64,000 nt of DNA from Candidatus Sulfopaludibacter sp. SbA3 (GTDB lineage Bacteria > Acidobacteriota > Terriglobia > Bryobacterales > Bryobacteraceae), in contig CAMDED010000005.1 of the NCBI GenBank assembly GCA_945893365.1, forward strand, positions 1 to 64,000. The letters run 5' to 3'. A program made the translations under genes and the position numbers. The notes below the pieces were generated by a model that was not told the origin of the DNA, did not search any database, and saw only the letters and a program-made list of their open reading frames with translations. Shown here in pieces: positions 1 to 64,000 of this stretch (its first letter is position 1; every line of letters begins with the position of its first letter).

Positions 1-1
1 T

Positions 2-112
2 CGATACCGAGGGCTTGGCGGAATGAAACGCTGGGTCGGCTTGGGAGTAATTGCAGACAATCTCATCCACATCGGCGACCACATGGCCGCCATCGATAAA
101 ACCAGATCATAG
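2..112 (+). pseudogene. 3' end of an IS transposase (partial at window edge)
   Basis: The frame is open from the window edge and ends at a TAG at 110-112. It reads RYRGLGG-MKRWVGLGVIADNLIHIG, which resembles the C-terminal end of IS5/ISNCY-type DDE transposases, where a conserved RYxGL segment precedes a final helix of the form ixxNLxxIG. Only about 36 codons are visible, so it cannot be told whether the element is complete upstream. The match is from memory of the family. No terminal inverted repeat can be assigned without the left end. Confidence 0.5.
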
Positions 113-342
113 GTCTCTCTCCTCCGCCAAAATCTCCCCCCAAAAAAAACATCCACAACTGCTTGCCACGGTTTCATCACCATTCAACCAGCTTCTGATG
201 TGTCGCCTGCCCCACCGAAGCCGCTTTGCGCACTTCCCGAATTTTGCGCCGGAAAGTATCTAGACCAGCTCCCTCTCTAATCCGCGACGACTCCCGGGAC
301 TCCACCGGGCGGCCGCCGCCCGATGCGCAGCCGCGATGTCCG
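113..342. other. Intergenic stretch without a recognisable gene
   Basis: This region lies between the transposase tail and the 3' end of the DsbD-like gene. It holds a C-run next to an A-run (about 145-159), which could be part of an IS end. At 204-216 it also holds the motif CGCCTGCCCCACC, which recurs twice at 33676-33699. No credible coding frame or RNA is seen. Confidence 0.4.
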
Positions 343-876
343 TCAGCGAACCGGAACCAGACCGCTCCAATCCGCCGGGGGCCCGCCCGATTCCGTCCGC
401 GGCGCAGGAACCGCAAGCGCCACGTTGATCTCCTTGCAGGTCGATTCCGTGCAAGCCTGGCCCCGGATGGCGATATTTACAGGTTCGGCGACCGGGCCCT
501 TGAGCTTCGCTATGAACACGGCGCGCCCGCTGAATACCCAGGTGAACAACAACAATTCGGGATTCGACACGTCCTTTGGGGCTGTCTGACGCCACGGACC
601 ATCAAGCTCCAGGCCGGTTACTCTGAGTTCGGTCGGCCGGTCGATGCCGGTGGACTGCCGCCCAGCCAATTTTTCGAGCGCCCGCACCCGGTTGTCGAGC
701 GCGTAGGTGTGCCAGCCCTCGTCGTGAACCGCTTCGACAGTCAGGTATCCGGCGGCGGCGCGCGCGCGATAGGTAACGCAACGCCGGTCGTCGTGGCGGA
801 CCTCGGCGGGGGCCGACCAGTCCGCGCCGGCCGCGGCCGCAACCATCCAACCGGCCACTAGAAATGTTTTGATCAT
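343..876 (-). CDS. DsbD N-terminal-domain-like periplasmic redox protein
   Basis: 177 aa. An N-terminal signal peptide (about residues 1-18, MIKTFLVAGWMVAAAAGA) is followed by an immunoglobulin-like domain. Its closing motif, QACTESTCKEINVAL, matches the disulfide-bearing segment of the DsbD alpha domain (two cysteines four residues apart before a hydrophobic strand). In that family the domain takes electrons from a membrane thiol transporter and passes them to periplasmic partners. Here it stands alone without the membrane or thioredoxin parts. Its ATG overlaps the stop of the upstream thioredoxin/PDZ gene (ATGA, 873-876), so the two are translationally coupled and probably work together. 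The disulfide-exchange role is inferred from the family; the partner is inferred from the operon. Confidence 0.75.
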   Translation of the reverse strand: MIKTFLVAGWMVAAAAGADWSAPAEVRHDDRRCVTYRARAAAGYLTVEAVHDEGWHTYALDNRVRALEKLAGRQSTGIDRPTELRVTGLELDGPWRQTAPKDVSNPELLLFTWVFSGRAVFIAKLKGPVAEPVNIAIRGQACTESTCKEINVALAVPAPRTESGGPPADWSGLVPVR

Positions 877-2126
877 TTTCGGAAACTCATGCGCAGGGTC
901 TTTACCGGCATTTTAATCCGTTTGCCCGCCCGAATCAAATCGACGCTCACGGTTTCGCCGGCCGTTTTGCGCAGCTTGATGTACAACTCCGCGGTGTGAG
1001 CCACGGGGTCCCGCTCGACGCCGTCGACCGCGAATATGATGTCGCCGGTTTTGAGCTCGTGCACCTTCATGAGTTCGGCAAATGAATCGACGCGCGTCAC
1101 TTCGGAGGCGTATCCGGCTGGGTCCAGGCCGAGCTTACCTTTCTCTTCGGCGCTGAGAGGGCGCGAATCGAAGTACACGCGCGGATCCACGCTCAACTGC
1201 CGGTAACGGATATCGGTGAGCCACCAGCGCGGGGGCAGTTGAATCGACAGCTCCTCCGTCTTACCCGCGCGCTCGACGGCGACTCGCACGCTCGAAGCCG
1301 TGCGAGGCGTCCGGTCATAACGATACTGCAAATCGGCGAACGTCCAGACAGGCGTGCCGTTGAACTCCGCGATGCGGTCCCCTTGCTTCATCCCCGCCGC
1401 CGCGGATTCGCCGCGCGCCTCCTTGACGATCAGACCCTTGGGAACGTCCAGATGGATGCCGATGTTGCGGATATCGGGCGAGCGGAACATGTGGGTAAGC
1501 TTGTCAAGCGTGCCGTCCAGCTCTCTGTGGACGTTTTGAAAGTCTCCGATGAGGTGGCATTCGACGCAGTTGTTGCGGGCGATGGTGCGCTCGACGAGGA
1601 GCGGAAATTCGCGCGCGAACATCGGCTTCGGCCGAGGCGTTTTGGGCAGATCGCCGCGTTGATAACGCCGATGCAGCTCAAGTCCCTGCGCGAGGGCGGC
1701 TTCGAGGCTGCTCAAATTCAGATAGACGTCGGGAGATTGGGCATCGCGCCCGCCGTAGCGCATGTAGATTTGTTCGTCGGCGTTGAGGAGGAAGAAGTAG
1801 AGCGTGTTGTTGCGGTCGTAGTCGAACAGCCCGAGATCGGCGTCGTCCATGCGCGTGATGCGCGCGCAGACGTACTGATCCATCAACTTGCCGCGCGGTG
1901 AGTTTTTCGGTGACAGCACAACCTGTGCGTCAAAAATCTTGCCGGCGATTCAAGGCTCGCAGCGGTATTCGAGGAACAGAGGCTTGCCGGTGCGGCGAGC
2001 TTCCTTGAGGGCTTCCTTGTAGTCTCCGAACCAGTAAACCGGTTCATCCTGCGCGGGGAGGGCGGAAGCGTCGAAAAACGCAAGAACTGCCAGCGCGACC
2101 GAGGGCAGGAAGGATTGGTTTCGCAT
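873..2126 (-). CDS. Thioredoxin-fold/PDZ protein with in-frame UGA, predicted selenoprotein (Trx7/PDZ type)
   Basis: Read through one UGA, the frame gives 417 aa starting at the ATG at 2126. Residues 1-25 are a signal peptide and about 30-140 a thioredoxin-like domain beginning VYWFGDYKEALKEARRTGKP. The active-site segment is LFLEYRC-E-P-UGA-IAGKIF, so the UGA (residue 59) sits where a CxxC thioredoxin has its second cysteine. Downstream are a CVECH motif (residues 187-191) and two PDZ-like domains (about 222-300 and 348-414). Without read-through, translation would end after 58 residues, or restart at a GTG at 1919 with no signal peptide or active site. A SECIS-like hairpin follows the UGA. 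NCBI annotation uses the name Trx7/PDZ (seleno)protein for such genes, as I recall. The main alternative is a nonsense mutation. sel genes are not in this window. Confidence 0.8.
1911..1932 (-). promoter_or_regulatory. Predicted bacterial SECIS hairpin
   Basis: In the mRNA the sequence UGAC-GCACA-GGU-UGUGC-u-GUCA folds into four plus five base pairs with a single bulged U on the 3' side and a GGU apical loop. The loop begins 26 nt after the UGA. Known bacterial SECIS elements sit immediately 3' of the UGA, have a G among the first loop bases (GGU in fdhF) and a bulged U, and place the loop roughly 16-37 nt downstream. Here the bulge is on the 3' arm, whereas in fdhF it is on the 5' arm. Folded by eye only. 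Confidence 0.7.
1950..1952 (-). other. In-frame UGA, predicted selenocysteine codon
   Basis: The codon is TGA on the minus strand, in frame with both the signal-peptide-bearing upstream segment (start 2126, 58 codons) and the 358-codon downstream segment. It is preceded by TGC GAG CCT (C-E-P), giving a CxxU thioredoxin motif. There are no other stops in the combined frame. Confidence 0.8.
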
Positions 2127-2346
2127 GCGGATTGGGTAGTCCTTGTATAAGACGGCTTCGGCCTTGGCGTGGTTACCGGCGCGGGGCGTCTTTGGGGAGT
2201 ATAGCAGCGTTCAGGCCGGCTGAGAAGCGCTCCGGGGCCTTGCGGGATTTACCCGAAAAACGTTCAAACGCCCTGCTAAACCGTTGCGAGCGCTCCGCAC
2301 GGCATGCCACACTAAGAAGTGCGGGAGCTATTTACGGAATGCCACG
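2127..2346. promoter_or_regulatory. Divergent intergenic region between the redox operon and the membrane-protein pair
   Basis: This 220-bp gap must hold both promoters. On the minus strand the sequence CTTATACAAGGAC just upstream of the selenoprotein start could supply a -10-like TTATAC and an AAGGA ribosome-binding site. No clear -35 is seen. No gene is supported. Confidence 0.3.
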
Positions 2347-2868
2347 ATGACCGTCGGTTGCGCCTCTGGGCTGATCGCCGCTTCCGCCTTATATTTTTCC
2401 CTTCACCTGGGCCTCTACGCGGCCGTTTTTCGCAAACTCGCCGTCTTTGGATCGGAACGCCGTATTCTGCGATACCACTTGATCTCCGCCATCGTTTTCT
2501 CCCCGCTCGTCCTCTCATACGGCCTTGTCTGTGACGACATCTCCGCCCTAACCGCGGCGGTCGGCCTGATCTTTGCGCACGGCGTTTACAGTTTGTCGTT
2601 CCTTGAGTTATGGGCCTTGGCGGATAATAGCTATTCGATCGGCATTCTCCTCCGTGTAATGCAATCCGGAGCCGTGTCGAGACTACGGTTGCAGAGCGAG
2701 CTCGCTGAGATTGGACGGCGCAAGAAACAAGCCCGGCTCGCCAGTCTCTCCGGCTTACACCTTCTCCGCCGAGAGAGCGGCGCGGTGAAGCTTTCAACCT
2801 TGGGGCTCCTGCTTTCACACGGCTTAGCCTGCCTTGTGTGGCTCGCAAACTCCGAGGAAACGGGCTAA
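2347..2868 (+). CDS. Small integral membrane protein with winged-helix-like C-terminus
   Basis: About 173 aa from the ATG at 2347. Four hydrophobic segments occupy roughly residues 5-110. The soluble tail (about 110-160, VMQSGAVSRLRLQSELAEIG) has the spacing of a small winged-helix or helix-turn-helix fold, and a last hydrophobic helix closes the protein. It is followed after 4 bp by a second gene with the same architecture, and both share an EL..L......S..ILxRL pattern at the membrane/tail junction, suggesting an ancient duplication. I do not recognise a named family. A membrane-bound transcription or glycan-assembly accessory role is possible but unproven. A start at 2284 would add 21 residues with no signal character. 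Confidence 0.6.
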   Translation: MTVGCASGLIAASALYFSLHLGLYAAVFRKLAVFGSERRILRYHLISAIVFSPLVLSYGLVCDDISALTAAVGLIFAHGVYSLSFLELWALADNSYSIGILLRVMQSGAVSRLRLQSELAEIGRRKKQARLASLSGLHLLRRESGAVKLSTLGLLLSHGLACLVWLANSEETG

Positions 2869-2872
2869 CTCC

Positions 2873-3376
2873 ATGTGGTTTGTCTATTCGCTGTGTTCCT
2901 GGTTTCTGGCTGTAACCGTTCATGCGGTACTCTGCCGGCTATCTCTCCCCTTCGGAACGGTAGCCCGGTTTTTCATCGCCGGCTCGGGCGTCGGCATCTC
3001 CCTAAGTTGTTTTGTTTGTGCGTCCCATGGCATCTACTCAGTTGAAACATTTTCCGCTCTGTCGGCCTACGGCTTCCTATGTGAGCTGTATCTCTTTTTG
3101 TCAACACTGGCAATGGCCAGCATCTCGTCGAACTTACTGATCAGGTTGAAGGGAAATCGCCTCCAGGAACAGGATCTCATTGCGATGTATGACGCCGACC
3201 GAATGGTCGCCGTGCGCATTGAGCGGCTGTTGGCCGCAGGCCTTCTCGCCGAGGACTCCGGCAGGCTACATCTTACGAGAGCCGGTACCCGCATTGTCAC
3301 CGGATTCCAGAGGCTAAGAGCGTTTTGCCGCGATTTTGAGCGGATCGATACCGGCGCGGAGCGCCGCGGCGGATGA
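2873..3376 (+). CDS. Small integral membrane protein, paralogue of its upstream neighbour
   Basis: About 167 aa from the ATG at 2873. Four hydrophobic helices (about residues 1-90) are followed by a basic and acidic tail of about 70 residues (EQDLIAMYDADRMVAVRIER through LHLTRAGTRIV). The tail reads like a winged helix: a recognition-type helix, then a beta-hairpin wing (LLAEDSGRLHLTRAG). It lies 4 bp after the upstream gene, so the pair is co-transcribed and probably forms one complex. Function unknown. The resemblance to winged-helix wings is a visual judgement. Confidence 0.6.
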   Translation: MWFVYSLCSWFLAVTVHAVLCRLSLPFGTVARFFIAGSGVGISLSCFVCASHGIYSVETFSALSAYGFLCELYLFLSTLAMASISSNLLIRLKGNRLQEQDLIAMYDADRMVAVRIERLLAAGLLAEDSGRLHLTRAGTRIVTGFQRLRAFCRDFERIDTGAERRGG

Positions 3377-3709
3377 CCCGTGAGCGACGCTAACCTCGAT
3401 TGGGTCGGCCAACACCCGCACCCGAAGCCGCCTGTTCAACTTTGCTTTGCTTGCGGCGGTTCAGATGGGCCCTTTGTTGGGCGGCAGTGAGGCGGGTTGT
3501 CGACGGCCGCGGCGGCAGGCAATCGTTGCGAGACAGGCCGGAATATCGAGACGCCGCAGTCGGCAGGGTTCGCCGATGGTCGACAAGCGCGGTGGCCAAC
3601 TTGCCATTGGCGCCGCGGCTACAAGTAGGGGCGGCACGCAACGATCTTCAACGTGGGCGGGCCGCCAACGGACGCTCTTCGCGGCGGGACAGTACCGATT
3701 CGGAACGGG
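3377..3709. other. Intergenic region, possibly a decayed gene
   Basis: After the second membrane gene there is a GTG at 3380 opening a 36-codon frame (MSDANLDWVGQHPHPKPP...) that ends at a TGA at 3488-3490. All other frames through 3700 are low-complexity, arginine-rich and lack a start with a ribosome-binding site. This could be the remnant of a third gene of the membrane-protein operon. No homology is recognised and no terminator is evident. Confidence 0.3.
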
Positions 3710-6280
3710 TCACCAGGATAGCTGCAAGAGGAATCGAAACGTGCGGCCGTCGTTAAGGGTATTGGTGATCTGGCCGAAGTTGGCGTTCGTCAGATCGATT
3801 CCAGGCTCGGCGAACTGCGGTGTGTTAAAGAGATTGATGGATTCCGCGCGGAACAGGAGCGTTTGTCCCGCGTGGACCGCGAACGGGCGGGCGACGGCTG
3901 CGTTTACATTGCGAATGCCGCCTCGCCGGAAGACGTTGCGCCCGAGATTGCCGCGGTCGTCCGTGGCGTTCATGAACGCGAACGCGGAACGCGGCAGACG
4001 GGCTCGCGAGGTATCAGGATTGTCGATGGTCCGGCCCAGAACGGAAGGGTCCAGCAGGTTCGGGCGGTCGCCACCGTTGCCGTCCACGTTTCCGAAACCG
4101 GGGCCGTCCGACCCGGCGCCGACGTTGAATGGAATGCCCGACTTCGAAAGCGCTACCGCGGAGACATTCCACTTGCGCAAGGTGTAGGAGCCGCGCCAGA
4201 GGAACGCGTGGGACTGGTCGAAGGAACTGACGGCCTTCATGTCCTTGTGCGTCTCGAACTCGGACTGGCTGCGGCCGAGGCGCGAATCCTGATCGTAGGC
4301 GGTATTGGTGTAGCTGCTGCCGAGGTCCATGGCTTTGCTGAACCACCACGCGGCGTCGAGCGAAAAGCCGCGCCAGGACGGGACCACGAGCGAGACTCGC
4401 GTGGCGTCGAAGTAGCCGCGCGATCCGTTCACAACCCAGCGGGTCTCGGCGTGCGTCGGGTCCGGCCGGCGCCGATTGATGGTGGCGGTAGTTTGCGGGA
4501 TGCCAGGCACGACATGGGCGCGATTGAGATACCACATACTGAGGAGCTTGTGCGAACGGCTGCCCACGTAGCCGAGTTGGAGCTTCCACTTGGAGGCGAG
4601 CTCGGGTTCCCAACTGAAATGGTACTGATGCGAGTAGGGCGAGGCGAGCTCCGGGTCAAGCAGATAGAGATTCCCCAGTGCGTTCGGAATTCCGCCACTC
4701 TGCGTCAGACCTCCCAGGGGGTCCGTCAGACCCGGCGCGAGCACGACGATCTTTACGCTTCCGGGCGGGCTGAAGCGTACCTGTTGAAACGTCACGGGGA
4801 AGATCTCCCCGTAGTGCAGGCCGTAACCCGCGCGAAGGACTCCGGCCCGTCGGGGCGCCCGCCAGGCAATGCCGAGGGTAGGCGCGAGGTTGTTGCAATC
4901 GCAATCGTAAGGGATTCGGTTGAGACCGTTCACCTCGCGAGGACTCGAAACCGGCTGGTAACGGAGGCCGTATGTGAGGGTCAAATCCGGCCGTAGTTTC
5001 CAACTGTCGCCAGCGTAATACTGTGTGTCCCAATTGCGAAAGCCACGGTGGACATCGCCGATGGAGACGATGTATTGGGTTGGCGCGCCGAGGCGAAAGT
5101 TGGTAATGGCGTCACGCCCGAAATCGGCGGCGAAGGAGAAGACGCCGCGATGCGCATCCGTCTCCCGGCCGTTGAGCTGGCGGCGGAGAATGCCAAAGCC
5201 GAGCGTCCAGGTGTGGTTACCGGCGTTGCGGCGGGCGTCGCCGGCATAGCGGAACAGATTCTGCGCGCGCTGAATCGGGATGATCGCTAAAGGGCCCAGT
5301 GTTTCGAGGCCCGCGATCGAAACCACGGGGCCGACCGCGTTGGGCTCGGGACGCAGGAAGGAACCGATCCGCTCGAAGCCGGCCGAAAGGTCCGTCGAGA
5401 GGGTGGGGTTCCACTGGCGATTCCAGGTTGCCCGCGCCCTGTGGGAGCGCGTATCGGTATCGGGGTTCTGGCCGGCGACAAGCTGAAACGCATCGACGGC
5501 CTGGGAGATGAACTGATAGTGAAGCGTGACGCGGTCGCGCGTGCCCGAGCGGTGGTCCAGGCGAATGGCGCCGTTGTTGTTGTCGATGGATTGCAGCGCG
5601 TTGGTGTTGAGCGCGCGCGGATTGATATCGGTACGATTAGGAAGGTCGGAAGGATAGGCCGCGAGGAACCGCGTGAGGAGAGCGCGAACGGCGGGGTCGG
5701 AAGAGAGCGGAGTACGCTCATCCGGACGGGGGACGAGTACGTTGCCATTCACGCTGCCGCGCAGCTTCTGCTGGCTGCCTTCGAAATAAAGGAATGTGCG
5801 CTCGGAGCTATGGGGCAGGGGCACGCCGAACGTGAAGCCGTAGTCGTTCTCATGCGCGGGCTTGACGCCGCCCGCCTGAAAGAACGAACGCGCGGTGAAA
5901 ACGCTGTTCTGATGCGTTTCATAAAACGTACCGTGAATGCCCGATCGTTTTACGGCGGAAATGTGAATGGGCGCCGACGGGGGATTGCCGAATTCCGCGC
6001 CGAAATAATTGCGCTCCGGGAGGAACTCGCGCTGGATGGTGGCCGTGGTTCCCAGGCGCACGTTGAGCTCTTTGAGCGCGTTGTTGTCCACCAGATTGAA
6101 CTGGATGTTCTCATTGCGGCGGCTCTCGCCAGCGGCGGCGTCGGTGGTTCCGAGAAGATTGAGCTCGACGCGCTTCGTGGAATCGGACGGCTTGGCGGCG
6201 GGCGGCACGGTTTCAGGAGTTTGCGCGGAGGCGCGGACGAGGAGCACGATGAACAGGCAGGCGGCAATCGATCGTCTCAC
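3710..6280 (-). CDS. TonB-dependent-receptor-like outer membrane beta-barrel (Oar type)
   Basis: 856 aa from a GTG at 6280; a TAA lies directly upstream of it. A signal peptide ([20 protein letters not shown]) is followed by a short plug-like region (about 35-110) and then a long series of amphipathic strands with aromatic girdles typical of acidobacterial Oar-like receptors. The C-terminus ends in LLQLSW, the aromatic-terminated last strand needed for outer-membrane insertion. The usual carboxypeptidase-regulatory N-terminal domain of this family is absent. Such proteins import large substrates or surface polymers; the substrate is unknown here. Its 5' end lay only 30 bp from the divergent nfo start before a cassette separated them. 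Confidence 0.8.
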
Positions 6281-6333
6281 TTATCGTCTTCTCACAATAT
6301 CAATGCTACGATGGAACCCTTGCGAATCGGTAT
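6247..6333. repeat. 87-bp direct repeat, copy A
   Basis: Identical to 7470-7556 except for one base (6290 T versus 7513 A). The repeat contains the first codons of the receptor gene, the 30-bp divergent promoter region and the first 7-8 codons of nfo. In this copy the nfo start (6311) leads only into a 15-codon dead frame ending at 6358. Confidence 0.95.
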
Positions 6334-6502
6334 CGTCCACGACTTGTCGCCGGCGTAATGACGGTGTTAGAAGGTCAGCAGGCAGCGAATTCGAACCGCA
6401 ACAGAGACGCCAAACGCTAGCTTCGCACCAGTACCGAATGCAGGTCATTTCCGGCTTCAAGCTAGATCATGGTGTACACTACATTGGGTAGGGGTGATAC
6501 CG

Positions 6503-6889
6503 ATGCTACGCATGGTTTTCGCTTTTTTGCTTATCCTTCCGGTTTTCGGGCAGGACAGCAACGTTGAGTGCAAATGTCGCCAAGTGGATGGTCAGGAGTA
6601 TGCATGCAAGTGTACCGTGCTCGGTGCTGGCATGACGCCTCCGGCATTCGACTTTGTAGCGGACTTTTCAGCAGTCGCGTCCAGTGTGGCCAAGCCAGTA
6701 GCCGCGAAATCGCCCGCTTCGAGCGTATTGGCTTCAGATGCTACGCCGAAACCGGCAAGCACCGCGACTAACGGAACGCCAACGGGTAAAACGACCGCTA
6801 CGGGGAAGGACATTCTTGTAGGACCCCGTGGGGGACAGTATCACATCAGTGCGAGCGGGAAAAAGGTGTACGAACGCAAAAAGAAGTAG
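6503..6889 (+). CDS. Small secreted cysteine-containing protein with GPRGG-Y tail motif
   Basis: 128 aa from the ATG at 6503, chosen over a GTG at 6494 because AGGGG lies 8 bp upstream. There is a signal peptide (MLRMVFAFLLILPVFGQ), then a small cysteine cluster (CKCRQ...CKC), a Ser/Thr/Ala/Lys-rich linker (about 50-105), and a C-terminal motif GPRGGQYHISASGKKVYER. That last motif is a short module found at the ends of assorted secreted and nuclease-like bacterial proteins; its function is not established to my knowledge. It lies inside the inserted cassette. Confidence 0.6.
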   Translation: MLRMVFAFLLILPVFGQDSNVECKCRQVDGQEYACKCTVLGAGMTPPAFDFVADFSAVASSVAKPVAAKSPASSVLASDATPKPASTATNGTPTGKTTATGKDILVGPRGGQYHISASGKKVYERKKK

Positions 6890-6930
6890 CACACGTTCAG
6901 GGCGGTCTTCACTTTTTCTTCCGTTTGCTC

Positions 6931-7410
6931 TTATATCTTGTGGCCGAAGCCGCACCAAATGCCGATGACTAAAGACAAGGTGCCGAAAAGGAATGTCACG
7001 GTTTGGCTAAAGAATAGGTTCCACGTCCATTTGCCATAACAGTCTGCTGTCCTGCTGAAGGTGTCGTGATTCGCTTCATTGTTCATCCGTGCCCTAGCTG
7101 CTCGGCGAGTGTCGCGAAAGTCTAATGCCCTCGTACAGTTCGCAGCGAGGCCGAGGGTAATCGAAAGCAGCAATAGTGGCATACCGCCGTGAAAGAGGAA
7201 TCGAGCCGGCATTCGCAAGACTTCGTTTGAATCCATCATCGTCTTCGCCGCGAAGGCGACGATTGCTCCAGCAAAAGTCAAGAAGAGGTTGATTACAATT
7301 CCAAGCTGTTCTATGGCAACTTCTTGCCAACGCAAGTAGCTGTCTCTATCCCTTTGCTCTTGCGGTGTTGGCTCTCGCTCACCCGTTTCCATGGTTGTCG
7401 ATTGTATCAC
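6931..7410 (-). CDS. Hypothetical membrane protein of the inserted cassette
   Basis: 159 aa from a GTG at 7410; an internal ATG at 7392 is the alternative start. A charged N-terminus (about 35 residues) is followed by three or four hydrophobic helices: IVINLFLTFAGAIVAFAA, MPLLLLSITLGLAANC, and a final one around VTFLFGTLSLVIGIWCGF. A charged segment with RRAARARMNNEANHD lies between the second and third. No family is recognised. It converges on the secreted-protein gene with 41 bp between the stops. The codon use and lower GC fit recent acquisition together with that neighbour. Confidence 0.55.
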   Translation of the reverse strand: MIQSTTMETGEREPTPQEQRDRDSYLRWQEVAIEQLGIVINLFLTFAGAIVAFAAKTMMDSNEVLRMPARFLFHGGMPLLLLSITLGLAANCTRALDFRDTRRAARARMNNEANHDTFSRTADCYGKWTWNLFFSQTVTFLFGTLSLVIGIWCGFGHKI

Positions 7411-7469
7411 TTCTCCCCTCGCCCATTTCCACTAAATCCATGGAGTGGTACCCGCGTGAGACATAAGCC

Positions 7470-7556
7470 CGATGAACAGGCAGGCGGCAATCGATCGTCT
7501 CACTTATCGTCTACTCACAATATCAATGCTACGATGGAACCCTTGCGAATCGGTAT
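7470..7556. repeat. 87-bp direct repeat, copy B
   Basis: Second copy of the 6247-6333 sequence, shifted by 1,223 bp, with a single mismatch. In this copy the nfo start (7534) leads into the complete gene, while the receptor start on the minus strand leads into unrelated cassette sequence. Confidence 0.95.
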
Positions 7557-8397
7557 TCACGCGTCTACGGCAGGGGCCTTGGAGAACGCCGCGCTCAAGG
7601 CCGCCGAACTTGGAGCGAACACACTGCAGATTTTTTCTTCGAGCCCGAGGATGTGGCGCGCGTCGAAGCCTGCTCCCTCGGACGTGCGGCTCTTTGAGCG
7701 GGCGCGGGAGAAATTCGATCTTACGCCGCTGGTGATTCATGTCAATTATCTGATAAACCTGGCAACCGCCGATGAGGGCGTGCGAGCGAAGTCGATCGCA
7801 TCCTTTCGAGGAGAGCTGGATCGCGCGGACATGATCGGCGCGGAGTTTCTGGTGCTTCATCCGGGCAACTACAAGGGGCGGGAGTTGGGGGAGGGAATGG
7901 CGGCATTTGTCGACGGCTTCGTCGAAGCGGCCGCGGGCTTCGCGGGCAAACGCGTCACCGTGTTGCTTGAGAATACAGTGGGGGCGGGCGCGCAGATCGG
8001 CTCGCGTTTCGAGGAACTGAGGGTGCTGCGTGATTTGGCGCAACCGCTGAGCGATGTGCGCATCGGGTACTGCCTGGACACGTGCCACCTGCTCGCGTCC
8101 GGATTCGACGTGGCCGCGGAGGCGGGTCTCGCGAAGACGCTCGAGGATGCGGACAGGATACTGGGGTTAGACGAAGTGAAAGCGATCCACGCGAACGATT
8201 CGAAGGGCGGCCTCGGGTCGCACTTGGACAGGCATGAGAACATTGGGGCCGGACAGATCGGGGAGGCGGGATTCAGGCGGATACTAACGCATCCGCGGTT
8301 GCGGGAGAAGCCGTTCATTCTGGAAACGCCGTCGGAGGATGGAGCGCATCGGAGGGATGTCGACGCGCTGAAACGGCTTGCCCAAAGCGGCGGGTGA
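7534..8397 (+). CDS. nfo: Deoxyribonuclease IV (AP endonuclease)
   Basis: 287 aa, normal length for the family. It is a TIM-barrel enzyme cleaving 5' of abasic sites during base excision repair. The motifs are in order: IGIHAST at the start, GANTLQIFSSSPRMW, the VIHVNY strand, LVLHPGNYKG, LLENTVGAG, GYCLDTCHLLASG, AIHANDSKGGLGSHLDRHE and FILETPSEDG. Together these contribute the His/Glu/Asp ligands of the three-zinc centre. The start at 7534 (MEPLRIG) lies inside the 87-bp repeat, so the gene kept its own leader after the cassette arrived. Regulation is not visible beyond that short leader. Confidence 0.95.
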   Translation: MEPLRIGIHASTAGALENAALKAAELGANTLQIFSSSPRMWRASKPAPSDVRLFERAREKFDLTPLVIHVNYLINLATADEGVRAKSIASFRGELDRADMIGAEFLVLHPGNYKGRELGEGMAAFVDGFVEAAAGFAGKRVTVLLENTVGAGAQIGSRFEELRVLRDLAQPLSDVRIGYCLDTCHLLASGFDVAAEAGLAKTLEDADRILGLDEVKAIHANDSKGGLGSHLDRHENIGAGQIGEAGFRRILTHPRLREKPFILETPSEDGAHRRDVDALKRLAQSGG

Positions 8398-8439
8398 ATT
8401 GCTTCGGCTTTTAGCGGTACCATGATCTCAGTAAGTGTT

Positions 8440-8832
8440 ATGGCTCGCGTCTTTCTGGCAATTGCGCTGCTTGCGGCTTCGATAGGCGGCTGCACACCTT
8501 GCTCCGCGTCCGTGAGCAGAACCGATTTGGGCAGTTGCTGCTCGCCCACGGGGAGTTGCGAGAGGCCGAGGCCGGCTTCGCCCAGTCACAATACACCTCA
8601 CAATACGCCAAGCCACAAGAATTGCGCAGCGCAACCCATTGACATGAGCCGTGCGGATGCGCCGGATATGGGCTCGTCCGGCCCGGGCTCAACGAGCGGC
8701 GTAGTTGCGGCGCTCTTCGATTCCGCGCCATTGGCCGAAAGCGTAGCGTGTTTCGCGGAAGGAGCCGCTACCGTCTCCGGCGGCTGTTCTCCTCCTCGTT
8801 TGTATCTTCGTCATTCCGCCTTTCGCATCTAG
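8440..8832 (+). CDS. Small secreted Cys/His-rich protein preceding the Cus operon
   Basis: 130 aa from the ATG at 8440 (8422 would add six residues). A signal sequence or lipoprotein leader (MARVFLAIALLAASIGGC) precedes a low-complexity region with repeated cysteines (CTPC, SCC, GSC) and a histidine-rich SHNTPHNTPSHKNC segment around residues 48-61, then MSRADAPDM. Such composition suits copper or other soft-metal binding in the periplasm. It lies 52 bp upstream of the TolC-family gene of the efflux operon, which supports that role. The function is inferred from composition and context; no domain is recognised. Confidence 0.6.
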   Translation: MARVFLAIALLAASIGGCTPCSASVSRTDLGSCCSPTGSCERPRPASPSHNTPHNTPSHKNCAAQPIDMSRADAPDMGSSGPGSTSGVVAALFDSAPLAESVACFAEGAATVSGGCSPPRLYLRHSAFRI

Positions 8833-8884
8833 TCTTTCCTCGAAGTGTGCGTTTGGACCGCGCCACATCAAGGAAGGAAGACAG

Positions 8885-10126
8885 ATGCGTTTCATGAAGC
8901 TATCGCTCATGCTTCTCGCGCTCGAACGCGCGGCGTGCGGCGAAGAACTGGATCTCAAGCGGATTGTCGCGGAGGCGCTCGATCGAAGCCCGGAAATCCT
9001 TGCGGCGCAGAAGCGCTACGAGGCCCTACGCCAGCGGCCGCGGCAGGAGAGCAGCCTGCCCGATCCGACCGTCGCGATCGGATACAACAGCAGCGGAAGC
9101 CCGCGGCCGTTTGCGGGAATCGGGCGTGAGCCGACCGCCAACGCCGGCGTGATGGTGTCGCAGGAGCTCCCGTATCCCGGCAAGCTCAGGCTACGCGGCG
9201 CCGTCGCGGGCAAGGAAGCGGAAGGCGCGTTTCAAGACTATCTACTGGCGAGGCTTAAGGTCTCAACGCGAGTCAAGCAAGCCTATCACGGGCTTCATCA
9301 CGCTTACGAAGCGGAGGAGGTACTGGTTCGCAGCCGGGAACTTCTCAATATGCTGCTGAAGATCACCGAGATTCGCTACTCAGCCGGACGCGCGATGCAG
9401 CAGGATGCGTTGAAGGCGCAGACGCAGTTGTCGATTCTCGAGACGAGAATCGCACAGGTGCAGCGGGAGCGGCGGTCTAAAGAAGCGGAGATCAACAGTC
9501 TGCTGAACCGCCGTGTGGGAGCGGCGGTGCCGAAGCCCGCGAACACGGCCCTTCCGGAAGTGGCGGCCACGCTCGAAAGTCTCTTGGCTCACGCCCGCGA
9601 GAGGGCTCCGATGCTGCGCCGCGAGCGGACAGCGATCGAGCGCGCGGAGCTCGCCGTGAATCTGGCGCGCAAGAACGTCTATCCCGATTACATGCTGACG
9701 GGCGGTTATTTCAACATGGGGGGCATGCCGGACATGTACATGTTTCGCGCCGATGTGAAGATTCCGCTGCGCCGCGGAAGGCAGCGGGCGGAGGTGGCGG
9801 AGAAATCTTACGGTCTGACCGAGTCGCGGCGCACTTACGAAGCGGTGTCGAAGGATCTGGAGTTCCGAATCAACGACGAGTTTTCCGCCGCGGAGACGGC
9901 GTCGCGCCTGGTGAAGCTGTACTCGACGACCGTGATTCCGCAGGCGCGTCTGACGCTCGAATCGTCTCTTGCGTCCTACGAAACCGGCGGTGTGGATTTT
10001 CTTTCGGTGCTCATGAACTACATGGCGGTACTTGAGTTCGAACTCAACTATCACGAGGAGATGGAGAAGCTGCGCGTGGCCGTTAGCGGCCTCGAAGAGA
10101 CGACCGGCATGGAGGTGATGGAGTGA
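8885..10126 (+). CDS. cusC: TolC-family outer membrane efflux channel (CusC-type)
   Basis: 413 aa. It starts at the ATG at 8885 after a strong AAGGAAGGAAG ribosome-binding site. A short signal peptide is followed by two outer-membrane-efflux repeats of long coiled helices (about 20-205 and 210-405), with the VSQELPYPGKL strand that marks metal-efflux TolC proteins and a basic RRGRQRAEVAEK turn in the second half. It would form the trimeric outer-membrane duct for the CusBA pump encoded next. Its stop overlaps the adaptor start (GTGA at 10123-10126). Substrate assignment rests on the CusA three-methionine site. Confidence 0.85.
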   Translation: MRFMKLSLMLLALERAACGEELDLKRIVAEALDRSPEILAAQKRYEALRQRPRQESSLPDPTVAIGYNSSGSPRPFAGIGREPTANAGVMVSQELPYPGKLRLRGAVAGKEAEGAFQDYLLARLKVSTRVKQAYHGLHHAYEAEEVLVRSRELLNMLLKITEIRYSAGRAMQQDALKAQTQLSILETRIAQVQRERRSKEAEINSLLNRRVGAAVPKPANTALPEVAATLESLLAHARERAPMLRRERTAIERAELAVNLARKNVYPDYMLTGGYFNMGGMPDMYMFRADVKIPLRRGRQRAEVAEKSYGLTESRRTYEAVSKDLEFRINDEFSAAETASRLVKLYSTTVIPQARLTLESSLASYETGGVDFLSVLMNYMAVLEFELNYHEEMEKLRVAVSGLEETTGMEVME

Positions 10127-11391
10127 AGAAATCGGCACGGGTTGCGATCGCGGTCCTGGCGATAGCCGTGGCGTTTGCGGCAGGCGCGGGCTACGGGAGG
10201 TTTGGACGGCGCGACGGGGCGAAGCCGGAGCGGCGCGTGCTTTACTACGTGGATCCGATGCATCCGGCGTACCGCTCGGACAAGCCCGGCATCGCACCGG
10301 ATTGTGGGATGAAGCTCGAACCGGTGTATGAAGAGGCCGCCGCGACGGCTCCTCACGATCACGGCGCCGCGGCAACTCCTCCGTTCGCGCCTCAGGACAC
10401 GCTTCAGATCAGCGCGGAAAAGCAACGGCTCATCGGGGTCGGGTACAGCACCGCCGAACTGGCGTCGGGCGAGCGGATGTTCAGGACCACGGGTAAGATC
10501 GCGGTCGACGAAACGCGAATGGCGCGGGTGCATTCGCGCGTCGAGGGCTGGATCGACGAAGTGTTCGTCGATTTCATCGGCAAGGCCGTGGAGAAGGGCG
10601 CGCGGATGCTCACGCTGTACAGTCCCGAGATGCTGGCGACTCAGGAAGAGTACGTGCTTGCACTGAAGAGCAAGGAGATCATGAAGTCGAGCATCTTGCA
10701 CGCGGCGATGGAACATGCCGATTCGCTGCTTGAAGCCACGCGACGGCGGCTGGAGCTTTGGGATTTGAGCGAGGCGCAGATCGTGGAGCTGACGCGCACC
10801 CGTAAGCCGGTCCGCAACATTACGCTATTTGCGCCGGCGGGAGGGCACGTCATCGCACGCAATGCGTTTCCGAAGCAGCGCGTGACGCCCGAGACGGAGC
10901 TTTATGCGATCGCGGACTTGAGCAAGGTCTGGATCGTAGCGGACGCGTTCGAATCGGAGGCCGGCAGCGTGCGCATCGGGCAGGCGGCGACAGTCACGAT
11001 TCCCTTCAGCAGCCGCGCCCTTCGCGCCGCGGTGAGTTATATCCTGCCGGACGTGGACCCGGAGACCCGCACGCTGAAGGTGCGTTTGGATGCGCCGAAT
11101 CCGGGCTTCGCGCTTAAGCCCGGCATGTTTGTGGACGTGGAATTCCGAACGGCAACTCCGAGGCGCGTCACTGTACCCGCCGAAGCCGTCCTCGATACCG
11201 GACTTCGGCAAACCGTGTTCGTCGATCGCGGCGATGGCTCCCTCGAAACGCGCCGGGTGGAGACGGGCGAGCGGATGGGGGACCGCGTCGAAATCCGCAA
11301 AGGGCTGAAGGCCGGGGAGCGAGTGGTCACGTCCGGCAACTTCCTGCTGGATTCCGAGAGCCAGTTGAAACCGGGGCACGCGCATGATTGA
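10123..11391 (+). CDS. cusB: RND efflux periplasmic adaptor with heavy-metal-binding domain (CusB-type)
   Basis: 422 aa from a GTG at 10123. An N-terminal signal anchor (about 5-25) is followed by a heavy-metal-binding module, YYVDPMHPAYRSDKPGI...DCGMKLEPVY (about 40-70), then a His-rich linker (PHDHGA). The membrane-fusion-protein core follows: barrel-sandwich hybrid (about 125-165 and 225-260), helical hairpin, beta-barrel and membrane-proximal domains. It bridges CusA and CusC and, in known systems, hands Cu(I)/Ag(I) to CusA. The same metal-binding module recurs in the secreted protein at 26129. The gene overlaps the next start by 8 bp, so the three pump genes are translationally coupled. 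Confidence 0.9.
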   Translation: MKKSARVAIAVLAIAVAFAAGAGYGRFGRRDGAKPERRVLYYVDPMHPAYRSDKPGIAPDCGMKLEPVYEEAAATAPHDHGAAATPPFAPQDTLQISAEKQRLIGVGYSTAELASGERMFRTTGKIAVDETRMARVHSRVEGWIDEVFVDFIGKAVEKGARMLTLYSPEMLATQEEYVLALKSKEIMKSSILHAAMEHADSLLEATRRRLELWDLSEAQIVELTRTRKPVRNITLFAPAGGHVIARNAFPKQRVTPETELYAIADLSKVWIVADAFESEAGSVRIGQAATVTIPFSSRALRAAVSYILPDVDPETRTLKVRLDAPNPGFALKPGMFVDVEFRTATPRRVTVPAEAVLDTGLRQTVFVDRGDGSLETRRVETGERMGDRVEIRKGLKAGERVVTSGNFLLDSESQLKPGHAHD

Positions 11392-14300
11392 CCGCGTGAT
11401 CGAATTCTCGGGCAATAACCGGTTCCTGGTATTTGCGCTGGCGGCGTTTGCGCTGGCGGCGGGCGTGTGGTCGATGTTCAACGTTCCGCTCGACGCGATT
11501 CCGGATTTGAGCGATACCCAGGTGATCGTCTACTCGCGCTGGGACCGCAGCCCGGACATCATGGAAGATCAGGTCACCTATCCGATCGTAACGGCGATGT
11601 TGGGCGCGCCGAGAGTGAAGGCCGTGCGCGGCTTCTCGGACTTCGGATATTCGTTCGTCTACATCATCTTCGAGGAAGGCGCGGACATCTATTGGGCGCG
11701 TTCGCGGACTCTTGAGTACCTTTCGAGCGTATTGCCAAGGCTGCCGCAGGGCGTGAAGACGGAACTGGGCCCGGACGCGACGGGCGTGGGATGGGTGTTT
11801 CAATATGCGCTGATCGACACAAGCGGCCGGCACAATTTGGCGGAGCTGCGCTCGGTGCAGGATTGGTTCCTGCGCTACCAGCTTCGCGCAGTGCCTGGCG
11901 TGGCGGAGGTAGCGCCGCTCGGCGGATTCGTCCGGCAGTATCAGGTGAACGTCGATCCGAACCGGCTGCGGAACTACAACATTCCGGTGATGAAGGTCGT
12001 CGAAGCGGTGCGCGCCGGCAACAATGACGTGGGCGGACGCCTTGTGGAATTCAGCGGCGCGGAATACATGGTGCGGGGACGGGGGTACGCGAAGTCGGTG
12101 GACGACATCGGCGGGATTACGCTTTCGGCGAGCGCGGGAGGCGTTCCGGTGCGCGTGCGCGACATCGGCGCCGTGACACTGGGACCGGATCTTCGACGCG
12201 GGGTGGCCGACTGGAACGGCGAAGGCGACGTGGTGACGGGAATCGTGATCATGCGCCAGGGCGAGAATGCGCTGCGTGTGATCGAGCATGTGAAGGAGAA
12301 GCTCCGCGAGATCGAGCCGGGGCTCCCACCGGGCGTAAAGGTGGTAACCGCGTATGACCGCTCCGAGCTGATTCTCCGGTCGATCGAGACGCTCAAGAGC
12401 ACGCTGATCGAGGAGATGGCGATCGTATCGATTGTGATTCTGGTGTTCCTCTGGCACGTTCCGAGCGCGATCATTCCGGTGGTGACGATTCCGGCGGCCA
12501 TCGTGATCGCGTTTATCCCGATGCGCATGATGGGGCTAACGTCCAATATCATGTCGCTCGGCGGCATCGCGATCGCGATCGGCGCCATGGTGGACGCGGC
12601 CATCGTGGTGGTTGAGCAGACGCACAAGAAGCTTGAGGAATGGGAGCGCGGCGGGCGGCGCGAGGATTACCATCGCGTGGTCATCGACGCGGTAAAGGAA
12701 GTCGGCGGGCCGAGCTTCTTCGCGCTTCTGGTAATCGCGGTTTCGTTTCTGCCGGTGCTGACGCTCGAAGCGCAGGAGGGGCGTCTATTCAAGCCGCTCG
12801 CTTACACCAAGAACTTCTCGATGATTGTGGCGGCCGTGCTCGCGATCACGCTCGATCCCGCGATGCGCCTGCTGTTCACGCACATGCGGAATTTCGAATT
12901 CCGGCCACGCTGGGTGTGCCGCGCGGTGAACGCGGTGCTGGTGGGCAAGATCCACTCGGAGGAGAATCATCCCGTCAGCCGCATGCTGATCGCCGTCTAC
13001 GAACCGATATGCGCCTGGTCGCTGCGTTGGAAGTGGGCGGTGATTGTGGGCGCGCTCGTCATGGTTGCCGCCACCGTGCCCGCGTATCTTATGCTGGGCT
13101 CCGAGTTCATGCCGCCGCTCGATGAAGGCTCGCTGCTGTTCATGCCTTCGACGCTGCCGGGAATCTCGTTGACCGAGGCCGAGCGGCTGATGCAGGTGCA
13201 GGACCGCATTCTGAAGCGTTTCCCCGAAGTGGAGAGCGTGCTCGGGAAAGCGGGGCGCGCGGAGACTTCGACCGATCCGGCTCCGCTTTCGATGATGGAG
13301 ACGATCGTGACGCTGAAGCCGCATTCGGAGTGGCGGCGCGCTGGAACATGGTACACGGATTGGGCCCCCGCCTGGGCGCTGCCGGCTCTGCGCCGCGTCA
13401 CGCCCGACCGCATTACGACGGAGCAACTGGTCGAGGAAATGAATCGGGCGCTGAAGCTGCCGGGCGTGTCAAACGCCTGGACCATGCCGGTGAAGAACCG
13501 AATCGACATGCTGACGACGGGGATTCGCACGCCGGTGGGCGTGAAGATTCACGGAGCCGACATCAATCGGATCGAACGGCTGGGGGTCGAGATCGAGAGG
13601 CTGCTGCCGGAGGTGCACGGCACACGGAACGTGTTCGCGGAGCGCACGGGCGGCGGTTATTTTCTGGATTTCGATTGGAAGCGCGACGAAATGGCGCGGT
13701 ACGGTCTTTCGATGGACGACGTGCAGGGCGTGGTGATGTCGGCCGTGGGCGGCGAAAACGTAACCACGACCGTGGAGGGGCGCGAGCGGTATCCGGTAAG
13801 CGTGCGGTACGCCCGGGATTTCCGAACGGGCATCGGGCAACTGGAGCGCGTGCTGGTTCCGGTAATGGGAGGAAGGATGCAGATTCCGGTTTCGCAGCTT
13901 GCGAGCGTGCGGATACGCTCAGGTCCTTCCATGCTTCGCAACGAAAATGGCATGCTGAGCGGATACGTCTATGTGGATGTGGCGGGACGCGACATTGGCG
14001 GTTATGTGGACGAAGCGAAGCGCCTGGTGCGCGAGCGGGTGAAGCTTCCGGCGGGATACTCGATCGCGTGGAGCGGGCAGTATGAGGCCATGGAGCGCGT
14101 GCGCGAGCGGCTGACGGTAGTGGTTCCGTTTACGTTGTTCCTGATTCTGATGCTGCTGTACTTAAATACCCGCTCGGCGGCGAAGACGCTGATCATCGTG
14201 CTGGCCGTCCCGTTCTCGGCGGTGGGCGCGGTGTGGTTCCTGTACCTGCTCGGCTATAACATGAGCATCGGAGTATGGGTAGGGCTGATCGCGCTGATGG

Positions 14301-14647
14301 GCGTGGACGCGGAGACCGGCGTATTCATGCTGCTGTATCTGGACCTGGCCTACGCGAAAGCGCGGCGGGAAGGCCGGCTGCGGTCGCTCCCCGATTTGCA
14401 GGCGGCGATTCTCGATGGCGCGGTGAAGCGTATTCGTCCAAAGTTCATGACGGTTGCGTGCATGTTCCTCGGGCTGGTTCCCATCATGTGGTCGACGGGC
14501 ACGGGCTCGGATGTGATGAAACGCATTGCGGCCCCGATGATCGGCGGGACCTTTACGTCGTTCTTACTGGAGCTGGTGGTTTATCCGGCAATTTACGAGG
14601 TTTGGAAATGGCACTTCGAATTGAAGCGGGAGTTGGCGCGGGCTTGA
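11384..14647 (+). CDS. cusA: Heavy-metal efflux RND pump, Cu(I)/Ag(I) type
   Basis: 1087 aa, a full-length HME-RND transporter with 12 membrane helices and two large periplasmic loops. The CusA three-methionine substrate site is conserved in context: M587 (LLFMPSTLPGI), M637 (LSMMETIVTLKP) and M709 (NRIDMLTTGI). These align with M573, M623 and M672 of the E. coli protein. The TM4 motif GGIAIAIGAMVDAAIVVVEQ carries the proton-relay acids of the HME group. It exports Cu(I)/Ag(I) from periplasm and cytosol using proton motive force, through CusB and CusC. The methionine set argues for copper/silver rather than Co/Zn/Cd (CzcA). Confidence 0.93.
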   Translation: MIDRVIEFSGNNRFLVFALAAFALAAGVWSMFNVPLDAIPDLSDTQVIVYSRWDRSPDIMEDQVTYPIVTAMLGAPRVKAVRGFSDFGYSFVYIIFEEGADIYWARSRTLEYLSSVLPRLPQGVKTELGPDATGVGWVFQYALIDTSGRHNLAELRSVQDWFLRYQLRAVPGVAEVAPLGGFVRQYQVNVDPNRLRNYNIPVMKVVEAVRAGNNDVGGRLVEFSGAEYMVRGRGYAKSVDDIGGITLSASAGGVPVRVRDIGAVTLGPDLRRGVADWNGEGDVVTGIVIMRQGENALRVIEHVKEKLREIEPGLPPGVKVVTAYDRSELILRSIETLKSTLIEEMAIVSIVILVFLWHVPSAIIPVVTIPAAIVIAFIPMRMMGLTSNIMSLGGIAIAIGAMVDAAIVVVEQTHKKLEEWERGGRREDYHRVVIDAVKEVGGPSFFALLVIAVSFLPVLTLEAQEGRLFKPLAYTKNFSMIVAAVLAITLDPAMRLLFTHMRNFEFRPRWVCRAVNAVLVGKIHSEENHPVSRMLIAVYEPICAWSLRWKWAVIVGALVMVAATVPAYLMLGSEFMPPLDEGSLLFMPSTLPGISLTEAERLMQVQDRILKRFPEVESVLGKAGRAETSTDPAPLSMMETIVTLKPHSEWRRAGTWYTDWAPAWALPALRRVTPDRITTEQLVEEMNRALKLPGVSNAWTMPVKNRIDMLTTGIRTPVGVKIHGADINRIERLGVEIERLLPEVHGTRNVFAERTGGGYFLDFDWKRDEMARYGLSMDDVQGVVMSAVGGENVTTTVEGRERYPVSVRYARDFRTGIGQLERVLVPVMGGRMQIPVSQLASVRIRSGPSMLRNENGMLSGYVYVDVAGRDIGGYVDEAKRLVRERVKLPAGYSIAWSGQYEAMERVRERLTVVVPFTLFLILMLLYLNTRSAAKTLIIVLAVPFSAVGAVWFLYLLGYNMSIGVWVGLIALMGVDAETGVFMLLYLDLAYAKARREGRLRSLPDLQAAILDGAVKRIRPKFMTVACMFLGLVPIMWSTGTGSDVMKRIAAPMIGGTFTSFLLELVVYPAIYEVWKWHFELKRELARA

Positions 14648-15342
14648 TGCTAGGCCTGATCTTGTGCGCGACGCCATGGGCGGCGCGTGCGGAGTCCTTG
14701 ACGTTTGAGGCGCGGCACCGTCACGTGCGGAACGGCGGACACGGCACGCTTTCGGTAGAGGCGCAGAGGCTCTCGTTCCGCGAGAGCGGCAAGGGAAATG
14801 CGCATTCGCGCGAGTGGAAGTATGAGGACATCCAGCAGTTGACGCTCGGCACGGAAGTCGTGCGCCTGCTGACGTATGAAGATGTCCGCTGGCAGTTGGG
14901 GCGCGACCGCGAATACACGTTCGACGGATTGCCGGAGGGATTTGTGGCGCAGGTTCGGGACACGCTTCTTGCCCGGCTGGGATCGCGCCTTGTGGCATCG
15001 GAGGCAGATTCGAGCTTCAGGCCGATGTGGCGGATTCCAGCAAAGCTCGAGCGCGCGTACGGCGGATCGCAAGGCGTACTGGCCGTTGGGGAGGACCGTG
15101 TGGTGTACCGCACCGAGGCGGCGGACGCGTCGCGGACGTGGCCCATGGGCGATATTGAAAACGTAAGCAGCTCCGGGCCGTACGATCTGACGATCACGAC
15201 CGCGGAGCGCTTCGGGTGGCGCCGCGGAGGCGGGCGTGAAGCGCGGTTCCAGCTAAAAGAGCCCCTCGACGAGGGGCGTTACAACAAACTATGGAAGGCT
15301 GTGCAGCGGACGAAGGGGTTAGAAACGGGAGAAGGGAAATGA
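14608..15342 (+). CDS. Secreted hypothetical protein at the end of the Cus operon
   Basis: 244 aa from the ATG at 14608, overlapping cusA by 40 bp. The alternative ATG at 14647 overlaps the cusA stop (TGATG) and gives a shorter leader. A signal peptide ending near AARAES is followed by two similar beta-rich modules of about 95 residues: first GTLSVEAQRLSFRE with WKYEDIQQLTL, then GVLAVGEDRVVYRT with WPMGDIENVS. Each resembles a PH-like module in which a small domain ends in a W..xDI strand. No named family is recognised. Its stop directly abuts the stop of the convergent sulfotransferase-like gene (TGATCA at 15340-15345). Confidence 0.65.
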   Translation: MALRIEAGVGAGLMLGLILCATPWAARAESLTFEARHRHVRNGGHGTLSVEAQRLSFRESGKGNAHSREWKYEDIQQLTLGTEVVRLLTYEDVRWQLGRDREYTFDGLPEGFVAQVRDTLLARLGSRLVASEADSSFRPMWRIPAKLERAYGGSQGVLAVGEDRVVYRTEAADASRTWPMGDIENVSSSGPYDLTITTAERFGWRRGGGREARFQLKEPLDEGRYNKLWKAVQRTKGLETGEGK

Positions 15343-16269
15343 TCATTCATTTCCTCGCTCCCGAGGATCGACCCGCGCCCTACGGAGCTGAGCAAGCTCG
15401 GCACTTAGCTGGTAGATCGTTTCCGTGCGGTTGCGGTCGATGTGATTCCGTTCCGATTCAAGATCCGCAATCCGCTTCTTCAGTTTCGAAATCACCGACA
15501 AGCGCTCCTTGACCTCGATCTCCAGCCGGCAAATCAGCTCCTGGGGCTTCCGTCGCGCGAGCGCCACCTGGTCGATGAAGCTCTCGTATCCGCCCGCCGG
15601 TACGCAGAAGTCCGCCGCCGGATCGAGAGGCGAGTAGCCAAGCTCCGCCATCAAGTGGCCGTGGCACCTCCAAAAGAGCGATTCAACGTACTGGCTCCAC
15701 TCCTGAGTCGGCCTCCATCGATAGGGCGCCCGGTACTTGAAACGCGGGTCGGACTCAAAAACTTTGTCGAGGGCCGCGGCCCAAGGCAGGCAGGGACGAC
15801 GGATCCCGGTAAAGCCGGCGATCTCGCGCAGCGCGCCGTCCGGATCCTGAAGGACCGATTCATATTCGAGGAGCAAGGTAACCGCCCGCTCCGCCGGACG
15901 CCACGAACGGTAGTTCGAAGTCCAGTCTCCGTGATAGAAGTCGAATCCCAGGATCAGTTCGATTACGGTTCTTCCAAACTCGGGAAATTCCGCATTATGG
16001 TAATCATGGTAAGCGAGAATCGACTCCCGCCCGTTCCGCACAACGTAAATTGCAGGGTTGTCGTCTTGCGGCGGGAACTGCGTTCTAACGAAGACGATCT
16101 CGCCGGCCACCGCATTTTGCGCGTAAAAGCTTTGCCAGTCCTGCTGCCCACCGCCAGGGGCGGGGAACGACGGATTCCGGCGATGGTAAACGGGAGTACC
16201 AAAGCACTTCTCAATCAGATGCCAGACAGCGGCGCCCGCTATCGGATAGTAACCGAGCCAGACGATCAT
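15343..16269 (-). CDS. Degenerate sulfotransferase paralogue A1 with coiled-coil tail
   Basis: 308 aa from the ATG at 16269, which overlaps the stop of B1 (ATGA). The sulfotransferase fold is recognisable (IYVVRNGRESILAY, GDWTSNYRSW, LLLEYESVL, LFWRCHGHLMAELGY). Three signatures are lost. The 5'-phosphosulfate loop SYPRSGNT is YYPIAGAA, the catalytic KTH is RTQ, and the 3'-phosphate serine of ILSY is ILAY. The last 80 residues form a predicted coiled coil (ERLSVISKLKKRIADLE onward). An enzyme using PAPS is therefore unlikely; a binding or regulatory partner of B1 is the simplest inference. A longer upstream frame exists but lies over B1 and is not credible. Confidence 0.75.
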   Translation of the reverse strand: MIVWLGYYPIAGAAVWHLIEKCFGTPVYHRRNPSFPAPGGGQQDWQSFYAQNAVAGEIVFVRTQFPPQDDNPAIYVVRNGRESILAYHDYHNAEFPEFGRTVIELILGFDFYHGDWTSNYRSWRPAERAVTLLLEYESVLQDPDGALREIAGFTGIRRPCLPWAAALDKVFESDPRFKYRAPYRWRPTQEWSQYVESLFWRCHGHLMAELGYSPLDPAADFCVPAGGYESFIDQVALARRKPQELICRLEIEVKERLSVISKLKKRIADLESERNHIDRNRTETIYQLSAELAQLRRARVDPRERGNE

Positions 16270-17228
16270 GAGGTCACGGACTTCAGGCTGCGGGGCGCCG
16301 TCGGCATGGCGCCGGCGTCGCGAATGGCGATTTCCCCCTCTTTGGACTCTCGGGTTTTCAGCCGGACATCGCGCTCGGCGCGGAGCATGTTCATCTCGGC
16401 GGTAAGAGCTCTTAGCGCCAAGAGCCGGTCTCTCGCCGCGATCTCGAAAACCTCGCGTTCGTAGATCGCTCGCGAGGCGAACCACCGCAGGCTGGCGATC
16501 AGGTCCCTATAATCGGCTTCCGGGTCCGGGATAAAATCTCCTTCCGAATTTAGCGCGGGGTAACCTAGCCGATCCATCATGTTGCCGTGACAGGCCCAGA
16601 AGAGGCTCTCGATATGCCATGTCCAGAGCCTATCCGGCGCCCAGCCGGCGCTGCCCTGCCGGAAAAATTCAGGATCCAACTCCCGCAACTCGGAGAACGG
16701 ATTCCGCCACGGCTTTACGTCGCCCTGGAAACGAATGAAGTCCCCGATCCGGTCAATCTCGCATTCCGGGTTTTCCACCAGAGCCTCATAGCGGAGTAGT
16801 AGGGTGTCCGGCCGGCTGAGCGGATTCCAGGCGCGAAGGTGCGTCGACCAGTCGCGATAGGAATCGCAGCCGAGAACCAGATCGAGCACCGACCTCTCGT
16901 CGCCCGGAAAGAATTTCCGGCAATGGTGATAGTACGACAGAATCGCCTGACGGCCGTTGCGGACGACATAGATGCAGGGCTGATCGTCCTCCGGAGGAAG
17001 ATGGGTTTTCACGAACGCCTGCGACGGTCCTTCGCAGGCTATATCGTAGAACTCGGGCCAGTCCTCGGGCAGTTCCTTATGCCCGATCGTCTCCGTGATG
17101 AAGTCCTCGACAATGCCGAACGGGGTCGATTCACGCTCGTAGGTCTCGACGCCGAAACAGTGCTTGAGCATCGTTCGTACAAGTGTGTTACCGGAGCGGG
17201 GATAGGAGGCGATCCAGACGATCATCAA
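16266..17228 (-). CDS. Sulfotransferase-domain protein B1 (intact signature)
   Basis: 320 aa. It starts MMIVWIASYPRSGNT; the second ATG (17225) matches the start used in B2 and B3. It keeps the PAPS-dependent sulfotransferase motifs: 5'-phosphosulfate loop SYPRSGNT, catalytic KTHLPPEDD, and 3'-phosphate site YVVRNGRQAILSY with Arg and Ser eight residues apart. The family signature DWSTHLRAWNPL followed by LLLRYEALVENPE is also present. A C-terminal helix (about 265-300, ALRALTAEMNMLRAE) looks like a coiled coil. It is presumably cytoplasmic, since no signal or membrane segment is seen. The acceptor is unknown. It is translationally coupled to A1. Confidence 0.8.
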   Translation of the reverse strand: MMIVWIASYPRSGNTLVRTMLKHCFGVETYERESTPFGIVEDFITETIGHKELPEDWPEFYDIACEGPSQAFVKTHLPPEDDQPCIYVVRNGRQAILSYYHHCRKFFPGDERSVLDLVLGCDSYRDWSTHLRAWNPLSRPDTLLLRYEALVENPECEIDRIGDFIRFQGDVKPWRNPFSELRELDPEFFRQGSAGWAPDRLWTWHIESLFWACHGNMMDRLGYPALNSEGDFIPDPEADYRDLIASLRWFASRAIYEREVFEIAARDRLLALRALTAEMNMLRAERDVRLKTRESKEGEIAIRDAGAMPTAPRSLKSVTS

Positions 17229-17284
17229 GTAAACCCATTCAGGAGCAAGCCGGAACTTCCATTTCGGCTCCCGGCTTCTAGACT

Positions 17285-17290
17285 AGTATA
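17285..17290 (-). promoter_or_regulatory. Promoter-like -10 element upstream of sulfotransferase unit 1
   Basis: The hexamer TATACT on the minus strand, in GTCTATACTAGTCTAG, lies 57 bp upstream of the B1 start. The same hexamer occurs at 19358-19363 and 21409-21414, 57 and 59 bp upstream of B2 and B3. No convincing -35 was found. Confidence 0.5.
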
Positions 17291-17472
17291 GACTTAGCCG
17301 CTATTCTTTGCTGTGCTGCGTCATGTGTTCGCGGCCAGGTGCGCGGGCGTTCCAACGGTAAGCCGTTCCGGGGCGTCCGATCCGGCGATGACGACGGCAA
17401 GGCGAGCCGCGCGGCTCTCGGCGGCGGACGACGAAGCGGAGAGGGAAAATGAAGCCTGTTGAGGCGCGCGGA

Positions 17473-18360
17473 TCATCCCTTTCCCCTTTCCCGCGGACCC
17501 ACCCGCGCCCTACGGAGCAGAGCGAGCTCGGCGGTTAGTTGGTGGATGGTTTCCGTGCGCTTGTCATCGGTGTCCCGGAAGGCGCGGATCTGCCGATTCA
17601 AGGATCTCCGCTCCGTTTCAAGAGCGGCGATCCGCATCGCCAGGCCGCGAATCTCTTCTTGGGACTGGTTGATGAAGCGCTCGAATCCGTCCGTCGCGGG
17701 GCAAGAGTCCGATGTTGGATCGAGAGGCAGGTAGCCAAGCTGCCTCATCAAGGCGCCGTGGCGCCTCCAGAAGATCGCTTCAACGTACGGGCTCCACTCC
17801 TCAGGCGGCCGCCATTGATAGCGCCCTTCGCACCTGAAGCGCGCGTCGTCCCGGGAAAGTTTCTCGAGGGCTGCGCGCCAAGGCAGACAGGGACGCCGGA
17901 TCCCCGTAAATGCGGCGATCTCTCCCAGCGCGCCGTCCGGATCGCGAACGGCCGATTCGTATTCGAGGAGCAAGGTAGCCGCCCGCTCCTCCAAGCTCCA
18001 CGAACGGTGATGCGAAGACCAGTCTCCGTGGGCGTTGAATCCAAGAACCAGTTCAATCACGGTTCTCGACCCGGGATCTTTCGCATTGAGGTGGTCGTAG
18101 TAGGCGAGAATAGACTCCCGCCCGTCCCGCACAACGTAAATTGCAGGATTGCCATCGTCCGGCGGACTCTGCGTTCGAATGAAGACGATCTCGTCCGCGG
18201 CTGAAGATTGCCGGTAGAAGCGCTGCCAGTCTTGCTGCCCGCCATCCGGGGCTGGGAACGACGGATTCTGCCGATGGTGAACCGGAGTACCGAAGCACTC
18301 CTCAATCAGTCGCCAGACGGCGGCGCCCGCTACCGGATAGTACCCGAGCCAGACGATCAT
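17473..18360 (-). CDS. Degenerate sulfotransferase paralogue A2 with coiled-coil tail
   Basis: 295 aa from the ATG at 18360, overlapping the B2 stop (ATGA). It carries the same replacements as the other A paralogues: YYPVAGAA instead of SYPRSGNT, RTQSPP instead of KTHLPP, and ILAYYDH instead of ILSYFH. The rest of the fold is well kept (IYVVRDGRESI, GDWSSHHRSW, RPCLPWRAALEKL, WRRHGALMRQLGY). The tail is a coiled coil ending TIHQLTAELALLRRARVG, almost the same as in A3. The shared, specific loss of catalytic positions with otherwise good conservation argues for a retained non-catalytic role. Confidence 0.75.
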   Translation of the reverse strand: MIVWLGYYPVAGAAVWRLIEECFGTPVHHRQNPSFPAPDGGQQDWQRFYRQSSAADEIVFIRTQSPPDDGNPAIYVVRDGRESILAYYDHLNAKDPGSRTVIELVLGFNAHGDWSSHHRSWSLEERAATLLLEYESAVRDPDGALGEIAAFTGIRRPCLPWRAALEKLSRDDARFRCEGRYQWRPPEEWSPYVEAIFWRRHGALMRQLGYLPLDPTSDSCPATDGFERFINQSQEEIRGLAMRIAALETERRSLNRQIRAFRDTDDKRTETIHQLTAELALLRRARVGPRERGKG

Positions 18361-19301
18361 GAGGCCGCGGACTCCGGTCCGCGAGGTTCGCTTGGCCCGG
18401 CGATGGCTGCGTCGCGCATGGCGATTTCCCTCTCTCTGGCCGCGCCGCACTCGGCGCGGAGCATGTTCACCTCGGCGGCGAGCGCTTCGAGCGCCGAAAG
18501 CCGCTCTCCGGCCGCGATCTCGAAAACTTCGCGTTCATAGATCGCTCGGGCGGCGAACTTCCGCACGCTGATCATCAGTTCCTCATAATCGGCGTCCGGG
18601 TCCGTGATAAAATCCTGTTCCGATTTCAGCGCGGGATACCCTAGCTGGTCCATTATGTTGCCGTGACAAGCCCAGAAAAGGCTCTCGATATGCGCGGTCC
18701 AGAGTCTGTCCGGCGTACTCTCGATGCGGCCTCGCCGGAAGAAATCGGGAACCAGCTCCCGCAGCTCGGGAAACGGATTCCGCCATTGCCCGACATCGCC
18801 GTCGAAACGGATAAAGTCCCTTATCCGATCGATCTCGCGCACCGGACTTTCCACCAAAGCCTCATAGCGGAGTAGAAGAGCGCCCGGCCGGCCGAGAGGA
18901 TTCCAGGCGCGAAAGTGCGTCGACCAGTCGCGATAGGTATCGCAGCCGAGAACAAGCTCGAGCATCGTCCTCTCCTCGCCCGCGAAGAATTTACAGTAAT
19001 AGTGAAAGTACGACAGAATCGCCTGACGGCCGTTGCGGACGACATAGATGCATGGCTGATCGTCCTCTGGAGGAAGATGGGTTTTCACGAAGACCGGCGA
19101 CGGTCCTTCGCAGGCTTTCTCGTAGAACTCGGGCCAGCTCTCGGGCAAGTCCTTGTGCCCGGTGGTCTTCGCGATGAAGTGCGGGACAATGCCGAACGGA
19201 GTCGATTCACGCTCATAGCTTTCGACGCCAAAACATTGCTCGAGCATCGTTCGCACAAGAGTGTTACCCGACCGGGGATAGGAGGCAATCCAGACGATCA
19301 T
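18357..19301 (-). CDS. Sulfotransferase-domain protein B2 (intact signature)
   Basis: 314 aa. SYPRSGNT is at residues 7-14, KTH at 73-75 (H75 would be the catalytic base), and R89 and S97 form the 3'-phosphate site. A DWSTHFRAWNPL segment and LLLRYEALVESP follow. The C-terminal 50 residues (ERLSALEALAAEVNMLRAE) form a coiled-coil helix. It is closely similar to B1 and B3 along its length, so the array arose by duplication of a B-A unit. Its start matches MIVWIASYPR of the other B proteins. It probably transfers sulfate from PAPS to a carbohydrate, lipid or peptide; which one cannot be read from sequence. Confidence 0.8.
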   Translation of the reverse strand: MIVWIASYPRSGNTLVRTMLEQCFGVESYERESTPFGIVPHFIAKTTGHKDLPESWPEFYEKACEGPSPVFVKTHLPPEDDQPCIYVVRNGRQAILSYFHYYCKFFAGEERTMLELVLGCDTYRDWSTHFRAWNPLGRPGALLLRYEALVESPVREIDRIRDFIRFDGDVGQWRNPFPELRELVPDFFRRGRIESTPDRLWTAHIESLFWACHGNIMDQLGYPALKSEQDFITDPDADYEELMISVRKFAARAIYEREVFEIAAGERLSALEALAAEVNMLRAECGAAREREIAMRDAAIAGPSEPRGPESAAS

Positions 19302-19357
19302 GCGATAAACCCGTAAGTGCGTGCCGGAACGTCCATTTCGGCTTCGGCGTCTAGATT

Positions 19358-19363
19358 AGTATA
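19358..19363 (-). promoter_or_regulatory. Promoter-like -10 element upstream of sulfotransferase unit 2
   Basis: TATACT on the minus strand, within GTCTATACTAATCTAG, 57 bp upstream of B2. The surrounding leader, including a CCATTTCGGC block on the plus strand, is shared with unit 1, showing the promoter was duplicated with the genes. Confidence 0.5.
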
Positions 19364-19485
19364 GACCTTGCCGCCACCCTCTGCCGACAATCGAATACAA
19401 ACTCGGGACTGGCTGAATCGGCCGCGCCAGGCCAGCCTCGGAAAGAAGGGGTTAGTCGCGAGGTTACTACTGCCATCTAAAGCGA

Positions 19486-20370
19486 TCATCGCTTTCCGTC
19501 TTCCCTGGGACCAACCCGCGCCCTGCGGAGCAAGGCGAGCTCGGCGGTAAGCTGGTGGATCGTCTCCGTGCGCTTAGTGTTAATGTCGCGCAGGGTGCGG
19601 ATTTCCCAATTCAAGGATGCCTGCGCCGATTCAAGAGCCTCGATCCGCTCCGACAGCAGGCGAATCTCGTCCTGGGGCATCGGCGGCGCGATCGCCAACG
19701 GGTCGAGGCAAAAGTCGGACGTCGGATCGAGAGGCGAGTAGCCAAGCTCCGTCATCAACGCGCCGTGGCACCTCCAAAAGAGCGACTCGACATGCGGGCT
19801 CCATACCTGAGTCGGCCGCCATCGATAGGGACCCCGGCACTTGAAACGAGGGTCGTCCTCGGAAAGTTTGCCGAAGGCGGTGCGCCAAGGCAGGCAGGGA
19901 CGCCGGATCCCGGTAAAGGCGGTGATCTCCCGTAGAGCGCTGGACGGGTCCTGAAGGACCGATTCGTATTCAAGGAGCAGCGTAGCCGCCCGCTCCGCCG
20001 GGCTCCACGAACGGTAGTGCGAAGTCCATTCTCCGTCGAAGTTGAAACCCAGAATCAGCTCGCTTACCGTCCTAATCTCATCGGAATGTTTCGCATTTGC
20101 GTGTCTGTAGTAGGCGAGAATAGACTCCCGCCCGTCCCGCACAACGTAAATTGCGGGATTGCCGTCCTGCGGCGGGAACTGCGTTCTGACGAAGACGATC
20201 TCGGCGGTGGCCGAAGATTGGTCGTAAAAACGCTGCCACTCCCGCTGACCGCCATCGGCGGCTGTGAACGACGGATTCAGGCGATGGTGAACGGGACAGC
20301 CAAAGCATTCGGAAATCAGATGCCAAACCGCCGCTCCCGCTATAGGATAGTAAGTGAGCCAAACGATCAT
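19486..20370 (-). CDS. Degenerate sulfotransferase paralogue A3 with coiled-coil tail
   Basis: 294 aa from the ATG at 20370, overlapping the B3 stop (ATGA). The 5'-phosphosulfate loop is YYPIAGAA (residues 7-14), the catalytic motif is RTQ (62-64), and the 3'-phosphate motif keeps R78 but has A86 in place of serine. The body is otherwise family-like, with FDGEWTSHYRSW, LLLEYESVLQDP and LFWRCHGALMTELGY. The tail (about 225-290) is heptad-like and ends TIHQLTAELALLRRARVG. The A proteins resemble each other more than they resemble the B proteins, so they split from B before the array expanded. Confidence 0.75.
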   Translation of the reverse strand: MIVWLTYYPIAGAAVWHLISECFGCPVHHRLNPSFTAADGGQREWQRFYDQSSATAEIVFVRTQFPPQDGNPAIYVVRDGRESILAYYRHANAKHSDEIRTVSELILGFNFDGEWTSHYRSWSPAERAATLLLEYESVLQDPSSALREITAFTGIRRPCLPWRTAFGKLSEDDPRFKCRGPYRWRPTQVWSPHVESLFWRCHGALMTELGYSPLDPTSDFCLDPLAIAPPMPQDEIRLLSERIEALESAQASLNWEIRTLRDINTKRTETIHQLTAELALLRRARVGPREDGKR

Positions 20371-21350
20371 GAGGCCGCGGCCTTCGGTCCGTGAGCTTCG
20401 GTCAGCCCGGCGTTGGCGGCGTCGCGCACGGCGATTTCCCGCTGTTCGGCCCCAAGCGCTTTCATCCGGACGCCGCGCTCGGCGCGGAGCCTGTTCTTCT
20501 CGGCCGTGAGAGTCCGCAGGGCGAAAAGTCGCTCGTTCGCCGCGATCTCGAGTACGTCGCGCTCGTACATGACCCGGGCGGCAAGCGATCTCACACTGGT
20601 TATCAGGCCCCTATAATCGGCTTCCGGGTCCCGGATGAAATCCTTTTCCGCGTTCAGCGCGGGGTACCCTAACCGATCCATAAGGCCGCCGTGAGCAGCC
20701 CAGAAAATGCGCTCCATATGGCAAGTCCAAAGTCCGTCGGGAGCCCACACGGTGCGGCCTCGCTGGAAGAACCCGGTATCCAGATCCCGCAGCCTGGAAA
20801 ACGGATTCCGCCAAGGCTTCGCGGCATGCTGGGAACGAATGAAGCGCCGGATCCGGTCAATCTCGCATTCCGGGTTTTCCACCAAAACCTCATAGCGGAG
20901 CAGAAGGGTGTTCGGGCGGCTGAACGGATCCCAGGCGCGAAAGTGCGTCGACCAGTCGCGATAGAAATCGCAGCCGAGAATCAGTTCGAGCACCGTCCTC
21001 TCCTCGGCGGGAAAGGATTTGCGGGAACGGCGATAGTACGACAGAATCGCCTGGCGGCCGTTGCGGACGACATAGATGCACGGTTGATCGTCCTCGGGAG
21101 GAAGATGCGTTTTCACGCAGACCGGCGACGGCCCAACGGCGTCTTTCTCGTGGAACTCGCGCGCGTCCCCGGACCACTCCTCTTGACCGATGGCCTCCGC
21201 GAGAATCGCCGCTCCCGAGATCTGTCGCGTGGAGCCTTGCGCAACTCCCACCGGCTTCGATTCGTAAGAATCGACGTCAAAGCAATGCTTGAGCATCATT
21301 CGCACAAGAGTATTGCCAGAGCGCGGGTAGGAGGCGATCCAGACGATCAT
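20367..21350 (-). CDS. Sulfotransferase-domain protein B3 (intact signature)
   Basis: 327 aa and slightly longer than B1 and B2, because of an insertion (about residues 36-55) before the helix that leads to the catalytic strand. It keeps SYPRSGNT, VKTHLPPEDD, YVVRNGRQAILSY, DWSTHFRAWDPF and LLLRYEVLVENPE. The C-terminal helix (about 270-320) is coiled-coil-like. It is the promoter-proximal gene of the first unit read on the minus strand. The family reaction is PAPS plus acceptor to sulfated acceptor plus PAP. Acceptor and cellular role are unknown. Confidence 0.8.
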   Translation of the reverse strand: MIVWIASYPRSGNTLVRMMLKHCFDVDSYESKPVGVAQGSTRQISGAAILAEAIGQEEWSGDAREFHEKDAVGPSPVCVKTHLPPEDDQPCIYVVRNGRQAILSYYRRSRKSFPAEERTVLELILGCDFYRDWSTHFRAWDPFSRPNTLLLRYEVLVENPECEIDRIRRFIRSQHAAKPWRNPFSRLRDLDTGFFQRGRTVWAPDGLWTCHMERIFWAAHGGLMDRLGYPALNAEKDFIRDPEADYRGLITSVRSLAARVMYERDVLEIAANERLFALRTLTAEKNRLRAERGVRMKALGAEQREIAVRDAANAGLTEAHGPKAAAS

Positions 21351-21659
21351 CAGTGAACTTAGTCGAGAGCAAGCTGGAATTCCCGATCTTGGCCCTGCCT
21401 TCCCGATAAGTATAACTCAGCGGCGATCTTATGCTGCCGAGCGGCCGCGTCAATCGCGTTCGCGTCGATGAAGCCGTTCGGAGGGCCAGGCAGCGTCGCT
21501 CTCCGGCCGTGGCTTGGCCGGATACGCAAAAGCATCGTTCCAGCACGCGGAGGATGACAGGAAGAACCGGCCGTCGCCGATCGCCGGCGGCCCCCAGCCG
21601 TTCCTGAAGACGCCGTGGGCGGTTGCGATACACTTATACAGGTGACATCCGCATTTCCT
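21351..21659. promoter_or_regulatory. Divergent intergenic region with a TATACT element
   Basis: This 309-bp gap separates B3 (minus strand) from the DUF1549/1553 gene (plus strand). It holds the minus-strand TATACT at 21409-21414, 59 bp upstream of B3. The part from about 21450 to 21640 stays open on the minus strand (HGVFRNGWGPPAIGDGRFFL...) but has no start or ribosome-binding site. It may be a gene remnant. No other feature is seen. Confidence 0.4.
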
Positions 21660-24062
21660 ATGAGACATTGTCTGTTCCTTTTCCTGGCCGTATCCCTTCA
21701 GGCGGCGGTGTCGCGGCAGCCGCTGAAACTGGTTCTCGTTCCGGCAAATCCGTTGCTGTTCGGGCAGGGCTCGAAACAGGCGCTGGTCGCGGTAGTGAAG
21801 TACTCGGACGGCACGGAAGAGGACGTGACTTCGAAGACGCGGTTCGACTCGGCGAAGCCTTCGGTGGCACGCGTCGATGCGTCGGGGGTCGTGACCGCCG
21901 CATCGAATGGCGGGGCCGTTATACGCGCCAGGTTCGGGACGCTTGAAGCATCCACCTCCGCGCTCGTGCAGCAGGGCGGCGCGCCGCAGCCCGCGAGCTT
22001 CAACGCGGACGTGATGCCGGTGCTTACCAAGTACGGGTGCAACGGCGGAAGCTGCCACGGAGCGCTCAACGGGAAGAACGGATTTAAGCTGTCGCTGTTC
22101 GGCTACGAGCCGGATGCCGACTACGAAATGATCGTGAGCAAGCACGAGGGCCGCCGCCTGAAGCTTACGGATGCGGAGCAGAGCCTGTTACTGTTGAAGC
22201 CGTCATTCGCCGTCCCGCACGGCGGCGGCAAACTGATGGGGAAAGATTCGCCCGACTACAGGACGCTTGCCGCCTGGATCGCGGGCGGGGCGAAACGGGA
22301 CCCGGCGTCCGAGCGGAGCATTGTCGCGCTGCGGGTGTATCCGCCGGAGGGCGTGCTTTTCGGTAAGGAAACATCGCGCCAATTGCTTGTGACCGCGCGC
22401 TACTCCGATGGCTCCGAACGCGACGTCACGCGCACGGTGAAATATCAATCGAACGACGATTCGATCGCTAAAGTAGGCGCGGAAGGTCTGATCACCGGCG
22501 GACGCGGGGGCGAGACGGCGATCGTCGTAAGGGCGCCTGGGATCGCGGCCGCGGCCAAGGTGGGCGTGGTGAGAGAGCTGATCGACGTCCCCGCCGTTGC
22601 GCCGTTCAACTTTATCGACGAGCACGTTTTCGCGAAGCTTCAGAAGCTGCGCATTCCGCCTGCTGGATTGGCTGGCGATGCCGTCTTCCTTCGGCGCGCT
22701 TCGCTCGACATCATCGGCCTGGTTCCCACTCCCGAAGAGGTGAATTCTTTCCTTGGCGATACGCGTCCGGACAAACGCGCCCGCGCCGTGGACGAGTTAT
22801 TGAAGCGTCCCGAATACGCCGATTTCTGGGGCATGTACTGGGGCGACCACCTGGGCAACACGAAGCAGCTTCTTTACAACAAGGGTCCGTACGTTTTCAC
22901 GCGCTGGCTGCACGACGCGTTCGCTAAAAATACGCCGTACGATCGGTTCGTGCGCGAGATGCTGACCAGCTCGGGCAACATGTTCGATGCCGCCGCCACC
23001 AGTTACTACCCGCTGATGAAGAAGGAGCAGGATCTGGCTGCGATCACGAGCCAGTTGCTGCTCGGCGTGAGCATCGAGTGCGCGCGCTGCCACAACCATC
23101 CGCTGGAACGCTGGACGCAGAACGACTTCAACGGGATGTCGGCGTTCTTCTCGCAGGTGCGCTACAAGGGCGCGGGACCGCGCAACAACGAGCGCGTGCT
23201 CTATGTCGATTACAAGCGCCAGTTCCAGCATCCCGATACGAAGCAAGTCTATCTGCCGAAACCGCTCGATGGGCGCGAAATCGCGCCGGACGAGACGACG
23301 GACAGGCGCGAATCGCTGGCGGAGTGGATGACCGCGCCGTCGAATCCGTTTTTCGCCAGGGCGATCGTCAACCGTATGTGGCGCAATTTCATGGGACGCG
23401 GACTGGTCGAGCCGGTGGACGATTTCCGCGTGACTAATCCCGCGACGAACGACCCCCTGCTCGCGGCCCTGGCGCGCGATTTCGTGGAGCACAAGTACGA
23501 TCTGCATCACCTGATCCGGACGATTACGGCGTCGCGGGCTTATCAGTTGTCGGGCGAGGCGAACGAGCACAATCGCGACGACCGGATGGCGTATTCGCGC
23601 CATTACAGCCGCAGGCTTACGGCCGAGCAACTGCTTGATTCAATCGCGCAGGCGACGGGCGTTCCCGAGGAGTTCAAGTCGCTATACCCGGGGACGCGCG
23701 CTTCGCAGTTGCCCGAGCCCGAGATCGAGTCGTATTTTCTCGAAGTGTTCGACCGTCCCAGCCGCCAGTTGATTTGCGAGCGGAAGCAGCCGCCGACGCT
23801 CAACCAGGCGCTGCATCTGATCGGCGGCGACACAATCCAGAAGAAACTGACCGATCCGCGCAATGTACTGGCGAAAATGGCGGCGAAACCGGCGGAGCAG
23901 GTGATTGACGATTTGTACCTGCGGACGGTGTCCCGGCTTCCCGACGCTTCGGAAAAGAAGGCCGCGCAACAGGCGATCTCCAAGGCCGAATCTCCGAAAC
24001 GCGGGATGGAAGATGTGTTTTGGGCGCTCCTGAATTCGAAGGAATTTCTGTACAATCATTGA
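21660..24062 (+). CDS. DUF1549/DUF1553 (PSCyt2/PSD1) cytochrome-like protein with Ig-like domains
   Basis: About 800 aa from the ATG at 21660, with a signal peptide (MRHCLFLFLAVSLQAAVS). Order of parts: a bacterial Ig-like domain (about 25-105), a cysteine motif GCNGGSCHGA typical of the family, a second Ig-like domain (about 225-310), the DUF1549 domain with a CARCH heme-type motif (about 475), then DUF1553 with SLAEWMTAPSNPFFARAIVN. These proteins are abundant in Planctomycetota, Verrucomicrobiota and Solibacter-like bacteria, paired with DUF1501 proteins. Their role is not established; a surface or periplasmic role in complex polysaccharide use has been suggested. It is followed after 7 bp by its DUF1501 partner. 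Confidence 0.88.
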   Translation: MRHCLFLFLAVSLQAAVSRQPLKLVLVPANPLLFGQGSKQALVAVVKYSDGTEEDVTSKTRFDSAKPSVARVDASGVVTAASNGGAVIRARFGTLEASTSALVQQGGAPQPASFNADVMPVLTKYGCNGGSCHGALNGKNGFKLSLFGYEPDADYEMIVSKHEGRRLKLTDAEQSLLLLKPSFAVPHGGGKLMGKDSPDYRTLAAWIAGGAKRDPASERSIVALRVYPPEGVLFGKETSRQLLVTARYSDGSERDVTRTVKYQSNDDSIAKVGAEGLITGGRGGETAIVVRAPGIAAAAKVGVVRELIDVPAVAPFNFIDEHVFAKLQKLRIPPAGLAGDAVFLRRASLDIIGLVPTPEEVNSFLGDTRPDKRARAVDELLKRPEYADFWGMYWGDHLGNTKQLLYNKGPYVFTRWLHDAFAKNTPYDRFVREMLTSSGNMFDAAATSYYPLMKKEQDLAAITSQLLLGVSIECARCHNHPLERWTQNDFNGMSAFFSQVRYKGAGPRNNERVLYVDYKRQFQHPDTKQVYLPKPLDGREIAPDETTDRRESLAEWMTAPSNPFFARAIVNRMWRNFMGRGLVEPVDDFRVTNPATNDPLLAALARDFVEHKYDLHHLIRTITASRAYQLSGEANEHNRDDRMAYSRHYSRRLTAEQLLDSIAQATGVPEEFKSLYPGTRASQLPEPEIESYFLEVFDRPSRQLICERKQPPTLNQALHLIGGDTIQKKLTDPRNVLAKMAAKPAEQVIDDLYLRTVSRLPDASEKKAAQQAISKAESPKRGMEDVFWALLNSKEFLYNH

Positions 24063-24069
24063 GGCAAGT

Positions 24070-25365
24070 ATGAAAGTCACCAACCATACGAATCTGTTCG
24101 GCAGGCGCGATTTTATGCGCATCGGATCGCTGGGCGCTCTGGGCGTGACGCTCGATCGGGCGCTGCGCGCGGCCGGCTCGACCAGTGGGCCCAAGAAGAA
24201 CCTTTCCGTGATTCTGGTTTGGCAGAGCGGCGGCTCGCCTCATCAGGATACGTTCGACATGAAACCGGACGCGCCCAAGGAATTCCGCGGCGAGTTCAAC
24301 CCGATTTCGACGAACGTGCCGGGAATCCGGATCTGCGAGCACCTGCCGGTGACGGCGAAACAGGCCGACAAATACACGATTCTGCGTTCGATGAAATCGA
24401 AGGAAAACAACCACGAGCGCGCGATCAACTATTTGCTCACCGGGTACCTGCCGCTTTCGACGCTCGAGTTTCCAAGCGTGGGCTCGGTGGTCGCGAAGCA
24501 GTTGGGCGCGAAGAACGGAATGCCACCGTATGTGGCGATTCCAAACACCTTCCCTTCCTATGGCGGCGGCTATTTGGGCGGCGAATACAATCCGTTCATT
24601 TCGGGCGACGCGAATGTATCCGGGTACAAGGTTCGGGATCTGACTCTGCCGACGGACGTCGATTGGGCGCGGGTGGACAACCGTCAATGGCTGTTAAAGC
24701 AGATGGACGACAAGTTCCGCAAGATCGACGCGAATACGGACTTCGACGCGCTCGACGCGTTCCATCAAAAAGCCTACGATCTGATGCGTTCACCCGTGGC
24801 AAAGAAAGCGTTCGCCATCCAGTCCGAGCCGGAAGCGTTGCGCGAAAGATACGGGCGGACGCCGGTGGGGCAAGGTTGTCTGCTCGCGCGGCGCTTGGTT
24901 GAGGGCGGCGTGCGGTTCGTCACGGTAGCCAAAGGCTGGCTGAATTACGACACCCACGGGGACAACTTCAACACGATGAAGAAGGTATTGCTGCCGGAGT
25001 TCGACCGCGCGTTCGGCACGCTGATCGAGGATCTGGATCAGCGCGGAATGCTCGATACGACGCTCGTGATCGCGAACGGCGAGTTCGGCCGGACGCCGAA
25101 GATCAACGCCGACGCCGGGCGCGACCACCACAACAAGGCGTGGTCGGTCGTCTTCGCCGGAGGCGGCATTCCGGGAGGCAGGGTGCTCGGAGCGACCGAC
25201 AAGACCGCGACCGAGGTCACCGACAATCCGGTGGAACCGGAAGATTTGTTGTACACGATTTACTCGATGATGGGCATCGACCCCGAACATGAGTTTCAGA
25301 CTCCGATAGGCAGACCGTCGAAGATAGTCAACGGCGGACGCATGATCCCGGGCCTTCTTGCATGA
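24070..25365 (+). CDS. DUF1501 protein exported by Tat
   Basis: 431 aa. It opens with a twin-arginine signal (GRRDFMRIGSLGALGVTL). The body is an alkaline-phosphatase/sulfatase-like fold without the usual catalytic cysteine motif: VILVWQSGGSPHQDTFDMKP near the start, the conserved NHERAINYLLTG, then GEFGRTPKINADAGRDHH and HNKAWSVVFAGGG with metal-binding-type His/Asp. It is the standard partner of the preceding DUF1549/1553 protein and is presumably folded with cofactor before export. Substrate unknown. Its stop overlaps the next start (ATGA at 25362-25365). Confidence 0.88.
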   Translation: MKVTNHTNLFGRRDFMRIGSLGALGVTLDRALRAAGSTSGPKKNLSVILVWQSGGSPHQDTFDMKPDAPKEFRGEFNPISTNVPGIRICEHLPVTAKQADKYTILRSMKSKENNHERAINYLLTGYLPLSTLEFPSVGSVVAKQLGAKNGMPPYVAIPNTFPSYGGGYLGGEYNPFISGDANVSGYKVRDLTLPTDVDWARVDNRQWLLKQMDDKFRKIDANTDFDALDAFHQKAYDLMRSPVAKKAFAIQSEPEALRERYGRTPVGQGCLLARRLVEGGVRFVTVAKGWLNYDTHGDNFNTMKKVLLPEFDRAFGTLIEDLDQRGMLDTTLVIANGEFGRTPKINADAGRDHHNKAWSVVFAGGGIPGGRVLGATDKTATEVTDNPVEPEDLLYTIYSMMGIDPEHEFQTPIGRPSKIVNGGRMIPGLLA

Positions 25366-26132
25366 GCATATTTTCGCTGAAGGGTAAAACCGCGCTGGTT
25401 GCCGGCGCGAGCAGGGGTATTGGACTGGCCATTGCGAAGTTAATGGCTGCCGAGGGCGCGCACACCATTCTTGCCGCGCGCTCAATGGATGCCCTTGAGA
25501 TCAACGTGGCGGCTCTTAAGGAGCGGGGGTTTTCGGCGAAGGCGGCGTATCTCGATTTCACGCAGCCGGACTCCATCAAAGCGCTCGCCGAGTCGATCGA
25601 ACCTCCGGACATTCTGGTGAACGTATCCGGCACCAATATTCGCAAACCGTTCGAGAAGTACACGAAGGAAGAGTACGAGATGATTATGCAGACGAATCTG
25701 CATGGCATCGTCGAACTGACGCAGCTGCTGGGCGCGAAGATGGTGGCGCGCGGGCAAGGCGGCAAAGTGGTGTTCATCGGCAGCCTCATGTCGCTGCTCG
25801 GCTTGCCGTATCTTTCCGTTTACGCCATCACGAAGGGCGCGCTTGGGCAACTGACGAAGGTGCTGGCGGCCGAATGGGGACGGCACAACATTCAGGTAAA
25901 CTGCATTGCGCCGGGTTTCATTCTGACCGACTTGAACCGCACGATGTGGCAGCAGGGGTTCATGCGCGACTGGCTGAAGGGCGCGCAGGCGAATCCGCGA
26001 ATGGGAACGCCGGAGGACATCGCACCGCTCGCCGTGCTCCTGAGCGGCGCCGGCTCCGACTATATCACGGGACAAGTGATAGCCATTGATGGCGGCTACT
26101 CAACCACCGCGGTCTGGCCTTTCGAACCGTGA
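25362..26132 (+). CDS. Short-chain dehydrogenase/reductase
   Basis: 256 aa, a classical SDR. The Rossmann motif is GASRGIGLAIAK (about 15-26), the NNAG-equivalent is NVSGTN, the catalytic serine lies in the IGSLMS strand, and YAITK carries the catalytic Tyr and Lys. IAPGFILTD and the terminal TGQVIAIDGGYS are typical of the FabG/gluconate-5-dehydrogenase-like subgroup. The substrate cannot be read. It is translationally coupled to the DUF1501 gene upstream and overlaps the heavy-metal-binding gene downstream (GTGA at 26129-26132), so it belongs to a four-gene unit of otherwise exported proteins. Confidence 0.85.
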   Translation: MSIFSLKGKTALVAGASRGIGLAIAKLMAAEGAHTILAARSMDALEINVAALKERGFSAKAAYLDFTQPDSIKALAESIEPPDILVNVSGTNIRKPFEKYTKEEYEMIMQTNLHGIVELTQLLGAKMVARGQGGKVVFIGSLMSLLGLPYLSVYAITKGALGQLTKVLAAEWGRHNIQVNCIAPGFILTDLNRTMWQQGFMRDWLKGAQANPRMGTPEDIAPLAVLLSGAGSDYITGQVIAIDGGYSTTAVWPFEP

Positions 26133-27007
26133 TCTTTGCGCTCCTGCTTTTCGCGGTTCTCGCGAATGCGCGGGACGCGGCGGCGCAGGCTGCGGACACG
26201 AAGGAAGCCGCGCGCGCGATTGAGTTTTCCTGTCCCATGGACAAGGACGTTCGCGCGAAGGGTCCCGGTAAATGCCCCAAGTGCGGCATGAAACTCGAGG
26301 CCGGGATTCAAGACTTGGTGGAGTATCCGGTCAGCATGAAGACGCTGCCGGCATCGACTCCCGCGGGACGCACGGTCGGCATCGAGTTTCGCGTGCGTGA
26401 GCCGAACGACGGCCGCTTCGTCAGAGATTTCGAAGTCGTCCACGAGAAGCTTTTTCACTTGTTCGTGGTCGGCGAAGACCTGGAGTATTTCGCGCATGTG
26501 CATCCGGAGGCCCGGCCGGACGGGAGCTTCTTTCTGAATATGGCGCTCCCCGCGCCCGGGATCTACCGGCTTCTTTGCGACTTCTATCCGAAAGGGGGCA
26601 CGCCGCAGTTTGTGCCGAAAACGCTGACCACGGCAGGTTACGCAAAGGCTCTGCGCAAGCCGGATCTGAAACCCGACCTCGCGCGAAAACAGGCCGAGAA
26701 CCTCAGCGTGGAACTTAAGCTGGCGCCTGCGAAGCCGATCGCCGGGCAGAAGACGCTGATGTTCTTTACGGTGGATCCAAGCAGCGGCTTCGAACCTCTG
26801 CTTGGCGCCTGGGGGCACATGCTGGCGGTGAGCGACGACAGGATCGACATGATCCACGAGCATCCGGCCATCGCGGATGGCGGCCCGGTGGTTCAGTTCA
26901 ACGTAATATTCCCGCGAGAGGCGGCCTACCGCGTTTGGGTGCAGTTTCAGCGCGCTGGAAAAGTGAATACGGTGGCGTTTACAGTGCCGGTGGCGCAATT
27001 GAGGTGA
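26129..27007 (+). CDS. Secreted protein with heavy-metal-binding domain
   Basis: 292 aa from a GTG at 26129. A signal peptide ends near DAAAQA. Next comes a heavy-metal-binding module, FSCPMDKDVRAKGPGKC.KCGMKLE (about residues 32-56), the same type as in the CusB adaptor at 10123. The remainder is two beta-sandwich regions: KLFHLFVVGEDLEYFAHVHP (about 110-130) and a C-terminal half with MLAVSDDRIDMIHEHP. The His/Met-containing strands resemble those of YtkA-like copper-related proteins. A periplasmic copper-binding or copper-sensing role is plausible. It is coupled to the SDR gene; the direct partner is unknown. Confidence 0.7.
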   Translation: MIFALLLFAVLANARDAAAQAADTKEAARAIEFSCPMDKDVRAKGPGKCPKCGMKLEAGIQDLVEYPVSMKTLPASTPAGRTVGIEFRVREPNDGRFVRDFEVVHEKLFHLFVVGEDLEYFAHVHPEARPDGSFFLNMALPAPGIYRLLCDFYPKGGTPQFVPKTLTTAGYAKALRKPDLKPDLARKQAENLSVELKLAPAKPIAGQKTLMFFTVDPSSGFEPLLGAWGHMLAVSDDRIDMIHEHPAIADGGPVVQFNVIFPREAAYRVWVQFQRAGKVNTVAFTVPVAQLR

Positions 27008-27043
27008 AACCTCAGGCGTGCGCGCTGAGTCCAATGTTCAGCG

Positions 27044-27709
27044 ATGCCTTTTCAGGAAGCGAAACGCGAACAGGGGAGCCTGCTCGCTCCGATTGAGAAG
27101 CGCACGCTCATCTGGCTTGCGCGCCGCATGCCCGCGGCGGTTAATTCCGATCATCTCACGGCGCTCGGACTTGTCTCGCTGCTGGGCGCGGGCCTGAGTT
27201 ACTGGTACGCCAGCCGGGATCGCGTGGGGCTTGTCCTGGTCATCGGCTGCCTGATTCTGAACTGGTTTGGAGATAGTCTGGACGGTACGCTTGCGCGGGT
27301 TCGAAACCGCCAACGCCCGCGCTACGGATTTTACGTGGATCATATCGTGGACGCTTTCGGCACGCTGTTTCTGCTGGGCGGCCTGGCGCTCTCCGGTTAC
27401 ATGAGCCCGCCCATCGCGATCGGACTGCTGATTGTTTATTTCATGCTTTCGATCGAGACGTATCTCGCGACTTATGCGATCGGATCGTTCCATCTCTCAT
27501 TCTGGAAATTCAGCCCGACGGAATTGCGGATTCTGCTTTGCATCGGGAATATCGCGCTATTCTACCGGCCGGTTGTGAAGTTACTCGGCGAGCCGTACCT
27601 GCTGTTCGACGTTGGTGGCGCAGTGGGTGTCGTAGGCATGGCTGCCATGCTGCTCCATTCGGTATGGAAACACACGGCGGCGCTCTACCGTGCCGAACGG
27701 CTTCCATGA
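27044..27709 (+). CDS. CDP-alcohol phosphatidyltransferase family protein
   Basis: 221 aa, with about six membrane helices. The family signature is complete: DSLDGTLAR, eight residues, then G...D...D (D77, D80, D99, D103; YGFYVDHIVD). It transfers a phosphoalcohol from a CDP-linked donor to an acceptor alcohol at the membrane, as in phospholipid head-group or inositol-phosphate synthesis. The exact alcohol is not predictable. It overlaps the next gene by 4 bp (ATGA at 27706-27709), linking it to a GtrA-like flippase-type protein, so the product may be a lipid-linked sugar or head group. Confidence 0.88.
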   Translation: MPFQEAKREQGSLLAPIEKRTLIWLARRMPAAVNSDHLTALGLVSLLGAGLSYWYASRDRVGLVLVIGCLILNWFGDSLDGTLARVRNRQRPRYGFYVDHIVDAFGTLFLLGGLALSGYMSPPIAIGLLIVYFMLSIETYLATYAIGSFHLSFWKFSPTELRILLCIGNIALFYRPVVKLLGEPYLLFDVGGAVGVVGMAAMLLHSVWKHTAALYRAERLP

Positions 27710-28098
27710 TTCGGCGCTGGCTCAAGTTCCACGCCGTTGGCGCGATGGGAATCTTGGTGCAGCTCGCGGCGCTCGCGCTGTTTCAGACGCGCATGAACTA
27801 CCTGACAGCGACGGCGTTGGCTGTCGAGTGCGCCATCCTGCACAACTTCGTGTGGCATCAGCACTGGACATGGAGGGATCGCGGCGGCGTTGGTGGAAAC
27901 ATGAGTGTGGCGGGCCGGCTGCTGCGATTCCACCTCGGCAACGGGGCGGTCTCGTTACTCTCGAACCTTCTGGCCATGCGGCTGCTCGTGGGGTATTTTG
28001 ATCTGCCCGTTCTTATCGCGAATCTTTGCGCGATCGCGCTGGCGTCGCTCGCGAATTTCGCCGTGAGCGAAAAGGCTGTCTTTACCGCACGGGGATGA
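27706..28098 (+). CDS. GtrA-like membrane protein
   Basis: 130 aa from the ATG at 27706. It has four hydrophobic helices, with the family hallmark LKFHAVGAMGILVQ at the start, then VECAILHNFVWHQHWTW after helix two, and LRFHLGNGAVSLLSN before helix three. GtrA-family proteins are thought to help translocate lipid-linked sugars. Its stop lies inside the convergent cyclophilin gene's 3' end (17-bp overlap of the coding ends). It is coupled to the CDP-alcohol phosphatidyltransferase upstream. Confidence 0.85.
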   Translation: MIRRWLKFHAVGAMGILVQLAALALFQTRMNYLTATALAVECAILHNFVWHQHWTWRDRGGVGGNMSVAGRLLRFHLGNGAVSLLSNLLAMRLLVGYFDLPVLIANLCAIALASLANFAVSEKAVFTARG

Positions 28099-29461
28099 AC
28101 AGCGTCTGCTGCACGGTCTCGCCCGCCTGCACCACTTCCAGAGGCAGATCGCCGCTCGCTGCAGTCGACGGAACGACTACGTTGAATTGATAGAGTCCGA
28201 CCAGGTTCGGGGCGAGACCCGCGTAAGAGACCTGCGCCGCCGACGATCCAATCTTGAACTGCACCTCCGCCGATAGCGGCGTCGGGCCCTGGGCAATCCG
28301 GCCTGCGAACGGCGTGCCGTCCGGGGTCACAGGACCGAAACCGAGACCATAGAGGGTCAAGGTTTCCCCAGGGACGGCGGGCGCGGCCGGCACATCCGGA
28401 ATCGCGCCGTTGCTCACGAATGCGCCGTTGCTCGCGTGAAACGCGACCACGTACTGCTTATCGTTCACCTTGAAGGAAGGTGGGGCAAGCAGTCCGCCGG
28501 CAAGGGGCTTGATCGCAAACGAAGCGGAAACGCTCGTCTGGCCCTTGTAGCTGACTGCAACGGACGCGGTACCTGGTGGAACGCCAGCTGGGATTTGAAC
28601 GTTCACCTGAGTCGGGCTGACAAAATAGACGAACGCCGGTTGTCCGCCGACGGTGACGCTGACTCCGTCGAGGGACGTGGGCGCGCTGCCGTCCGTGAAG
28701 TCGCTTTCGGCCCAGGTTCTGGTGCTTCCGGCCAGATCCGAGCCTTTGATTTCAATATACGATCCGGGCGCCCCCGCCGCGAATCCACCGAAGCTGCTGG
28801 CCGCGGCGATACCGTTTGCATTGATCGACGGGCCGGGATCGAGTTGCGTTATCGAGAGGACGAGCACGAGATTCTGCTCCCCCACGGGTGCGCCTCGAAC
28901 CCAGCCGATAAGCGGCATCGCATCGAACGGCGAGGCGAAAAACGGAGGGTTCGGCACGGGAACCGCGGCAATCCGATCCATAACCGGGAGGCTGGCGGTG
29001 GTGACGCGCCCGAAAACCGTAAATCCGCCATTTTGATTGTTGAGATTCGAAGCATTGTTGTTGGACAGGTTGAAGAACCACTGGCTGGTGGCGCTATCGG
29101 GACTGGTACCGAGCTTCGCCATGGCGATGGTGCCACGGGTATTCGAGACGCTGTATTCGTTGCGCACCGCCGGATCGGGCCGGATCTCGACGGCGGTCTG
29201 GTTGATGAATTGGTAACCTCCGCCCTGAACAATGAAACCCGGCACAGACCGATGGATGATCGAATTGTTGAAGGAGCCGCGGTTCATGTAGTTGAGGAAG
29301 TTGGCGACCGTTCGCGGAGCGGAAGCGGGCAGCAGTGTGACATCGATATCACCCAGGACGGTGCGGAAACGGACCACCGGTCCCGTAGTGCTCTGACATT
29401 CGAGCGCGGCCGGAACAAGAAAGAGAAGGAGCCACAACACACCCAAGAAGCGAGTTCTCAT
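28082..29461 (-). CDS. Cyclophilin-type peptidyl-prolyl isomerase fused to a TIGR03437 domain
   Basis: 459 aa with a signal peptide (MRTRFLGVLWLLLFLVPAAL). Residues about 30-210 are a cyclophilin: VANFLNYMNRGSFNNSIIHR, VPGFIVQGGGY, GTIAMAKLG and SQWFFNLSNN. The Arg/Phe/Gln positions of the active groove appear kept. Residues about 215-459 are the Solibacter-type TIGR03437 repeat domain, with its hallmark PAFVYFVSPTQVNVQIP and VSYAGLAPNLVGLYQFNV. The fusion would place prolyl-isomerase activity on the cell surface or in the periplasm. The role of TIGR03437 is not known; it tends to end exported proteins in this order. Confidence 0.88.
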   Translation of the reverse strand: MRTRFLGVLWLLLFLVPAALECQSTTGPVVRFRTVLGDIDVTLLPASAPRTVANFLNYMNRGSFNNSIIHRSVPGFIVQGGGYQFINQTAVEIRPDPAVRNEYSVSNTRGTIAMAKLGTSPDSATSQWFFNLSNNNASNLNNQNGGFTVFGRVTTASLPVMDRIAAVPVPNPPFFASPFDAMPLIGWVRGAPVGEQNLVLVLSITQLDPGPSINANGIAAASSFGGFAAGAPGSYIEIKGSDLAGSTRTWAESDFTDGSAPTSLDGVSVTVGGQPAFVYFVSPTQVNVQIPAGVPPGTASVAVSYKGQTSVSASFAIKPLAGGLLAPPSFKVNDKQYVVAFHASNGAFVSNGAIPDVPAAPAVPGETLTLYGLGFGPVTPDGTPFAGRIAQGPTPLSAEVQFKIGSSAAQVSYAGLAPNLVGLYQFNVVVPSTAASGDLPLEVVQAGETVQQTLFIPVR

Positions 29462-29783
29462 AAGCGATCTTTATATTTTACAGCAAGGTCTGGAGACTCC
29501 GGGCCAACTGCCCCGCACCGTATGACCATGAATATACACTTGTTACTTCGGATTTCCATAGGCGTGGAGGGAAGATCGCTACGCAAAATGGAAGGCTCCG
29601 GTACGGCTGACGGGTTCTATTGGGTTTGCGGCGCGGCCCCTGACGTGCTTTTACCCGGTCACCTGCTCAGGAATGCCAAAGGGTCTTTGGTGGGTGTTAC
29701 TTCTCCTGTGATGTGTTTGGGCCCCGCGCAACAACGGCACTGCAGTGCCGGCGACGGGGCCTTTATTACGCGCGCCGCCGCCC
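29462..29783. other. Intergenic region, no gene seen
   Basis: 322 bp between the start of the cyclophilin gene and the stop of the acyltransferase gene, both on the minus strand. It contains the hairpin at 29720-29761, listed separately, and otherwise no convincing coding frame. Promoter elements of the cyclophilin gene probably lie near 29465-29520 but are not distinct. Confidence 0.4.
29720..29761 (-). terminator. Strong nested hairpin after the lipid cluster, possible terminator
   Basis: The outer arms GGCCCCG/CGGGGCC enclose a perfect 16-bp palindrome, CGGCACTGCAGTGCCG (29735-29750). It lies 23 bp downstream of the last gene of the minus-strand cluster. There is no U-run, so intrinsic termination is doubtful; it could equally stabilise the mRNA 3' end or bind a dimeric protein. 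Confidence 0.4.
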
Positions 29784-31379
29784 CTAGCGCCGAACGAACG
29801 CCGGTGAAGGCGGAAACCGGCCATCCAGAACCTTTCCCCAGAAGATGTTCTTGCGCTTTGGCAGCATGTCGTTGATGTTGCTTTGCACGATGTTCTGAAT
29901 GTGGCGGGCGAAGTCGCGGACAAGTTTCGCGTTCTCCGCGTCCGCCGGCGTCAGCCCTTCGAAGGGCACGGGGGGCAGGACCCGGACATGCCATTTCGAC
30001 GGGATTGGAATCGGAGCCAATGGAAACATCGGCGCTATCGGAAAATAGGGCCAGCCCAATTCCTTCACGGCAAAGCTCGAGTTAATCCGGCCGATGATGG
30101 GAAAGATCTCGGAGTGGCCGATCACCACGCTTGGGATGATGGGCGCTTGATTCTCAATCGCGACCTTGGCGAATGCGCTCTTGGCAAAATCGCGGAGTTG
30201 ATAGGTGCGCCTGTACGGAGTGAACGACCCGCGAATGCCCTCGGGGAAGATGCCTACCAGTTCTTCACGGCCGAAGAGGCGCGCGGCGTTTTCCTGGCTC
30301 GCGATCACGCCCCCAAGCTTCGTGAGGAAATTACAAAGAAAGGGAATTCGCAGCAGCGACGGGATGATCAGGAATCGCACGACGCGCTGACGGTGCGTGA
30401 ACAGCAGAGACAAATGCATCACCGCGTCGAGCGGCATGAAGCCGCGGTGATTCGAAATATACGTGGCGCGGCCCGTCAGGGGAACGTTTTCCAGCCCCTC
30501 GTGGTCGATACGCCAATAGACATTGCGAAGGAAGGCGAACCACCAGCCCCAGGCTTTGATGTAATCCACGTCGAGGCCGTATTCGTCGAAGGGCTTCCGA
30601 AGAAGTTCGGGACGCGCGCCCGGTTTCACGCGGACGAACTCCGCAAGCGCCTCGATGGTCGATTGCGAGGGCGTGTAGCCGAGCTCGCGGGCGGCTCGGT
30701 CGCCCGAAACGGTCCAGTTGTACTGAAGTTGATCCAGGCTGCCGCCCCTGAATTTTGCGGCGCCGATCCGTACGGCGGCGGAGCGGATGGACGCCTGCAC
30801 CGGCTGGAGCATCGGCACGCGGGTAGTTCCGGCGGCGCGGAAGGCCTTCTTGAGCGGGATGGTTCCAGCGCCGGCGACATTGAAAAAGCCCGTGGCCGCC
30901 GACTCCGCGGCAGCTACCAGCGCCTGCGCCGCATCCTTGAGAGACAGGAACTGGACGTTGGGATCGTGTCCGGCGAGCGGCATGGCGGCGCGGCGGGAAA
31001 GCTGCTTCACGAGCAAGTCTCCCTCCTCGGGAGCGAGCACGTTGGTGAGGCGCACCACCGCAAAATTGGGGAATTTCGACGCCAGCTCCTCGGCGCGAAG
31101 CCAGCGCTGCTCCTGCACGCCCGGCGGAAGAAGCGACACACGCTCTTCCGTCATCAGACCGGGATTCTTGGTATTCGATCCGTAGGCGTAGGCGTGGCTC
31201 CGAAGAACCAGACGGGAAAAGCCGCCGCGGCTCAAAATGGCGGAAAGACCTTCGAGGTCGCCCGGAATATAGACGACCGAGTCCGGCGTGGAATTGTCGA
31301 GAACATGGCCGCGGGCCTTCAGTTCTTCCTGCGTCTGGCGGGCGAGAACGCCGCTCGAACCGAGCACCGCGACCTTCAT
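29784..31379 (-). CDS. NAD-dependent epimerase-like domain fused to a PlsC-type acyltransferase
   Basis: 531 aa. Residues 1-260 form an extended SDR/epimerase-like domain with a nucleotide-binding start (MKVAVLGSSGVLARQ) and a YTPSQS tail. The canonical GxxGxxG is modified (GSSGVLA), so cofactor use is uncertain. Residues about 290-520 form a 1-acylglycerol-phosphate-type acyltransferase with the catalytic NHRGFMPLD (HX4D) and FPEGIRG motifs. The fusion suggests a protein that acts on a sugar- or polyol-linked acceptor and acylates it, possibly with the product of the ketosynthase cluster. It is translationally coupled to the TetR gene (ATGA at 31376-31379). No membrane helix is obvious except a short one near 290. 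Confidence 0.82.
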   Translation of the reverse strand: MKVAVLGSSGVLARQTQEELKARGHVLDNSTPDSVVYIPGDLEGLSAILSRGGFSRLVLRSHAYAYGSNTKNPGLMTEERVSLLPPGVQEQRWLRAEELASKFPNFAVVRLTNVLAPEEGDLLVKQLSRRAAMPLAGHDPNVQFLSLKDAAQALVAAAESAATGFFNVAGAGTIPLKKAFRAAGTTRVPMLQPVQASIRSAAVRIGAAKFRGGSLDQLQYNWTVSGDRAARELGYTPSQSTIEALAEFVRVKPGARPELLRKPFDEYGLDVDYIKAWGWWFAFLRNVYWRIDHEGLENVPLTGRATYISNHRGFMPLDAVMHLSLLFTHRQRVVRFLIIPSLLRIPFLCNFLTKLGGVIASQENAARLFGREELVGIFPEGIRGSFTPYRRTYQLRDFAKSAFAKVAIENQAPIIPSVVIGHSEIFPIIGRINSSFAVKELGWPYFPIAPMFPLAPIPIPSKWHVRVLPPVPFEGLTPADAENAKLVRDFARHIQNIVQSNINDMLPKRKNIFWGKVLDGRFPPSPAFVRR

Positions 31380-31987
31380 GATTTCCCGATCCCCCTTAGG
31401 AAGACGTCCGTCATTTCCCGCACCAGACGTTCATCGTCGAGCGGCTCGACCTTGTTACCGCCAAATAATTCTACAACAAGCAGGATGAACGTCAAGGCGG
31501 AAAGAAACATGGCCGCGGCGGCTTCCAGATCCGCATCCTCGCGCAACTCTCCCAGGGCTTTGCGGGCGTTGAGGAATTCGGTGAAGAGCAGACGCCCCTG
31601 TTCGATAAAGGTCCTGTAAAACAGCGCGCCGATCTCGGGGTTCTTCATTGCCTCCGAGAGCATCTTTCCCATGAACTTCAGACGGCTGCGATACTCGCCC
31701 AACATCACCTTGGCCAATACTTCGATTTCATCCTTGAGCGTCTCGCCGGGAAACCGGAGCTCGGGCGAAGGCACGGCCCCGGCGATCAATTCGAGCTCCC
31801 GCTCAAGCACGGCCTGAAGGATGTTCTCCTTCGAATGATATTGCCGGACGATATCGAACGCCGGGACGCCGCAGGTCTTGCTGAGCCCTTCAAGTGTGAT
31901 CGAGGAGAGTTCCTGCGTGGAAATCAGTTTCACCGCGCCGTCCAGGACGCCGCGTTGTTGCTCGGCGCTGAGAACGCCTCGACTCAT
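31376..31987 (-). CDS. TetR-family transcriptional regulator
   Basis: 203 aa. The N-terminal DNA-binding domain reads AVKLISTQELSSITLEGLSK then TCGVPAFDIVRQYHSKENIL, the TetR helix-turn-helix with its closing YxxSKexI. The C-terminal ligand domain is all-helical, typical of regulators sensing small molecules such as acyl-CoA or drugs. It lies in the ketosynthase cluster and is coupled to the acyltransferase gene, so it probably represses this cluster. No operator has been located by eye. Confidence 0.85.
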   Translation of the reverse strand: MSRGVLSAEQQRGVLDGAVKLISTQELSSITLEGLSKTCGVPAFDIVRQYHSKENILQAVLERELELIAGAVPSPELRFPGETLKDEIEVLAKVMLGEYRSRLKFMGKMLSEAMKNPEIGALFYRTFIEQGRLLFTEFLNARKALGELREDADLEAAAAMFLSALTFILLVVELFGGNKVEPLDDERLVREMTDVFLRGIGKS

Positions 31988-31990
31988 GGT

Positions 31991-33559
31991 TCATACCCCT
32001 TTGGGCGCCTTCGCTCGATCGCCAATGGAGAGCCGTTCGGAATGGCCGGCCCTAAACGAGAAATAGTCCGCAGCCAGTTGCCGACTGCTGTCCTTGCCGC
32101 TGAGAATATTCCGCGCCACGCGCTGCGCCGAGACAATCACGGGCGTGATGCCGCCGCCAGGCTGCGTCCAGTGTCCGACCAGATGGAGGTTCTCGAAAGG
32201 CGTTGAGGTCGGCAGCCGGTTCGCGCCCAGTTGTCCCGGAGACATCTCCCACCCGAGCATTGCGCCCTGCCAGTTACCCGTGAACCGGTATGAAGTCATC
32301 GCCGTGGCGCTTAACTTTACCACAATGTGATTATCGAGTCCTGGAAGGATCTGCCCCAGACGCCCCATGATCTGTCCCTCCACGGCGGCCTTGTGCGCGG
32401 CCCAATCGTCGACCTCTTCAATCCGAAGGGGAGTCAGCTTTTGGACGATCAGGATCTGGCAGCCTGGCGGCGCGATGGCGGGATCGAAGTGCGTGGGAAT
32501 GAAAATCTTGAATACGTTGCGGATCGCGTCGCCCGGGTCGTAAGAGCTCCAGTAGTATCCTTCGGCGGCGGCGAGCTGGCGCGGATCCATGCCGCGCAGG
32601 CCGAGATGTACCAGGAAACATGGGTAGCTGGGCTTCAAGGTCTTGAGATGATCGATGGCCCAGCGTCCGACGTATTCTTCGCCGATCAGGTCCTCATACG
32701 TATGGATGGCGTCTCCATTCGAGATGACAATGGGCGCCTTGAACTCAAAGGCCTCCGGCGCGCGCTTCGAAACGGTGTGAAGGCGCACGCCCGTTATCGA
32801 AACGCCCTCGACCAGAATCTTGTCGACCGCGGCGCATTTCAAGATACGTCCACCTTTGTCTTCGAGCGCCTTGCCAAGATCGTCGGCGAATTTCTGAGAG
32901 CTTCCCTTCGGATAGTAATTGCCCAGAAAGTAGGCAAGCCGCAACATCGCATCAAAAAGAAAAGAGGTGCGGTCCGGCAGCGAGCCCCAGTGCGGCGTGT
33001 CGGCCATGAGAATGGCGCGGATACGCGGATCATGGAAATGCTGGTTGAGCTTTTGCGTTACCGTGAAACGCTCAAAGCGTTCGGCCTGATCGTTGTCGAC
33101 ACCCCTAAAGTAGTAGAGAAGGCCGTAGAGATAGGCTTGGCGGAGCTCGGCGAAATAGGAGTCGACGCCGGCGGCTTCACCCGGAAACCACTTCTTCAGC
33201 AGGGCGATGTACTCGGCAAGATCGGCGGGCACGGCAAAGGTTGGAAGACCGGGAAGGTGGAATTGATCGACGGGGTCCATCTTCACCCATTCGGTCGCGA
33301 TACCCAGATCGCCGAGCAACTTCCCCGTCATGGTGGTGGAATTACCAAGAAGAGGGTAGAAGTGGGTGGCCGCGTCGAAGATGAAACCCTTGCGCCGGAA
33401 GGTGGAGCAAAACCCTCCGAGCATGTAATGGCGCTCAACCAGCAGAACCTTGAGCTTCTCTTTCGCCAGAAGGTTTGCGCAAAACAGACCGCCGATCCCG
33501 GACCCAATTACTATGACGTCGTATTGCTCCGGATAGTCGCGGCCGAAAATAGTGGGCAT
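31991..33559 (-). CDS. FAD-dependent oxidoreductase of the CrtI/carotenoid-isomerase type
   Basis: 522 aa. The N-terminal dinucleotide-binding motif VIVIGSGIGGLFCANLL is followed by VLLVERHYMLGG and the GFCSTFRRKGFIFD segment characteristic of phytoene-desaturase-like enzymes. The C-terminal FAD motif LHLVGHWTQPGGGITPVIVSA is complete. Family members desaturate, isomerise or reduce long polyenes. No carotenoid synthesis genes are near, so in this ketosynthase cluster it probably acts on a fatty-acyl or polyene product. It lies 3 bp upstream of the TetR gene. Confidence 0.85.
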   Translation of the reverse strand: MPTIFGRDYPEQYDVIVIGSGIGGLFCANLLAKEKLKVLLVERHYMLGGFCSTFRRKGFIFDAATHFYPLLGNSTTMTGKLLGDLGIATEWVKMDPVDQFHLPGLPTFAVPADLAEYIALLKKWFPGEAAGVDSYFAELRQAYLYGLLYYFRGVDNDQAERFERFTVTQKLNQHFHDPRIRAILMADTPHWGSLPDRTSFLFDAMLRLAYFLGNYYPKGSSQKFADDLGKALEDKGGRILKCAAVDKILVEGVSITGVRLHTVSKRAPEAFEFKAPIVISNGDAIHTYEDLIGEEYVGRWAIDHLKTLKPSYPCFLVHLGLRGMDPRQLAAAEGYYWSSYDPGDAIRNVFKIFIPTHFDPAIAPPGCQILIVQKLTPLRIEEVDDWAAHKAAVEGQIMGRLGQILPGLDNHIVVKLSATAMTSYRFTGNWQGAMLGWEMSPGQLGANRLPTSTPFENLHLVGHWTQPGGGITPVIVSAQRVARNILSGKDSSRQLAADYFSFRAGHSERLSIGDRAKAPKGV

Positions 33560-33736
33560 GGCTGCTCGACGTTAGAGTTCGTAAGGAAAATAGCCGTTCC
33601 AAATGGTGGGGCAGGCCATCGTGGTTTGTGGCCTGCCATAAGCGTCGTGGTAGTAGGCATGCGGCAAAAGACGATCGCCTGCCCCACCGCCTGCCCCACT
33701 GGCTGCCGATTGCATCGGTTGCTTCATTCCACGTCC
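33560..33736. repeat. Intergenic REP-like repeat region
   Basis: 177 bp between the FAD-enzyme and FabG genes. It holds a hairpin with arms GGCAGGCCA (33610-33618) and TGGCCTGCC (33629-33637), and a tandem pair of CGCCTGCCCCAC units (33676-33699). The same unit occurs at 204-216. Such GCCTGCCCCAC sequences look like dispersed palindromic repeats of this genome type. This is the only sizeable gap inside the ketosynthase cluster. Confidence 0.5.
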
Positions 33737-34435
33737 TTAGCTGAGGCCTCCGTCCATCGTCAAGACCTGACCCGTGATGTATGCCGCATCTTCGCTCGCC
33801 AGATAGACCGCGGCCCGCGCTACCTGCTTCGCCGTTCCAGGCTGGCCAAGAGGGATCTGGGCGTAGAGCTTTTTGCGGGCATTTTCATCGATAGACGCCG
33901 TCATGTCGGTATCGATGAAGCCCGGGGCGATCGCGTTCACACGCACTCCGAAGCGAGCCACTTCGCGGGCCAACGCCTTCGTGAATCCGATGACGCCGGC
34001 CTTCGAGGCGCTATAGTTCGTCTGCCCGGCCATGCCGATAACCCCGCTGACGCTCGTGATGTTGATGACGACGCCATTGCGCCGAATCAACTCCTTCATC
34101 AGCGCGCGGGTGTAGTTGAACGTTCCCGTGAGATTGGTCTCGATCACCTCCTGCCACGCCTCCGGCGCCATATTGTGGAGCGCGCTGTCGCGTTTGATTC
34201 CGGCATTATTCACCAGCACGTCGATGGGCCCGAGCGAAGCCTGGACCTCGGCAACGACCGCCTGCGCGCGTGCGAAATTCCGGACATCGGCCTGGTAGGC
34301 CGCCGCCTGAACCAATTGAGCCGCGGCCGTATTTCCGGCGTAGGTAAACGCAACCTTGTGCCCGGCTCCGGCAAACTCCTCGACAATCGCCCGCCCAATT
34401 CCCCGGCTGCCTCCCGTTACGAGAACCACGCTCAT
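33737..34435 (-). CDS. 3-oxoacyl-ACP reductase (FabG-type SDR)
   Basis: 232 aa. The cofactor motif is TGGSRGIGRAIVEE, with NNAGIKRD, the catalytic serine in NITSVSGV, YSASK for Tyr and Lys, and IAPGFIDTDMT. This set is standard for FabG, which reduces 3-oxoacyl-ACP with NADPH in each elongation cycle. Placed with ACP and ketosynthases, it is probably dedicated to this cluster's acyl chain. Its ATG overlaps the stop of the HMG-CoA reductase homologue (ATGA at 34432-34435). No dehydratase or enoyl reductase is present in the cluster. Confidence 0.9.
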   Translation of the reverse strand: MSVVLVTGGSRGIGRAIVEEFAGAGHKVAFTYAGNTAAAQLVQAAAYQADVRNFARAQAVVAEVQASLGPIDVLVNNAGIKRDSALHNMAPEAWQEVIETNLTGTFNYTRALMKELIRRNGVVINITSVSGVIGMAGQTNYSASKAGVIGFTKALAREVARFGVRVNAIAPGFIDTDMTASIDENARKKLYAQIPLGQPGTAKQVARAAVYLASEDAAYITGQVLTMDGGLS

Positions 34436-35616
34436 TTCGGCCGATTTCTCCCATAGTGTTCATGCGCCGCCACAAACTCACCGGTCGTGATGGCCGCCCC
34501 CATCGAAATATCGCCGCCTAGAATCGCCGCGGCGACGATCTCGGCGAGCTTCTTCGCCTTTCCGTTGCCGAAGCAATCCATCATTTGAAGCGCTTCCCGC
34601 TGCGTGGGCAGGGCGGTGCCGCCGCCGACTGTCGCCACCGTGAGCGCGGGCAGCGTTACGCTGACGAACAGACCCTCTGGCTGCAGCTCGAAATATGTGA
34701 TGCCGCAGGAGGCGTTGACGACGTTCGCCACGTCCTGTCCCGTCGCGATAAAAATCGCCGTGAGTCCGTTTGCGTAGTGCGCATTGTAGCCGATCGCGTT
34801 GGCGTGGAGATGGCCGATTAACGTGGAATGCCACACGCGAAACAACTGTTCGGCCGTGCAATGCAGGTACATCTTAAGGACGTCATGCGGCAAGAGCGCG
34901 CCCGCGGTCACCCGCTTCCCTTTGCCGCGCGTCAGCAAAAAGCCCGACGGGCGCTTCTCCGAGCACATGCCGCTGAAAATGAAGTAGCTCGAGATCGGGA
35001 AGTTCTTCTCGATCCACTTGCAGGCGGCGTCCGCGGCTTTGACGATCATGTTCATGCCCTGCGCGTCGCCGGTGAAAAACCCGAAGTTGACAAGCACCTG
35101 CCTGCCCACCTGGTAGCACTTGATGGCTGTCAGTTTGCCATGGCTCGTGGTGTGGCTCGCGGCCTCCCGCATGTGCTCGAAGTTCGCCGGCGCCCAGTCC
35201 GAAAAGCGGCTGGCGGAAGCCACGTCCTCGAAAAAAAAAGTGGGCGCAATCTGATTCTCGTCCGCGAGCACCGCGGTCTGAACGCCGCCGGCCTTGGTAA
35301 GGGCGACCATGCCGCGCTCGTAGCTGCGGATCAGCGCTCCCTCCGTCGTTGCCATCGGCACGTAGAACATGCCCTGCGCATGCTGGCCGTGAACCAGAAC
35401 CGGTCCGGCGACGCCCATGGGCACTTGCGCCACGCCGATCGGGTTTTCGATATTCCCGCGCGTCAGTTCGGAATCGAACGACATGCGTCCGATGTGCTCA
35501 AACGCCGCGCCCGTTTTTCGCTCGACCCAGGACCTGCGGCGCCCTACTCGCTCCGCGTCGTAGCCCTGATCCTTTAGACGCGGGAGAAGATCCGATGGAC
35601 CCAACTCGGCAGCCAC
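34432..35616 (-). CDS. HMG-CoA reductase homologue in a ketosynthase cluster
   Basis: 394 aa from a GTG at 35616 that overlaps the upstream TAG by one base; a longer frame to 35688 would run over the neighbouring gene. All four catalytic residues of HMG-CoA reductases are present: E92 (TTEGALIRSYERG), K221 (CSEKRPSG), D295 (GQDVANVV) and a terminal His (AHEHYGRNR, H385 or H387). ENPIGVAQVPMGVAGP and TGDAQGMNM are also typical. The family reduces a CoA thioester to an alcohol with two NAD(P)H. No other mevalonate gene lies here, so reduction of an acyl thioester made by the cluster is an alternative to mevalonate synthesis. Confidence 0.85.
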   Translation of the reverse strand: MAAELGPSDLLPRLKDQGYDAERVGRRRSWVERKTGAAFEHIGRMSFDSELTRGNIENPIGVAQVPMGVAGPVLVHGQHAQGMFYVPMATTEGALIRSYERGMVALTKAGGVQTAVLADENQIAPTFFFEDVASASRFSDWAPANFEHMREAASHTTSHGKLTAIKCYQVGRQVLVNFGFFTGDAQGMNMIVKAADAACKWIEKNFPISSYFIFSGMCSEKRPSGFLLTRGKGKRVTAGALLPHDVLKMYLHCTAEQLFRVWHSTLIGHLHANAIGYNAHYANGLTAIFIATGQDVANVVNASCGITYFELQPEGLFVSVTLPALTVATVGGGTALPTQREALQMMDCFGNGKAKKLAEIVAAAILGGDISMGAAITTGEFVAAHEHYGRNRPK

Positions 35617-35900
35617 TACTTCCCGTCCGTAAACTTCTGTCCCGCCGTCTTGCACTCCTCCATGAGACCGGCGGCCTTTTCCATCCATACCCCGGCAACG
35701 GCCTGCGCCTTTTCCTGGAAGCCCTTTCCGGCTACGTCGGCGGGTATTGTGAACAGGACCTGCAGGGCATCGGTAACCTGGCCAAAGCTGCCGATGGGGT
35801 CCTTGATCATCTCGAAGCTCTTGAAGGTCATGCCAAACGAGATGGCAACCGTGTCCTGCACGATTTCCGGTAGCAGCTTTCTGTCGAATTCTTCAGGCAT
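35616..35900 (-). CDS. Small helical protein of the ketosynthase cluster
   Basis: 94 aa, entirely helical by composition, with amphipathic stretches (FEMIKDPIGSFGQVTDALQ and GFQEKAQAVAGVWMEKAAG). It has no signal peptide and a single cysteine. The amphipathic helices recall phasin-like or scaffold proteins, but no family is recognised. It sits 4 bp after the chain-length-factor-like gene, and its stop overlaps the GTG start of the HMG-CoA reductase homologue (TAGTG), so it is co-translated with the core enzymes. It may organise the complex or bind hydrophobic product; that is speculation. Confidence 0.6.
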   Translation of the reverse strand: MPEEFDRKLLPEIVQDTVAISFGMTFKSFEMIKDPIGSFGQVTDALQVLFTIPADVAGKGFQEKAQAVAGVWMEKAAGLMEECKTAGQKFTDGK

Positions 35901-35904
35901 AGTT

Positions 35905-37131
35905 TTAAGTTCTCAAATTGAGGACAAGCGCGGCGTTATTTCCGTCGCATCCGAAAGCGTCGATCAAGACGTACTTACCCTGGAACGGCTGCGCCTCGGC
36001 GGAGAGCCGCAGCCCGAATTCCGATCCAATGAAGCCCGCGGTGGGCGGCGCCGTTTGGCGGCGCAAAGCCAGCGCCCCGGCCAGCGCGCATAACGCGCCC
36101 GATGCGCCGAGCGCCTCTCCGAATGCCGCCTTTGGAGCGCAAACGGGAATGTCGTCGAGCAGATCGCCAAAGACGCTGCGAAGCGCGCGCGCTTCCATCA
36201 GGTCGCCCGCCCTGCTGCCGCTCGCGCCGCTGATGATGCAGGCGACGTCAACGGGGCCGATCTTGGAAGCTTCGAGAGCCTGGCGGATGGCCGAAGTTGC
36301 GCCCCCGGCCCGCACGTCGAAAGCGCTTGTGCTGTGGGCGTCGTGCGCGGAGCCGAAACCGCCCACTTCCAAAACCGGCGTCAATCCCCTGGCGCGTGCG
36401 TCGTCCTCGGTTTCGAGCATCAATAGCGCCGACCCATCGCCCAATACGGAGCCGTCGCGGTCCGCGGCAAACGGCTTGATCGAGCCGCTCGGCGAGGTTG
36501 CGCCCATTTTGCGGAAACCGAGGAACGATTCTTCGCACAACTCCTCCACGCCGCCGGCGAGAAGCGCTTTAGCGCGCCCGAATCGCAGGAATTCGGCTGC
36601 GTAGTGCAATGCATAAAGCCCCGACGCAAGACCGGCGCAGATGGTGGAATTAACCCCCCGCAGCTTGTGCTTGATCGCGGCATGGCCGGCGGGAGAATTG
36701 ATAACCGTGTTCGGAAATTCCATCGGATTGACCAGATTCGGTCCCTCCGTGAGACCGCTCCAGTCGAAAGAGGTGATGCTGTGAAGGCTCCCGAACATCG
36801 TGCCGCAGATCAGACCAAGGCCTGGATCGCCCTCAGCGGCGTCCGCCTGTGAAAGCCCGGCCCCGCACAACGCCATGTGGGACGACACGCAGGCCAGGCG
36901 CGCGCTGCGATCGAGTACTCGCAGACCCTTCGGGCCAAGCCAATTCTGCGGCGCGAAGTCCCGTACTTCCGCCGTTATCGCACCCTCTCCGAACAGTTGG
37001 CTCGGACCGACGCCGGTCATGCCCGAGTACAGCCCGCGTTCAAAATCGTCCGCTCCCGCGCCGATGGAAGAAATGACGCCGACGCCCGTGACTACAACCC
37101 GTGGATTCAAGCTTCGTACCTCGCAAGACAA
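35905..37131 (-). CDS. Chain-length-factor-like ketosynthase (lacks both active-site His)
   Basis: 408 aa with a ketosynthase fold. The nucleophile region is NSTICAGLASG, keeping a cysteine (C165). The two histidine motifs of active ketosynthases are altered: the HGT motif is replaced by SGASGSRAGD, and K..GH by KAAFGEALGA. Loss of both histidines should prevent condensation. It resembles the chain-length factor of type II polyketide and aryl-polyene systems, except that those usually replace the cysteine. It presumably pairs with the active ketosynthase upstream. The start at 37131 overlaps that gene by 25 bp; a TTG at 37110 (TTGA overlap) is an alternative. Confidence 0.8.
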   Translation of the reverse strand: MSCEVRSLNPRVVVTGVGVISSIGAGADDFERGLYSGMTGVGPSQLFGEGAITAEVRDFAPQNWLGPKGLRVLDRSARLACVSSHMALCGAGLSQADAAEGDPGLGLICGTMFGSLHSITSFDWSGLTEGPNLVNPMEFPNTVINSPAGHAAIKHKLRGVNSTICAGLASGLYALHYAAEFLRFGRAKALLAGGVEELCEESFLGFRKMGATSPSGSIKPFAADRDGSVLGDGSALLMLETEDDARARGLTPVLEVGGFGSAHDAHSTSAFDVRAGGATSAIRQALEASKIGPVDVACIISGASGSRAGDLMEARALRSVFGDLLDDIPVCAPKAAFGEALGASGALCALAGALALRRQTAPPTAGFIGSEFGLRLSAEAQPFQGKYVLIDAFGCDGNNAALVLNLRT

Positions 37132-38324
37132 AGCGATGCGTTGTTGCCGCCAAAGGCGTACGCGTTATTCAGGATGACCTGGGGATGGGTGGTGCGAGCT
37201 TGGTTTGGCACGTAATCCAGGTCGCACTCGGGGTCCTGCGTCTCGTAGTTGATGGTCGCCGGAATCACGCCGGTATCGAGCGCAAGCGAACACGCAACCG
37301 CTTCAATCGCGCTCGCCGCGCCCATGGTGTGGCCGAGCATCGATTTGATGGAGCTCATCGGAACTTTCGCGGCGCGTTCGCCAAAAAGCGTGCGGACGGC
37401 AATCGTCTCCACACGGTCGTTGGTGGGCGTTCCGGTGCCGTGCGCGCTGATGTAATCGACATCGTGAATGGTTTTTTTGCTGCCCTCGAGCGCCATCGAC
37501 ATGGCCCGGATGGCGCCGTCGCCCTTCGGGTGCGCGGCGGTCATGTGATGCGAATCGCAACTGACGCCGTAACCCAGAACTTCGGCGTAGATCTTCGCGC
37601 CGCGCGCCCTGGCGGCATCGAGCGGTTCCAGAATCAGCACCGCCGCCCCTTCACCGGGCACCATGCCCTTGCGGTTTTTGTCGAAAGGCTGGCAGCGTTC
37701 GGGAGCGATCGCGCCGAGCCGCGAGAATCCCTGGTAGGTGATTCTGGAGAAGGCGTCCGCTCCGCCCGCGAGCATGAGGTCCGCTCTGCCCGTCCGGATC
37801 AGATCATAGCCGTAGCCGATCGCGTAGTTGCCGGCGGCGCAAGCGGTCGGAATCATCATGCACGGTCCATGTAGACCGAACTCTACGGCGATGTGGCTGG
37901 GGATCACGTTGCAGGGGTATTGGGGTAGAAAGTCGCCCGGAATCGCTTCCAGCCCTTCCGCTTTGCGCACATCGTTATAGCGCTCGACAAGGCGCGGTTC
38001 GCCCGAGGTGGTGCCCATCGAAACGCCGGCGCGGCCCGGGTCGTAGGAGCCGAGATCGATGCCGGAATCTTCAATCGACATGCGCGCGGCGGCGATGGCG
38101 AGCTGCGAACCGCGGCCCATCTCCTCCGGCTTGCCGCGCCGGAGGAATTGCGTTGGATCGAACTCCTTTACCTCCGCGCCCAAGTGGACGGGGAAAACCG
38201 AGCTATCGAAGGAGGAGACGGTTGCGATGCCGCTCGCACCCGCGAGTAACCGCTCCCAAAAAAGCTCGCGGCCGGCGCCGATCGGCGTGATTAGCCCCAG
38301 ACCCGTGATGGCGACGCGTTTCAT
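37107..38324 (-). CDS. Beta-ketoacyl-ACP synthase (FabF-type, catalytically complete)
   Basis: 405 aa. The Cys-His-His triad is intact: C162 (PTACAAGN), H295 (SAHGTGTPTND) and H332 (KSMLGHTMGAA). GGADAFSRITYQGFSRLGA and the closing NAYAFGGNNASL are typical. It condenses malonyl-ACP with the growing acyl chain. Paired with the histidine-less homologue that follows, it probably forms a KS-CLF heterodimer as in type II polyketide and aryl-polyene clusters. The ACP gene is 27 bp upstream. Chain length and starter cannot be deduced. Confidence 0.93.
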   Translation of the reverse strand: MKRVAITGLGLITPIGAGRELFWERLLAGASGIATVSSFDSSVFPVHLGAEVKEFDPTQFLRRGKPEEMGRGSQLAIAAARMSIEDSGIDLGSYDPGRAGVSMGTTSGEPRLVERYNDVRKAEGLEAIPGDFLPQYPCNVIPSHIAVEFGLHGPCMMIPTACAAGNYAIGYGYDLIRTGRADLMLAGGADAFSRITYQGFSRLGAIAPERCQPFDKNRKGMVPGEGAAVLILEPLDAARARGAKIYAEVLGYGVSCDSHHMTAAHPKGDGAIRAMSMALEGSKKTIHDVDYISAHGTGTPTNDRVETIAVRTLFGERAAKVPMSSIKSMLGHTMGAASAIEAVACSLALDTGVIPATINYETQDPECDLDYVPNQARTTHPQVILNNAYAFGGNNASLCLARYEA

Positions 38325-38351
38325 GGCTTTAGCGATCCCATGAAGCCTGGC

Positions 38352-38609
38352 TTAGGCGGCCCCGTTGAGGTAATGCTGTACGACGGTGACGGTGTCGTCG
38401 ACGTTCCTGATCTTCGCGAATTCTTCTTCCGGAATATTGATCTTGTATTTCTTGTCCACGGCCACCATGACTTCCATGGCCATCAGGGAATCGACGCCCA
38501 ACTCGTCCTGAAACAGGGCTGTGTCCGAGACCTCTTCGGGCGCGCGTTCGGTAACCTCCGCGATCAAGCGCTTCACTTCCGTCCTAATGTCGTCTGCTGT
38601 GACGTTCAT
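38352..38609 (-). CDS. Acyl carrier protein
   Basis: 85 aa from the ATG at 38609. The phosphopantetheine attachment site is the serine of GVDSLMAMEV (S41). The protein is acidic and helical, as usual for type II ACPs, and it begins MNVTADDIRTEVKRLI. It carries the acyl chain for the neighbouring ketosynthases. The gene is 13 bp downstream of the patatin gene and 27 bp upstream of the ketosynthase, so it is part of the same transcript. The frame upstream of 38609 overlaps the patatin gene and is not used. Confidence 0.93.
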   Translation of the reverse strand: MNVTADDIRTEVKRLIAEVTERAPEEVSDTALFQDELGVDSLMAMEVMVAVDKKYKINIPEEEFAKIRNVDDTVTVVQHYLNGAA

Positions 38610-38622
38610 CGTCCTCTTCTCC

Positions 38623-40431
38623 TTAGTTATTGGCCTCGGCCGGCTGAGGAGCCGTTTTTCCCTGGCCTTTGAGCCTTTCATATCCGGCCAGTATCGCCGG
38701 CAAATTCTCTTCCGCGATTTTCCTGCCGCACTCGATAATCTCCTTGGCGCGCGCAAAAGCCAGCATCGCGCAATCGCCAAGCGCGGGAGTCAGCACCACA
38801 TCGGACAACTCCTCCGCGCGGCCCTGACCGACTTCATGACCCATTACAGTCATGCAACGGTTCATGACATCCAGAATATTCATGGGGTAACGCGTGCTCA
38901 TCTTCTGCGATTCGAGCCGCGCCATGGCATTGACGGAAATGGCGTATTTTGCGCCCATGCGGCGGATCAGCCCGGCTGGCACCGGATCCATGATGCCGGC
39001 GTCGACCAGTAAGTGCTCGCCGCGTTGAAATGGCGGCAGCAGGCCCGGCAGCGCAATCGAGGCGCGCACGCAATCGATGATCGGGTCGTCCACAATCGTG
39101 AATTCCTTGCCGGTCTTGATATCCACCGCATTGGCCCAAAACGGAATCTCCATGTGATTCACGTGGCGTGCGGCCCAGTACGACGTAAACACTCGGCGCG
39201 CCACCTTTTCGCTGATGAGGCAGAGCTGCCAGGCGCGCCAATTGAGAAACTTCTTCGTCCTGATGGACCAGTAATCCACAACCTCTTGAATTTCGCCGAG
39301 CCCAAGCCCCGAGCAGCGTAGCGAGCCGATGACAGTGCCCATGGAGCAGCCGGCAACCACGTCGATGGGGAGGCCCGCGCCTTCAAGCACCCTGAGCACG
39401 CCGATGTGCGCCCATCCCCACGCCGCGCCCCCGCCCAGGGCGAGACCTACCTGTGTGCCGCTAATAAAACGCCCTATCGACTCGGCGACGCGGACGAACC
39501 TTGGAAGCGCGGGCAGGCCGCTGAGGTGGGCCTTCTCCGACGCGGCCGCATCCCAAATAAGCTGCTGATTCCCTTTCAGCGCGGGCAACTTCGAATTTGT
39601 GGAGCTTGCAACCACGAACGCAGTTTCCTGAATGGAAGCGGGAGGCTCTCCACCGTCGCCGAGTAGAAAGCCATGGAAATCCGCGAACGGATGGATCAGG
39701 TCCGCGATGTCCGCCGCGTGCGGTCCGATCGGATTGAGAACGATGTTCGGAAAGCGCGTCTTGTTCTCAACCAGGCGCTTTGCGACGTCGGCGCGTAATC
39801 CGCCATCGACCGACTCTACCTCGACCGAAGCCACGTAGAGGTTGTCGCCGATCTGTTTCGCGGCGGCTTCGTCGGACCCAAGGTGAGCCACCAGCGTGTC
39901 TTGCCCATGCTGGCGCGATAGCGCGCGGCCAAGCTCCACGGCGAAGGCGCGCGGAGCCTCCCAATTCCCGTCCGGCCGGAGAAGTACGACAGGCGATTCA
40001 ACAGCCTTGGTGCCTTTCGTTACGGTGTCATGCAGGCGTTCGGCAACGGCGGTAAGAATGCCTCGCAGGACAGCGTCGCGATGAGATCCGAGTTGCCCCA
40101 TGGCCTCACTCGAAAGCACCACAACGGAGGCGTCGACGGAAACTTCCACGTTCGCCGACACCGGTCTGCCTGTAATGTAAGAGAGCTCTCCGAACAAGGC
40201 CGGGGGCTGTAGGAAAGCCACGGTCTCGCGCTTTTCGCCCTTCTGGACCCGCACCGCCAGCCGGCCGCTTCGCAGGAAGTAGATCGCGTGGCTCCTGGCG
40301 CCCTGCCGCAGCACCATCTTTCCGGCGGCGTACGTCTCCTCGCGAAACAGAGTTGAGATTTCCTCCAACTCCTCCGCGGGCACATCGTGGAATACCGGAA
40401 CCGTCGCCAGAAACTGGACCAGATCGTTCAT
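38623..40431 (-). CDS. Patatin-like phospholipase with N-terminal cyclic-nucleotide-binding domain
   Basis: 602 aa. Residues about 10-130 form a cNMP-binding domain (VLRQGARSHAIYFLRSGRL, GELSYITGRPVSANVEV). The middle part is a divergent linker. Residues about 325-600 form the patatin lipase domain, with the oxyanion loop GLALGGGAAWGWAHIG, nucleophile S363 in GCSMG, and D477 in the DAG motif. The layout matches neuropathy-target-esterase-like enzymes, hydrolysing lysophospholipids or acyl thioesters under nucleotide control. As the first gene of the ketosynthase cluster it may release or remodel the acyl product. It lies 37 bp after the last gene of the CRTAC1 operon. Confidence 0.85.
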   Translation of the reverse strand: MNDLVQFLATVPVFHDVPAEELEEISTLFREETYAAGKMVLRQGARSHAIYFLRSGRLAVRVQKGEKRETVAFLQPPALFGELSYITGRPVSANVEVSVDASVVVLSSEAMGQLGSHRDAVLRGILTAVAERLHDTVTKGTKAVESPVVLLRPDGNWEAPRAFAVELGRALSRQHGQDTLVAHLGSDEAAAKQIGDNLYVASVEVESVDGGLRADVAKRLVENKTRFPNIVLNPIGPHAADIADLIHPFADFHGFLLGDGGEPPASIQETAFVVASSTNSKLPALKGNQQLIWDAAASEKAHLSGLPALPRFVRVAESIGRFISGTQVGLALGGGAAWGWAHIGVLRVLEGAGLPIDVVAGCSMGTVIGSLRCSGLGLGEIQEVVDYWSIRTKKFLNWRAWQLCLISEKVARRVFTSYWAARHVNHMEIPFWANAVDIKTGKEFTIVDDPIIDCVRASIALPGLLPPFQRGEHLLVDAGIMDPVPAGLIRRMGAKYAISVNAMARLESQKMSTRYPMNILDVMNRCMTVMGHEVGQGRAEELSDVVLTPALGDCAMLAFARAKEIIECGRKIAEENLPAILAGYERLKGQGKTAPQPAEANN

Positions 40432-40468
40432 TTGCCTACTCTACACTGGCGGCGGCTCGAGATATTGC

Positions 40469-42169
40469 CTACTTGCCTGCGGCCGCGGGGCCGGACTTCG
40501 CCACGATTCCCTTCCCTTCTTCAACCGTGATGAACTGGTTCGCCGCGATATCGGTGAGTTTCTGTTTCGCACCGCTTGGCCACTCAATCTCAAGAGACTT
40601 TACCACGGGATCGCCGCCCAGCCCAAACGTGACGGCCAGATCGCTCTGGGACGCGTAGCTCGATCCGCTTCGAACCGAATTCCACTGCTTCCCGGATGCG
40701 CTTTCAATGCGGACGATCGTTCCAATCGCGCTGCGGTTTGATTTGGTTCCTAGCGCCTTCACGCACAGGAACTTGTTCTTATTGCCGCCGTCGTTGCGAA
40801 ACAGGTACGCCGGACCGTGGTTGCTGGTCATCAGCAGATCGAGATCGCCGTCGCGGTCGATGTCCGCGTAAGCGGCTCCGCGGGCGACGATCGGGCGATT
40901 GAACTCAGGGCCCATGCCCGCGCCCGCGTTTTCAAACTTTCGCTTGCCTAGATTATGGAAGAGCAGCGGCGGTTCCTTATAGGAAACCTTCGGCTGAACG
41001 CGTCCGATCTCCTCTTCGATATGGCCGTTGGCCGCGAAAACATCGAGATAACCGTCCAGATCGTAGTCGAAGAAAAAGACGCCGAACGCAAGCGTAAGCA
41101 GACTTGCGCGTCCAATGGTCGAAGTCGGCGCCTCGTCCACGAACAATCCCGTACCCTCGTTGTGGTAGAGGCCGATCATCTGATTCGAAAAATTCCCCAC
41201 GAGCAGGTGGGGCCGCCCGGAACGGTCGTAGTCCCCGGTATCGACGCCCATTGCACCGCGCGCCACGCCGTCTTCGCCGAATGCCACTCCCGCCGACATG
41301 CCTTCTTCGCTGAACGTTCCATTCTTATTGTTTCGATAGAGCTTGTTCGGCTGCGTGTCGTTCGCGACGAACATATCCGGCCAGCCGTCGCTGTTGTAGT
41401 CGAAGACCGTGATACCGAGCGACTTGGAGGTGTTGTCGCCAACACCGGCTTTCGTGCTCACGTCTTCAAACTTGCCGCCACCGAGGTTATGGTAGAGCTT
41501 CGACTGCGTGCCCTTGTAAGACTCCGGCGTGCAGTACGATTTCGTCGCGCCGTCAAGCGAACACCAGAGGTCGCCCTTCGCCGTCCACTGGACATAGTTG
41601 GCGACGAACACGTCGACCTTCCCGTCTTTGTCGTAATCGAGCCACGCCACGCTGGTGGAAAAGTTGGCGTTGTTGATGCCGGACATCTTCGTCGCGTCTT
41701 TGAACTTCCCGCCGCCCTCATTGTGGAACAGGCGGTCGCCCTCAAGAGCCGTAATGTAGACGTCGTCCTTGCCATCGTTGTCGTAGTCGGCAACCGCGGC
41801 GCCAAGACCGTACATCTCGACGTCGAGGCCGCTTCCCGCGGTGATATTGGTAAACGTCCCGTTCTTGTTGTTCTTGTAAAGAGCGTGGAGCGACCTTCGC
41901 CCGCGCGGCGTCCAGTCCTTACTGTTGACGAGGAGAACGTCGGCCCATCCGTCGCCGTCGGCATCGAAGAACGCGCCGCCCGATCCCAGGGTTTCGGGTA
42001 GAAACTTCTTTCCGGCCCGTCCGCTGTTATGCGTGAACTTTACGCCCGACGCCGCGGTAATATCCGTGAACTGTACACGGCCGGCCGGTGCATTCGCCGC
42101 TATGACGGCTACGGCCGTGGTTACGGCCGCGATGCTCAGTAGGGTCTTCTTTCGTCCAAGTCTCATCAC
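40469..42169 (-). CDS. CRTAC1-family secreted FG-GAP/ASPIC protein (566 aa)
   Basis: 566 aa with an N-terminal membrane anchor or signal (LLSIAAVTTAVAVIAANAPA). The body is a chain of FG-GAP/VCBS beta-propeller repeats with calcium-binding DxDxDG loops (DADGDGWADVLL, DYDNDGKDDVYI, DYDKDGKVDVFV, DYNSDGWPDMFV, DYDLDGYLDVFA). The C-terminal ASPIC/UnbV domain begins near NRSAIGTIVRIES. Such propellers are cell-surface or periplasmic and often bind ligands or partners; enzymatic function is unproven. It is the last gene of the seven-gene operon and overlaps the multiheme gene (ATGA at 42166-42169). Confidence 0.88.
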   Translation of the reverse strand: MMRLGRKKTLLSIAAVTTAVAVIAANAPAGRVQFTDITAASGVKFTHNSGRAGKKFLPETLGSGGAFFDADGDGWADVLLVNSKDWTPRGRRSLHALYKNNKNGTFTNITAGSGLDVEMYGLGAAVADYDNDGKDDVYITALEGDRLFHNEGGGKFKDATKMSGINNANFSTSVAWLDYDKDGKVDVFVANYVQWTAKGDLWCSLDGATKSYCTPESYKGTQSKLYHNLGGGKFEDVSTKAGVGDNTSKSLGITVFDYNSDGWPDMFVANDTQPNKLYRNNKNGTFSEEGMSAGVAFGEDGVARGAMGVDTGDYDRSGRPHLLVGNFSNQMIGLYHNEGTGLFVDEAPTSTIGRASLLTLAFGVFFFDYDLDGYLDVFAANGHIEEEIGRVQPKVSYKEPPLLFHNLGKRKFENAGAGMGPEFNRPIVARGAAYADIDRDGDLDLLMTSNHGPAYLFRNDGGNKNKFLCVKALGTKSNRSAIGTIVRIESASGKQWNSVRSGSSYASQSDLAVTFGLGGDPVVKSLEIEWPSGAKQKLTDIAANQFITVEEGKGIVAKSGPAAAGK

Positions 42170-45051
42170 TGCGAACCTCCGCCTGCCGTCTCCGCGCGCA
42201 CTTCCCGCTTCACCTGGTTCGACGGTGCGGGAGCCTTCTTCACCCCGCCCGCCGGCGCCTTGAGCGAAACGCTTTCATGATCGTGGATTGTTTGCCGCTC
42301 GTTATTATCTTCCGGACTTATCAAACGCCGCTTACCGGTAATCGATTGCGCCGACTCTTCGACTTTGAACCGCCGGAACAGGATCTCCTCACGGGCCGCT
42401 TTCTCCGCGTTACCCAGGCCGCGGTGGCACAGCATGGCCGTGTAATGCATCTGCACGTCCTCCGGATCGATCAGACACACACGATCCAGAATCTTGATCG
42501 CCTCCGCATACTCGCGTTTCAGAAACAGAATACGCGCGATCTGATTTAGCACCACGCGGTCCTTGGGGTATTTCGACTCGGTGGTGCGCAGCGAGGTGAG
42601 CGCGGCGTCATAGTCGCCGTCCGCCTTTTCTATGAGCCCCTTGAAATAGTAGATACGCCCAAGCTTCGGATCGGTCTCAAGAGCCTTCTTGATGAAAGGC
42701 TTGGCGGCTTCGGTCTCGCCTTCCTGGATCAACGCCCGCGCGACGTTCAACCAGCCATCCGCGTAGCCCGGCTCGGCCTCCGTCACCTTCCTGAACGCGA
42801 ACTCGGCGGCTTTCAGATCGCCCTGAAGGAGCAGGCCGATGCCCCAATCGTTCCATCTCTCCCGGTCCTTCTTCTCCGCAACCGGCTTCCACTGGGTCTC
42901 GCCGTCGCCGAGCGGGATCTCCGTCTTCGCTTCGGCCAGCGTAAGGATGGGAAGATTGGGGATTTCGTCCTTGATCTGTCCCGAGACGTTCTTCGGAATA
43001 TTCGCCTTATCGAACGAGTACTGGAGGCTGTTGTGATTCTTGCTCACCAGCGCCGCTTCGTCCTGGCCCGGTTTCGGCTGTCCGGCGTAGGCGAATTGCG
43101 TGTAATAGTGGGAGAACTTGCGGTAATTGAGTTTTGTCTCAAAGGTGATCGGTCCCTTCGCGTCCTTCGGAACCTTTATCCGGTAGTGGACCGTATCCGC
43201 CGCCCCGGGCTGGATCGCGCGAGCGTAGAGCACGCTGCGGGCCTGCCACGCGTTGCGCTTGTTGATCGGGTTGCCTTCGCCGTCAAGCTGATACGCCCGG
43301 TAAAAATGGGCGCCGGGTTCAACCGGGCCTTTCCCGCCGTCGTCCACTTGGCCGCTCCAGTAGATGATCTTGCCGGTCGCATCCTTGGCCTGCAATTCGA
43401 GCCAGATGTCGAACGAGTCAAGCGTGCCGCCCGGGAAGAAGTGCCCGATCTTCCGGGTGCGGACCACCACATCCACGCGCGCCTCGGAACCCGGCTTCAG
43501 ATGCACGCCGGACCTGTCGATGGGGGCTGCGATCTTGCCAACTTCGCGAATCAACACGGCGCCCGATTGCTCCGCTTCCTCGCCCACCGGCACGCTCGAC
43601 ATCAACTGCGGCCCTTCCGCCCCCGCCCGCCGGACCATCGCAGTCTGACCCGGCTGATCCTCGACCGGCGTTACAGCGAAGATGTCCACCGTAATGAAGC
43701 CGGATTTCAGGAATCGCTCCGTCGTGCCGAGCTGCGCGTGATCGCGGTTCGCCGTCGGTACGGCCATATTGGCCCCGGGGAACCGGTGCGAGTGAACTTC
43801 ACCTCCGCGATTGCCCGGATCGTTCGATTTCACGAGCGGCATATGGCATTCCCCGCAGGTCTGCCCTTTAGGCGGATAGTAGAACGACCGCGCGCCCTGC
43901 CCGAAGCCGCTCGCCTGCCAGTTGTCGTAATCGTTGAATCCGCGGAACCACCGATAGCTGTTTACCGGCACGTCGAGGTGGACCTTGTGACAGCTCGAGC
44001 AGAATTCGGAGGTGTCCAGCCGCATGAACGGCTTCATGAACGCCTGCTTGTGCGGGACCGGGTTCAGGAACGTAATGAAGTGGTCGAACGCGCGGATGTA
44101 CTTGTTCTTGCTGGTCGCGATCTCGTGCAGCGGCGGATATTCGATTGTGAATCCGCCGTTGCCCATCGAGCTGTCCACGTGGACGATCGAGTGGCACGAC
44201 GTGCAGGCGAGGCCCGCATGCGCCTCGGGAGTATCGATCTGATCCTTGATCGGCTTCTCGAAACGGCCGTTGAAGAACACCGCGTGATCGTGGCAGCCCG
44301 CGCACCACTTACTCGGTTGCGGCCCAACCACCGATTGCATGTACTCGATCGATTTCCGGTAGAACTGATTGTTGAACGAAGCGAAGTGGTGCATCGAGCT
44401 CTTCCACTGCTCAAAGATGTCTTTGTGGCAGGCGCCGCAAGCTTCCGAGTCCATGAAGAAGTTCGAGGGTATAATCCCGCCGACGTTCGTTTTCGCCGAT
44501 GACGGATGGAAAGGAGACTTCGGCCCGCCGCCTTCCTCAGCCATCGAAGTGGGAACGATCATCGGATTTCTGATCCGGTGCGAAGCATCCGGGAACACGC
44601 GGCGGAAGGCCGCGGTCGCCGCCGGGAACAGCACCAGCAGGATCATCGAATACTGAAACGCCGTCTTGAAAGTCGCCCAACCACCGCCGTGCTGCCGGGC
44701 CATCCGCCACACATAGGGGACGAGGCACACCACTCCGAAACCTGCCGAGGCAATGTGCGACCAAAGCACCCACTTGTAGTCGGTGGTGTTGCCTACCTTG
44801 ACCAGATACAGAGCCAGAACCGTCGAAATCGCGAAGAAGCCCGCACTGGCCGCTATGCCGCTTCGCAGGTCTTCCCTGTTGCGCAGCACGTAGAACAGCG
44901 CCAGCGCCAACACGACGCCCGACGCCAGGTGGTAGATGACGTTGGTGAAGTAGAAGATCGTAGGAGAGGAGAACGCGGCGATGTAGCTCGTGTTCACCAA
45001 CAGCACGATAAAGAAAATCCCAATCCACTTGAGCAAGTTCGAGTTTTTCAT
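42166..45051 (-). CDS. Membrane-anchored pentaheme cytochrome with TPR domain
   Basis: 961 aa. Residues 1-150 hold about four or five membrane helices. A periplasmic region with five CxxCH heme sites follows: CGACH (205-209), CAGCH, CTSCH, CSSCH and CGECH, with extra histidines that could be distal ligands. A beta-rich domain lies around 500-680, then three or more TPR-like helix pairs (about 740-870) and a charged, Pro/Lys-rich tail. It is probably an electron-transfer or oxidoreductase protein of the inner membrane facing the periplasm. It is one of two non-propeller anchors of the operon. The reaction is unknown. Confidence 0.85.
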   Translation of the reverse strand: MKNSNLLKWIGIFFIVLLVNTSYIAAFSSPTIFYFTNVIYHLASGVVLALALFYVLRNREDLRSGIAASAGFFAISTVLALYLVKVGNTTDYKWVLWSHIASAGFGVVCLVPYVWRMARQHGGGWATFKTAFQYSMILLVLFPAATAAFRRVFPDASHRIRNPMIVPTSMAEEGGGPKSPFHPSSAKTNVGGIIPSNFFMDSEACGACHKDIFEQWKSSMHHFASFNNQFYRKSIEYMQSVVGPQPSKWCAGCHDHAVFFNGRFEKPIKDQIDTPEAHAGLACTSCHSIVHVDSSMGNGGFTIEYPPLHEIATSKNKYIRAFDHFITFLNPVPHKQAFMKPFMRLDTSEFCSSCHKVHLDVPVNSYRWFRGFNDYDNWQASGFGQGARSFYYPPKGQTCGECHMPLVKSNDPGNRGGEVHSHRFPGANMAVPTANRDHAQLGTTERFLKSGFITVDIFAVTPVEDQPGQTAMVRRAGAEGPQLMSSVPVGEEAEQSGAVLIREVGKIAAPIDRSGVHLKPGSEARVDVVVRTRKIGHFFPGGTLDSFDIWLELQAKDATGKIIYWSGQVDDGGKGPVEPGAHFYRAYQLDGEGNPINKRNAWQARSVLYARAIQPGAADTVHYRIKVPKDAKGPITFETKLNYRKFSHYYTQFAYAGQPKPGQDEAALVSKNHNSLQYSFDKANIPKNVSGQIKDEIPNLPILTLAEAKTEIPLGDGETQWKPVAEKKDRERWNDWGIGLLLQGDLKAAEFAFRKVTEAEPGYADGWLNVARALIQEGETEAAKPFIKKALETDPKLGRIYYFKGLIEKADGDYDAALTSLRTTESKYPKDRVVLNQIARILFLKREYAEAIKILDRVCLIDPEDVQMHYTAMLCHRGLGNAEKAAREEILFRRFKVEESAQSITGKRRLISPEDNNERQTIHDHESVSLKAPAGGVKKAPAPSNQVKREVRAETAGGGSQ

Positions 45052-45118
45052 AGGTTGTCCATGCTAGCCCCAGGGAAGCCTCCGAACAATAATAGGAACA
45101 CACTAGATTCGCCGATTT

Positions 45119-48100
45119 TCACTTCCGGCGCTCCGCAAGCGGCCGCAGCAACCTCAACGCGGGCCGCGTATTGAACTCCTTCCGATACTCCGGCTGCGGA
45201 AAGCGTTCGTTCGCCGCATAAGGATACCCGGCCATGCCGTGGAACGGAAGCGGCTCCACGGTCTGAGAAAAAGCCGTGTTCGCGTCGCCGTCCTTTGCCC
45301 ATCCGTCCACGTAAAGCAGGAAATCCCGCTTCCAGCCGTCGGCTAGCGCCGGCAGCGAATCCGCGCGGTATGTCAAGCGAAGCTCGTCTCCCGATCCCAT
45401 CAGGACCATCCGGTCGTCCAACAGATTGAGCAATTCGCCGACATCGCCGTAACGGGTATATTTTCCCGGCGTCGGATTCCACATCGAACTGGGCATCCAC
45501 TTCGCGTAAAGGAAGCTTTCGGGCTGCTTGCGTTCGGGATGAATCACCGGCTTCGAGAATCCCCGGAACCGCAGCTCCGCCGTTCCGGCAGCCAGCTCGG
45601 TCAACTGCGTCCGGGGCGTCCCGGTCTCGCCGGTCAGGAAGATCTCGTCCCAGTAGACGCAGAGGTTGGTGACGATCCGCACCTCTCGCGAATCCGAAAG
45701 AAACCTGCCGGTCAGGTCCACCGCAATCGTTTTGGGTTTTCCGGCGGGAATCCCCATGTCGGAAATGACCGTTTGCCAACGGCCGGCCTTGTCTTTCACC
45801 TGCAGGTACGGGAATACCAGACCGTCTTTGCTCTCCTGAGACGCTCCCAGGAACGTGCTGCCATCGGCCCAATCCACCCACCCATTCAGGATCAGAACGG
45901 CCTTGTTGTCCACGGCGTGCCCGGTAAAATCGAGATCCACGTGGTGCAATTCGGCCACGCCGGAATAATCCCGCTTGAATCCGTCCGGATAAACGCGGTC
46001 GCGTTTCGCAATCCGCGCCAGCACGTCGCGGCCGCGATCGTCGCGCGCAGCGGTGGGATAGACGCGCTTCGAAGCTCCATACAGCCGGAACTCGGGAAAC
46101 GGAGGCGACTTGAACTTGTCGTTCGTGAAAATTTCGGTTTCCGCCGGGTGGTCCACCGCAATCAGTTTGATCTGATCGAGATAAGAAACTTCGCGCAGCT
46201 CTTCGGTGATCCGAATTTCGTACCGGCCGTTTTCAAGCTTGAGCGATTCTCCGGGAATCTGCACGTATTCGTCGTGATCGACCGGAAAATACTTGCCGTC
46301 GCCCGAACTCGCGCCCAGCGGCGCGACGCCCAAAACGTCCGTGATGAACTCGAACTCCTTGCCGTTCCAGGTGAAGATCATTGGGCAGGAGCCGGACAGA
46401 CGCTGCGCTTCCTTATAGGCGAAAGCCTTGCCGGCCGCTTGCTTCGGCTCGTTCTGGATCAGCCCGTTCGGCCACGTGATACGGACCGTGTCGGCCTCCT
46501 TGTACGTCCTAACGCCGAACACCAGAGGCACGCCCTCATAGATCTTCTTTTGATAGCGCGCGCCGGCTTTGACTTCCACTTCCGCGCCCGGCGCGAGCTT
46601 CATATTCTTCACACCGCTGAGCGCGATCCTGATCCACCCGTTCCTCGTCTCGGTCTCGTTACGCAGCAGCCACGCGGAGCCGTCCGCCGCGGCCAGGACC
46701 AGATCGGAGCGTCCGTCGGCGTCGAAATCGGCAGCCGCAATCGCGGCGCCTGCATGCTTCAAGGCCTTGACGGCGGCGAAGCCTCCGGCGCCCAGATTCC
46801 GGGAGACCCCTGTCACCGAGACCAGATCGGCGATCCCGCGATTTTCGAGATCCACAAAAGTCACCGGCCCTTTCGCGCCTGCTGGAGAGGCGCCGGCGGT
46901 GAGTTTTCCTTCGCGATTGGACACGAGTGTCATGCCCGAGGGCGCGCCGGCTACAAGATCCATCCAGCCGTCGTTGTCGGCATCCTGCGCCACAAGCGAG
47001 GTCGCGCCGGCGGGAATCGCGACTTGGGGAATGGCTTCGAACTTGCCCGCAAATTTGTCCCTATAGAGCACTCCGCCGCGGTCCGCATACGCGACCACCA
47101 GATCCGTGCCGTTCGTGTCCGCGATGAGCTCGTACTGAGTGCCCGCGGCCGCGTTGCCCTTGACGAAAGGGAAGTCCGCGGTCTGATCGCTGAACCCGGC
47201 TGCGCCATTGTTGCGGATGAGCGCCGAGTTTGCGCCCAGGAGAAAAAGATCCAGGTCGTAGTCGTGATCGTAGTCGAGCCAAACAGCCTTAGCGTACGCT
47301 CCCGCTGGAGGCTGCACCGCGTTCTTCTGAAAAACGCCTTTCTGATTCACAAACAGCGTGACTCCGGTCTTCGTCAACACGGTCAGGTCCGCAAGGCCGT
47401 CGTTATTGAAGTCCGCCGCCGTTACCGAAATCACGTCCTTCACTGTTGCCAGCGCCGGATTGTCCATCTTCGCCGCACCGCCCTTGAATATCTGAACGCC
47501 ATTGGCGCACCATACCGCCGCATCCGGCCGTCCGTCGCCGTCGGCGTCGAGAACCGTCACGCCCGCGGTCTTCGCGTCGAGCCCCTCGGCAAGCTTCTTT
47601 TCACTCCACTTCAATTCCGGACCGGCGCCCAAGTCCTCCTTTGAATTCGCCGCATCGAGCGTTTCATGGATCTCGGCGAAGAAACTCCATTCCAGATCCT
47701 CGGGAATGGCGGCCCCCGCCTGGCGTTTCTTGATCTCCTGGAATTCCTTCAGCTCGCGAGCCGCGTCCGCGGGACGGTTCGAGCCGCGATACGCGTTATA
47801 GAGCTGGAAATGCGGACCCGCAAGATTCGGATCGATCTTCGAAGCGATCTCGAACTGCTTCATCGCGGCGTCCGCTTTGCCGCCGAGCTTGTACAGCACG
47901 CCGAGGTTGTAGTGCGTCGCGGGCTCTTCCGGTTCGAGCTTGCTCATCTGCTCGAACTGCTGAATCGCCTTGTCGTACTCGGAGTCTTTCTTGTACTGCA
48001 CGCCCAGATTGAACCAGGTGTGAGGGATCTTCGGATCCTGCTTTTGCGCCTTCTCGATTTCCGCGACGCCCTCTTTCGTCTTGCCTGCGCGCAGCAGCGC

Positions 48101-48349
48101 AAGTCCGTAGTTCAGCCTTTCGCGCGCGGAGTCCGGGGCCATGTCGAGAGCCTTCTTAAACTCGTCGACGGCCTGAACCTGCGTCGTCGGATTCTCATAG
48201 AAAGCCTTGCCCAGGTTGCGGAGGTGCCAGAGGCGATCCGCCGCCGTACCACTCAGATCCGCGCCGCTCAGCAACAGGAGCGCGGCCGAACCCGTCGCCG
48301 CGGCAAGCACCCAGGGAAGGACGCCTTGGAATTTCGAAGGCCGCCTCAT
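45119..48349 (-). CDS. TPR plus VCBS-propeller protein (1076 aa)
   Basis: 1076 aa. A single membrane anchor (about 12-30) is followed by at least five TPR motifs (about 50-215; WFNLGVQYKKDSEYDKAIQQ and HYNLGVLYKLGGKADAAMKQ are clear). An FG-GAP/VCBS propeller follows (about 245-560; DADGDGRPDAAV, DFDADGRSDLVL), then an ASPIC-like part and a long unassigned C-terminal region rich in beta strands (about 640-1076) beginning GSCPMIFTWNGKEFEFITDV. The combination suggests a periplasmic scaffold that recruits other operon products through TPRs. It overlaps its upstream neighbour by 4 bp; a 67-bp gap precedes the cytochrome gene. Confidence 0.82.
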   Translation of the reverse strand: MRRPSKFQGVLPWVLAAATGSAALLLLSGADLSGTAADRLWHLRNLGKAFYENPTTQVQAVDEFKKALDMAPDSARERLNYGLALLRAGKTKEGVAEIEKAQKQDPKIPHTWFNLGVQYKKDSEYDKAIQQFEQMSKLEPEEPATHYNLGVLYKLGGKADAAMKQFEIASKIDPNLAGPHFQLYNAYRGSNRPADAARELKEFQEIKKRQAGAAIPEDLEWSFFAEIHETLDAANSKEDLGAGPELKWSEKKLAEGLDAKTAGVTVLDADGDGRPDAAVWCANGVQIFKGGAAKMDNPALATVKDVISVTAADFNNDGLADLTVLTKTGVTLFVNQKGVFQKNAVQPPAGAYAKAVWLDYDHDYDLDLFLLGANSALIRNNGAAGFSDQTADFPFVKGNAAAGTQYELIADTNGTDLVVAYADRGGVLYRDKFAGKFEAIPQVAIPAGATSLVAQDADNDGWMDLVAGAPSGMTLVSNREGKLTAGASPAGAKGPVTFVDLENRGIADLVSVTGVSRNLGAGGFAAVKALKHAGAAIAAADFDADGRSDLVLAAADGSAWLLRNETETRNGWIRIALSGVKNMKLAPGAEVEVKAGARYQKKIYEGVPLVFGVRTYKEADTVRITWPNGLIQNEPKQAAGKAFAYKEAQRLSGSCPMIFTWNGKEFEFITDVLGVAPLGASSGDGKYFPVDHDEYVQIPGESLKLENGRYEIRITEELREVSYLDQIKLIAVDHPAETEIFTNDKFKSPPFPEFRLYGASKRVYPTAARDDRGRDVLARIAKRDRVYPDGFKRDYSGVAELHHVDLDFTGHAVDNKAVLILNGWVDWADGSTFLGASQESKDGLVFPYLQVKDKAGRWQTVISDMGIPAGKPKTIAVDLTGRFLSDSREVRIVTNLCVYWDEIFLTGETGTPRTQLTELAAGTAELRFRGFSKPVIHPERKQPESFLYAKWMPSSMWNPTPGKYTRYGDVGELLNLLDDRMVLMGSGDELRLTYRADSLPALADGWKRDFLLYVDGWAKDGDANTAFSQTVEPLPFHGMAGYPYAANERFPQPEYRKEFNTRPALRLLRPLAERRK

Positions 48350-50082
48350 TTCTTGAGACCTTGCCCTTCGGTAACCAGGGAGATCCTGTTGACCGGAACG
48401 GAGATCTTCTCCACTTTCCCGCTCGGCCAGCGAACCTCGGCCGACTCGATCTTGGCCGCCTGTCCGATGCCGAAATGCAGGCGCTTCGAGCTCTGTCCGG
48501 AATAGCCGTTGCCGCCTTCCACTTCGCGGATCAACGTCTGCCCGCTCGAAGTCTTCAGTGTGACGCGCGCGCCTATCGCGTCACGGTTCGACTTCCCGGC
48601 GCCCGATCCAAATGCGCCGGTTAACTTCAGCTGCACCCAGTTCCCCGCCCCTTCCGTCTGGCTCCGGTACAGCAGCATCGGCTGGTCGGCATTGGTCTGA
48701 AAAATGTCGAGCCGGCCGTCGTTGTCGAAATCGCCCACCCCCAAGCCGCGTCCATCCAGGTCGTTATCGACGCCGGCCTCCGCTGAAATCTCCTTGAACG
48801 CCTGCGTGCCGAGGTTGCGGAACAACTTCTTCTTCTGATATCCGCTCCAGGTCATTTCGCCGATGTTCGGCCAGTTGCGCACATCGGTAAAATCGATCCC
48901 CGGTGTCGTGATCATATTGACCAGCACCGGAATGTAGTTGTCCTTGCTCGCCGACCGCAAACCGTTGACCACGAAAATGTCCTGCCAGCCGTCGTTATCG
49001 AAATCGCCGAACTTCGCCGCCCAGCCCCACAGAGTGGCGCAGGTGCCGGTTTCCTTCGAGAGGTCCGTGAACGTGCCGTCGCCGTTGTTGTGCCACAGCA
49101 TGTTGCACTCTTTCATGTATTCGTCGGTGATGTTGGTGACATAGATGTCGAGCAGTCCGTCGTTGTCATAGTCGGCGATGTCGGTGTTCATGCCCTTCTT
49201 CGTGTCGATTCCGATCGCGGCTTCCGTGGCGTCGCGAAACGTGCCGTTGCCGTTGTTGAAATAGATGCGGTCGGTGCCGTAGTCGCAGGCTAGATAGACA
49301 TCCTGGAGACCGTCGTTGTTCAGATCGCCGTGCCCGATATCGAGCGTCCAGCCGGTATGCTTCCCGAATCCGGCTTTTTCGGTGACCTCCGTGAAGCTCA
49401 TCCCGCCGTTGTTGCGCCACAATGTGACGCCGCCGCCGTTGATCGCGTTATCCAGATCGTTGGGAAGCACGTGAGGCGTCTTCAGATCGAGCAGGTTCTC
49501 GGGCTTAAAATAGTTGCCGAACATCAAATCGAGATAGCCGTCGTTATCGTAGTCGAACGCCACCGCGGAGATCGTGTTCCCGAACTTGTTCAGCCCGGAA
49601 ACCTTCGGATCCACCGGCTTGAATTTTCCGTCTCCCTCGTTGTGGTAGAGAATCGGCGTGCCGAAACGGCCGATGAGAAGATCCTGTTTCCCGTCGTTGT
49701 CGTAGTCGAACCAAAGCGCGTCGGCGACGATCGAAAGCGGGTCGTTCCCTTCCGCGACGCCGGCCTTCGCCGCAACGTCCGTGAAGTTGAAATTTCCGTC
49801 GTTGTGAAACAGGTGATTGAGCTTGCCCTTGTCGGAATCGGTCACGAAGACGTCGTCAAGGCCGTCGTTGTCGTAGTCGCCCACGGCGACGGCCGCCCCG
49901 CCCGAGGTGAACATTCGCAGCACGTCGGCGCTCTTTCCGTTGAACCGGCGCGTGTGGTGCGTAACCCTCACGCCGCTCTTCTCGCCCACTTCCTGGTAAC
50001 GGATCTTCGATAGCCCGCCGTTCCAGGCCCAAACGCCCAATGGCGCCAGTATCAATGCCCCAATCATGAGAGTTCGTTTCAC
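48346..50082 (-). CDS. CRTAC1-family secreted FG-GAP/ASPIC protein (578 aa)
   Basis: 578 aa from a GTG at 50082 overlapping the upstream TAG by one base. A signal anchor (MIGALILAPLGVWAWNGG) is followed by repeated FG-GAP loops (DYDNDGLDDVFV, DYDNDGKQDLLI, DYDNDGYLDLMF, DLNNDGLQDVYL, DYDNDGLLDIYV, DFDNDGWQDIFV) and an ASPIC/UnbV end with NRDAIGARVTLKT and LHFGIGQAAKIESAEVRWPS. It shares the DITDEYMKECNMLWHN-type segment with the 575-aa paralogue, so the two are close relatives. Calcium binding by the acidic loops is expected; ligand or substrate unknown. Confidence 0.88.
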   Translation of the reverse strand: MKRTLMIGALILAPLGVWAWNGGLSKIRYQEVGEKSGVRVTHHTRRFNGKSADVLRMFTSGGAAVAVGDYDNDGLDDVFVTDSDKGKLNHLFHNDGNFNFTDVAAKAGVAEGNDPLSIVADALWFDYDNDGKQDLLIGRFGTPILYHNEGDGKFKPVDPKVSGLNKFGNTISAVAFDYDNDGYLDLMFGNYFKPENLLDLKTPHVLPNDLDNAINGGGVTLWRNNGGMSFTEVTEKAGFGKHTGWTLDIGHGDLNNDGLQDVYLACDYGTDRIYFNNGNGTFRDATEAAIGIDTKKGMNTDIADYDNDGLLDIYVTNITDEYMKECNMLWHNNGDGTFTDLSKETGTCATLWGWAAKFGDFDNDGWQDIFVVNGLRSASKDNYIPVLVNMITTPGIDFTDVRNWPNIGEMTWSGYQKKKLFRNLGTQAFKEISAEAGVDNDLDGRGLGVGDFDNDGRLDIFQTNADQPMLLYRSQTEGAGNWVQLKLTGAFGSGAGKSNRDAIGARVTLKTSSGQTLIREVEGGNGYSGQSSKRLHFGIGQAAKIESAEVRWPSGKVEKISVPVNRISLVTEGQGLKK

Positions 50083-50834
50083 TAGTTTGTCCAGATCTCA
50101 ATGAGATTCGTATCCACGCGCTTGTTGGGATCGAGCACGTCGTCGATGTAGGCCTTCAGATCGTCGCCGTCCTTGGACAAGCGCGCTTTCAGGCCTGGAT
50201 TGTCCGGAAACAAGGAGAGCCCTTCCTTCCAGATCGCCTTTGCCTTCTCGATATTTTCCATTTTCCAGTAGCCGTCGCCAAGAGAAACGAAAGCTCGCGA
50301 ATGATAGCCCTTCTTCGCGCCGTCGGCCTTCTGAATCGCCATGGCTCTTTCCAGATCGGCCACGCCCAAATGAGCTCTCCCGAATACCTTTGGCCAATAC
50401 AAGTAACTGTTGCCGCGGGTGTAGAGAGCGATCCAACTCGGTTTGATCTCGATCGATTTCGTGAAAAATGAAAGCGCCGTGTTCGCAAGAATCACCTGCG
50501 TGATCGCACCCGAAGCGGGGATCTTGTCGACGTAAGCGAACCCGTAATTCAGAAATGCGCTTGAGGCGTTTTGATTGTCCGCGGTCAGTTTTTCAAAGAA
50601 TTTGATCGAGCGGTCGTACTCCTTCGCCTGGATCACGGCCTGGCGGTATTCGCTGCCGAATCGAATGTTGTCCGGCTCCGCCGATAGCGCCGATTCAAGC
50701 TTTCCGAGCGCGTTTGAGTAGTCCTTTGTGGCGAGAGCCTTCATTCCCGCCTGATAGTCGGCCTCGCCCGAAGCGGCAAACGCCGCGCCGGCCGCCAGTC
50801 CGGCAATCGCCAAACACCCGATCAGTTTCTTCAT
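50082..50834 (-). CDS. Secreted TPR-like protein (250 aa)
   Basis: 250 aa with a clear signal peptide (MKKLIGCLAIAGLAAGAAFA). The rest is helical, with TPR-like repeats: ADYQAGMKALATKDYSNALG, then EYDRSIKFFEKL, and a later SLGDGYWKMENIEKAKAIW. It lies between two CRTAC1 genes and is coupled to both (ATGA at 50831-50834, TAGTG at 50082). Within the operon it is the smallest soluble protein and may act as an adaptor for the propeller proteins. No enzyme motif is seen. Confidence 0.8.
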   Translation of the reverse strand: MKKLIGCLAIAGLAAGAAFAASGEADYQAGMKALATKDYSNALGKLESALSAEPDNIRFGSEYRQAVIQAKEYDRSIKFFEKLTADNQNASSAFLNYGFAYVDKIPASGAITQVILANTALSFFTKSIEIKPSWIALYTRGNSYLYWPKVFGRAHLGVADLERAMAIQKADGAKKGYHSRAFVSLGDGYWKMENIEKAKAIWKEGLSLFPDNPGLKARLSKDGDDLKAYIDDVLDPNKRVDTNLIEIWTN

Positions 50835-52558
50835 TTCCTGGTCGCCTTTGCCGTCAATACGGCCTTTTTCGAATCCCCTTCAGACACTTTGTAAATCCTG
50901 TCCACCGTCACTCCGGCCAGAACCTGCGTTGCGCCGGTAGGCCAGCGGATCTCAACCTTCTCGATCGCCGCCGTTCCGGCGAGACCGAAATGCACCCTTG
51001 CGCTGCTCTGACCGGCAAAGCTGTTCCCGCCGCTCACGTATCGCAGATAGGTCTTGCCGCCCGATGTCAAGCGGATCTGAGCGCCTACAGCCCCGCGATT
51101 CGACTTCGTGCCCTCGAGCAGGAACGAGACCCAGTGCGCCCCTGTGGGAATCGTGTTGCGGTAGAGGAACGGCTCGCCGTTCGCGTTCGCGACGAAGATA
51201 TCCAGCCGGCCGTCGTTGTCGAAGTCCGCAATGCCGACCCCGCGCCCGTCGCGAGTCGAGTCGAGGCCGTGCCTTCCAGCCTGATCTTTGAAAATCTGCC
51301 CCCGCTCATTGTGAAACAGCTTCTTCTTCTGATATCCGCTCAGGCTCTTGCTTCCCATGGGCGGCCAGTTGCGGGCGTCCGCGAAATCGATTCCAGGCTT
51401 GGTCACCATGGCGAAAATGTCGGGCACGTAACTGTCCTTGCCCGCCGAAACCCAGCCGTTCATCACGTACAGGTCCAGCCATCCGTCGTTATCGTAGTCG
51501 AAAAACTTCGCACCCCATCCCCAACCGGTGTCGTGCGTTCCGGTTTCCCGGCCGACGTCGGAAAACGTCATGTTTCCGTTGTTATGCCACATGAAGTTGC
51601 CTTTTCTCATGTAGTCGTCCGTGATGTTGGTGACGTAGATATCGAGACGCCCGTCGTTGTCGAAATCCCCGATATCAACGTTCATTCCCTTCTTCGTGTC
51701 GATCCCGATCGCGGATTCCGTCCGGTCCGTAAACGTTCCGTCGCCGTTGTTGACGAACAGCCGGTCGGTGCCGAAATCGGCCGCGACGTACAGGTCCTCG
51801 TCGCCATCGTTGTCCAGGTCGCCATGCCCCAAGTCAAGCGTCCAGCCGCTGACCTTGATGCCCACTTTCGCGCTTGCATCCGTAAACGTACCGTTCTTAT
51901 TGTTGTGGAAAACGGTAACGCCGCCCCCGTTATTCGCGGTTTCGAAGCTCTCCGGAAAAAAGCGCGGCGTCGCGGGATTGAAAAGGTCTACCGCTTGAAA
52001 ATAGTTCCCCACAAAGAGGTCGGCGTACCCGTCGCGGTCGTAGTCGAACGCGATCGCCGTAATCGAGTTCAAGTAACGCTTCAAACCGGCGGCGGCGGTC
52101 ACTTCCTTGAACTTGCCGCTGCCAAGATTCTCGAACAGCTGATTCTGTCCGAACCGCGCCACAAAAAGATCCGGCCGCCCGTCGTTATTGATGTCGAACC
52201 AGAGCGAGTCGGCGGAGGCGTTCTTCGAATCGTTGCCGTTTGACACGCCGGCGCCTTCGCCGGTGTCGGTGAACGTCAGATTGCCGTTGTTGTGGAAGAG
52301 GTGATTCTTCCCACCGACGCTCGAATCGGTGACAAACATGTCCTCGAAGCCGTCGCCATCGTAATCGGCCACCGCCACCGACGCGCCAAGCGCCGTATAG
52401 CCCGCCATGATATGCGCATAGGGATTCTCAAAAGAACGGTTCGTGTGCTTCGTCGCCACGCCCGCCTTCACCGTGATATCGTCAAACCACCGCTCGCTCA
52501 GAACCGCAGCGCCCAATCCGGCCGTCAACAACAACGCCGCAACCGTGAATGTTTTCAC
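50831..52558 (-). CDS. CRTAC1-family secreted FG-GAP/ASPIC protein (575 aa)
   Basis: 575 aa from a GTG at 52558 overlapping the previous stop (GTGA); a longer frame to 52672 would run over the neighbouring gene. Signal peptide VKTFTVAALLLTAGLGAAVL. The FG-GAP loops include DYDGDGFEDMFV, DINNDGRPDLFV, DYDRDGYADLFV, DLDNDGDEDLYV, DFDNDGRLDIYV and DYDNDGWLDLYV. The ASPIC/UnbV domain (NRGAVGAQIRLTS, ARVHFGLAGTAAIEKVEIRW) ends the protein. It is a close paralogue of the 578-aa protein downstream, with the same order of repeats, indicating duplication within the operon. Confidence 0.88.
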   Translation of the reverse strand: MKTFTVAALLLTAGLGAAVLSERWFDDITVKAGVATKHTNRSFENPYAHIMAGYTALGASVAVADYDGDGFEDMFVTDSSVGGKNHLFHNNGNLTFTDTGEGAGVSNGNDSKNASADSLWFDINNDGRPDLFVARFGQNQLFENLGSGKFKEVTAAAGLKRYLNSITAIAFDYDRDGYADLFVGNYFQAVDLFNPATPRFFPESFETANNGGGVTVFHNNKNGTFTDASAKVGIKVSGWTLDLGHGDLDNDGDEDLYVAADFGTDRLFVNNGDGTFTDRTESAIGIDTKKGMNVDIGDFDNDGRLDIYVTNITDDYMRKGNFMWHNNGNMTFSDVGRETGTHDTGWGWGAKFFDYDNDGWLDLYVMNGWVSAGKDSYVPDIFAMVTKPGIDFADARNWPPMGSKSLSGYQKKKLFHNERGQIFKDQAGRHGLDSTRDGRGVGIADFDNDGRLDIFVANANGEPFLYRNTIPTGAHWVSFLLEGTKSNRGAVGAQIRLTSGGKTYLRYVSGGNSFAGQSSARVHFGLAGTAAIEKVEIRWPTGATQVLAGVTVDRIYKVSEGDSKKAVLTAKATRK

Positions 52559-54900
52559 TTCGCCCCGCCTTTGTAGTGCCGCTCCACCAATTCGTCTTTG
52601 CCTTCCGTGATTTTGATAATCCGATTTCCCGCCACGTTCTTGAACTTCTGCACGGTTCCCGAACGGGGCCACTTCACGGTCATCTCGTCGGCCGAAGTGG
52701 CGTCGCTCAGCCCGAAGTGCAGCCGGAGAGTGTTCTGCGATCCGTATCCATCGCCGAGCACAACCTCGCGCATCTGTAGCTTGCCTCTGACGATGGCGGT
52801 CACCCGTGCGCCGACCGCATCGCGGTTGGACTTCGTTCCCTCAAGCTCCACGCCCAGCCAGTTGCGCTTCTGTCCCACCTCGTTGCGCAGCATGATGTGC
52901 TTGTCGGCCGATGCCGATAACGCCATGTCGAGCACGCCCCGGTTCCAGAAATCCGCCACCGCAACGCCGCGCGTGTTGCGGACCAGATCCGTTCCGGCCG
53001 CGGTTCCAACCTCATCGAACGTCCCGTCGCCGTTGTTCCTCAGGTGGCGGTTGTGTTCCCAGCCGTGCCATGACATTTCGCCGAAATAATCGGGATCGAA
53101 GAAAATACCGGTCTTATATTCATCCTGTTTGCTTACCACATTGTTGAGAAATTCCATCTCAATTTCCGTGCCTTTGGAGTTGTAGACCCAGCCGTCGGCG
53201 GCGAAAATATCCTGCCAGCCGTCATTGTCGAAATCGGCGAAGGACGAACCCCAGAACCAGCCCAGCGGATTCGCTCCGGCTTTCCATGTGGTGTCCTCGA
53301 AGGTCCCGTCACCCTTGTTGCGCAGCAGTGTGTTCCCGGAGGCCATTTGCTGGAACACTTCCACAAATTCGAAGCCCGATTGCCTGAACACCTCGAAGTA
53401 GAGAGGCATGTCCGTCTTCCACACGCCCTGTCTCCAGCAGTTCAGCATGTACCGCATGACGGTGGGCATTTCGGCGTACCAGGCATCCTCAGACCGAATA
53501 TTGGTGCAATAGATGTCGAGCTTTCCGTCGTTGTCGTAATCGCCCATCGACGCGCTCATTCCCGCGCCGTACGCAAGGGTGCCGCTCTTCACCGTGACAT
53601 CGGTAAACGTGCCGTTGCGGTTGTTGTGGTAGAGGGTCTTACGCCCGAAATCGTTTACCACATAGAGGTCGGGATAGCCGTCGTCGTCATAGTCGCCGAA
53701 GACCGTTCCCAGACAGAGCCCCAACTCGCCGACGCCGGCTTTTTCGGTCATGTTGGTGAAAGTCCCGTCTCCGTTGTTGCGATAGAGCTGGTTCGGCTCG
53801 CCGTTTCGCGCGTAGAAAGTGGTTGGAATCGCCGTGCGCGGGTCGAGGTAGCGCCCGACATAGAGGTCCAGGAAACCGTCATTGTCGTAATCCGCCCAGG
53901 AAGCGACCGTCGTGCAGCAATCGTCGCCGATTCCGGATTTCTTCGTGACGTCGGTGAACGTGCCGTTTCCATTATTGCGGAACAATTGATTCGGCTTGAA
54001 CGTCCGGCTGACGAAGAAGTCCTTGAAGCCGTCGTTGTCGAAGTCCGCGAACAGGCCGACGCTCACGCCGTCCAGGCCCGCGAGCCCCGCTTTCGAGGTG
54101 ACGTCTTCAAACTTGCCGTCTCCGCGATTGCGGAACAATTTCGACTCGGCTCCATCCGGAATAAACAAGTCGTAAAACCCGTCGTTATCGTAGTCGGCGG
54201 TGGTAATTCCAGCGGGGCCGTAGCGAATCATCGCAAATTTCAGCTTCTGCTTCAGGAATTCAGGATAGTACCGGTTCTTGAAATCGATCCCCGCGGTCCG
54301 CGAGACATCGGCGAAATGCGGCTTCTCGCCCGAGCTCCTTTCGCCCTCAATCAGAGACGCGGACACGATTTTCAGCCCGCCACTCCCGCGCTCAAACTTC
54401 ATCCGGAAATACGCCCGGTCGATTGCGGAGCGCGAGGACCCCTTTGGAATGCCGATCAGCTCAAAGCGGACGCTCGCAATCAGCTCGTCCTTCCATTTTT
54501 CGAGACGGTGAACATGGACGCCGGCCTCGGAGATGGATTCGAAGGAATCGACATACGCGCGCCACTCCTCCACCGCCGCCGAGGGTGTGTCCGCTGAGCC
54601 GTCCGATTTCATTCGCAGCTTCCTGATGCCGTCTTTTTCCGTGGCTAACTCCAAACTGTTCAAGCCGAGACGCCGGCCTTTGAACTTTGCGTCGTAGAAG
54701 CCCTCGACGGCCCCCGGATTCTTCGCCTCGATCGCCTTGCCGAGGCGTCCCAGAGTCTGTACGACCTCTTTGCCTGTGTTAAAAAACCGCCAGCCGTTCT
54801 TGTCCATCGTGTCCATGGCGGACGAACTGATTACGAAGAGAGCCACGGGCGTCAGTAGCGCGCCGAAGATATAGAGTCGGTTGCGAGTCATCATGTTCAA
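52555..54900 (-). CDS. CRTAC1-family secreted FG-GAP/ASPIC protein, first gene of operon (781 aa)
   Basis: 781 aa. An N-terminal signal anchor (LYIFGALLTPVALFVIS) precedes an extra domain of about 180 residues (25-205) absent from the shorter paralogues, then FG-GAP repeats (DYDNDGFYDLFI, DFDNDGFKDFFV, DYDNDGFLDLYV, DYDDDGYPDLYV, DYDNDGKLDIYC) and an ASPIC/UnbV C-terminus (NRDAVGARVTAIV, LRLHFGLSDATSADEM). It is promoter-proximal, with the AGTACT-repeat region upstream. The N-terminal domain resembles a small alpha+beta (SnoaL/NTF2-like) fold by pattern only. Confidence 0.87.
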   Translation of the reverse strand: MNMMTRNRLYIFGALLTPVALFVISSSAMDTMDKNGWRFFNTGKEVVQTLGRLGKAIEAKNPGAVEGFYDAKFKGRRLGLNSLELATEKDGIRKLRMKSDGSADTPSAAVEEWRAYVDSFESISEAGVHVHRLEKWKDELIASVRFELIGIPKGSSRSAIDRAYFRMKFERGSGGLKIVSASLIEGERSSGEKPHFADVSRTAGIDFKNRYYPEFLKQKLKFAMIRYGPAGITTADYDNDGFYDLFIPDGAESKLFRNRGDGKFEDVTSKAGLAGLDGVSVGLFADFDNDGFKDFFVSRTFKPNQLFRNNGNGTFTDVTKKSGIGDDCCTTVASWADYDNDGFLDLYVGRYLDPRTAIPTTFYARNGEPNQLYRNNGDGTFTNMTEKAGVGELGLCLGTVFGDYDDDGYPDLYVVNDFGRKTLYHNNRNGTFTDVTVKSGTLAYGAGMSASMGDYDNDGKLDIYCTNIRSEDAWYAEMPTVMRYMLNCWRQGVWKTDMPLYFEVFRQSGFEFVEVFQQMASGNTLLRNKGDGTFEDTTWKAGANPLGWFWGSSFADFDNDGWQDIFAADGWVYNSKGTEIEMEFLNNVVSKQDEYKTGIFFDPDYFGEMSWHGWEHNRHLRNNGDGTFDEVGTAAGTDLVRNTRGVAVADFWNRGVLDMALSASADKHIMLRNEVGQKRNWLGVELEGTKSNRDAVGARVTAIVRGKLQMREVVLGDGYGSQNTLRLHFGLSDATSADEMTVKWPRSGTVQKFKNVAGNRIIKITEGKDELVERHYKGGAK

Positions 54901-55265
54901 TTATCGAAAACGGCGTTCCTATTTCCCCGCAATTGGGGCGTGTCCGCGCGACGAGGCGCGTAATCGCTTTGATATTCAAAAGCCACTAGTACAAAGGCAG
55001 TATAGGGATAGTAACAGCCGTTAAACGGGAGTGTCAAGACGTACTTCGGTACTCTTAGTACTTCAGCTGCAAGTTGTAGTAATAATTAAACATATAGCGT
55101 TCTCTTGAGATTCGCTCCTCAAGGTGTCATTGGAACCCTCACTAGTACTTCAGTAGTACTTTAGGGGTACTTTCGCTCCCGTTTTTGCGTGCGCAATTCC
55201 CGTGAAACCGGCGCGAATCGCGATGCAAATTAAGCCCTGACGGTTATTTCCCTATTTCGCTTCGT
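54901..55265. promoter_or_regulatory. AT-rich divergent control region with AGTACT-like repeats
   Basis: 365 bp between the CRTAC1 operon (minus strand) and the NHL-repeat gene (plus strand). GTACT or its complement occurs seven times: near 54989, 55041, 55050, 55058, 55145, 55156 and 55168. TAGTACTTCAG is present twice (55056-55066 and 55143-55153). The spacing forms two clusters about 100 bp apart, flanking the AT-rich AATAATTAAACATATAG (55081-55097). This contrasts sharply with the GC-rich surroundings. These are probably operators for a dimeric regulator of one or both divergent units; the regulator is not identified. Confidence 0.6.
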
Positions 55266-55337
55266 TTGCTACCCTCGGACAGCCATGCTATGTTCGAGAG
55301 GGGAAGTTTTTTCCGCGGTGCGCCCACCCAACGGTTC

Positions 55338-58300
55338 ATGAATAAACCTCGCTTTCCGTCCCTCATTTGGCTGGCGTTGCTAAGCGCCTTTTCCGCAAGC
55401 GGGCAAATCGTCCTCAACCCCACGCCGTCGCGCGGGTTGGGACAGCCCCAGTTGACCGTCTTCAGTTCGACGCCGAACCTGGTTGAAGGGCGAGAGCTGA
55501 ATCAACCTACGGCTCTGGCGATCGACAAGAGCCAAGCTCCAGCCGCACTCTACATCGCCGATACCGGCAACAACCGCGTCCTGGTTTGGCGTAGCGCCGC
55601 GCAATTCAAGAATGGCGCCGCCGCCGATATCGTCATTGGACAGCCGGACCGCCTTAGCACTTTCCCGCAGGGTCCGGGCCGCACGAATTCCATCCTTTCT
55701 AGAGGTCTATTCGCCCCAACGGCGGTGATCACGGACGCGAGCGGCAACCTTTATGTGGCGGATTCCGGGAACAACCGCATTCTGCGTTTTCCCGCGCCGC
55801 TGTCCGCCAGCGAGCAGGTCCCGGACCTGGTCATCGGCCAGCCCGACTTCAATACCGTGACGCCGAACACGGGCGGGATTTCCGACAGGACGATAGTTCT
55901 ATTCGGGAACAATACGCTTTCCCGCGGGGCCTTCGCTTTCGATTCCAGCGGAAATCTGTTTTTTGCCGACGCTGGCAACAACCGCGTCCTGCGCTACCGC
56001 GCAGCCGATCTCAGACCGGGGTCGCCCAACCAGCCGGCCGCGGACATGCTCTTCGGACAACCGGACTTCATCACGGCAACGGCGCTGGCGCTTACGGCGG
56101 AAAATCGGACCAACCGCGAACGCCTCACGGGTCCGGGAGGACTTGGAGTGGATCCCGCCGGCCGGCTTTACGTGTCCGACGCCCTGGCTCGCGTCGTGGT
56201 TTTCGACAGCCCGCTTTTTAGCGGAAAGAGTCCCGCGCGAATCCTCGGGATCCGGACGCCCGTCCCGCTTCAGCCCGGCCAGCCATCCCCTCCGGCGATC
56301 GACGAAACTTTGCTCCTAACACCCCAGGGCGTGTTTTTCAGCGGATCGAATCCGGGAGTCGTCGACTCCGGTCTTCATCGAATTGTGGTCTACGATCCAT
56401 TCGACCGCTGGCCAGCCGAGTCCGTCGCCTTCTCGCCTCCCGCCAAGGGCCTTTTCGGACAGCCCGATTTCAACAGCCAGAAACCGAACCGCGGCCAGCC
56501 TGAGCCGTCCTCCAATTCTCTGCGGGGTCCTACTGAGGCCGCCCTGTTGGGAGACGAGCTCTTCGTGGTGGATTCCATCAACAATCGCGTGCTCGTACTG
56601 CCACGCCAGTCTCCTACACAGTTCCTGCCGGCTTCACGCGTCCTTGGTCAGGACGACTTCAAGTATGGAGCGGTCAATTTATTGGAAGGACGCGAGTTCA
56701 ATTTCGGCGATCGCGGGGCGTTGCTGGTCGACTCGAAGTCGAATCCCCCGCGGCTCTACGTCGCCGACAGCGCCAACCACCGCGTCCTGGGCTATCGCGA
56801 CCTCCGAACCGTCAAGCCGGGCGTCAAGGCCGACTTGCTTATCGGACAGAGCGATTTCGGATCGTCCATCGTCAATTATCCCGGGAACGAGATCGACAAG
56901 CCGACCGACACGGGGCTCGCCCTCCCTGCCGGACTGGCGCTTGACGCGGATGGTAACCTCTACGTGGCCGATTCCGGAAATGGCCGCGTCTTGCGATTCC
57001 CGAAGCCGTTCGACAACATCTCGAACGGCGTTCCGAAGGCCGACCTCGTCCTGGGTCAGACCAGCTTCACCTTCAAGATCGCCGATCCAAGCGCAAAGAC
57101 GATGGCGACTCCCTGGGGGCTGGCTTTCTCAGGCGACGACGGTCTCCTCGTCTCCGACGCGACCCACAACCGCGTCCTTCTTTTTGCGGGCAAGGCGGAG
57201 GATTTCGTCAACGGCATGACGGCCTCGAAGGTCTACGGACAGCCTGATTTCGTCTCCACGCGCACAGGCGGCGCCGAAACCGACAACCGGATGAACTCTC
57301 CGCGCCACATCGCCGCCGACACCGACGGACGACTGTACGTCACCGACACAGGCAACAGCCGCGTGATGATTTTCGATCAAGTGGCGTTTACGCCTTCCGC
57401 CGATGCGCGCGCCGCCATCCAGTTGTCGCTGTCGATTCAAGGCGGCCGGCTTTCGGTTCCTCGGGGTATATTCGTCAACTCTGAAACCGGCGAAATCTGG
57501 GTCGCCGACACGGGATCCCAACGCGCCGTCCGCTATCCGAAATTCGACGACCTGGCGCTCAGTTTCCAGGGGAACGGCGTCGTGGTGGACGCGAGCAACG
57601 GCTTCGGTTTCTCTCCGCTTGCCGTGGCGCAAGACAGCAGCGGAGCGCTACTGATCCTGGATAACGCAAACCGCATCGTGATCCACTTCCAAGGCCTCGC
57701 CGGGTTGAACGCCGCCAACTCCCTGCCCTTCCGCGCGCTTGCGCCCGGGGCTATCGCCTCGCTCTATCCGCGCGGTGGAACGTTCGCCAGCGTGACGGAG
57801 AATTTCAGAGCCCTTCCGCTGCCGCGCGCGCTCGCCGATACGGAGGTTCACATCAACGGCCAGCCCGCGCCTCTGTTTTACGTTTCTCCCACCCAGATCA
57901 ACTTCATGGTCCCAACCAGCGCGCCCGTCTCGGGGACCGTGGAACTGGAAATCGTCCGCAAGTCCACCGGCCAGGTTGTAGCCGGCGGCTCGCTGCCCAT
58001 GGACAGGGCATCGCCCGCTCTATTCACGGTAAGTGGAACCGGAGGCGGCCAGGTTGCGGCGCTGAATCAGGACAACACGGTGAACTCGGAAGAGAATCCC
58101 GCGGCGCGCGGTTCCATTATTCAGCTTTTCGGAACCGGCCAAGGCGTGGTGCCGGGAGCTCCACCCGACGGCGAGGCGCCGAGCGGCCAAATCCAGACCG
58201 ACGTGAAGCCTCGCGTCATCGTCAACACCGGCTTTGTCGACGAAGCCGACGTGGTGTTTTCCGGTCTCGCGCCCGGCCTGGTCGGCGTGTGGCAGATCAA

Positions 58301-58415
58301 CGTGAGGATCCCCATGACCGTGCCTCCCTCACCTGCAATCGTCGTGGCAATTGTGCACCGGAGCATTCCAAGCATCGTCCCGGGCCTGAGGACGACAATC
58401 GCCGTGAAAGAGTAG
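55338..58415 (+). CDS. NHL-repeat beta-propeller protein with TIGR03437 domain
   Basis: About 1025 aa from the ATG at 55338, which gives a good signal peptide (MNKPRFPSLIWLALLSAFSA); starts further upstream add non-signal sequence. It holds many NHL-type repeats, each with a core like LYIADTGNNRVL, LYVADSGNNRIL or LYVADSANHRVLGY, spanning about 30-800. The C-terminal TIGR03437 domain (about 840-1025) has FYVSPTQINFMVP and VFSGLAPGLVGVWQINVRIP. A secreted ligand-binding propeller is likely. The role is unknown. It is followed after 5 bp by the adenosyltransferase gene. Confidence 0.85.
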   Translation: MNKPRFPSLIWLALLSAFSASGQIVLNPTPSRGLGQPQLTVFSSTPNLVEGRELNQPTALAIDKSQAPAALYIADTGNNRVLVWRSAAQFKNGAAADIVIGQPDRLSTFPQGPGRTNSILSRGLFAPTAVITDASGNLYVADSGNNRILRFPAPLSASEQVPDLVIGQPDFNTVTPNTGGISDRTIVLFGNNTLSRGAFAFDSSGNLFFADAGNNRVLRYRAADLRPGSPNQPAADMLFGQPDFITATALALTAENRTNRERLTGPGGLGVDPAGRLYVSDALARVVVFDSPLFSGKSPARILGIRTPVPLQPGQPSPPAIDETLLLTPQGVFFSGSNPGVVDSGLHRIVVYDPFDRWPAESVAFSPPAKGLFGQPDFNSQKPNRGQPEPSSNSLRGPTEAALLGDELFVVDSINNRVLVLPRQSPTQFLPASRVLGQDDFKYGAVNLLEGREFNFGDRGALLVDSKSNPPRLYVADSANHRVLGYRDLRTVKPGVKADLLIGQSDFGSSIVNYPGNEIDKPTDTGLALPAGLALDADGNLYVADSGNGRVLRFPKPFDNISNGVPKADLVLGQTSFTFKIADPSAKTMATPWGLAFSGDDGLLVSDATHNRVLLFAGKAEDFVNGMTASKVYGQPDFVSTRTGGAETDNRMNSPRHIAADTDGRLYVTDTGNSRVMIFDQVAFTPSADARAAIQLSLSIQGGRLSVPRGIFVNSETGEIWVADTGSQRAVRYPKFDDLALSFQGNGVVVDASNGFGFSPLAVAQDSSGALLILDNANRIVIHFQGLAGLNAANSLPFRALAPGAIASLYPRGGTFASVTENFRALPLPRALADTEVHINGQPAPLFYVSPTQINFMVPTSAPVSGTVELEIVRKSTGQVVAGGSLPMDRASPALFTVSGTGGGQVAALNQDNTVNSEENPAARGSIIQLFGTGQGVVPGAPPDGEAPSGQIQTDVKPRVIVNTGFVDEADVVFSGLAPGLVGVWQINVRIPMTVPPSPAIVVAIVHRSIPSIVPGLRTTIAVKE

Positions 58416-58420
58416 ACTGC

Positions 58421-59038
58421 ATGGAATTCAATGAACCCCGCATCGCGCTGAATCGTATCTACACCAAACGCGGCGACGGCGGTGAAACCAGCTTGGTTGG
58501 CGGCCAGAGCGTGGGAAAGGACGCTCTTCGAATCGAAGCCTACGGCACTGTCGACGAACTGAATTCCTGCGTCGGCATGGCTGCGGTTTCGGTAAAAGCC
58601 TCGGCCGAAACCGCGAAGCTTGATCCGCTTCTTACGATCCTGTTGCGCGTGCAACACGAGCTGTTCAACCTCGGCTCCATTCTGGCCACCTTGCCCGAGG
58701 ACGTGCATCGGAAACAGCCGCGCATAACGGAGGCGGAGGTCGCTCAGCTCGAATCCGAGATCGATTTGATGAATGAAGGCCTGCCGGCGCTTCGCTCGTT
58801 CGTCTTGCCGGGCGGCTCGCGCCTGAACGCCGAGTTACATCTCTGCCGCACGGTTTGCCGCCGCGCCGAACGCATCTGCGTGGCGCTCGCACGCGAGGAA
58901 TCCGTTCCGCCGGAAGCGATTCGATACCTCAACCGTCTCAGCGACGCGATGTTCGTCTGGAGCCGGTGGGCAAGCGCGGCCGAAGGCGTGAGCGAAATCC
59001 TTTGGCAGCCCAATCGGGCCGCCTCCGGATCACGGTGA
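58421..59038 (+). CDS. Cob(I)yrinic acid a,c-diamide adenosyltransferase (PduO type)
   Basis: 205 aa from the ATG at 58421. The ATP-binding motif RIYTKRGDGGETSL lies near the N-terminus, followed by EAYGTVDELNSCVG and the helix bundle typical of PduO. RTVCRRAERICVAL and YLNRLSDAMFVWSRW are conserved C-terminal motifs. It adenosylates Co(I) corrinoid to make coenzyme B12, needed by mutases and some reductases. No B12 enzyme is adjacent. It lies 5 bp after the NHL gene, but the products are unrelated in location, so the linkage may be only transcriptional. Confidence 0.92.
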   Translation: MEFNEPRIALNRIYTKRGDGGETSLVGGQSVGKDALRIEAYGTVDELNSCVGMAAVSVKASAETAKLDPLLTILLRVQHELFNLGSILATLPEDVHRKQPRITEAEVAQLESEIDLMNEGLPALRSFVLPGGSRLNAELHLCRTVCRRAERICVALAREESVPPEAIRYLNRLSDAMFVWSRWASAAEGVSEILWQPNRAASGSR

Positions 59039-59129
59039 CGCCGTCCCCAGCGCGCGTCTACGTCCCCAGCGCGCTCTTGCGTCCCCCGGCACGTTACCGC
59101 GAAGCGTCGTTTGCTAAGATGAACTTGCC

Positions 59130-59534
59130 ATGCTGAAATGGTTCCGCGCCGCGAAGGAAGCTCCCCTTACGGGCGCGCCGCCCATCCGCAGGCAGAAGAC
59201 GTACTCGGGGCAAAGCGGCTACGTGTATCAATATTTCTACGAGGGCTGCCGCTCCGCCGAGCGCGGCGCCGCGCATGGAACGCAGTACGTCTTTCGAGTT
59301 TCGAGCGACCGCCGCACGGACGTCAATCACTCGATCTTCGTCCCGGAAAGCGCGGTTTCATCCTGGGAAAGCGCGCATGGGCGCTCTCTCAACTCCACCG
59401 AGCGTTACGCGATCGCGAAACTCGCCTTGTTTCAGGCGTTCGACGACCGGCCGACGCCCGAAGCCGCGAAAGAGGAGGTCGTCGTGCGGGCGGCCGACGT
59501 GGATTCCTACCTTGCGGCGCTGGACCTGGAGTAG
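59130..59534 (+). CDS. Conserved hypothetical protein (134 aa)
   Basis: 134 aa, cytoplasmic by composition. It begins MLKWFRAAKEAPLTG and contains IRRQKTYSGQSGYVYQYFYE and GTQYVFRVSSDRRTDVNHSIFV, a beta-hairpin-like run, followed by helices (LNSTERYAIAKLALFQAFD). I do not recognise the family. It lies 4 bp before the next gene, so the two are co-transcribed. Confidence 0.6.
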   Translation: MLKWFRAAKEAPLTGAPPIRRQKTYSGQSGYVYQYFYEGCRSAERGAAHGTQYVFRVSSDRRTDVNHSIFVPESAVSSWESAHGRSLNSTERYAIAKLALFQAFDDRPTPEAAKEEVVVRAADVDSYLAALDLE

Positions 59535-59538
59535 ACGA

Positions 59539-60291
59539 ATGCCAGTCGCTCCCATCCCGGCGCCTCTCGACCACCTCGGATCCCGCCCCTTCTCTTTCTA
59601 TCCGCCCATTTTGAATATCGAGACTAACGAGTGGCTGTACCGCAAGTCCACGTGGTCCGAGATGCTGGTCTCGAACGCCCGCAGCGGTATGGAAGTCTGG
59701 ATTCCGCGGCGGTTTCTCGGGGAGATATCGAGTATCGAAGACCCCGTGGTCATCGTGGGCCTTGTGAAGGAATTGGAATACCGGGCGGGAAGCATCTGGC
59801 CGCACCAGCGGCGCGTCATCGAAATGCCGCCCACGCCGGCTGCGAGTGCGGAGCGCATCCCGGCCTCGGACCTTCCCGCCCCGGTCGTGGGCATCCGCCT
59901 CGAACGGTCGGAAGCCGCGATCGGCCGGTTGATCGGCATCGTAATGGTGATTGCCATTCTGGCCTACGTGCTGATGATCTCGGTAACTCGGGACGGCGGG
60001 TTCCGGCTCCGCGCCGTGATGCAGTCGGATACGGGTCTCACCGCCCGCGACGACTACTTCGCCGTCGTGCGGCGGCTCGGGACCCCAGCCGAAGACCGCT
60101 GGAGCCCCGAGACCGGCGCTCTCCAGTACCGCGCCCTGTGGTATCCTCAGCAAGCTTATTACGTGATTCTTCTCGGAACCGACAGGAAGGATATGCACTA
60201 TATCGGCACGCTCGGTAAAGACTGGAAGACGATTCATTCCGTTCCCTCGCCGGGAGTGGCGGCGATGCTGAATAAGCTGCCGAAATTCTGA
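59539..60291 (+). CDS. Conserved hypothetical protein with one membrane helix (250 aa)
   Basis: 250 aa from the ATG at 59539; the frame is open further upstream but overlaps the previous gene. The N-terminal part (1-125) is soluble, with FYPPILNIETNEWLYRKSTW and IWIPRRF-like strands. A single transmembrane helix (IVMVIAILAYVLMISVT, about 135-152) is followed by a domain beginning VMQSDTGLTARDDYFAVVRR. No named family. It lies between the 134-aa gene and cstA. Confidence 0.6.
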   Translation: MPVAPIPAPLDHLGSRPFSFYPPILNIETNEWLYRKSTWSEMLVSNARSGMEVWIPRRFLGEISSIEDPVVIVGLVKELEYRAGSIWPHQRRVIEMPPTPAASAERIPASDLPAPVVGIRLERSEAAIGRLIGIVMVIAILAYVLMISVTRDGGFRLRAVMQSDTGLTARDDYFAVVRRLGTPAEDRWSPETGALQYRALWYPQQAYYVILLGTDRKDMHYIGTLGKDWKTIHSVPSPGVAAMLNKLPKF

Positions 60292-60311
60292 TCCACTCTT
60301 GAGCTTTCCAC

Positions 60312-62378
60312 ATGAAACGAATTCTCGGACACGCGATCTGGGCGTTGGTAGCCGTTCTCGCAGCCTACGCCCTTGCGGCGATCGCCCTCAACCGCGGCGA
60401 GCCGATCAACAGCATCTGGCTGGTGATCGCCTCCGCCTGCACCTACCTCATCGGATTTCGCTTCTATGCGAAGTTCATCGCCACCAAGGTCATGGCGCTC
60501 GACGACAACCGGGCCACGCCCGCCGAACGGCTCCGCGACGGCCACGACTTTGAGCCGACCAACAAGTGGATTGTCTTTGGGCACCACTTCGCCGCCATCG
60601 CGGGACCCGGGCCGCTCGTCGGACCCACTCTTGCCGCCCAGTTCGGTTACCTGCCGGGAACGCTCTGGATCATCGTCGGAGCTGTGCTTGGCGGCGCCGT
60701 GCAAGACTTCGTCATCCTGTTCGCCTCCGTGCGCCGGGACGGCAAGTCGCTCGGCCAGATGGCTCGCGAGGAAATCGGCAAGGTCGGCGGATTCACCGCC
60801 CTGCTGACCGTGCTTCTGATCATGATCATTCTACTTGCGGTCGTGGCGCTGGTGGTGGTGAACGCGTTGAAGGGCAGCCCGTGGGGGACGTTCACGATCG
60901 CGGCGACCATGCCCATCGCCGTGCTGATGGGCGTCTACCTGCGCTACCTGCGCCCGGGCAAGGTCCTGGAGGTTTCGGTAATCGGCTTTCTCCTCGTCAT
61001 GGCCAGTATCTTCGCCGGCGAGTGGGTGGCGAATTCGAGCGCTCTCGCTCCCGTCTTTACGCTCTCGGCGGTGTCGCTCGCCTTCGCGGTAATCATCTAC
61101 GGTTTCTTTGCGAGCGCGCTGCCGGTGTGGCTGTTGCTGGCTCCTCGCGACTACTTGAGCACATTCGTAAAACTGGGCGTCGTGCTGATGCTCGGAGTCG
61201 GCATCCTTTTCGTCCGCCCCGAGCTGCAGATGCCCGCGTTCACGCGGTTCGTCGATGGCACGGGCCCGATTTTCGCAGGCAAGATTTTCCCGTTCTGCTT
61301 TATCACGATCGCCTGCGGAGCGATTTCCGGATTCCATTCGCTCATTTCCTCGGGCACGACGCCGAAGATGCTCGCCAAGGAGGGGCATGCCTGGCCGGTG
61401 GGATACGGTTCGATGCTTCTGGAGGGTTTCGTCGCGGTCATGGCCATGATCGCCGCCTGCGTACTGGAACCCGGCGTCTTTTTCGCCGTCAATTCACCGG
61501 CGGGCGTAGTGGGCGCGACGCCCGAGGCGGCCATCGCGACGATCAATGGCTGGGGCTTCCCGGTTTCGGTCGCGACCATGCAGGACCTCTCCAAACAGGT
61601 GGGCGAGCAGACGCTGTTCTACCGCACGGGAGGAGCGCCGTCGCTCGCGCTGGGCATGGCTCACATCTTCGCGCGCAGCGGGGGCGGCCAAGCCGTGATC
61701 GGCTTCTGGTACCACTTCGCGATCATGTTCGAGGCCCTGTTTATTCTGACGATCATCGACGCCGGCACGCGCGTGGGCCGCTTCATGCTTCAGGATCTGC
61801 TGGGTCACGTCTACAAGCCGCTGGGGCGGACCGGTTGGATGCCGGGCGTCATCGCGACGAGCGCCGCCGTGGTTGTCGCCTGGGGTTATTTCCTCTACCA
61901 GGGCGTGAAGGACCCTTTGGGCGGTATCAATTCCCTTTGGCCGCTTTTCGGTATTGCGAATCAGCTGCTCGCCGCGATCGCGCTGTGCGTCGCGACCACA
62001 ATCCTCATCAAGATGCACCGGGCGCGCTACATGTGGGTAACGTGCGTGCCGCTCGCGTGGCTGGTGATCGTGACTTTCAGCGCGGCGTATTTGAAGATAC
62101 TTTCGCCGCTGCCGAGCTTGGGGTTCCTTGCCCAGGCGAGCGCGCTTGAAGCAAAAATCCAGGCCGGGGCGATCGCGGCGGCGAATGTGGCCGAGACTCA
62201 GACGTTGATTTTCAACGCGCGTCTGGACGCGGCAATCTGCGGAATCTTCCTCGTGCTGGTGACGACCATTCTCATCGATTCGATCCGGCTCTGGATCGGA
62301 ATTCTATCCGGCGGGCGCGAGGGACGGGTGGTGGAGTCGCCCTTCGTGCAATCGATGCTGCGGCCGGAGGAAGTGTGA
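60312..62378 (+). CDS. cstA: Carbon starvation protein A, peptide/pyruvate transporter
   Basis: 688 aa with many hydrophobic helices. The start is [20 protein letters not shown]. The family core is [20 protein letters not shown] and then [16 protein letters not shown], with [20 protein letters not shown] and [20 protein letters not shown]. CstA-type proteins import peptides or pyruvate during carbon limitation. The small YbdD-like gene overlaps its end (GTGA at 62375-62378), the standard arrangement. Regulation is not visible; a Crp-like site was not found. Confidence 0.95.
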
Positions 62379-62551
62379 GACGCCTGCGGCGTTTCGGAGA
62401 GCTGGTGATGGCGCTGCTGCGGGAGCTCGCCGACGAGAACGCTTATGCCCGGCACTTGGCGAGTCACGGCCGGAAGCACTCCGGAGCCGAGTGGCGGCGA
62501 TTCTCCGAAGAGCGCATGCGGGCGAAATACGCGCGCGCCAAGTGCTGCTGA
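62375..62551 (+). CDS. YbdD/YjiX (DUF466) family small protein
   Basis: 58 aa from a GTG at 62375 overlapping the cstA stop. The helical sequence begins [12 protein letters not shown] and ends with a Cys-Cys terminus (RAKCC). It contains the family-like [11 protein letters not shown] and [18 protein letters not shown]466 proteins are encoded directly after cstA in many bacteria and end in -RCC; they are thought to be needed for CstA function. The role in transport is inferred from gene order. Confidence 0.8.
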
Positions 62552-62558
62552 TCGGAGA

Positions 62559-63020
62559 TCAACCCCGATCGGCCGCCTCGACTGCATTGATTTTTCCGAT
62601 TAGGGCGGATGACAACGAGCCGAGGCTGTCGCCGAGAGCCTTGAGGACCTTGGGCGGAACATCGATCAGTTCCGCCTCGAGCCGCCGCTCCAACATTCGC
62701 CCGCTGCTTGTCAGCTGTTTGACGCCTTTCGGAGTGATTCGCACCAGACTTGACCTTGCGTCCTTTGCGTCCGCTTCGCGGCGAACCCAACCACGAAGCT
62801 CCATCTGTTGAATGAGTACCGTCATCGTTGGCGCGCGGATCTGCTCGATCTCAGCCAGAGTTCGCTGATTCGACGGTCCCAGGAGATCGAGGTCTTTCAG
62901 GACCATCAGCGCGGTCCAGCGAACCTTGGCGCGGCGTGCCTCGTGGCGAAGGAGCCGATACACGTAACCGCTCACAAACATCAGCAATTGCGCCGCGTTT
63001 CCCTGTGGCGGATGTGGCAT
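62559..63020 (-). CDS. MarR-family transcriptional regulator
   Basis: 153 aa. The winged helix-turn-helix covers about 35-105: LKDLDLLGPSNQRTLAEIEQ, then TMTVLIQQMELRGWVRREAD with DARSSLVRITPKG, the MarR wing. The flanking helices form the dimer interface. It is divergent from the DUF998 gene with only 27 bp between the starts, where the palindrome at 63029-63043 lies. It therefore probably represses both itself and that gene. The ligand is unknown. It converges on the YbdD gene with 7 bp between them. Confidence 0.85.
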   Translation of the reverse strand: MPHPPQGNAAQLLMFVSGYVYRLLRHEARRAKVRWTALMVLKDLDLLGPSNQRTLAEIEQIRAPTMTVLIQQMELRGWVRREADAKDARSSLVRITPKGVKQLTSSGRMLERRLEAELIDVPPKVLKALGDSLGSLSSALIGKINAVEAADRG

Positions 63021-63028
63021 GATAAATG

Positions 63029-63043
63029 GTTAGTTATACTAAC
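63029..63043. promoter_or_regulatory. Inverted-repeat operator, likely MarR site
   Basis: GTTAGTtatACTAAC is a perfect 6-bp inverted repeat with a 3-bp spacer, located between the divergent MarR and DUF998 starts (8-26 bp from each). The size and AT-rich symmetry suit a MarR-dimer operator and would cover both promoters or leaders. Confidence 0.65.
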
Positions 63044-63047
63044 TATT

Positions 63048-63740
63048 ATGCCACAAGCCGCGGGCGTGCGAACCGGTAACCGGAATTCGGTCCTGTTGTG
63101 GGCAGGCCTGCTTGCCGCCCCGCTGTTCGTCTTAAGCGTGAGCGTCGCCGGCTCGCTGAATCCGGGCTATCGCCATTCCCATGGAGCGATCAGCCGGCTG
63201 GGGGCCCTGGGTGCGCCTTGGAATTTGGGCTTTGCCTTCTTTGGCCTTCTGCTTCCAGGCCTGCTGACGGCCGGAGTGGCCTTCGAACTGCGGCGCGCCG
63301 GGCAAGCCGTGGGTGCGAAGACGCACGCCGGCACAGGTCTCCTGGTTTACGGAGCGATGACAGGACTGACGGCTATACCCGCCGACTTCGAGCGCATGTT
63401 TCAGAGCCCGTGGACATGGGCGCATGCATTCTTCGTCATGGCGTCTCCATTGGTGCTTTTCGCAGTGATTCCAGGCTGCGCCCGGTCCTTGAGAGTACTT
63501 GGCGCTTCGCGAGCGTCCGCGGCCATGTTCACGGTTCTCGGGTACCTGCCGGCCCTGGAATTTCTGCTGTATGGGATCCTCGTCAACGCGCCTGGACTCG
63601 TTCAACGATTGATGATCGTAACCGGCCACCTCAGCACTGCCTGGTTAAGCTGGGCACTTCTTGCGATTCGTCGCGAACCGAAGCCGCGACCGGATCCGCC
63701 CGTTGCTGTTTCGAACCCAATCACCGGCGAGCGCGCCTGA
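63048..63740 (+). CDS. DUF998-type membrane protein
   Basis: 230 aa from the ATG at 63048; a frame open to 62808 overlaps the MarR gene and has no credible start. About six hydrophobic segments, with the family-like PGYRHSHGAISRLGALGAP between helices one and two, and ALEFLLYGILVNAPGLVQR near the C-terminus. DUF998 proteins are integral membrane proteins of unknown function, often next to regulators. Its short leader carries the MarR-type palindrome, so expression is probably de-repressed by the MarR ligand. Confidence 0.75.
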   Translation: MPQAAGVRTGNRNSVLLWAGLLAAPLFVLSVSVAGSLNPGYRHSHGAISRLGALGAPWNLGFAFFGLLLPGLLTAGVAFELRRAGQAVGAKTHAGTGLLVYGAMTGLTAIPADFERMFQSPWTWAHAFFVMASPLVLFAVIPGCARSLRVLGASRASAAMFTVLGYLPALEFLLYGILVNAPGLVQRLMIVTGHLSTAWLSWALLAIRREPKPRPDPPVAVSNPITGERA

Positions 63741-64000
63741 AGCAAAGATCCTGAAACCGGTGCGCTCACGGCCGTCAGGCTCGGAACCGCGGCTCCCCGT
63801 CGGTAGCCAAGTCAGTGTCCGTAAAAACCGCGTTTTCTATGTTGCACGACACGGCCAAGCTTGATTGGCTTCGTTCTTTTTGGGGTTCCTGCCTTGGTTC
63901 CATCGCCCGTTCCGGCCGGCCACACACCGAAATTTTCCGGGCCTTCGGCTTTCCCGCGACCCGCCATCGGGGATATACTAACCGACACCTCGACTCACGA
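63741..64000. other. Terminal intergenic sequence
   Basis: No gene is supported. The block GGGGATATACTAACC near the window end (about 63968-63984) contains a TATACT -10-like hexamer that may serve a gene beyond the window. Confidence 0.3.

Follow-up and report, generated by a model that had tools for sequence, protein, structure and literature searches.

Three tandem pairs of sulfotransferase-like genes, one member of each with an altered PAPS site, in an acidobacterial genome

Pseudoenzymes regulate active relatives in many enzyme families (reviewed in PMC5106787). In trypanosomatids, the activity of deoxyhypusine synthase is raised 3000-fold in complex with a dead paralogue (PMC3663545). 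The nearest sulfotransferase case found is SULT4A1, the human orphan cytosolic sulfotransferase, which keeps the PAPS motifs and the active-site histidine and is distinguished by its short lid loop (PMC11275347). Considered here is an array of three gene pairs within a 64,000-nucleotide stretch (“the window”) of a draft Candidatus Sulfopaludibacter assembly, in each of which an apparently intact sulfotransferase gene (B) is followed by a paralogue with altered active-site motifs (A). On balance, each B-A unit is read here, with somewhat better than even confidence, as a two-subunit sulfotransferase in which B would carry out the transfer and A would be a non-catalytic partner.

Organization of the array

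The array lies on the minus strand at 15343-21350, where a check of the ORFs in the window found six, all intact and complete, arranged as three tandem B-A units (Table 1). All three B/A junctions read ...CTCATGATCGT, with the A start overlapping the B stop as ATGA, as an earlier note on this DNA had described. Identities are 64-74% among the B proteins, 64-72% among the A proteins, and ~34-36% between A and B. An element of ~75 bp, with an invariant TATACT, is located ahead of each B gene; because it is common to the three units, the unit was duplicated together with it. A genome search found no further copy of this element anywhere in the source genome. Each unit probably has a promoter of its own, a consensus promoter scan being weak evidence on this point.

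Table 1. Positions of genes, overlaps and upstream elements of the array within the window
Feature	Position	Strand	Description
Upstream element, unit 3	21351-21421	-	Conserved; has TATACT
B3	20367-21350	-	Sulfotransferase by motif content; SYPRSGNT, KTH, R..S intact; helical tail; Sulfotransfer_1 E 5.4e-17
ATGA overlap, B3 stop/A3 start	20367-20370	-	
A3	19486-20370	-	Putative pseudo-sulfotransferase; YYPIAG-AA, RTQ, R..A; C-terminal helix 233-285
Upstream element, unit 2	19302-19372	-	Conserved; has TATACT
B2	18357-19301	-	Sulfotransferase by motif content; motifs intact; helical tail 235-300
ATGA overlap, B2 stop/A2 start	18357-18360	-	
A2	17473-18360	-	Putative pseudo-sulfotransferase; YYPVAG-AA, RTQ, R..A
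Upstream element, unit 1	17226-17299	-	Conserved; has TATACT
B1	16266-17225	-	Sulfotransferase by motif content; motifs intact; tail present
ATGA overlap, B1 stop/A1 start	16266-16269	-	
A1	15343-16269	-	Putative pseudo-sulfotransferase; YYPIAG-AA, RTQ, R..A; tail with heptad pattern

The GC content of the array is 0.606, compared with 0.607 for the window; third-codon GC of the array genes (0.70-0.75) is slightly below that of their neighbours (0.76-0.81). The neighbouring genes in the window encode a metal-efflux-type system, DUF1549/DUF1501-type proteins and an SDR, and no recognised glycan or export genes were found among them. Elsewhere in the window, a run of minus-strand genes at 40469-52672 encodes proteins with FG-GAP/UnbV_ASPIC repeats and TPRs, and adjoins a pair of ketosynthase genes, an HMG-CoA-reductase-like gene and a patatin gene.

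Active-site residues and selection

The roles of the P-loop, the KTH motif and the PAPS-binding serine are established in SULT biochemistry. SYPRSGNT, KTH and R-8-S are present in all three B proteins, as had been claimed; aligned to SULT1A1, SYPRSGNT corresponds to TYPKSGTT, KTH to KTH, and Ser97 to the PAPS-binding serine. The three A proteins all have YYP[IV]AG-AA, RTQ and R-8-A at these places, with a one-residue deletion in the P-loop of every copy. The A motifs are therefore those given in the earlier note, except that its “R..A” is better described as a retained arginine with loss of the serine. Against the Sulfotransfer_1 (PF00685) profile, with its curated cut-off of 22 bits, the B proteins score 62.5-64.7 bits. 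The A proteins reach 22.8-30.1 bits, matching the second half of the profile only, in a region that excludes the P-loop. On motif content, B is best read as a sulfotransferase.

For a broader comparison, a reference set of 14 homologues with intact motifs (the three B proteins and eleven from other genomes) was used to define 45 nearly invariant columns, nine of them PAPS or catalytic positions (R10, S11, G12, N13, T14, K73, H75, R89 and S97 in B2 numbering). A departs from 14 of the 45 in all copies, comprising seven of the nine PAPS/catalytic columns and seven of the 36 others (Fisher p = 0.002, a guide value since homologues are not independent); with the former hit more often than the latter, the pattern of loss does not look like chance. 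The P-loop Arg, Ser, Asn and Thr, the catalytic His and the PAPS Ser are replaced in all three copies. The change of K73, the lysine of KTH, to Arg is conservative; those at the remaining lost columns are not. Retained are the P-loop glycine (Gly12), the PAPS-site arginine (Arg89) with an adjoining GR, and Tyr-Glu in the LLLxYE strand. The substituted residues, too, are conserved among the A copies.

From these changes A would be unable to use PAPS. It might instead be a sulfotransferase-family enzyme that carries out group transfer from another donor or with a rearranged active site, and its intact predicted fold, the retained R89, P-loop Gly and Tyr-Glu, and a K73 altered no further than to Arg would all suit such an enzyme. 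With the P-loop Arg/Lys, Ser and Thr, the catalytic His and the PAPS Ser gone, however, and the P-loop one residue short in every copy, this is very improbable.

Selection was compared among the copies of each gene. Pairwise dN/dS (NG86) is 0.34-0.49 for A, with 95% bootstrap limits within 0.24-0.68 that exclude 1 in every pair, and 0.37-0.51 for B, with limits within 0.27-0.70; whole-gene synonymous distances of 0.36-0.53 are unsaturated. On these figures the constraint on A is about equal to that on B, and values of 0.3-0.5 are relaxed relative to typical housekeeping genes for both. The purifying selection on A that the earlier note had predicted is thus found. There are no stops or frameshifts in any of the three A copies. 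Neutral drift simulated at a comparable divergence, 0.15-0.25 substitutions per site, puts ~4-6 stops into each A gene and leaves a given copy open in about 0.2-2.6% of the simulations, whereas every A frame here is open. Early decay of the A genes as recently formed pseudogenes is therefore extremely improbable: their catalytic residues are gone and their dN/dS is above that of strongly constrained genes, but the dN/dS limits exclude neutrality at the same level as in B, the several disruptions per copy expected without selection are missing, and the replacement residues are conserved. The loss of PAPS and catalytic residues, dN/dS below 1, uninterrupted frames and a predicted sulfotransferase fold together support the proposal that A is a pseudoenzyme kept up by selection.

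No dN/dS above 1 was found among the B copies, with the proviso that pairwise averages could mask a few selected sites, and the case for diversification of specificity among the units is for this reason weak.

Folds, relatives and genomic context

AlphaFold models of A3 and B2 were made from 17-row alignments of window proteins and proteins from the relatives' loci, with pLDDT of 84 and 86, respectively. The best matches to both are SULT-fold structures, at Z 13.0-14.8 for A3 (including Teg12; ~175-200 residues, rmsd 3-4 Å) and Z 14.0-16.1 for B2. With Foldseek the TM-scores of A and B are modest, because the lid and the tail lower them; a second aligner confirmed the matches of the domain. 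Each model ends in a long C-terminal helix of at least 50 residues (233-285 in A3, 235-300 in B2). The long coiled-coil tail previously ascribed to A is thus borne out as a predicted helix with a heptad pattern, although a long C-terminal helix is also predicted for B. The heptad score of the A tails was matched by 1, 5 and 0 of 200 shuffles for the three copies; that of the B tails is weaker, with 21, 26 and 138 of 200 shuffles matching it. A and B are perhaps coupled by their tails, but the weak heptad signal in B makes direct helix-helix pairing uncertain.

Among the genomes searched, A occurs in this one draft assembly only. No other A was found in 150 genomes of the family with an A profile, in 237 with a B profile, or in a 396-genome sample of the phylum; a pattern scan found no A relatives in 84,980 species genomes and none in viral contigs. 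On one IMG/VR contig classed as viral (L107:4947-6992), a sulfotransferase domain is joined in a fusion with a methyltransferase-like region and a further one. Close B-type matches among the 237 family genomes are limited to the source genome and a same-genus Acidobacteria MAG (G061), and the phylum sample added no B-type match at E 1e-20. In the wider genome collection, B relatives occur in Cyanobacteriota, Pseudomonadota, Planctomycetota, Verrucomicrobiota and others, and this patchy spread suggests that the B-type gene arrived horizontally. No A-type neighbour lies beside B relatives at the loci examined; the A-B pairs found amount to the three units in one genome. A Marispirochaeta neighbour (L046) considered as a motif-less partner was rejected, since it has YPKCGNTW and is not A-type.

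The G061 contig (SYKU01000074.1) encodes a single homologue of B (L010:590-2515; 52% identity), in which ERLxLIxxL repeats make up a helical tail of 400 residues. The gene begins with a TTG codon that overlaps the stop codon of the ORF before it (L010:3-593), which has similar repeats and is truncated by the contig edge. No recognisable A was found in this genome; a truncated sulfotransferase N-terminus on its contig C39 was rejected as an A ortholog, being closer to B and having an intact P-loop. Should this fragment and the B homologue belong to a single pair, both members of that pair may ancestrally have been active enzymes.

A 41-row tree places A, B and the G061 gene in one clade with the Fortiea homologue and seven other relatives (support 100/99). 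The A proteins form a single clade with a stem of 1.2-1.5 changes per site and inner branches of ~0.1-0.2; an AU test neither favours nor rejects placing A as sister of the G061 gene, or of the B proteins of the window by themselves (p ~0.18). A likely history is that a B-like gene with a helical tail was duplicated, that a burst of change removed the active site of one copy, which then came under constraint, and that the entire B-A unit was later triplicated with its upstream element. A stem of this length followed by constraint would also fit neofunctionalisation, in which A has taken on a new role that needs no PAPS, such as glycan binding or sensing, and acts independently on the sulfotransferase fold, co-expressed with B but outside any complex with it. 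The phosphate-binding arginine (R89 in B2) and the adjoining GR are kept, and some ligand pocket may remain. However, A and B have been duplicated strictly 1:1, overlap by ATGA in every unit and have tails alike in kind, all of which favours a shared function, and independence of A from B seems rather unlikely.

The neighbourhoods of several B relatives may bear on substrates. The Fortiea homologue (L053) follows a polysaccharide-type ABC transporter and precedes glycosyltransferases; this sulfotransferase and the next two glycan enzymes (L053:5001-10494) share a KFWKLRTxWFxLKK-like tail. In Nitrotoga, the B relative overlaps a GSCFA-family gene by one base (L029:3577-5927), the two having similar ERLxLI coiled-coil-like tails, and a glycosyltransferase family 2 gene comes after the B relative. 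Related glycosyltransferase neighbours are found at two further loci (L028 and L031), and a more distant homologue in Nitratidesulfovibrio (L024) is among glycosyltransferases, near cysC. With several relatives in other phyla positioned within glycan clusters, surface glycans are the probable substrates of the B family; this gives indirect support to the cell-surface polymers suggested in the earlier note, although the array's own surroundings have no recognised glycan genes. In some B-family clusters the neighbours have similar tails, and such tails may mark partners within them.

PAPS synthesis genes, for which the earlier note had suggested a search, are present: cysD and cysN on contig C2, and cysC adjoining cysH on contig C55, so the source genome should be able to make PAPS. 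No PF01747-type ATP-sulfurylase was found in the source genome, which has the CysD/CysN type instead. The last ~130 residues of CysN (L125:1432-3513, plus strand, contig C2) resemble an APS-kinase domain without the GKS P-loop (TVWLSGV-----EEIA). This CysN resembles a CysNC fusion whose CysC half is dead, the separate CysC on contig C55 being intact.

The motifs, the overlaps, the preservation of A and the triplication are read directly from sequence, and the folds come from prediction; the activity of B, its binding to A, its acceptor and A's loss of PAPS use are inferred. B would bind PAPS and transfer sulfate, most likely onto a carbohydrate; A, a paralogous pseudoenzyme incapable of PAPS-dependent transfer, would help B as a stabilising, activating, acceptor-binding or scaffolding subunit. 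The two would be co-produced through the start/stop overlap, and their C-terminal helices may hold them together. The Nitrotoga case, where partners with like tails overlap within a glycan cluster, also favours such a two-subunit enzyme. The stronger proposal that the sulfotransferase is active only as a heteromer with its dead paralogue, giving three parallel complexes that differ in acceptor choice or regulation, is possible but doubtful. The anatomy would be identical if A instead restrained B, as a dead partner that binds B or the acceptor and limits sulfation, so that the pair would form a regulated switch and not an obligate holoenzyme; pseudoenzymes elsewhere do regulate active relatives (PMC5106787). 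Sequence does not tell activation from inhibition; two proteins produced 1:1 from a shared transcript, on which A has no control of its own, would make a poor switch, and restraint by A is considered improbable.

Comparison with known systems

The nearest solved structures to A and B are the glycopeptide sulfotransferases StaL, Teg12 and Teg14 and mammalian SULTs. All are single-gene enzymes, for none of which is a dead partner known to us, and the matches of the models to them end before the helical tail. The B homologues of Fortiea, Nitrotoga, Nitratidesulfovibrio and G061 (~35-52% identity) have the P-loop, KTH or KSH, R..S and, in many cases, helical tails, but the loci examined differ from this one in having no adjacent A-type dead paralogue. 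If B-A units do work as two-subunit sulfotransferases and B needs A, enzymes of this type would be missed when substrates of bacterial sulfotransferases are sought with single proteins. The array has a dead copy, a live copy and their coupling within one small operon, in three natural replicates, and would allow a direct test.

The earlier note knew of no described array of enzyme and pseudoenzyme sulfotransferases, and a search of the open-access full-text literature likewise found no description of such a pair, only SULT4A1 and general reviews. A has lost P-loop residues, His and Ser, whereas SULT4A1 retains its motifs (PMC11275347); A is also encoded beside B, whereas SULT4A1 is not an operon partner of an active paralogue. 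The trypanosomatid deoxyhypusine synthase resembles the proposed A/B pairing in being an enzyme with a catalytically dead paralogue (PMC3663545); it belongs to an unrelated family, whereas A and B form a bacterial operon in three tandem copies. The principle of an enzyme with a dead paralogue is already known, and its proposed occurrence in a PAPS sulfotransferase would be new within the open-access literature searched.
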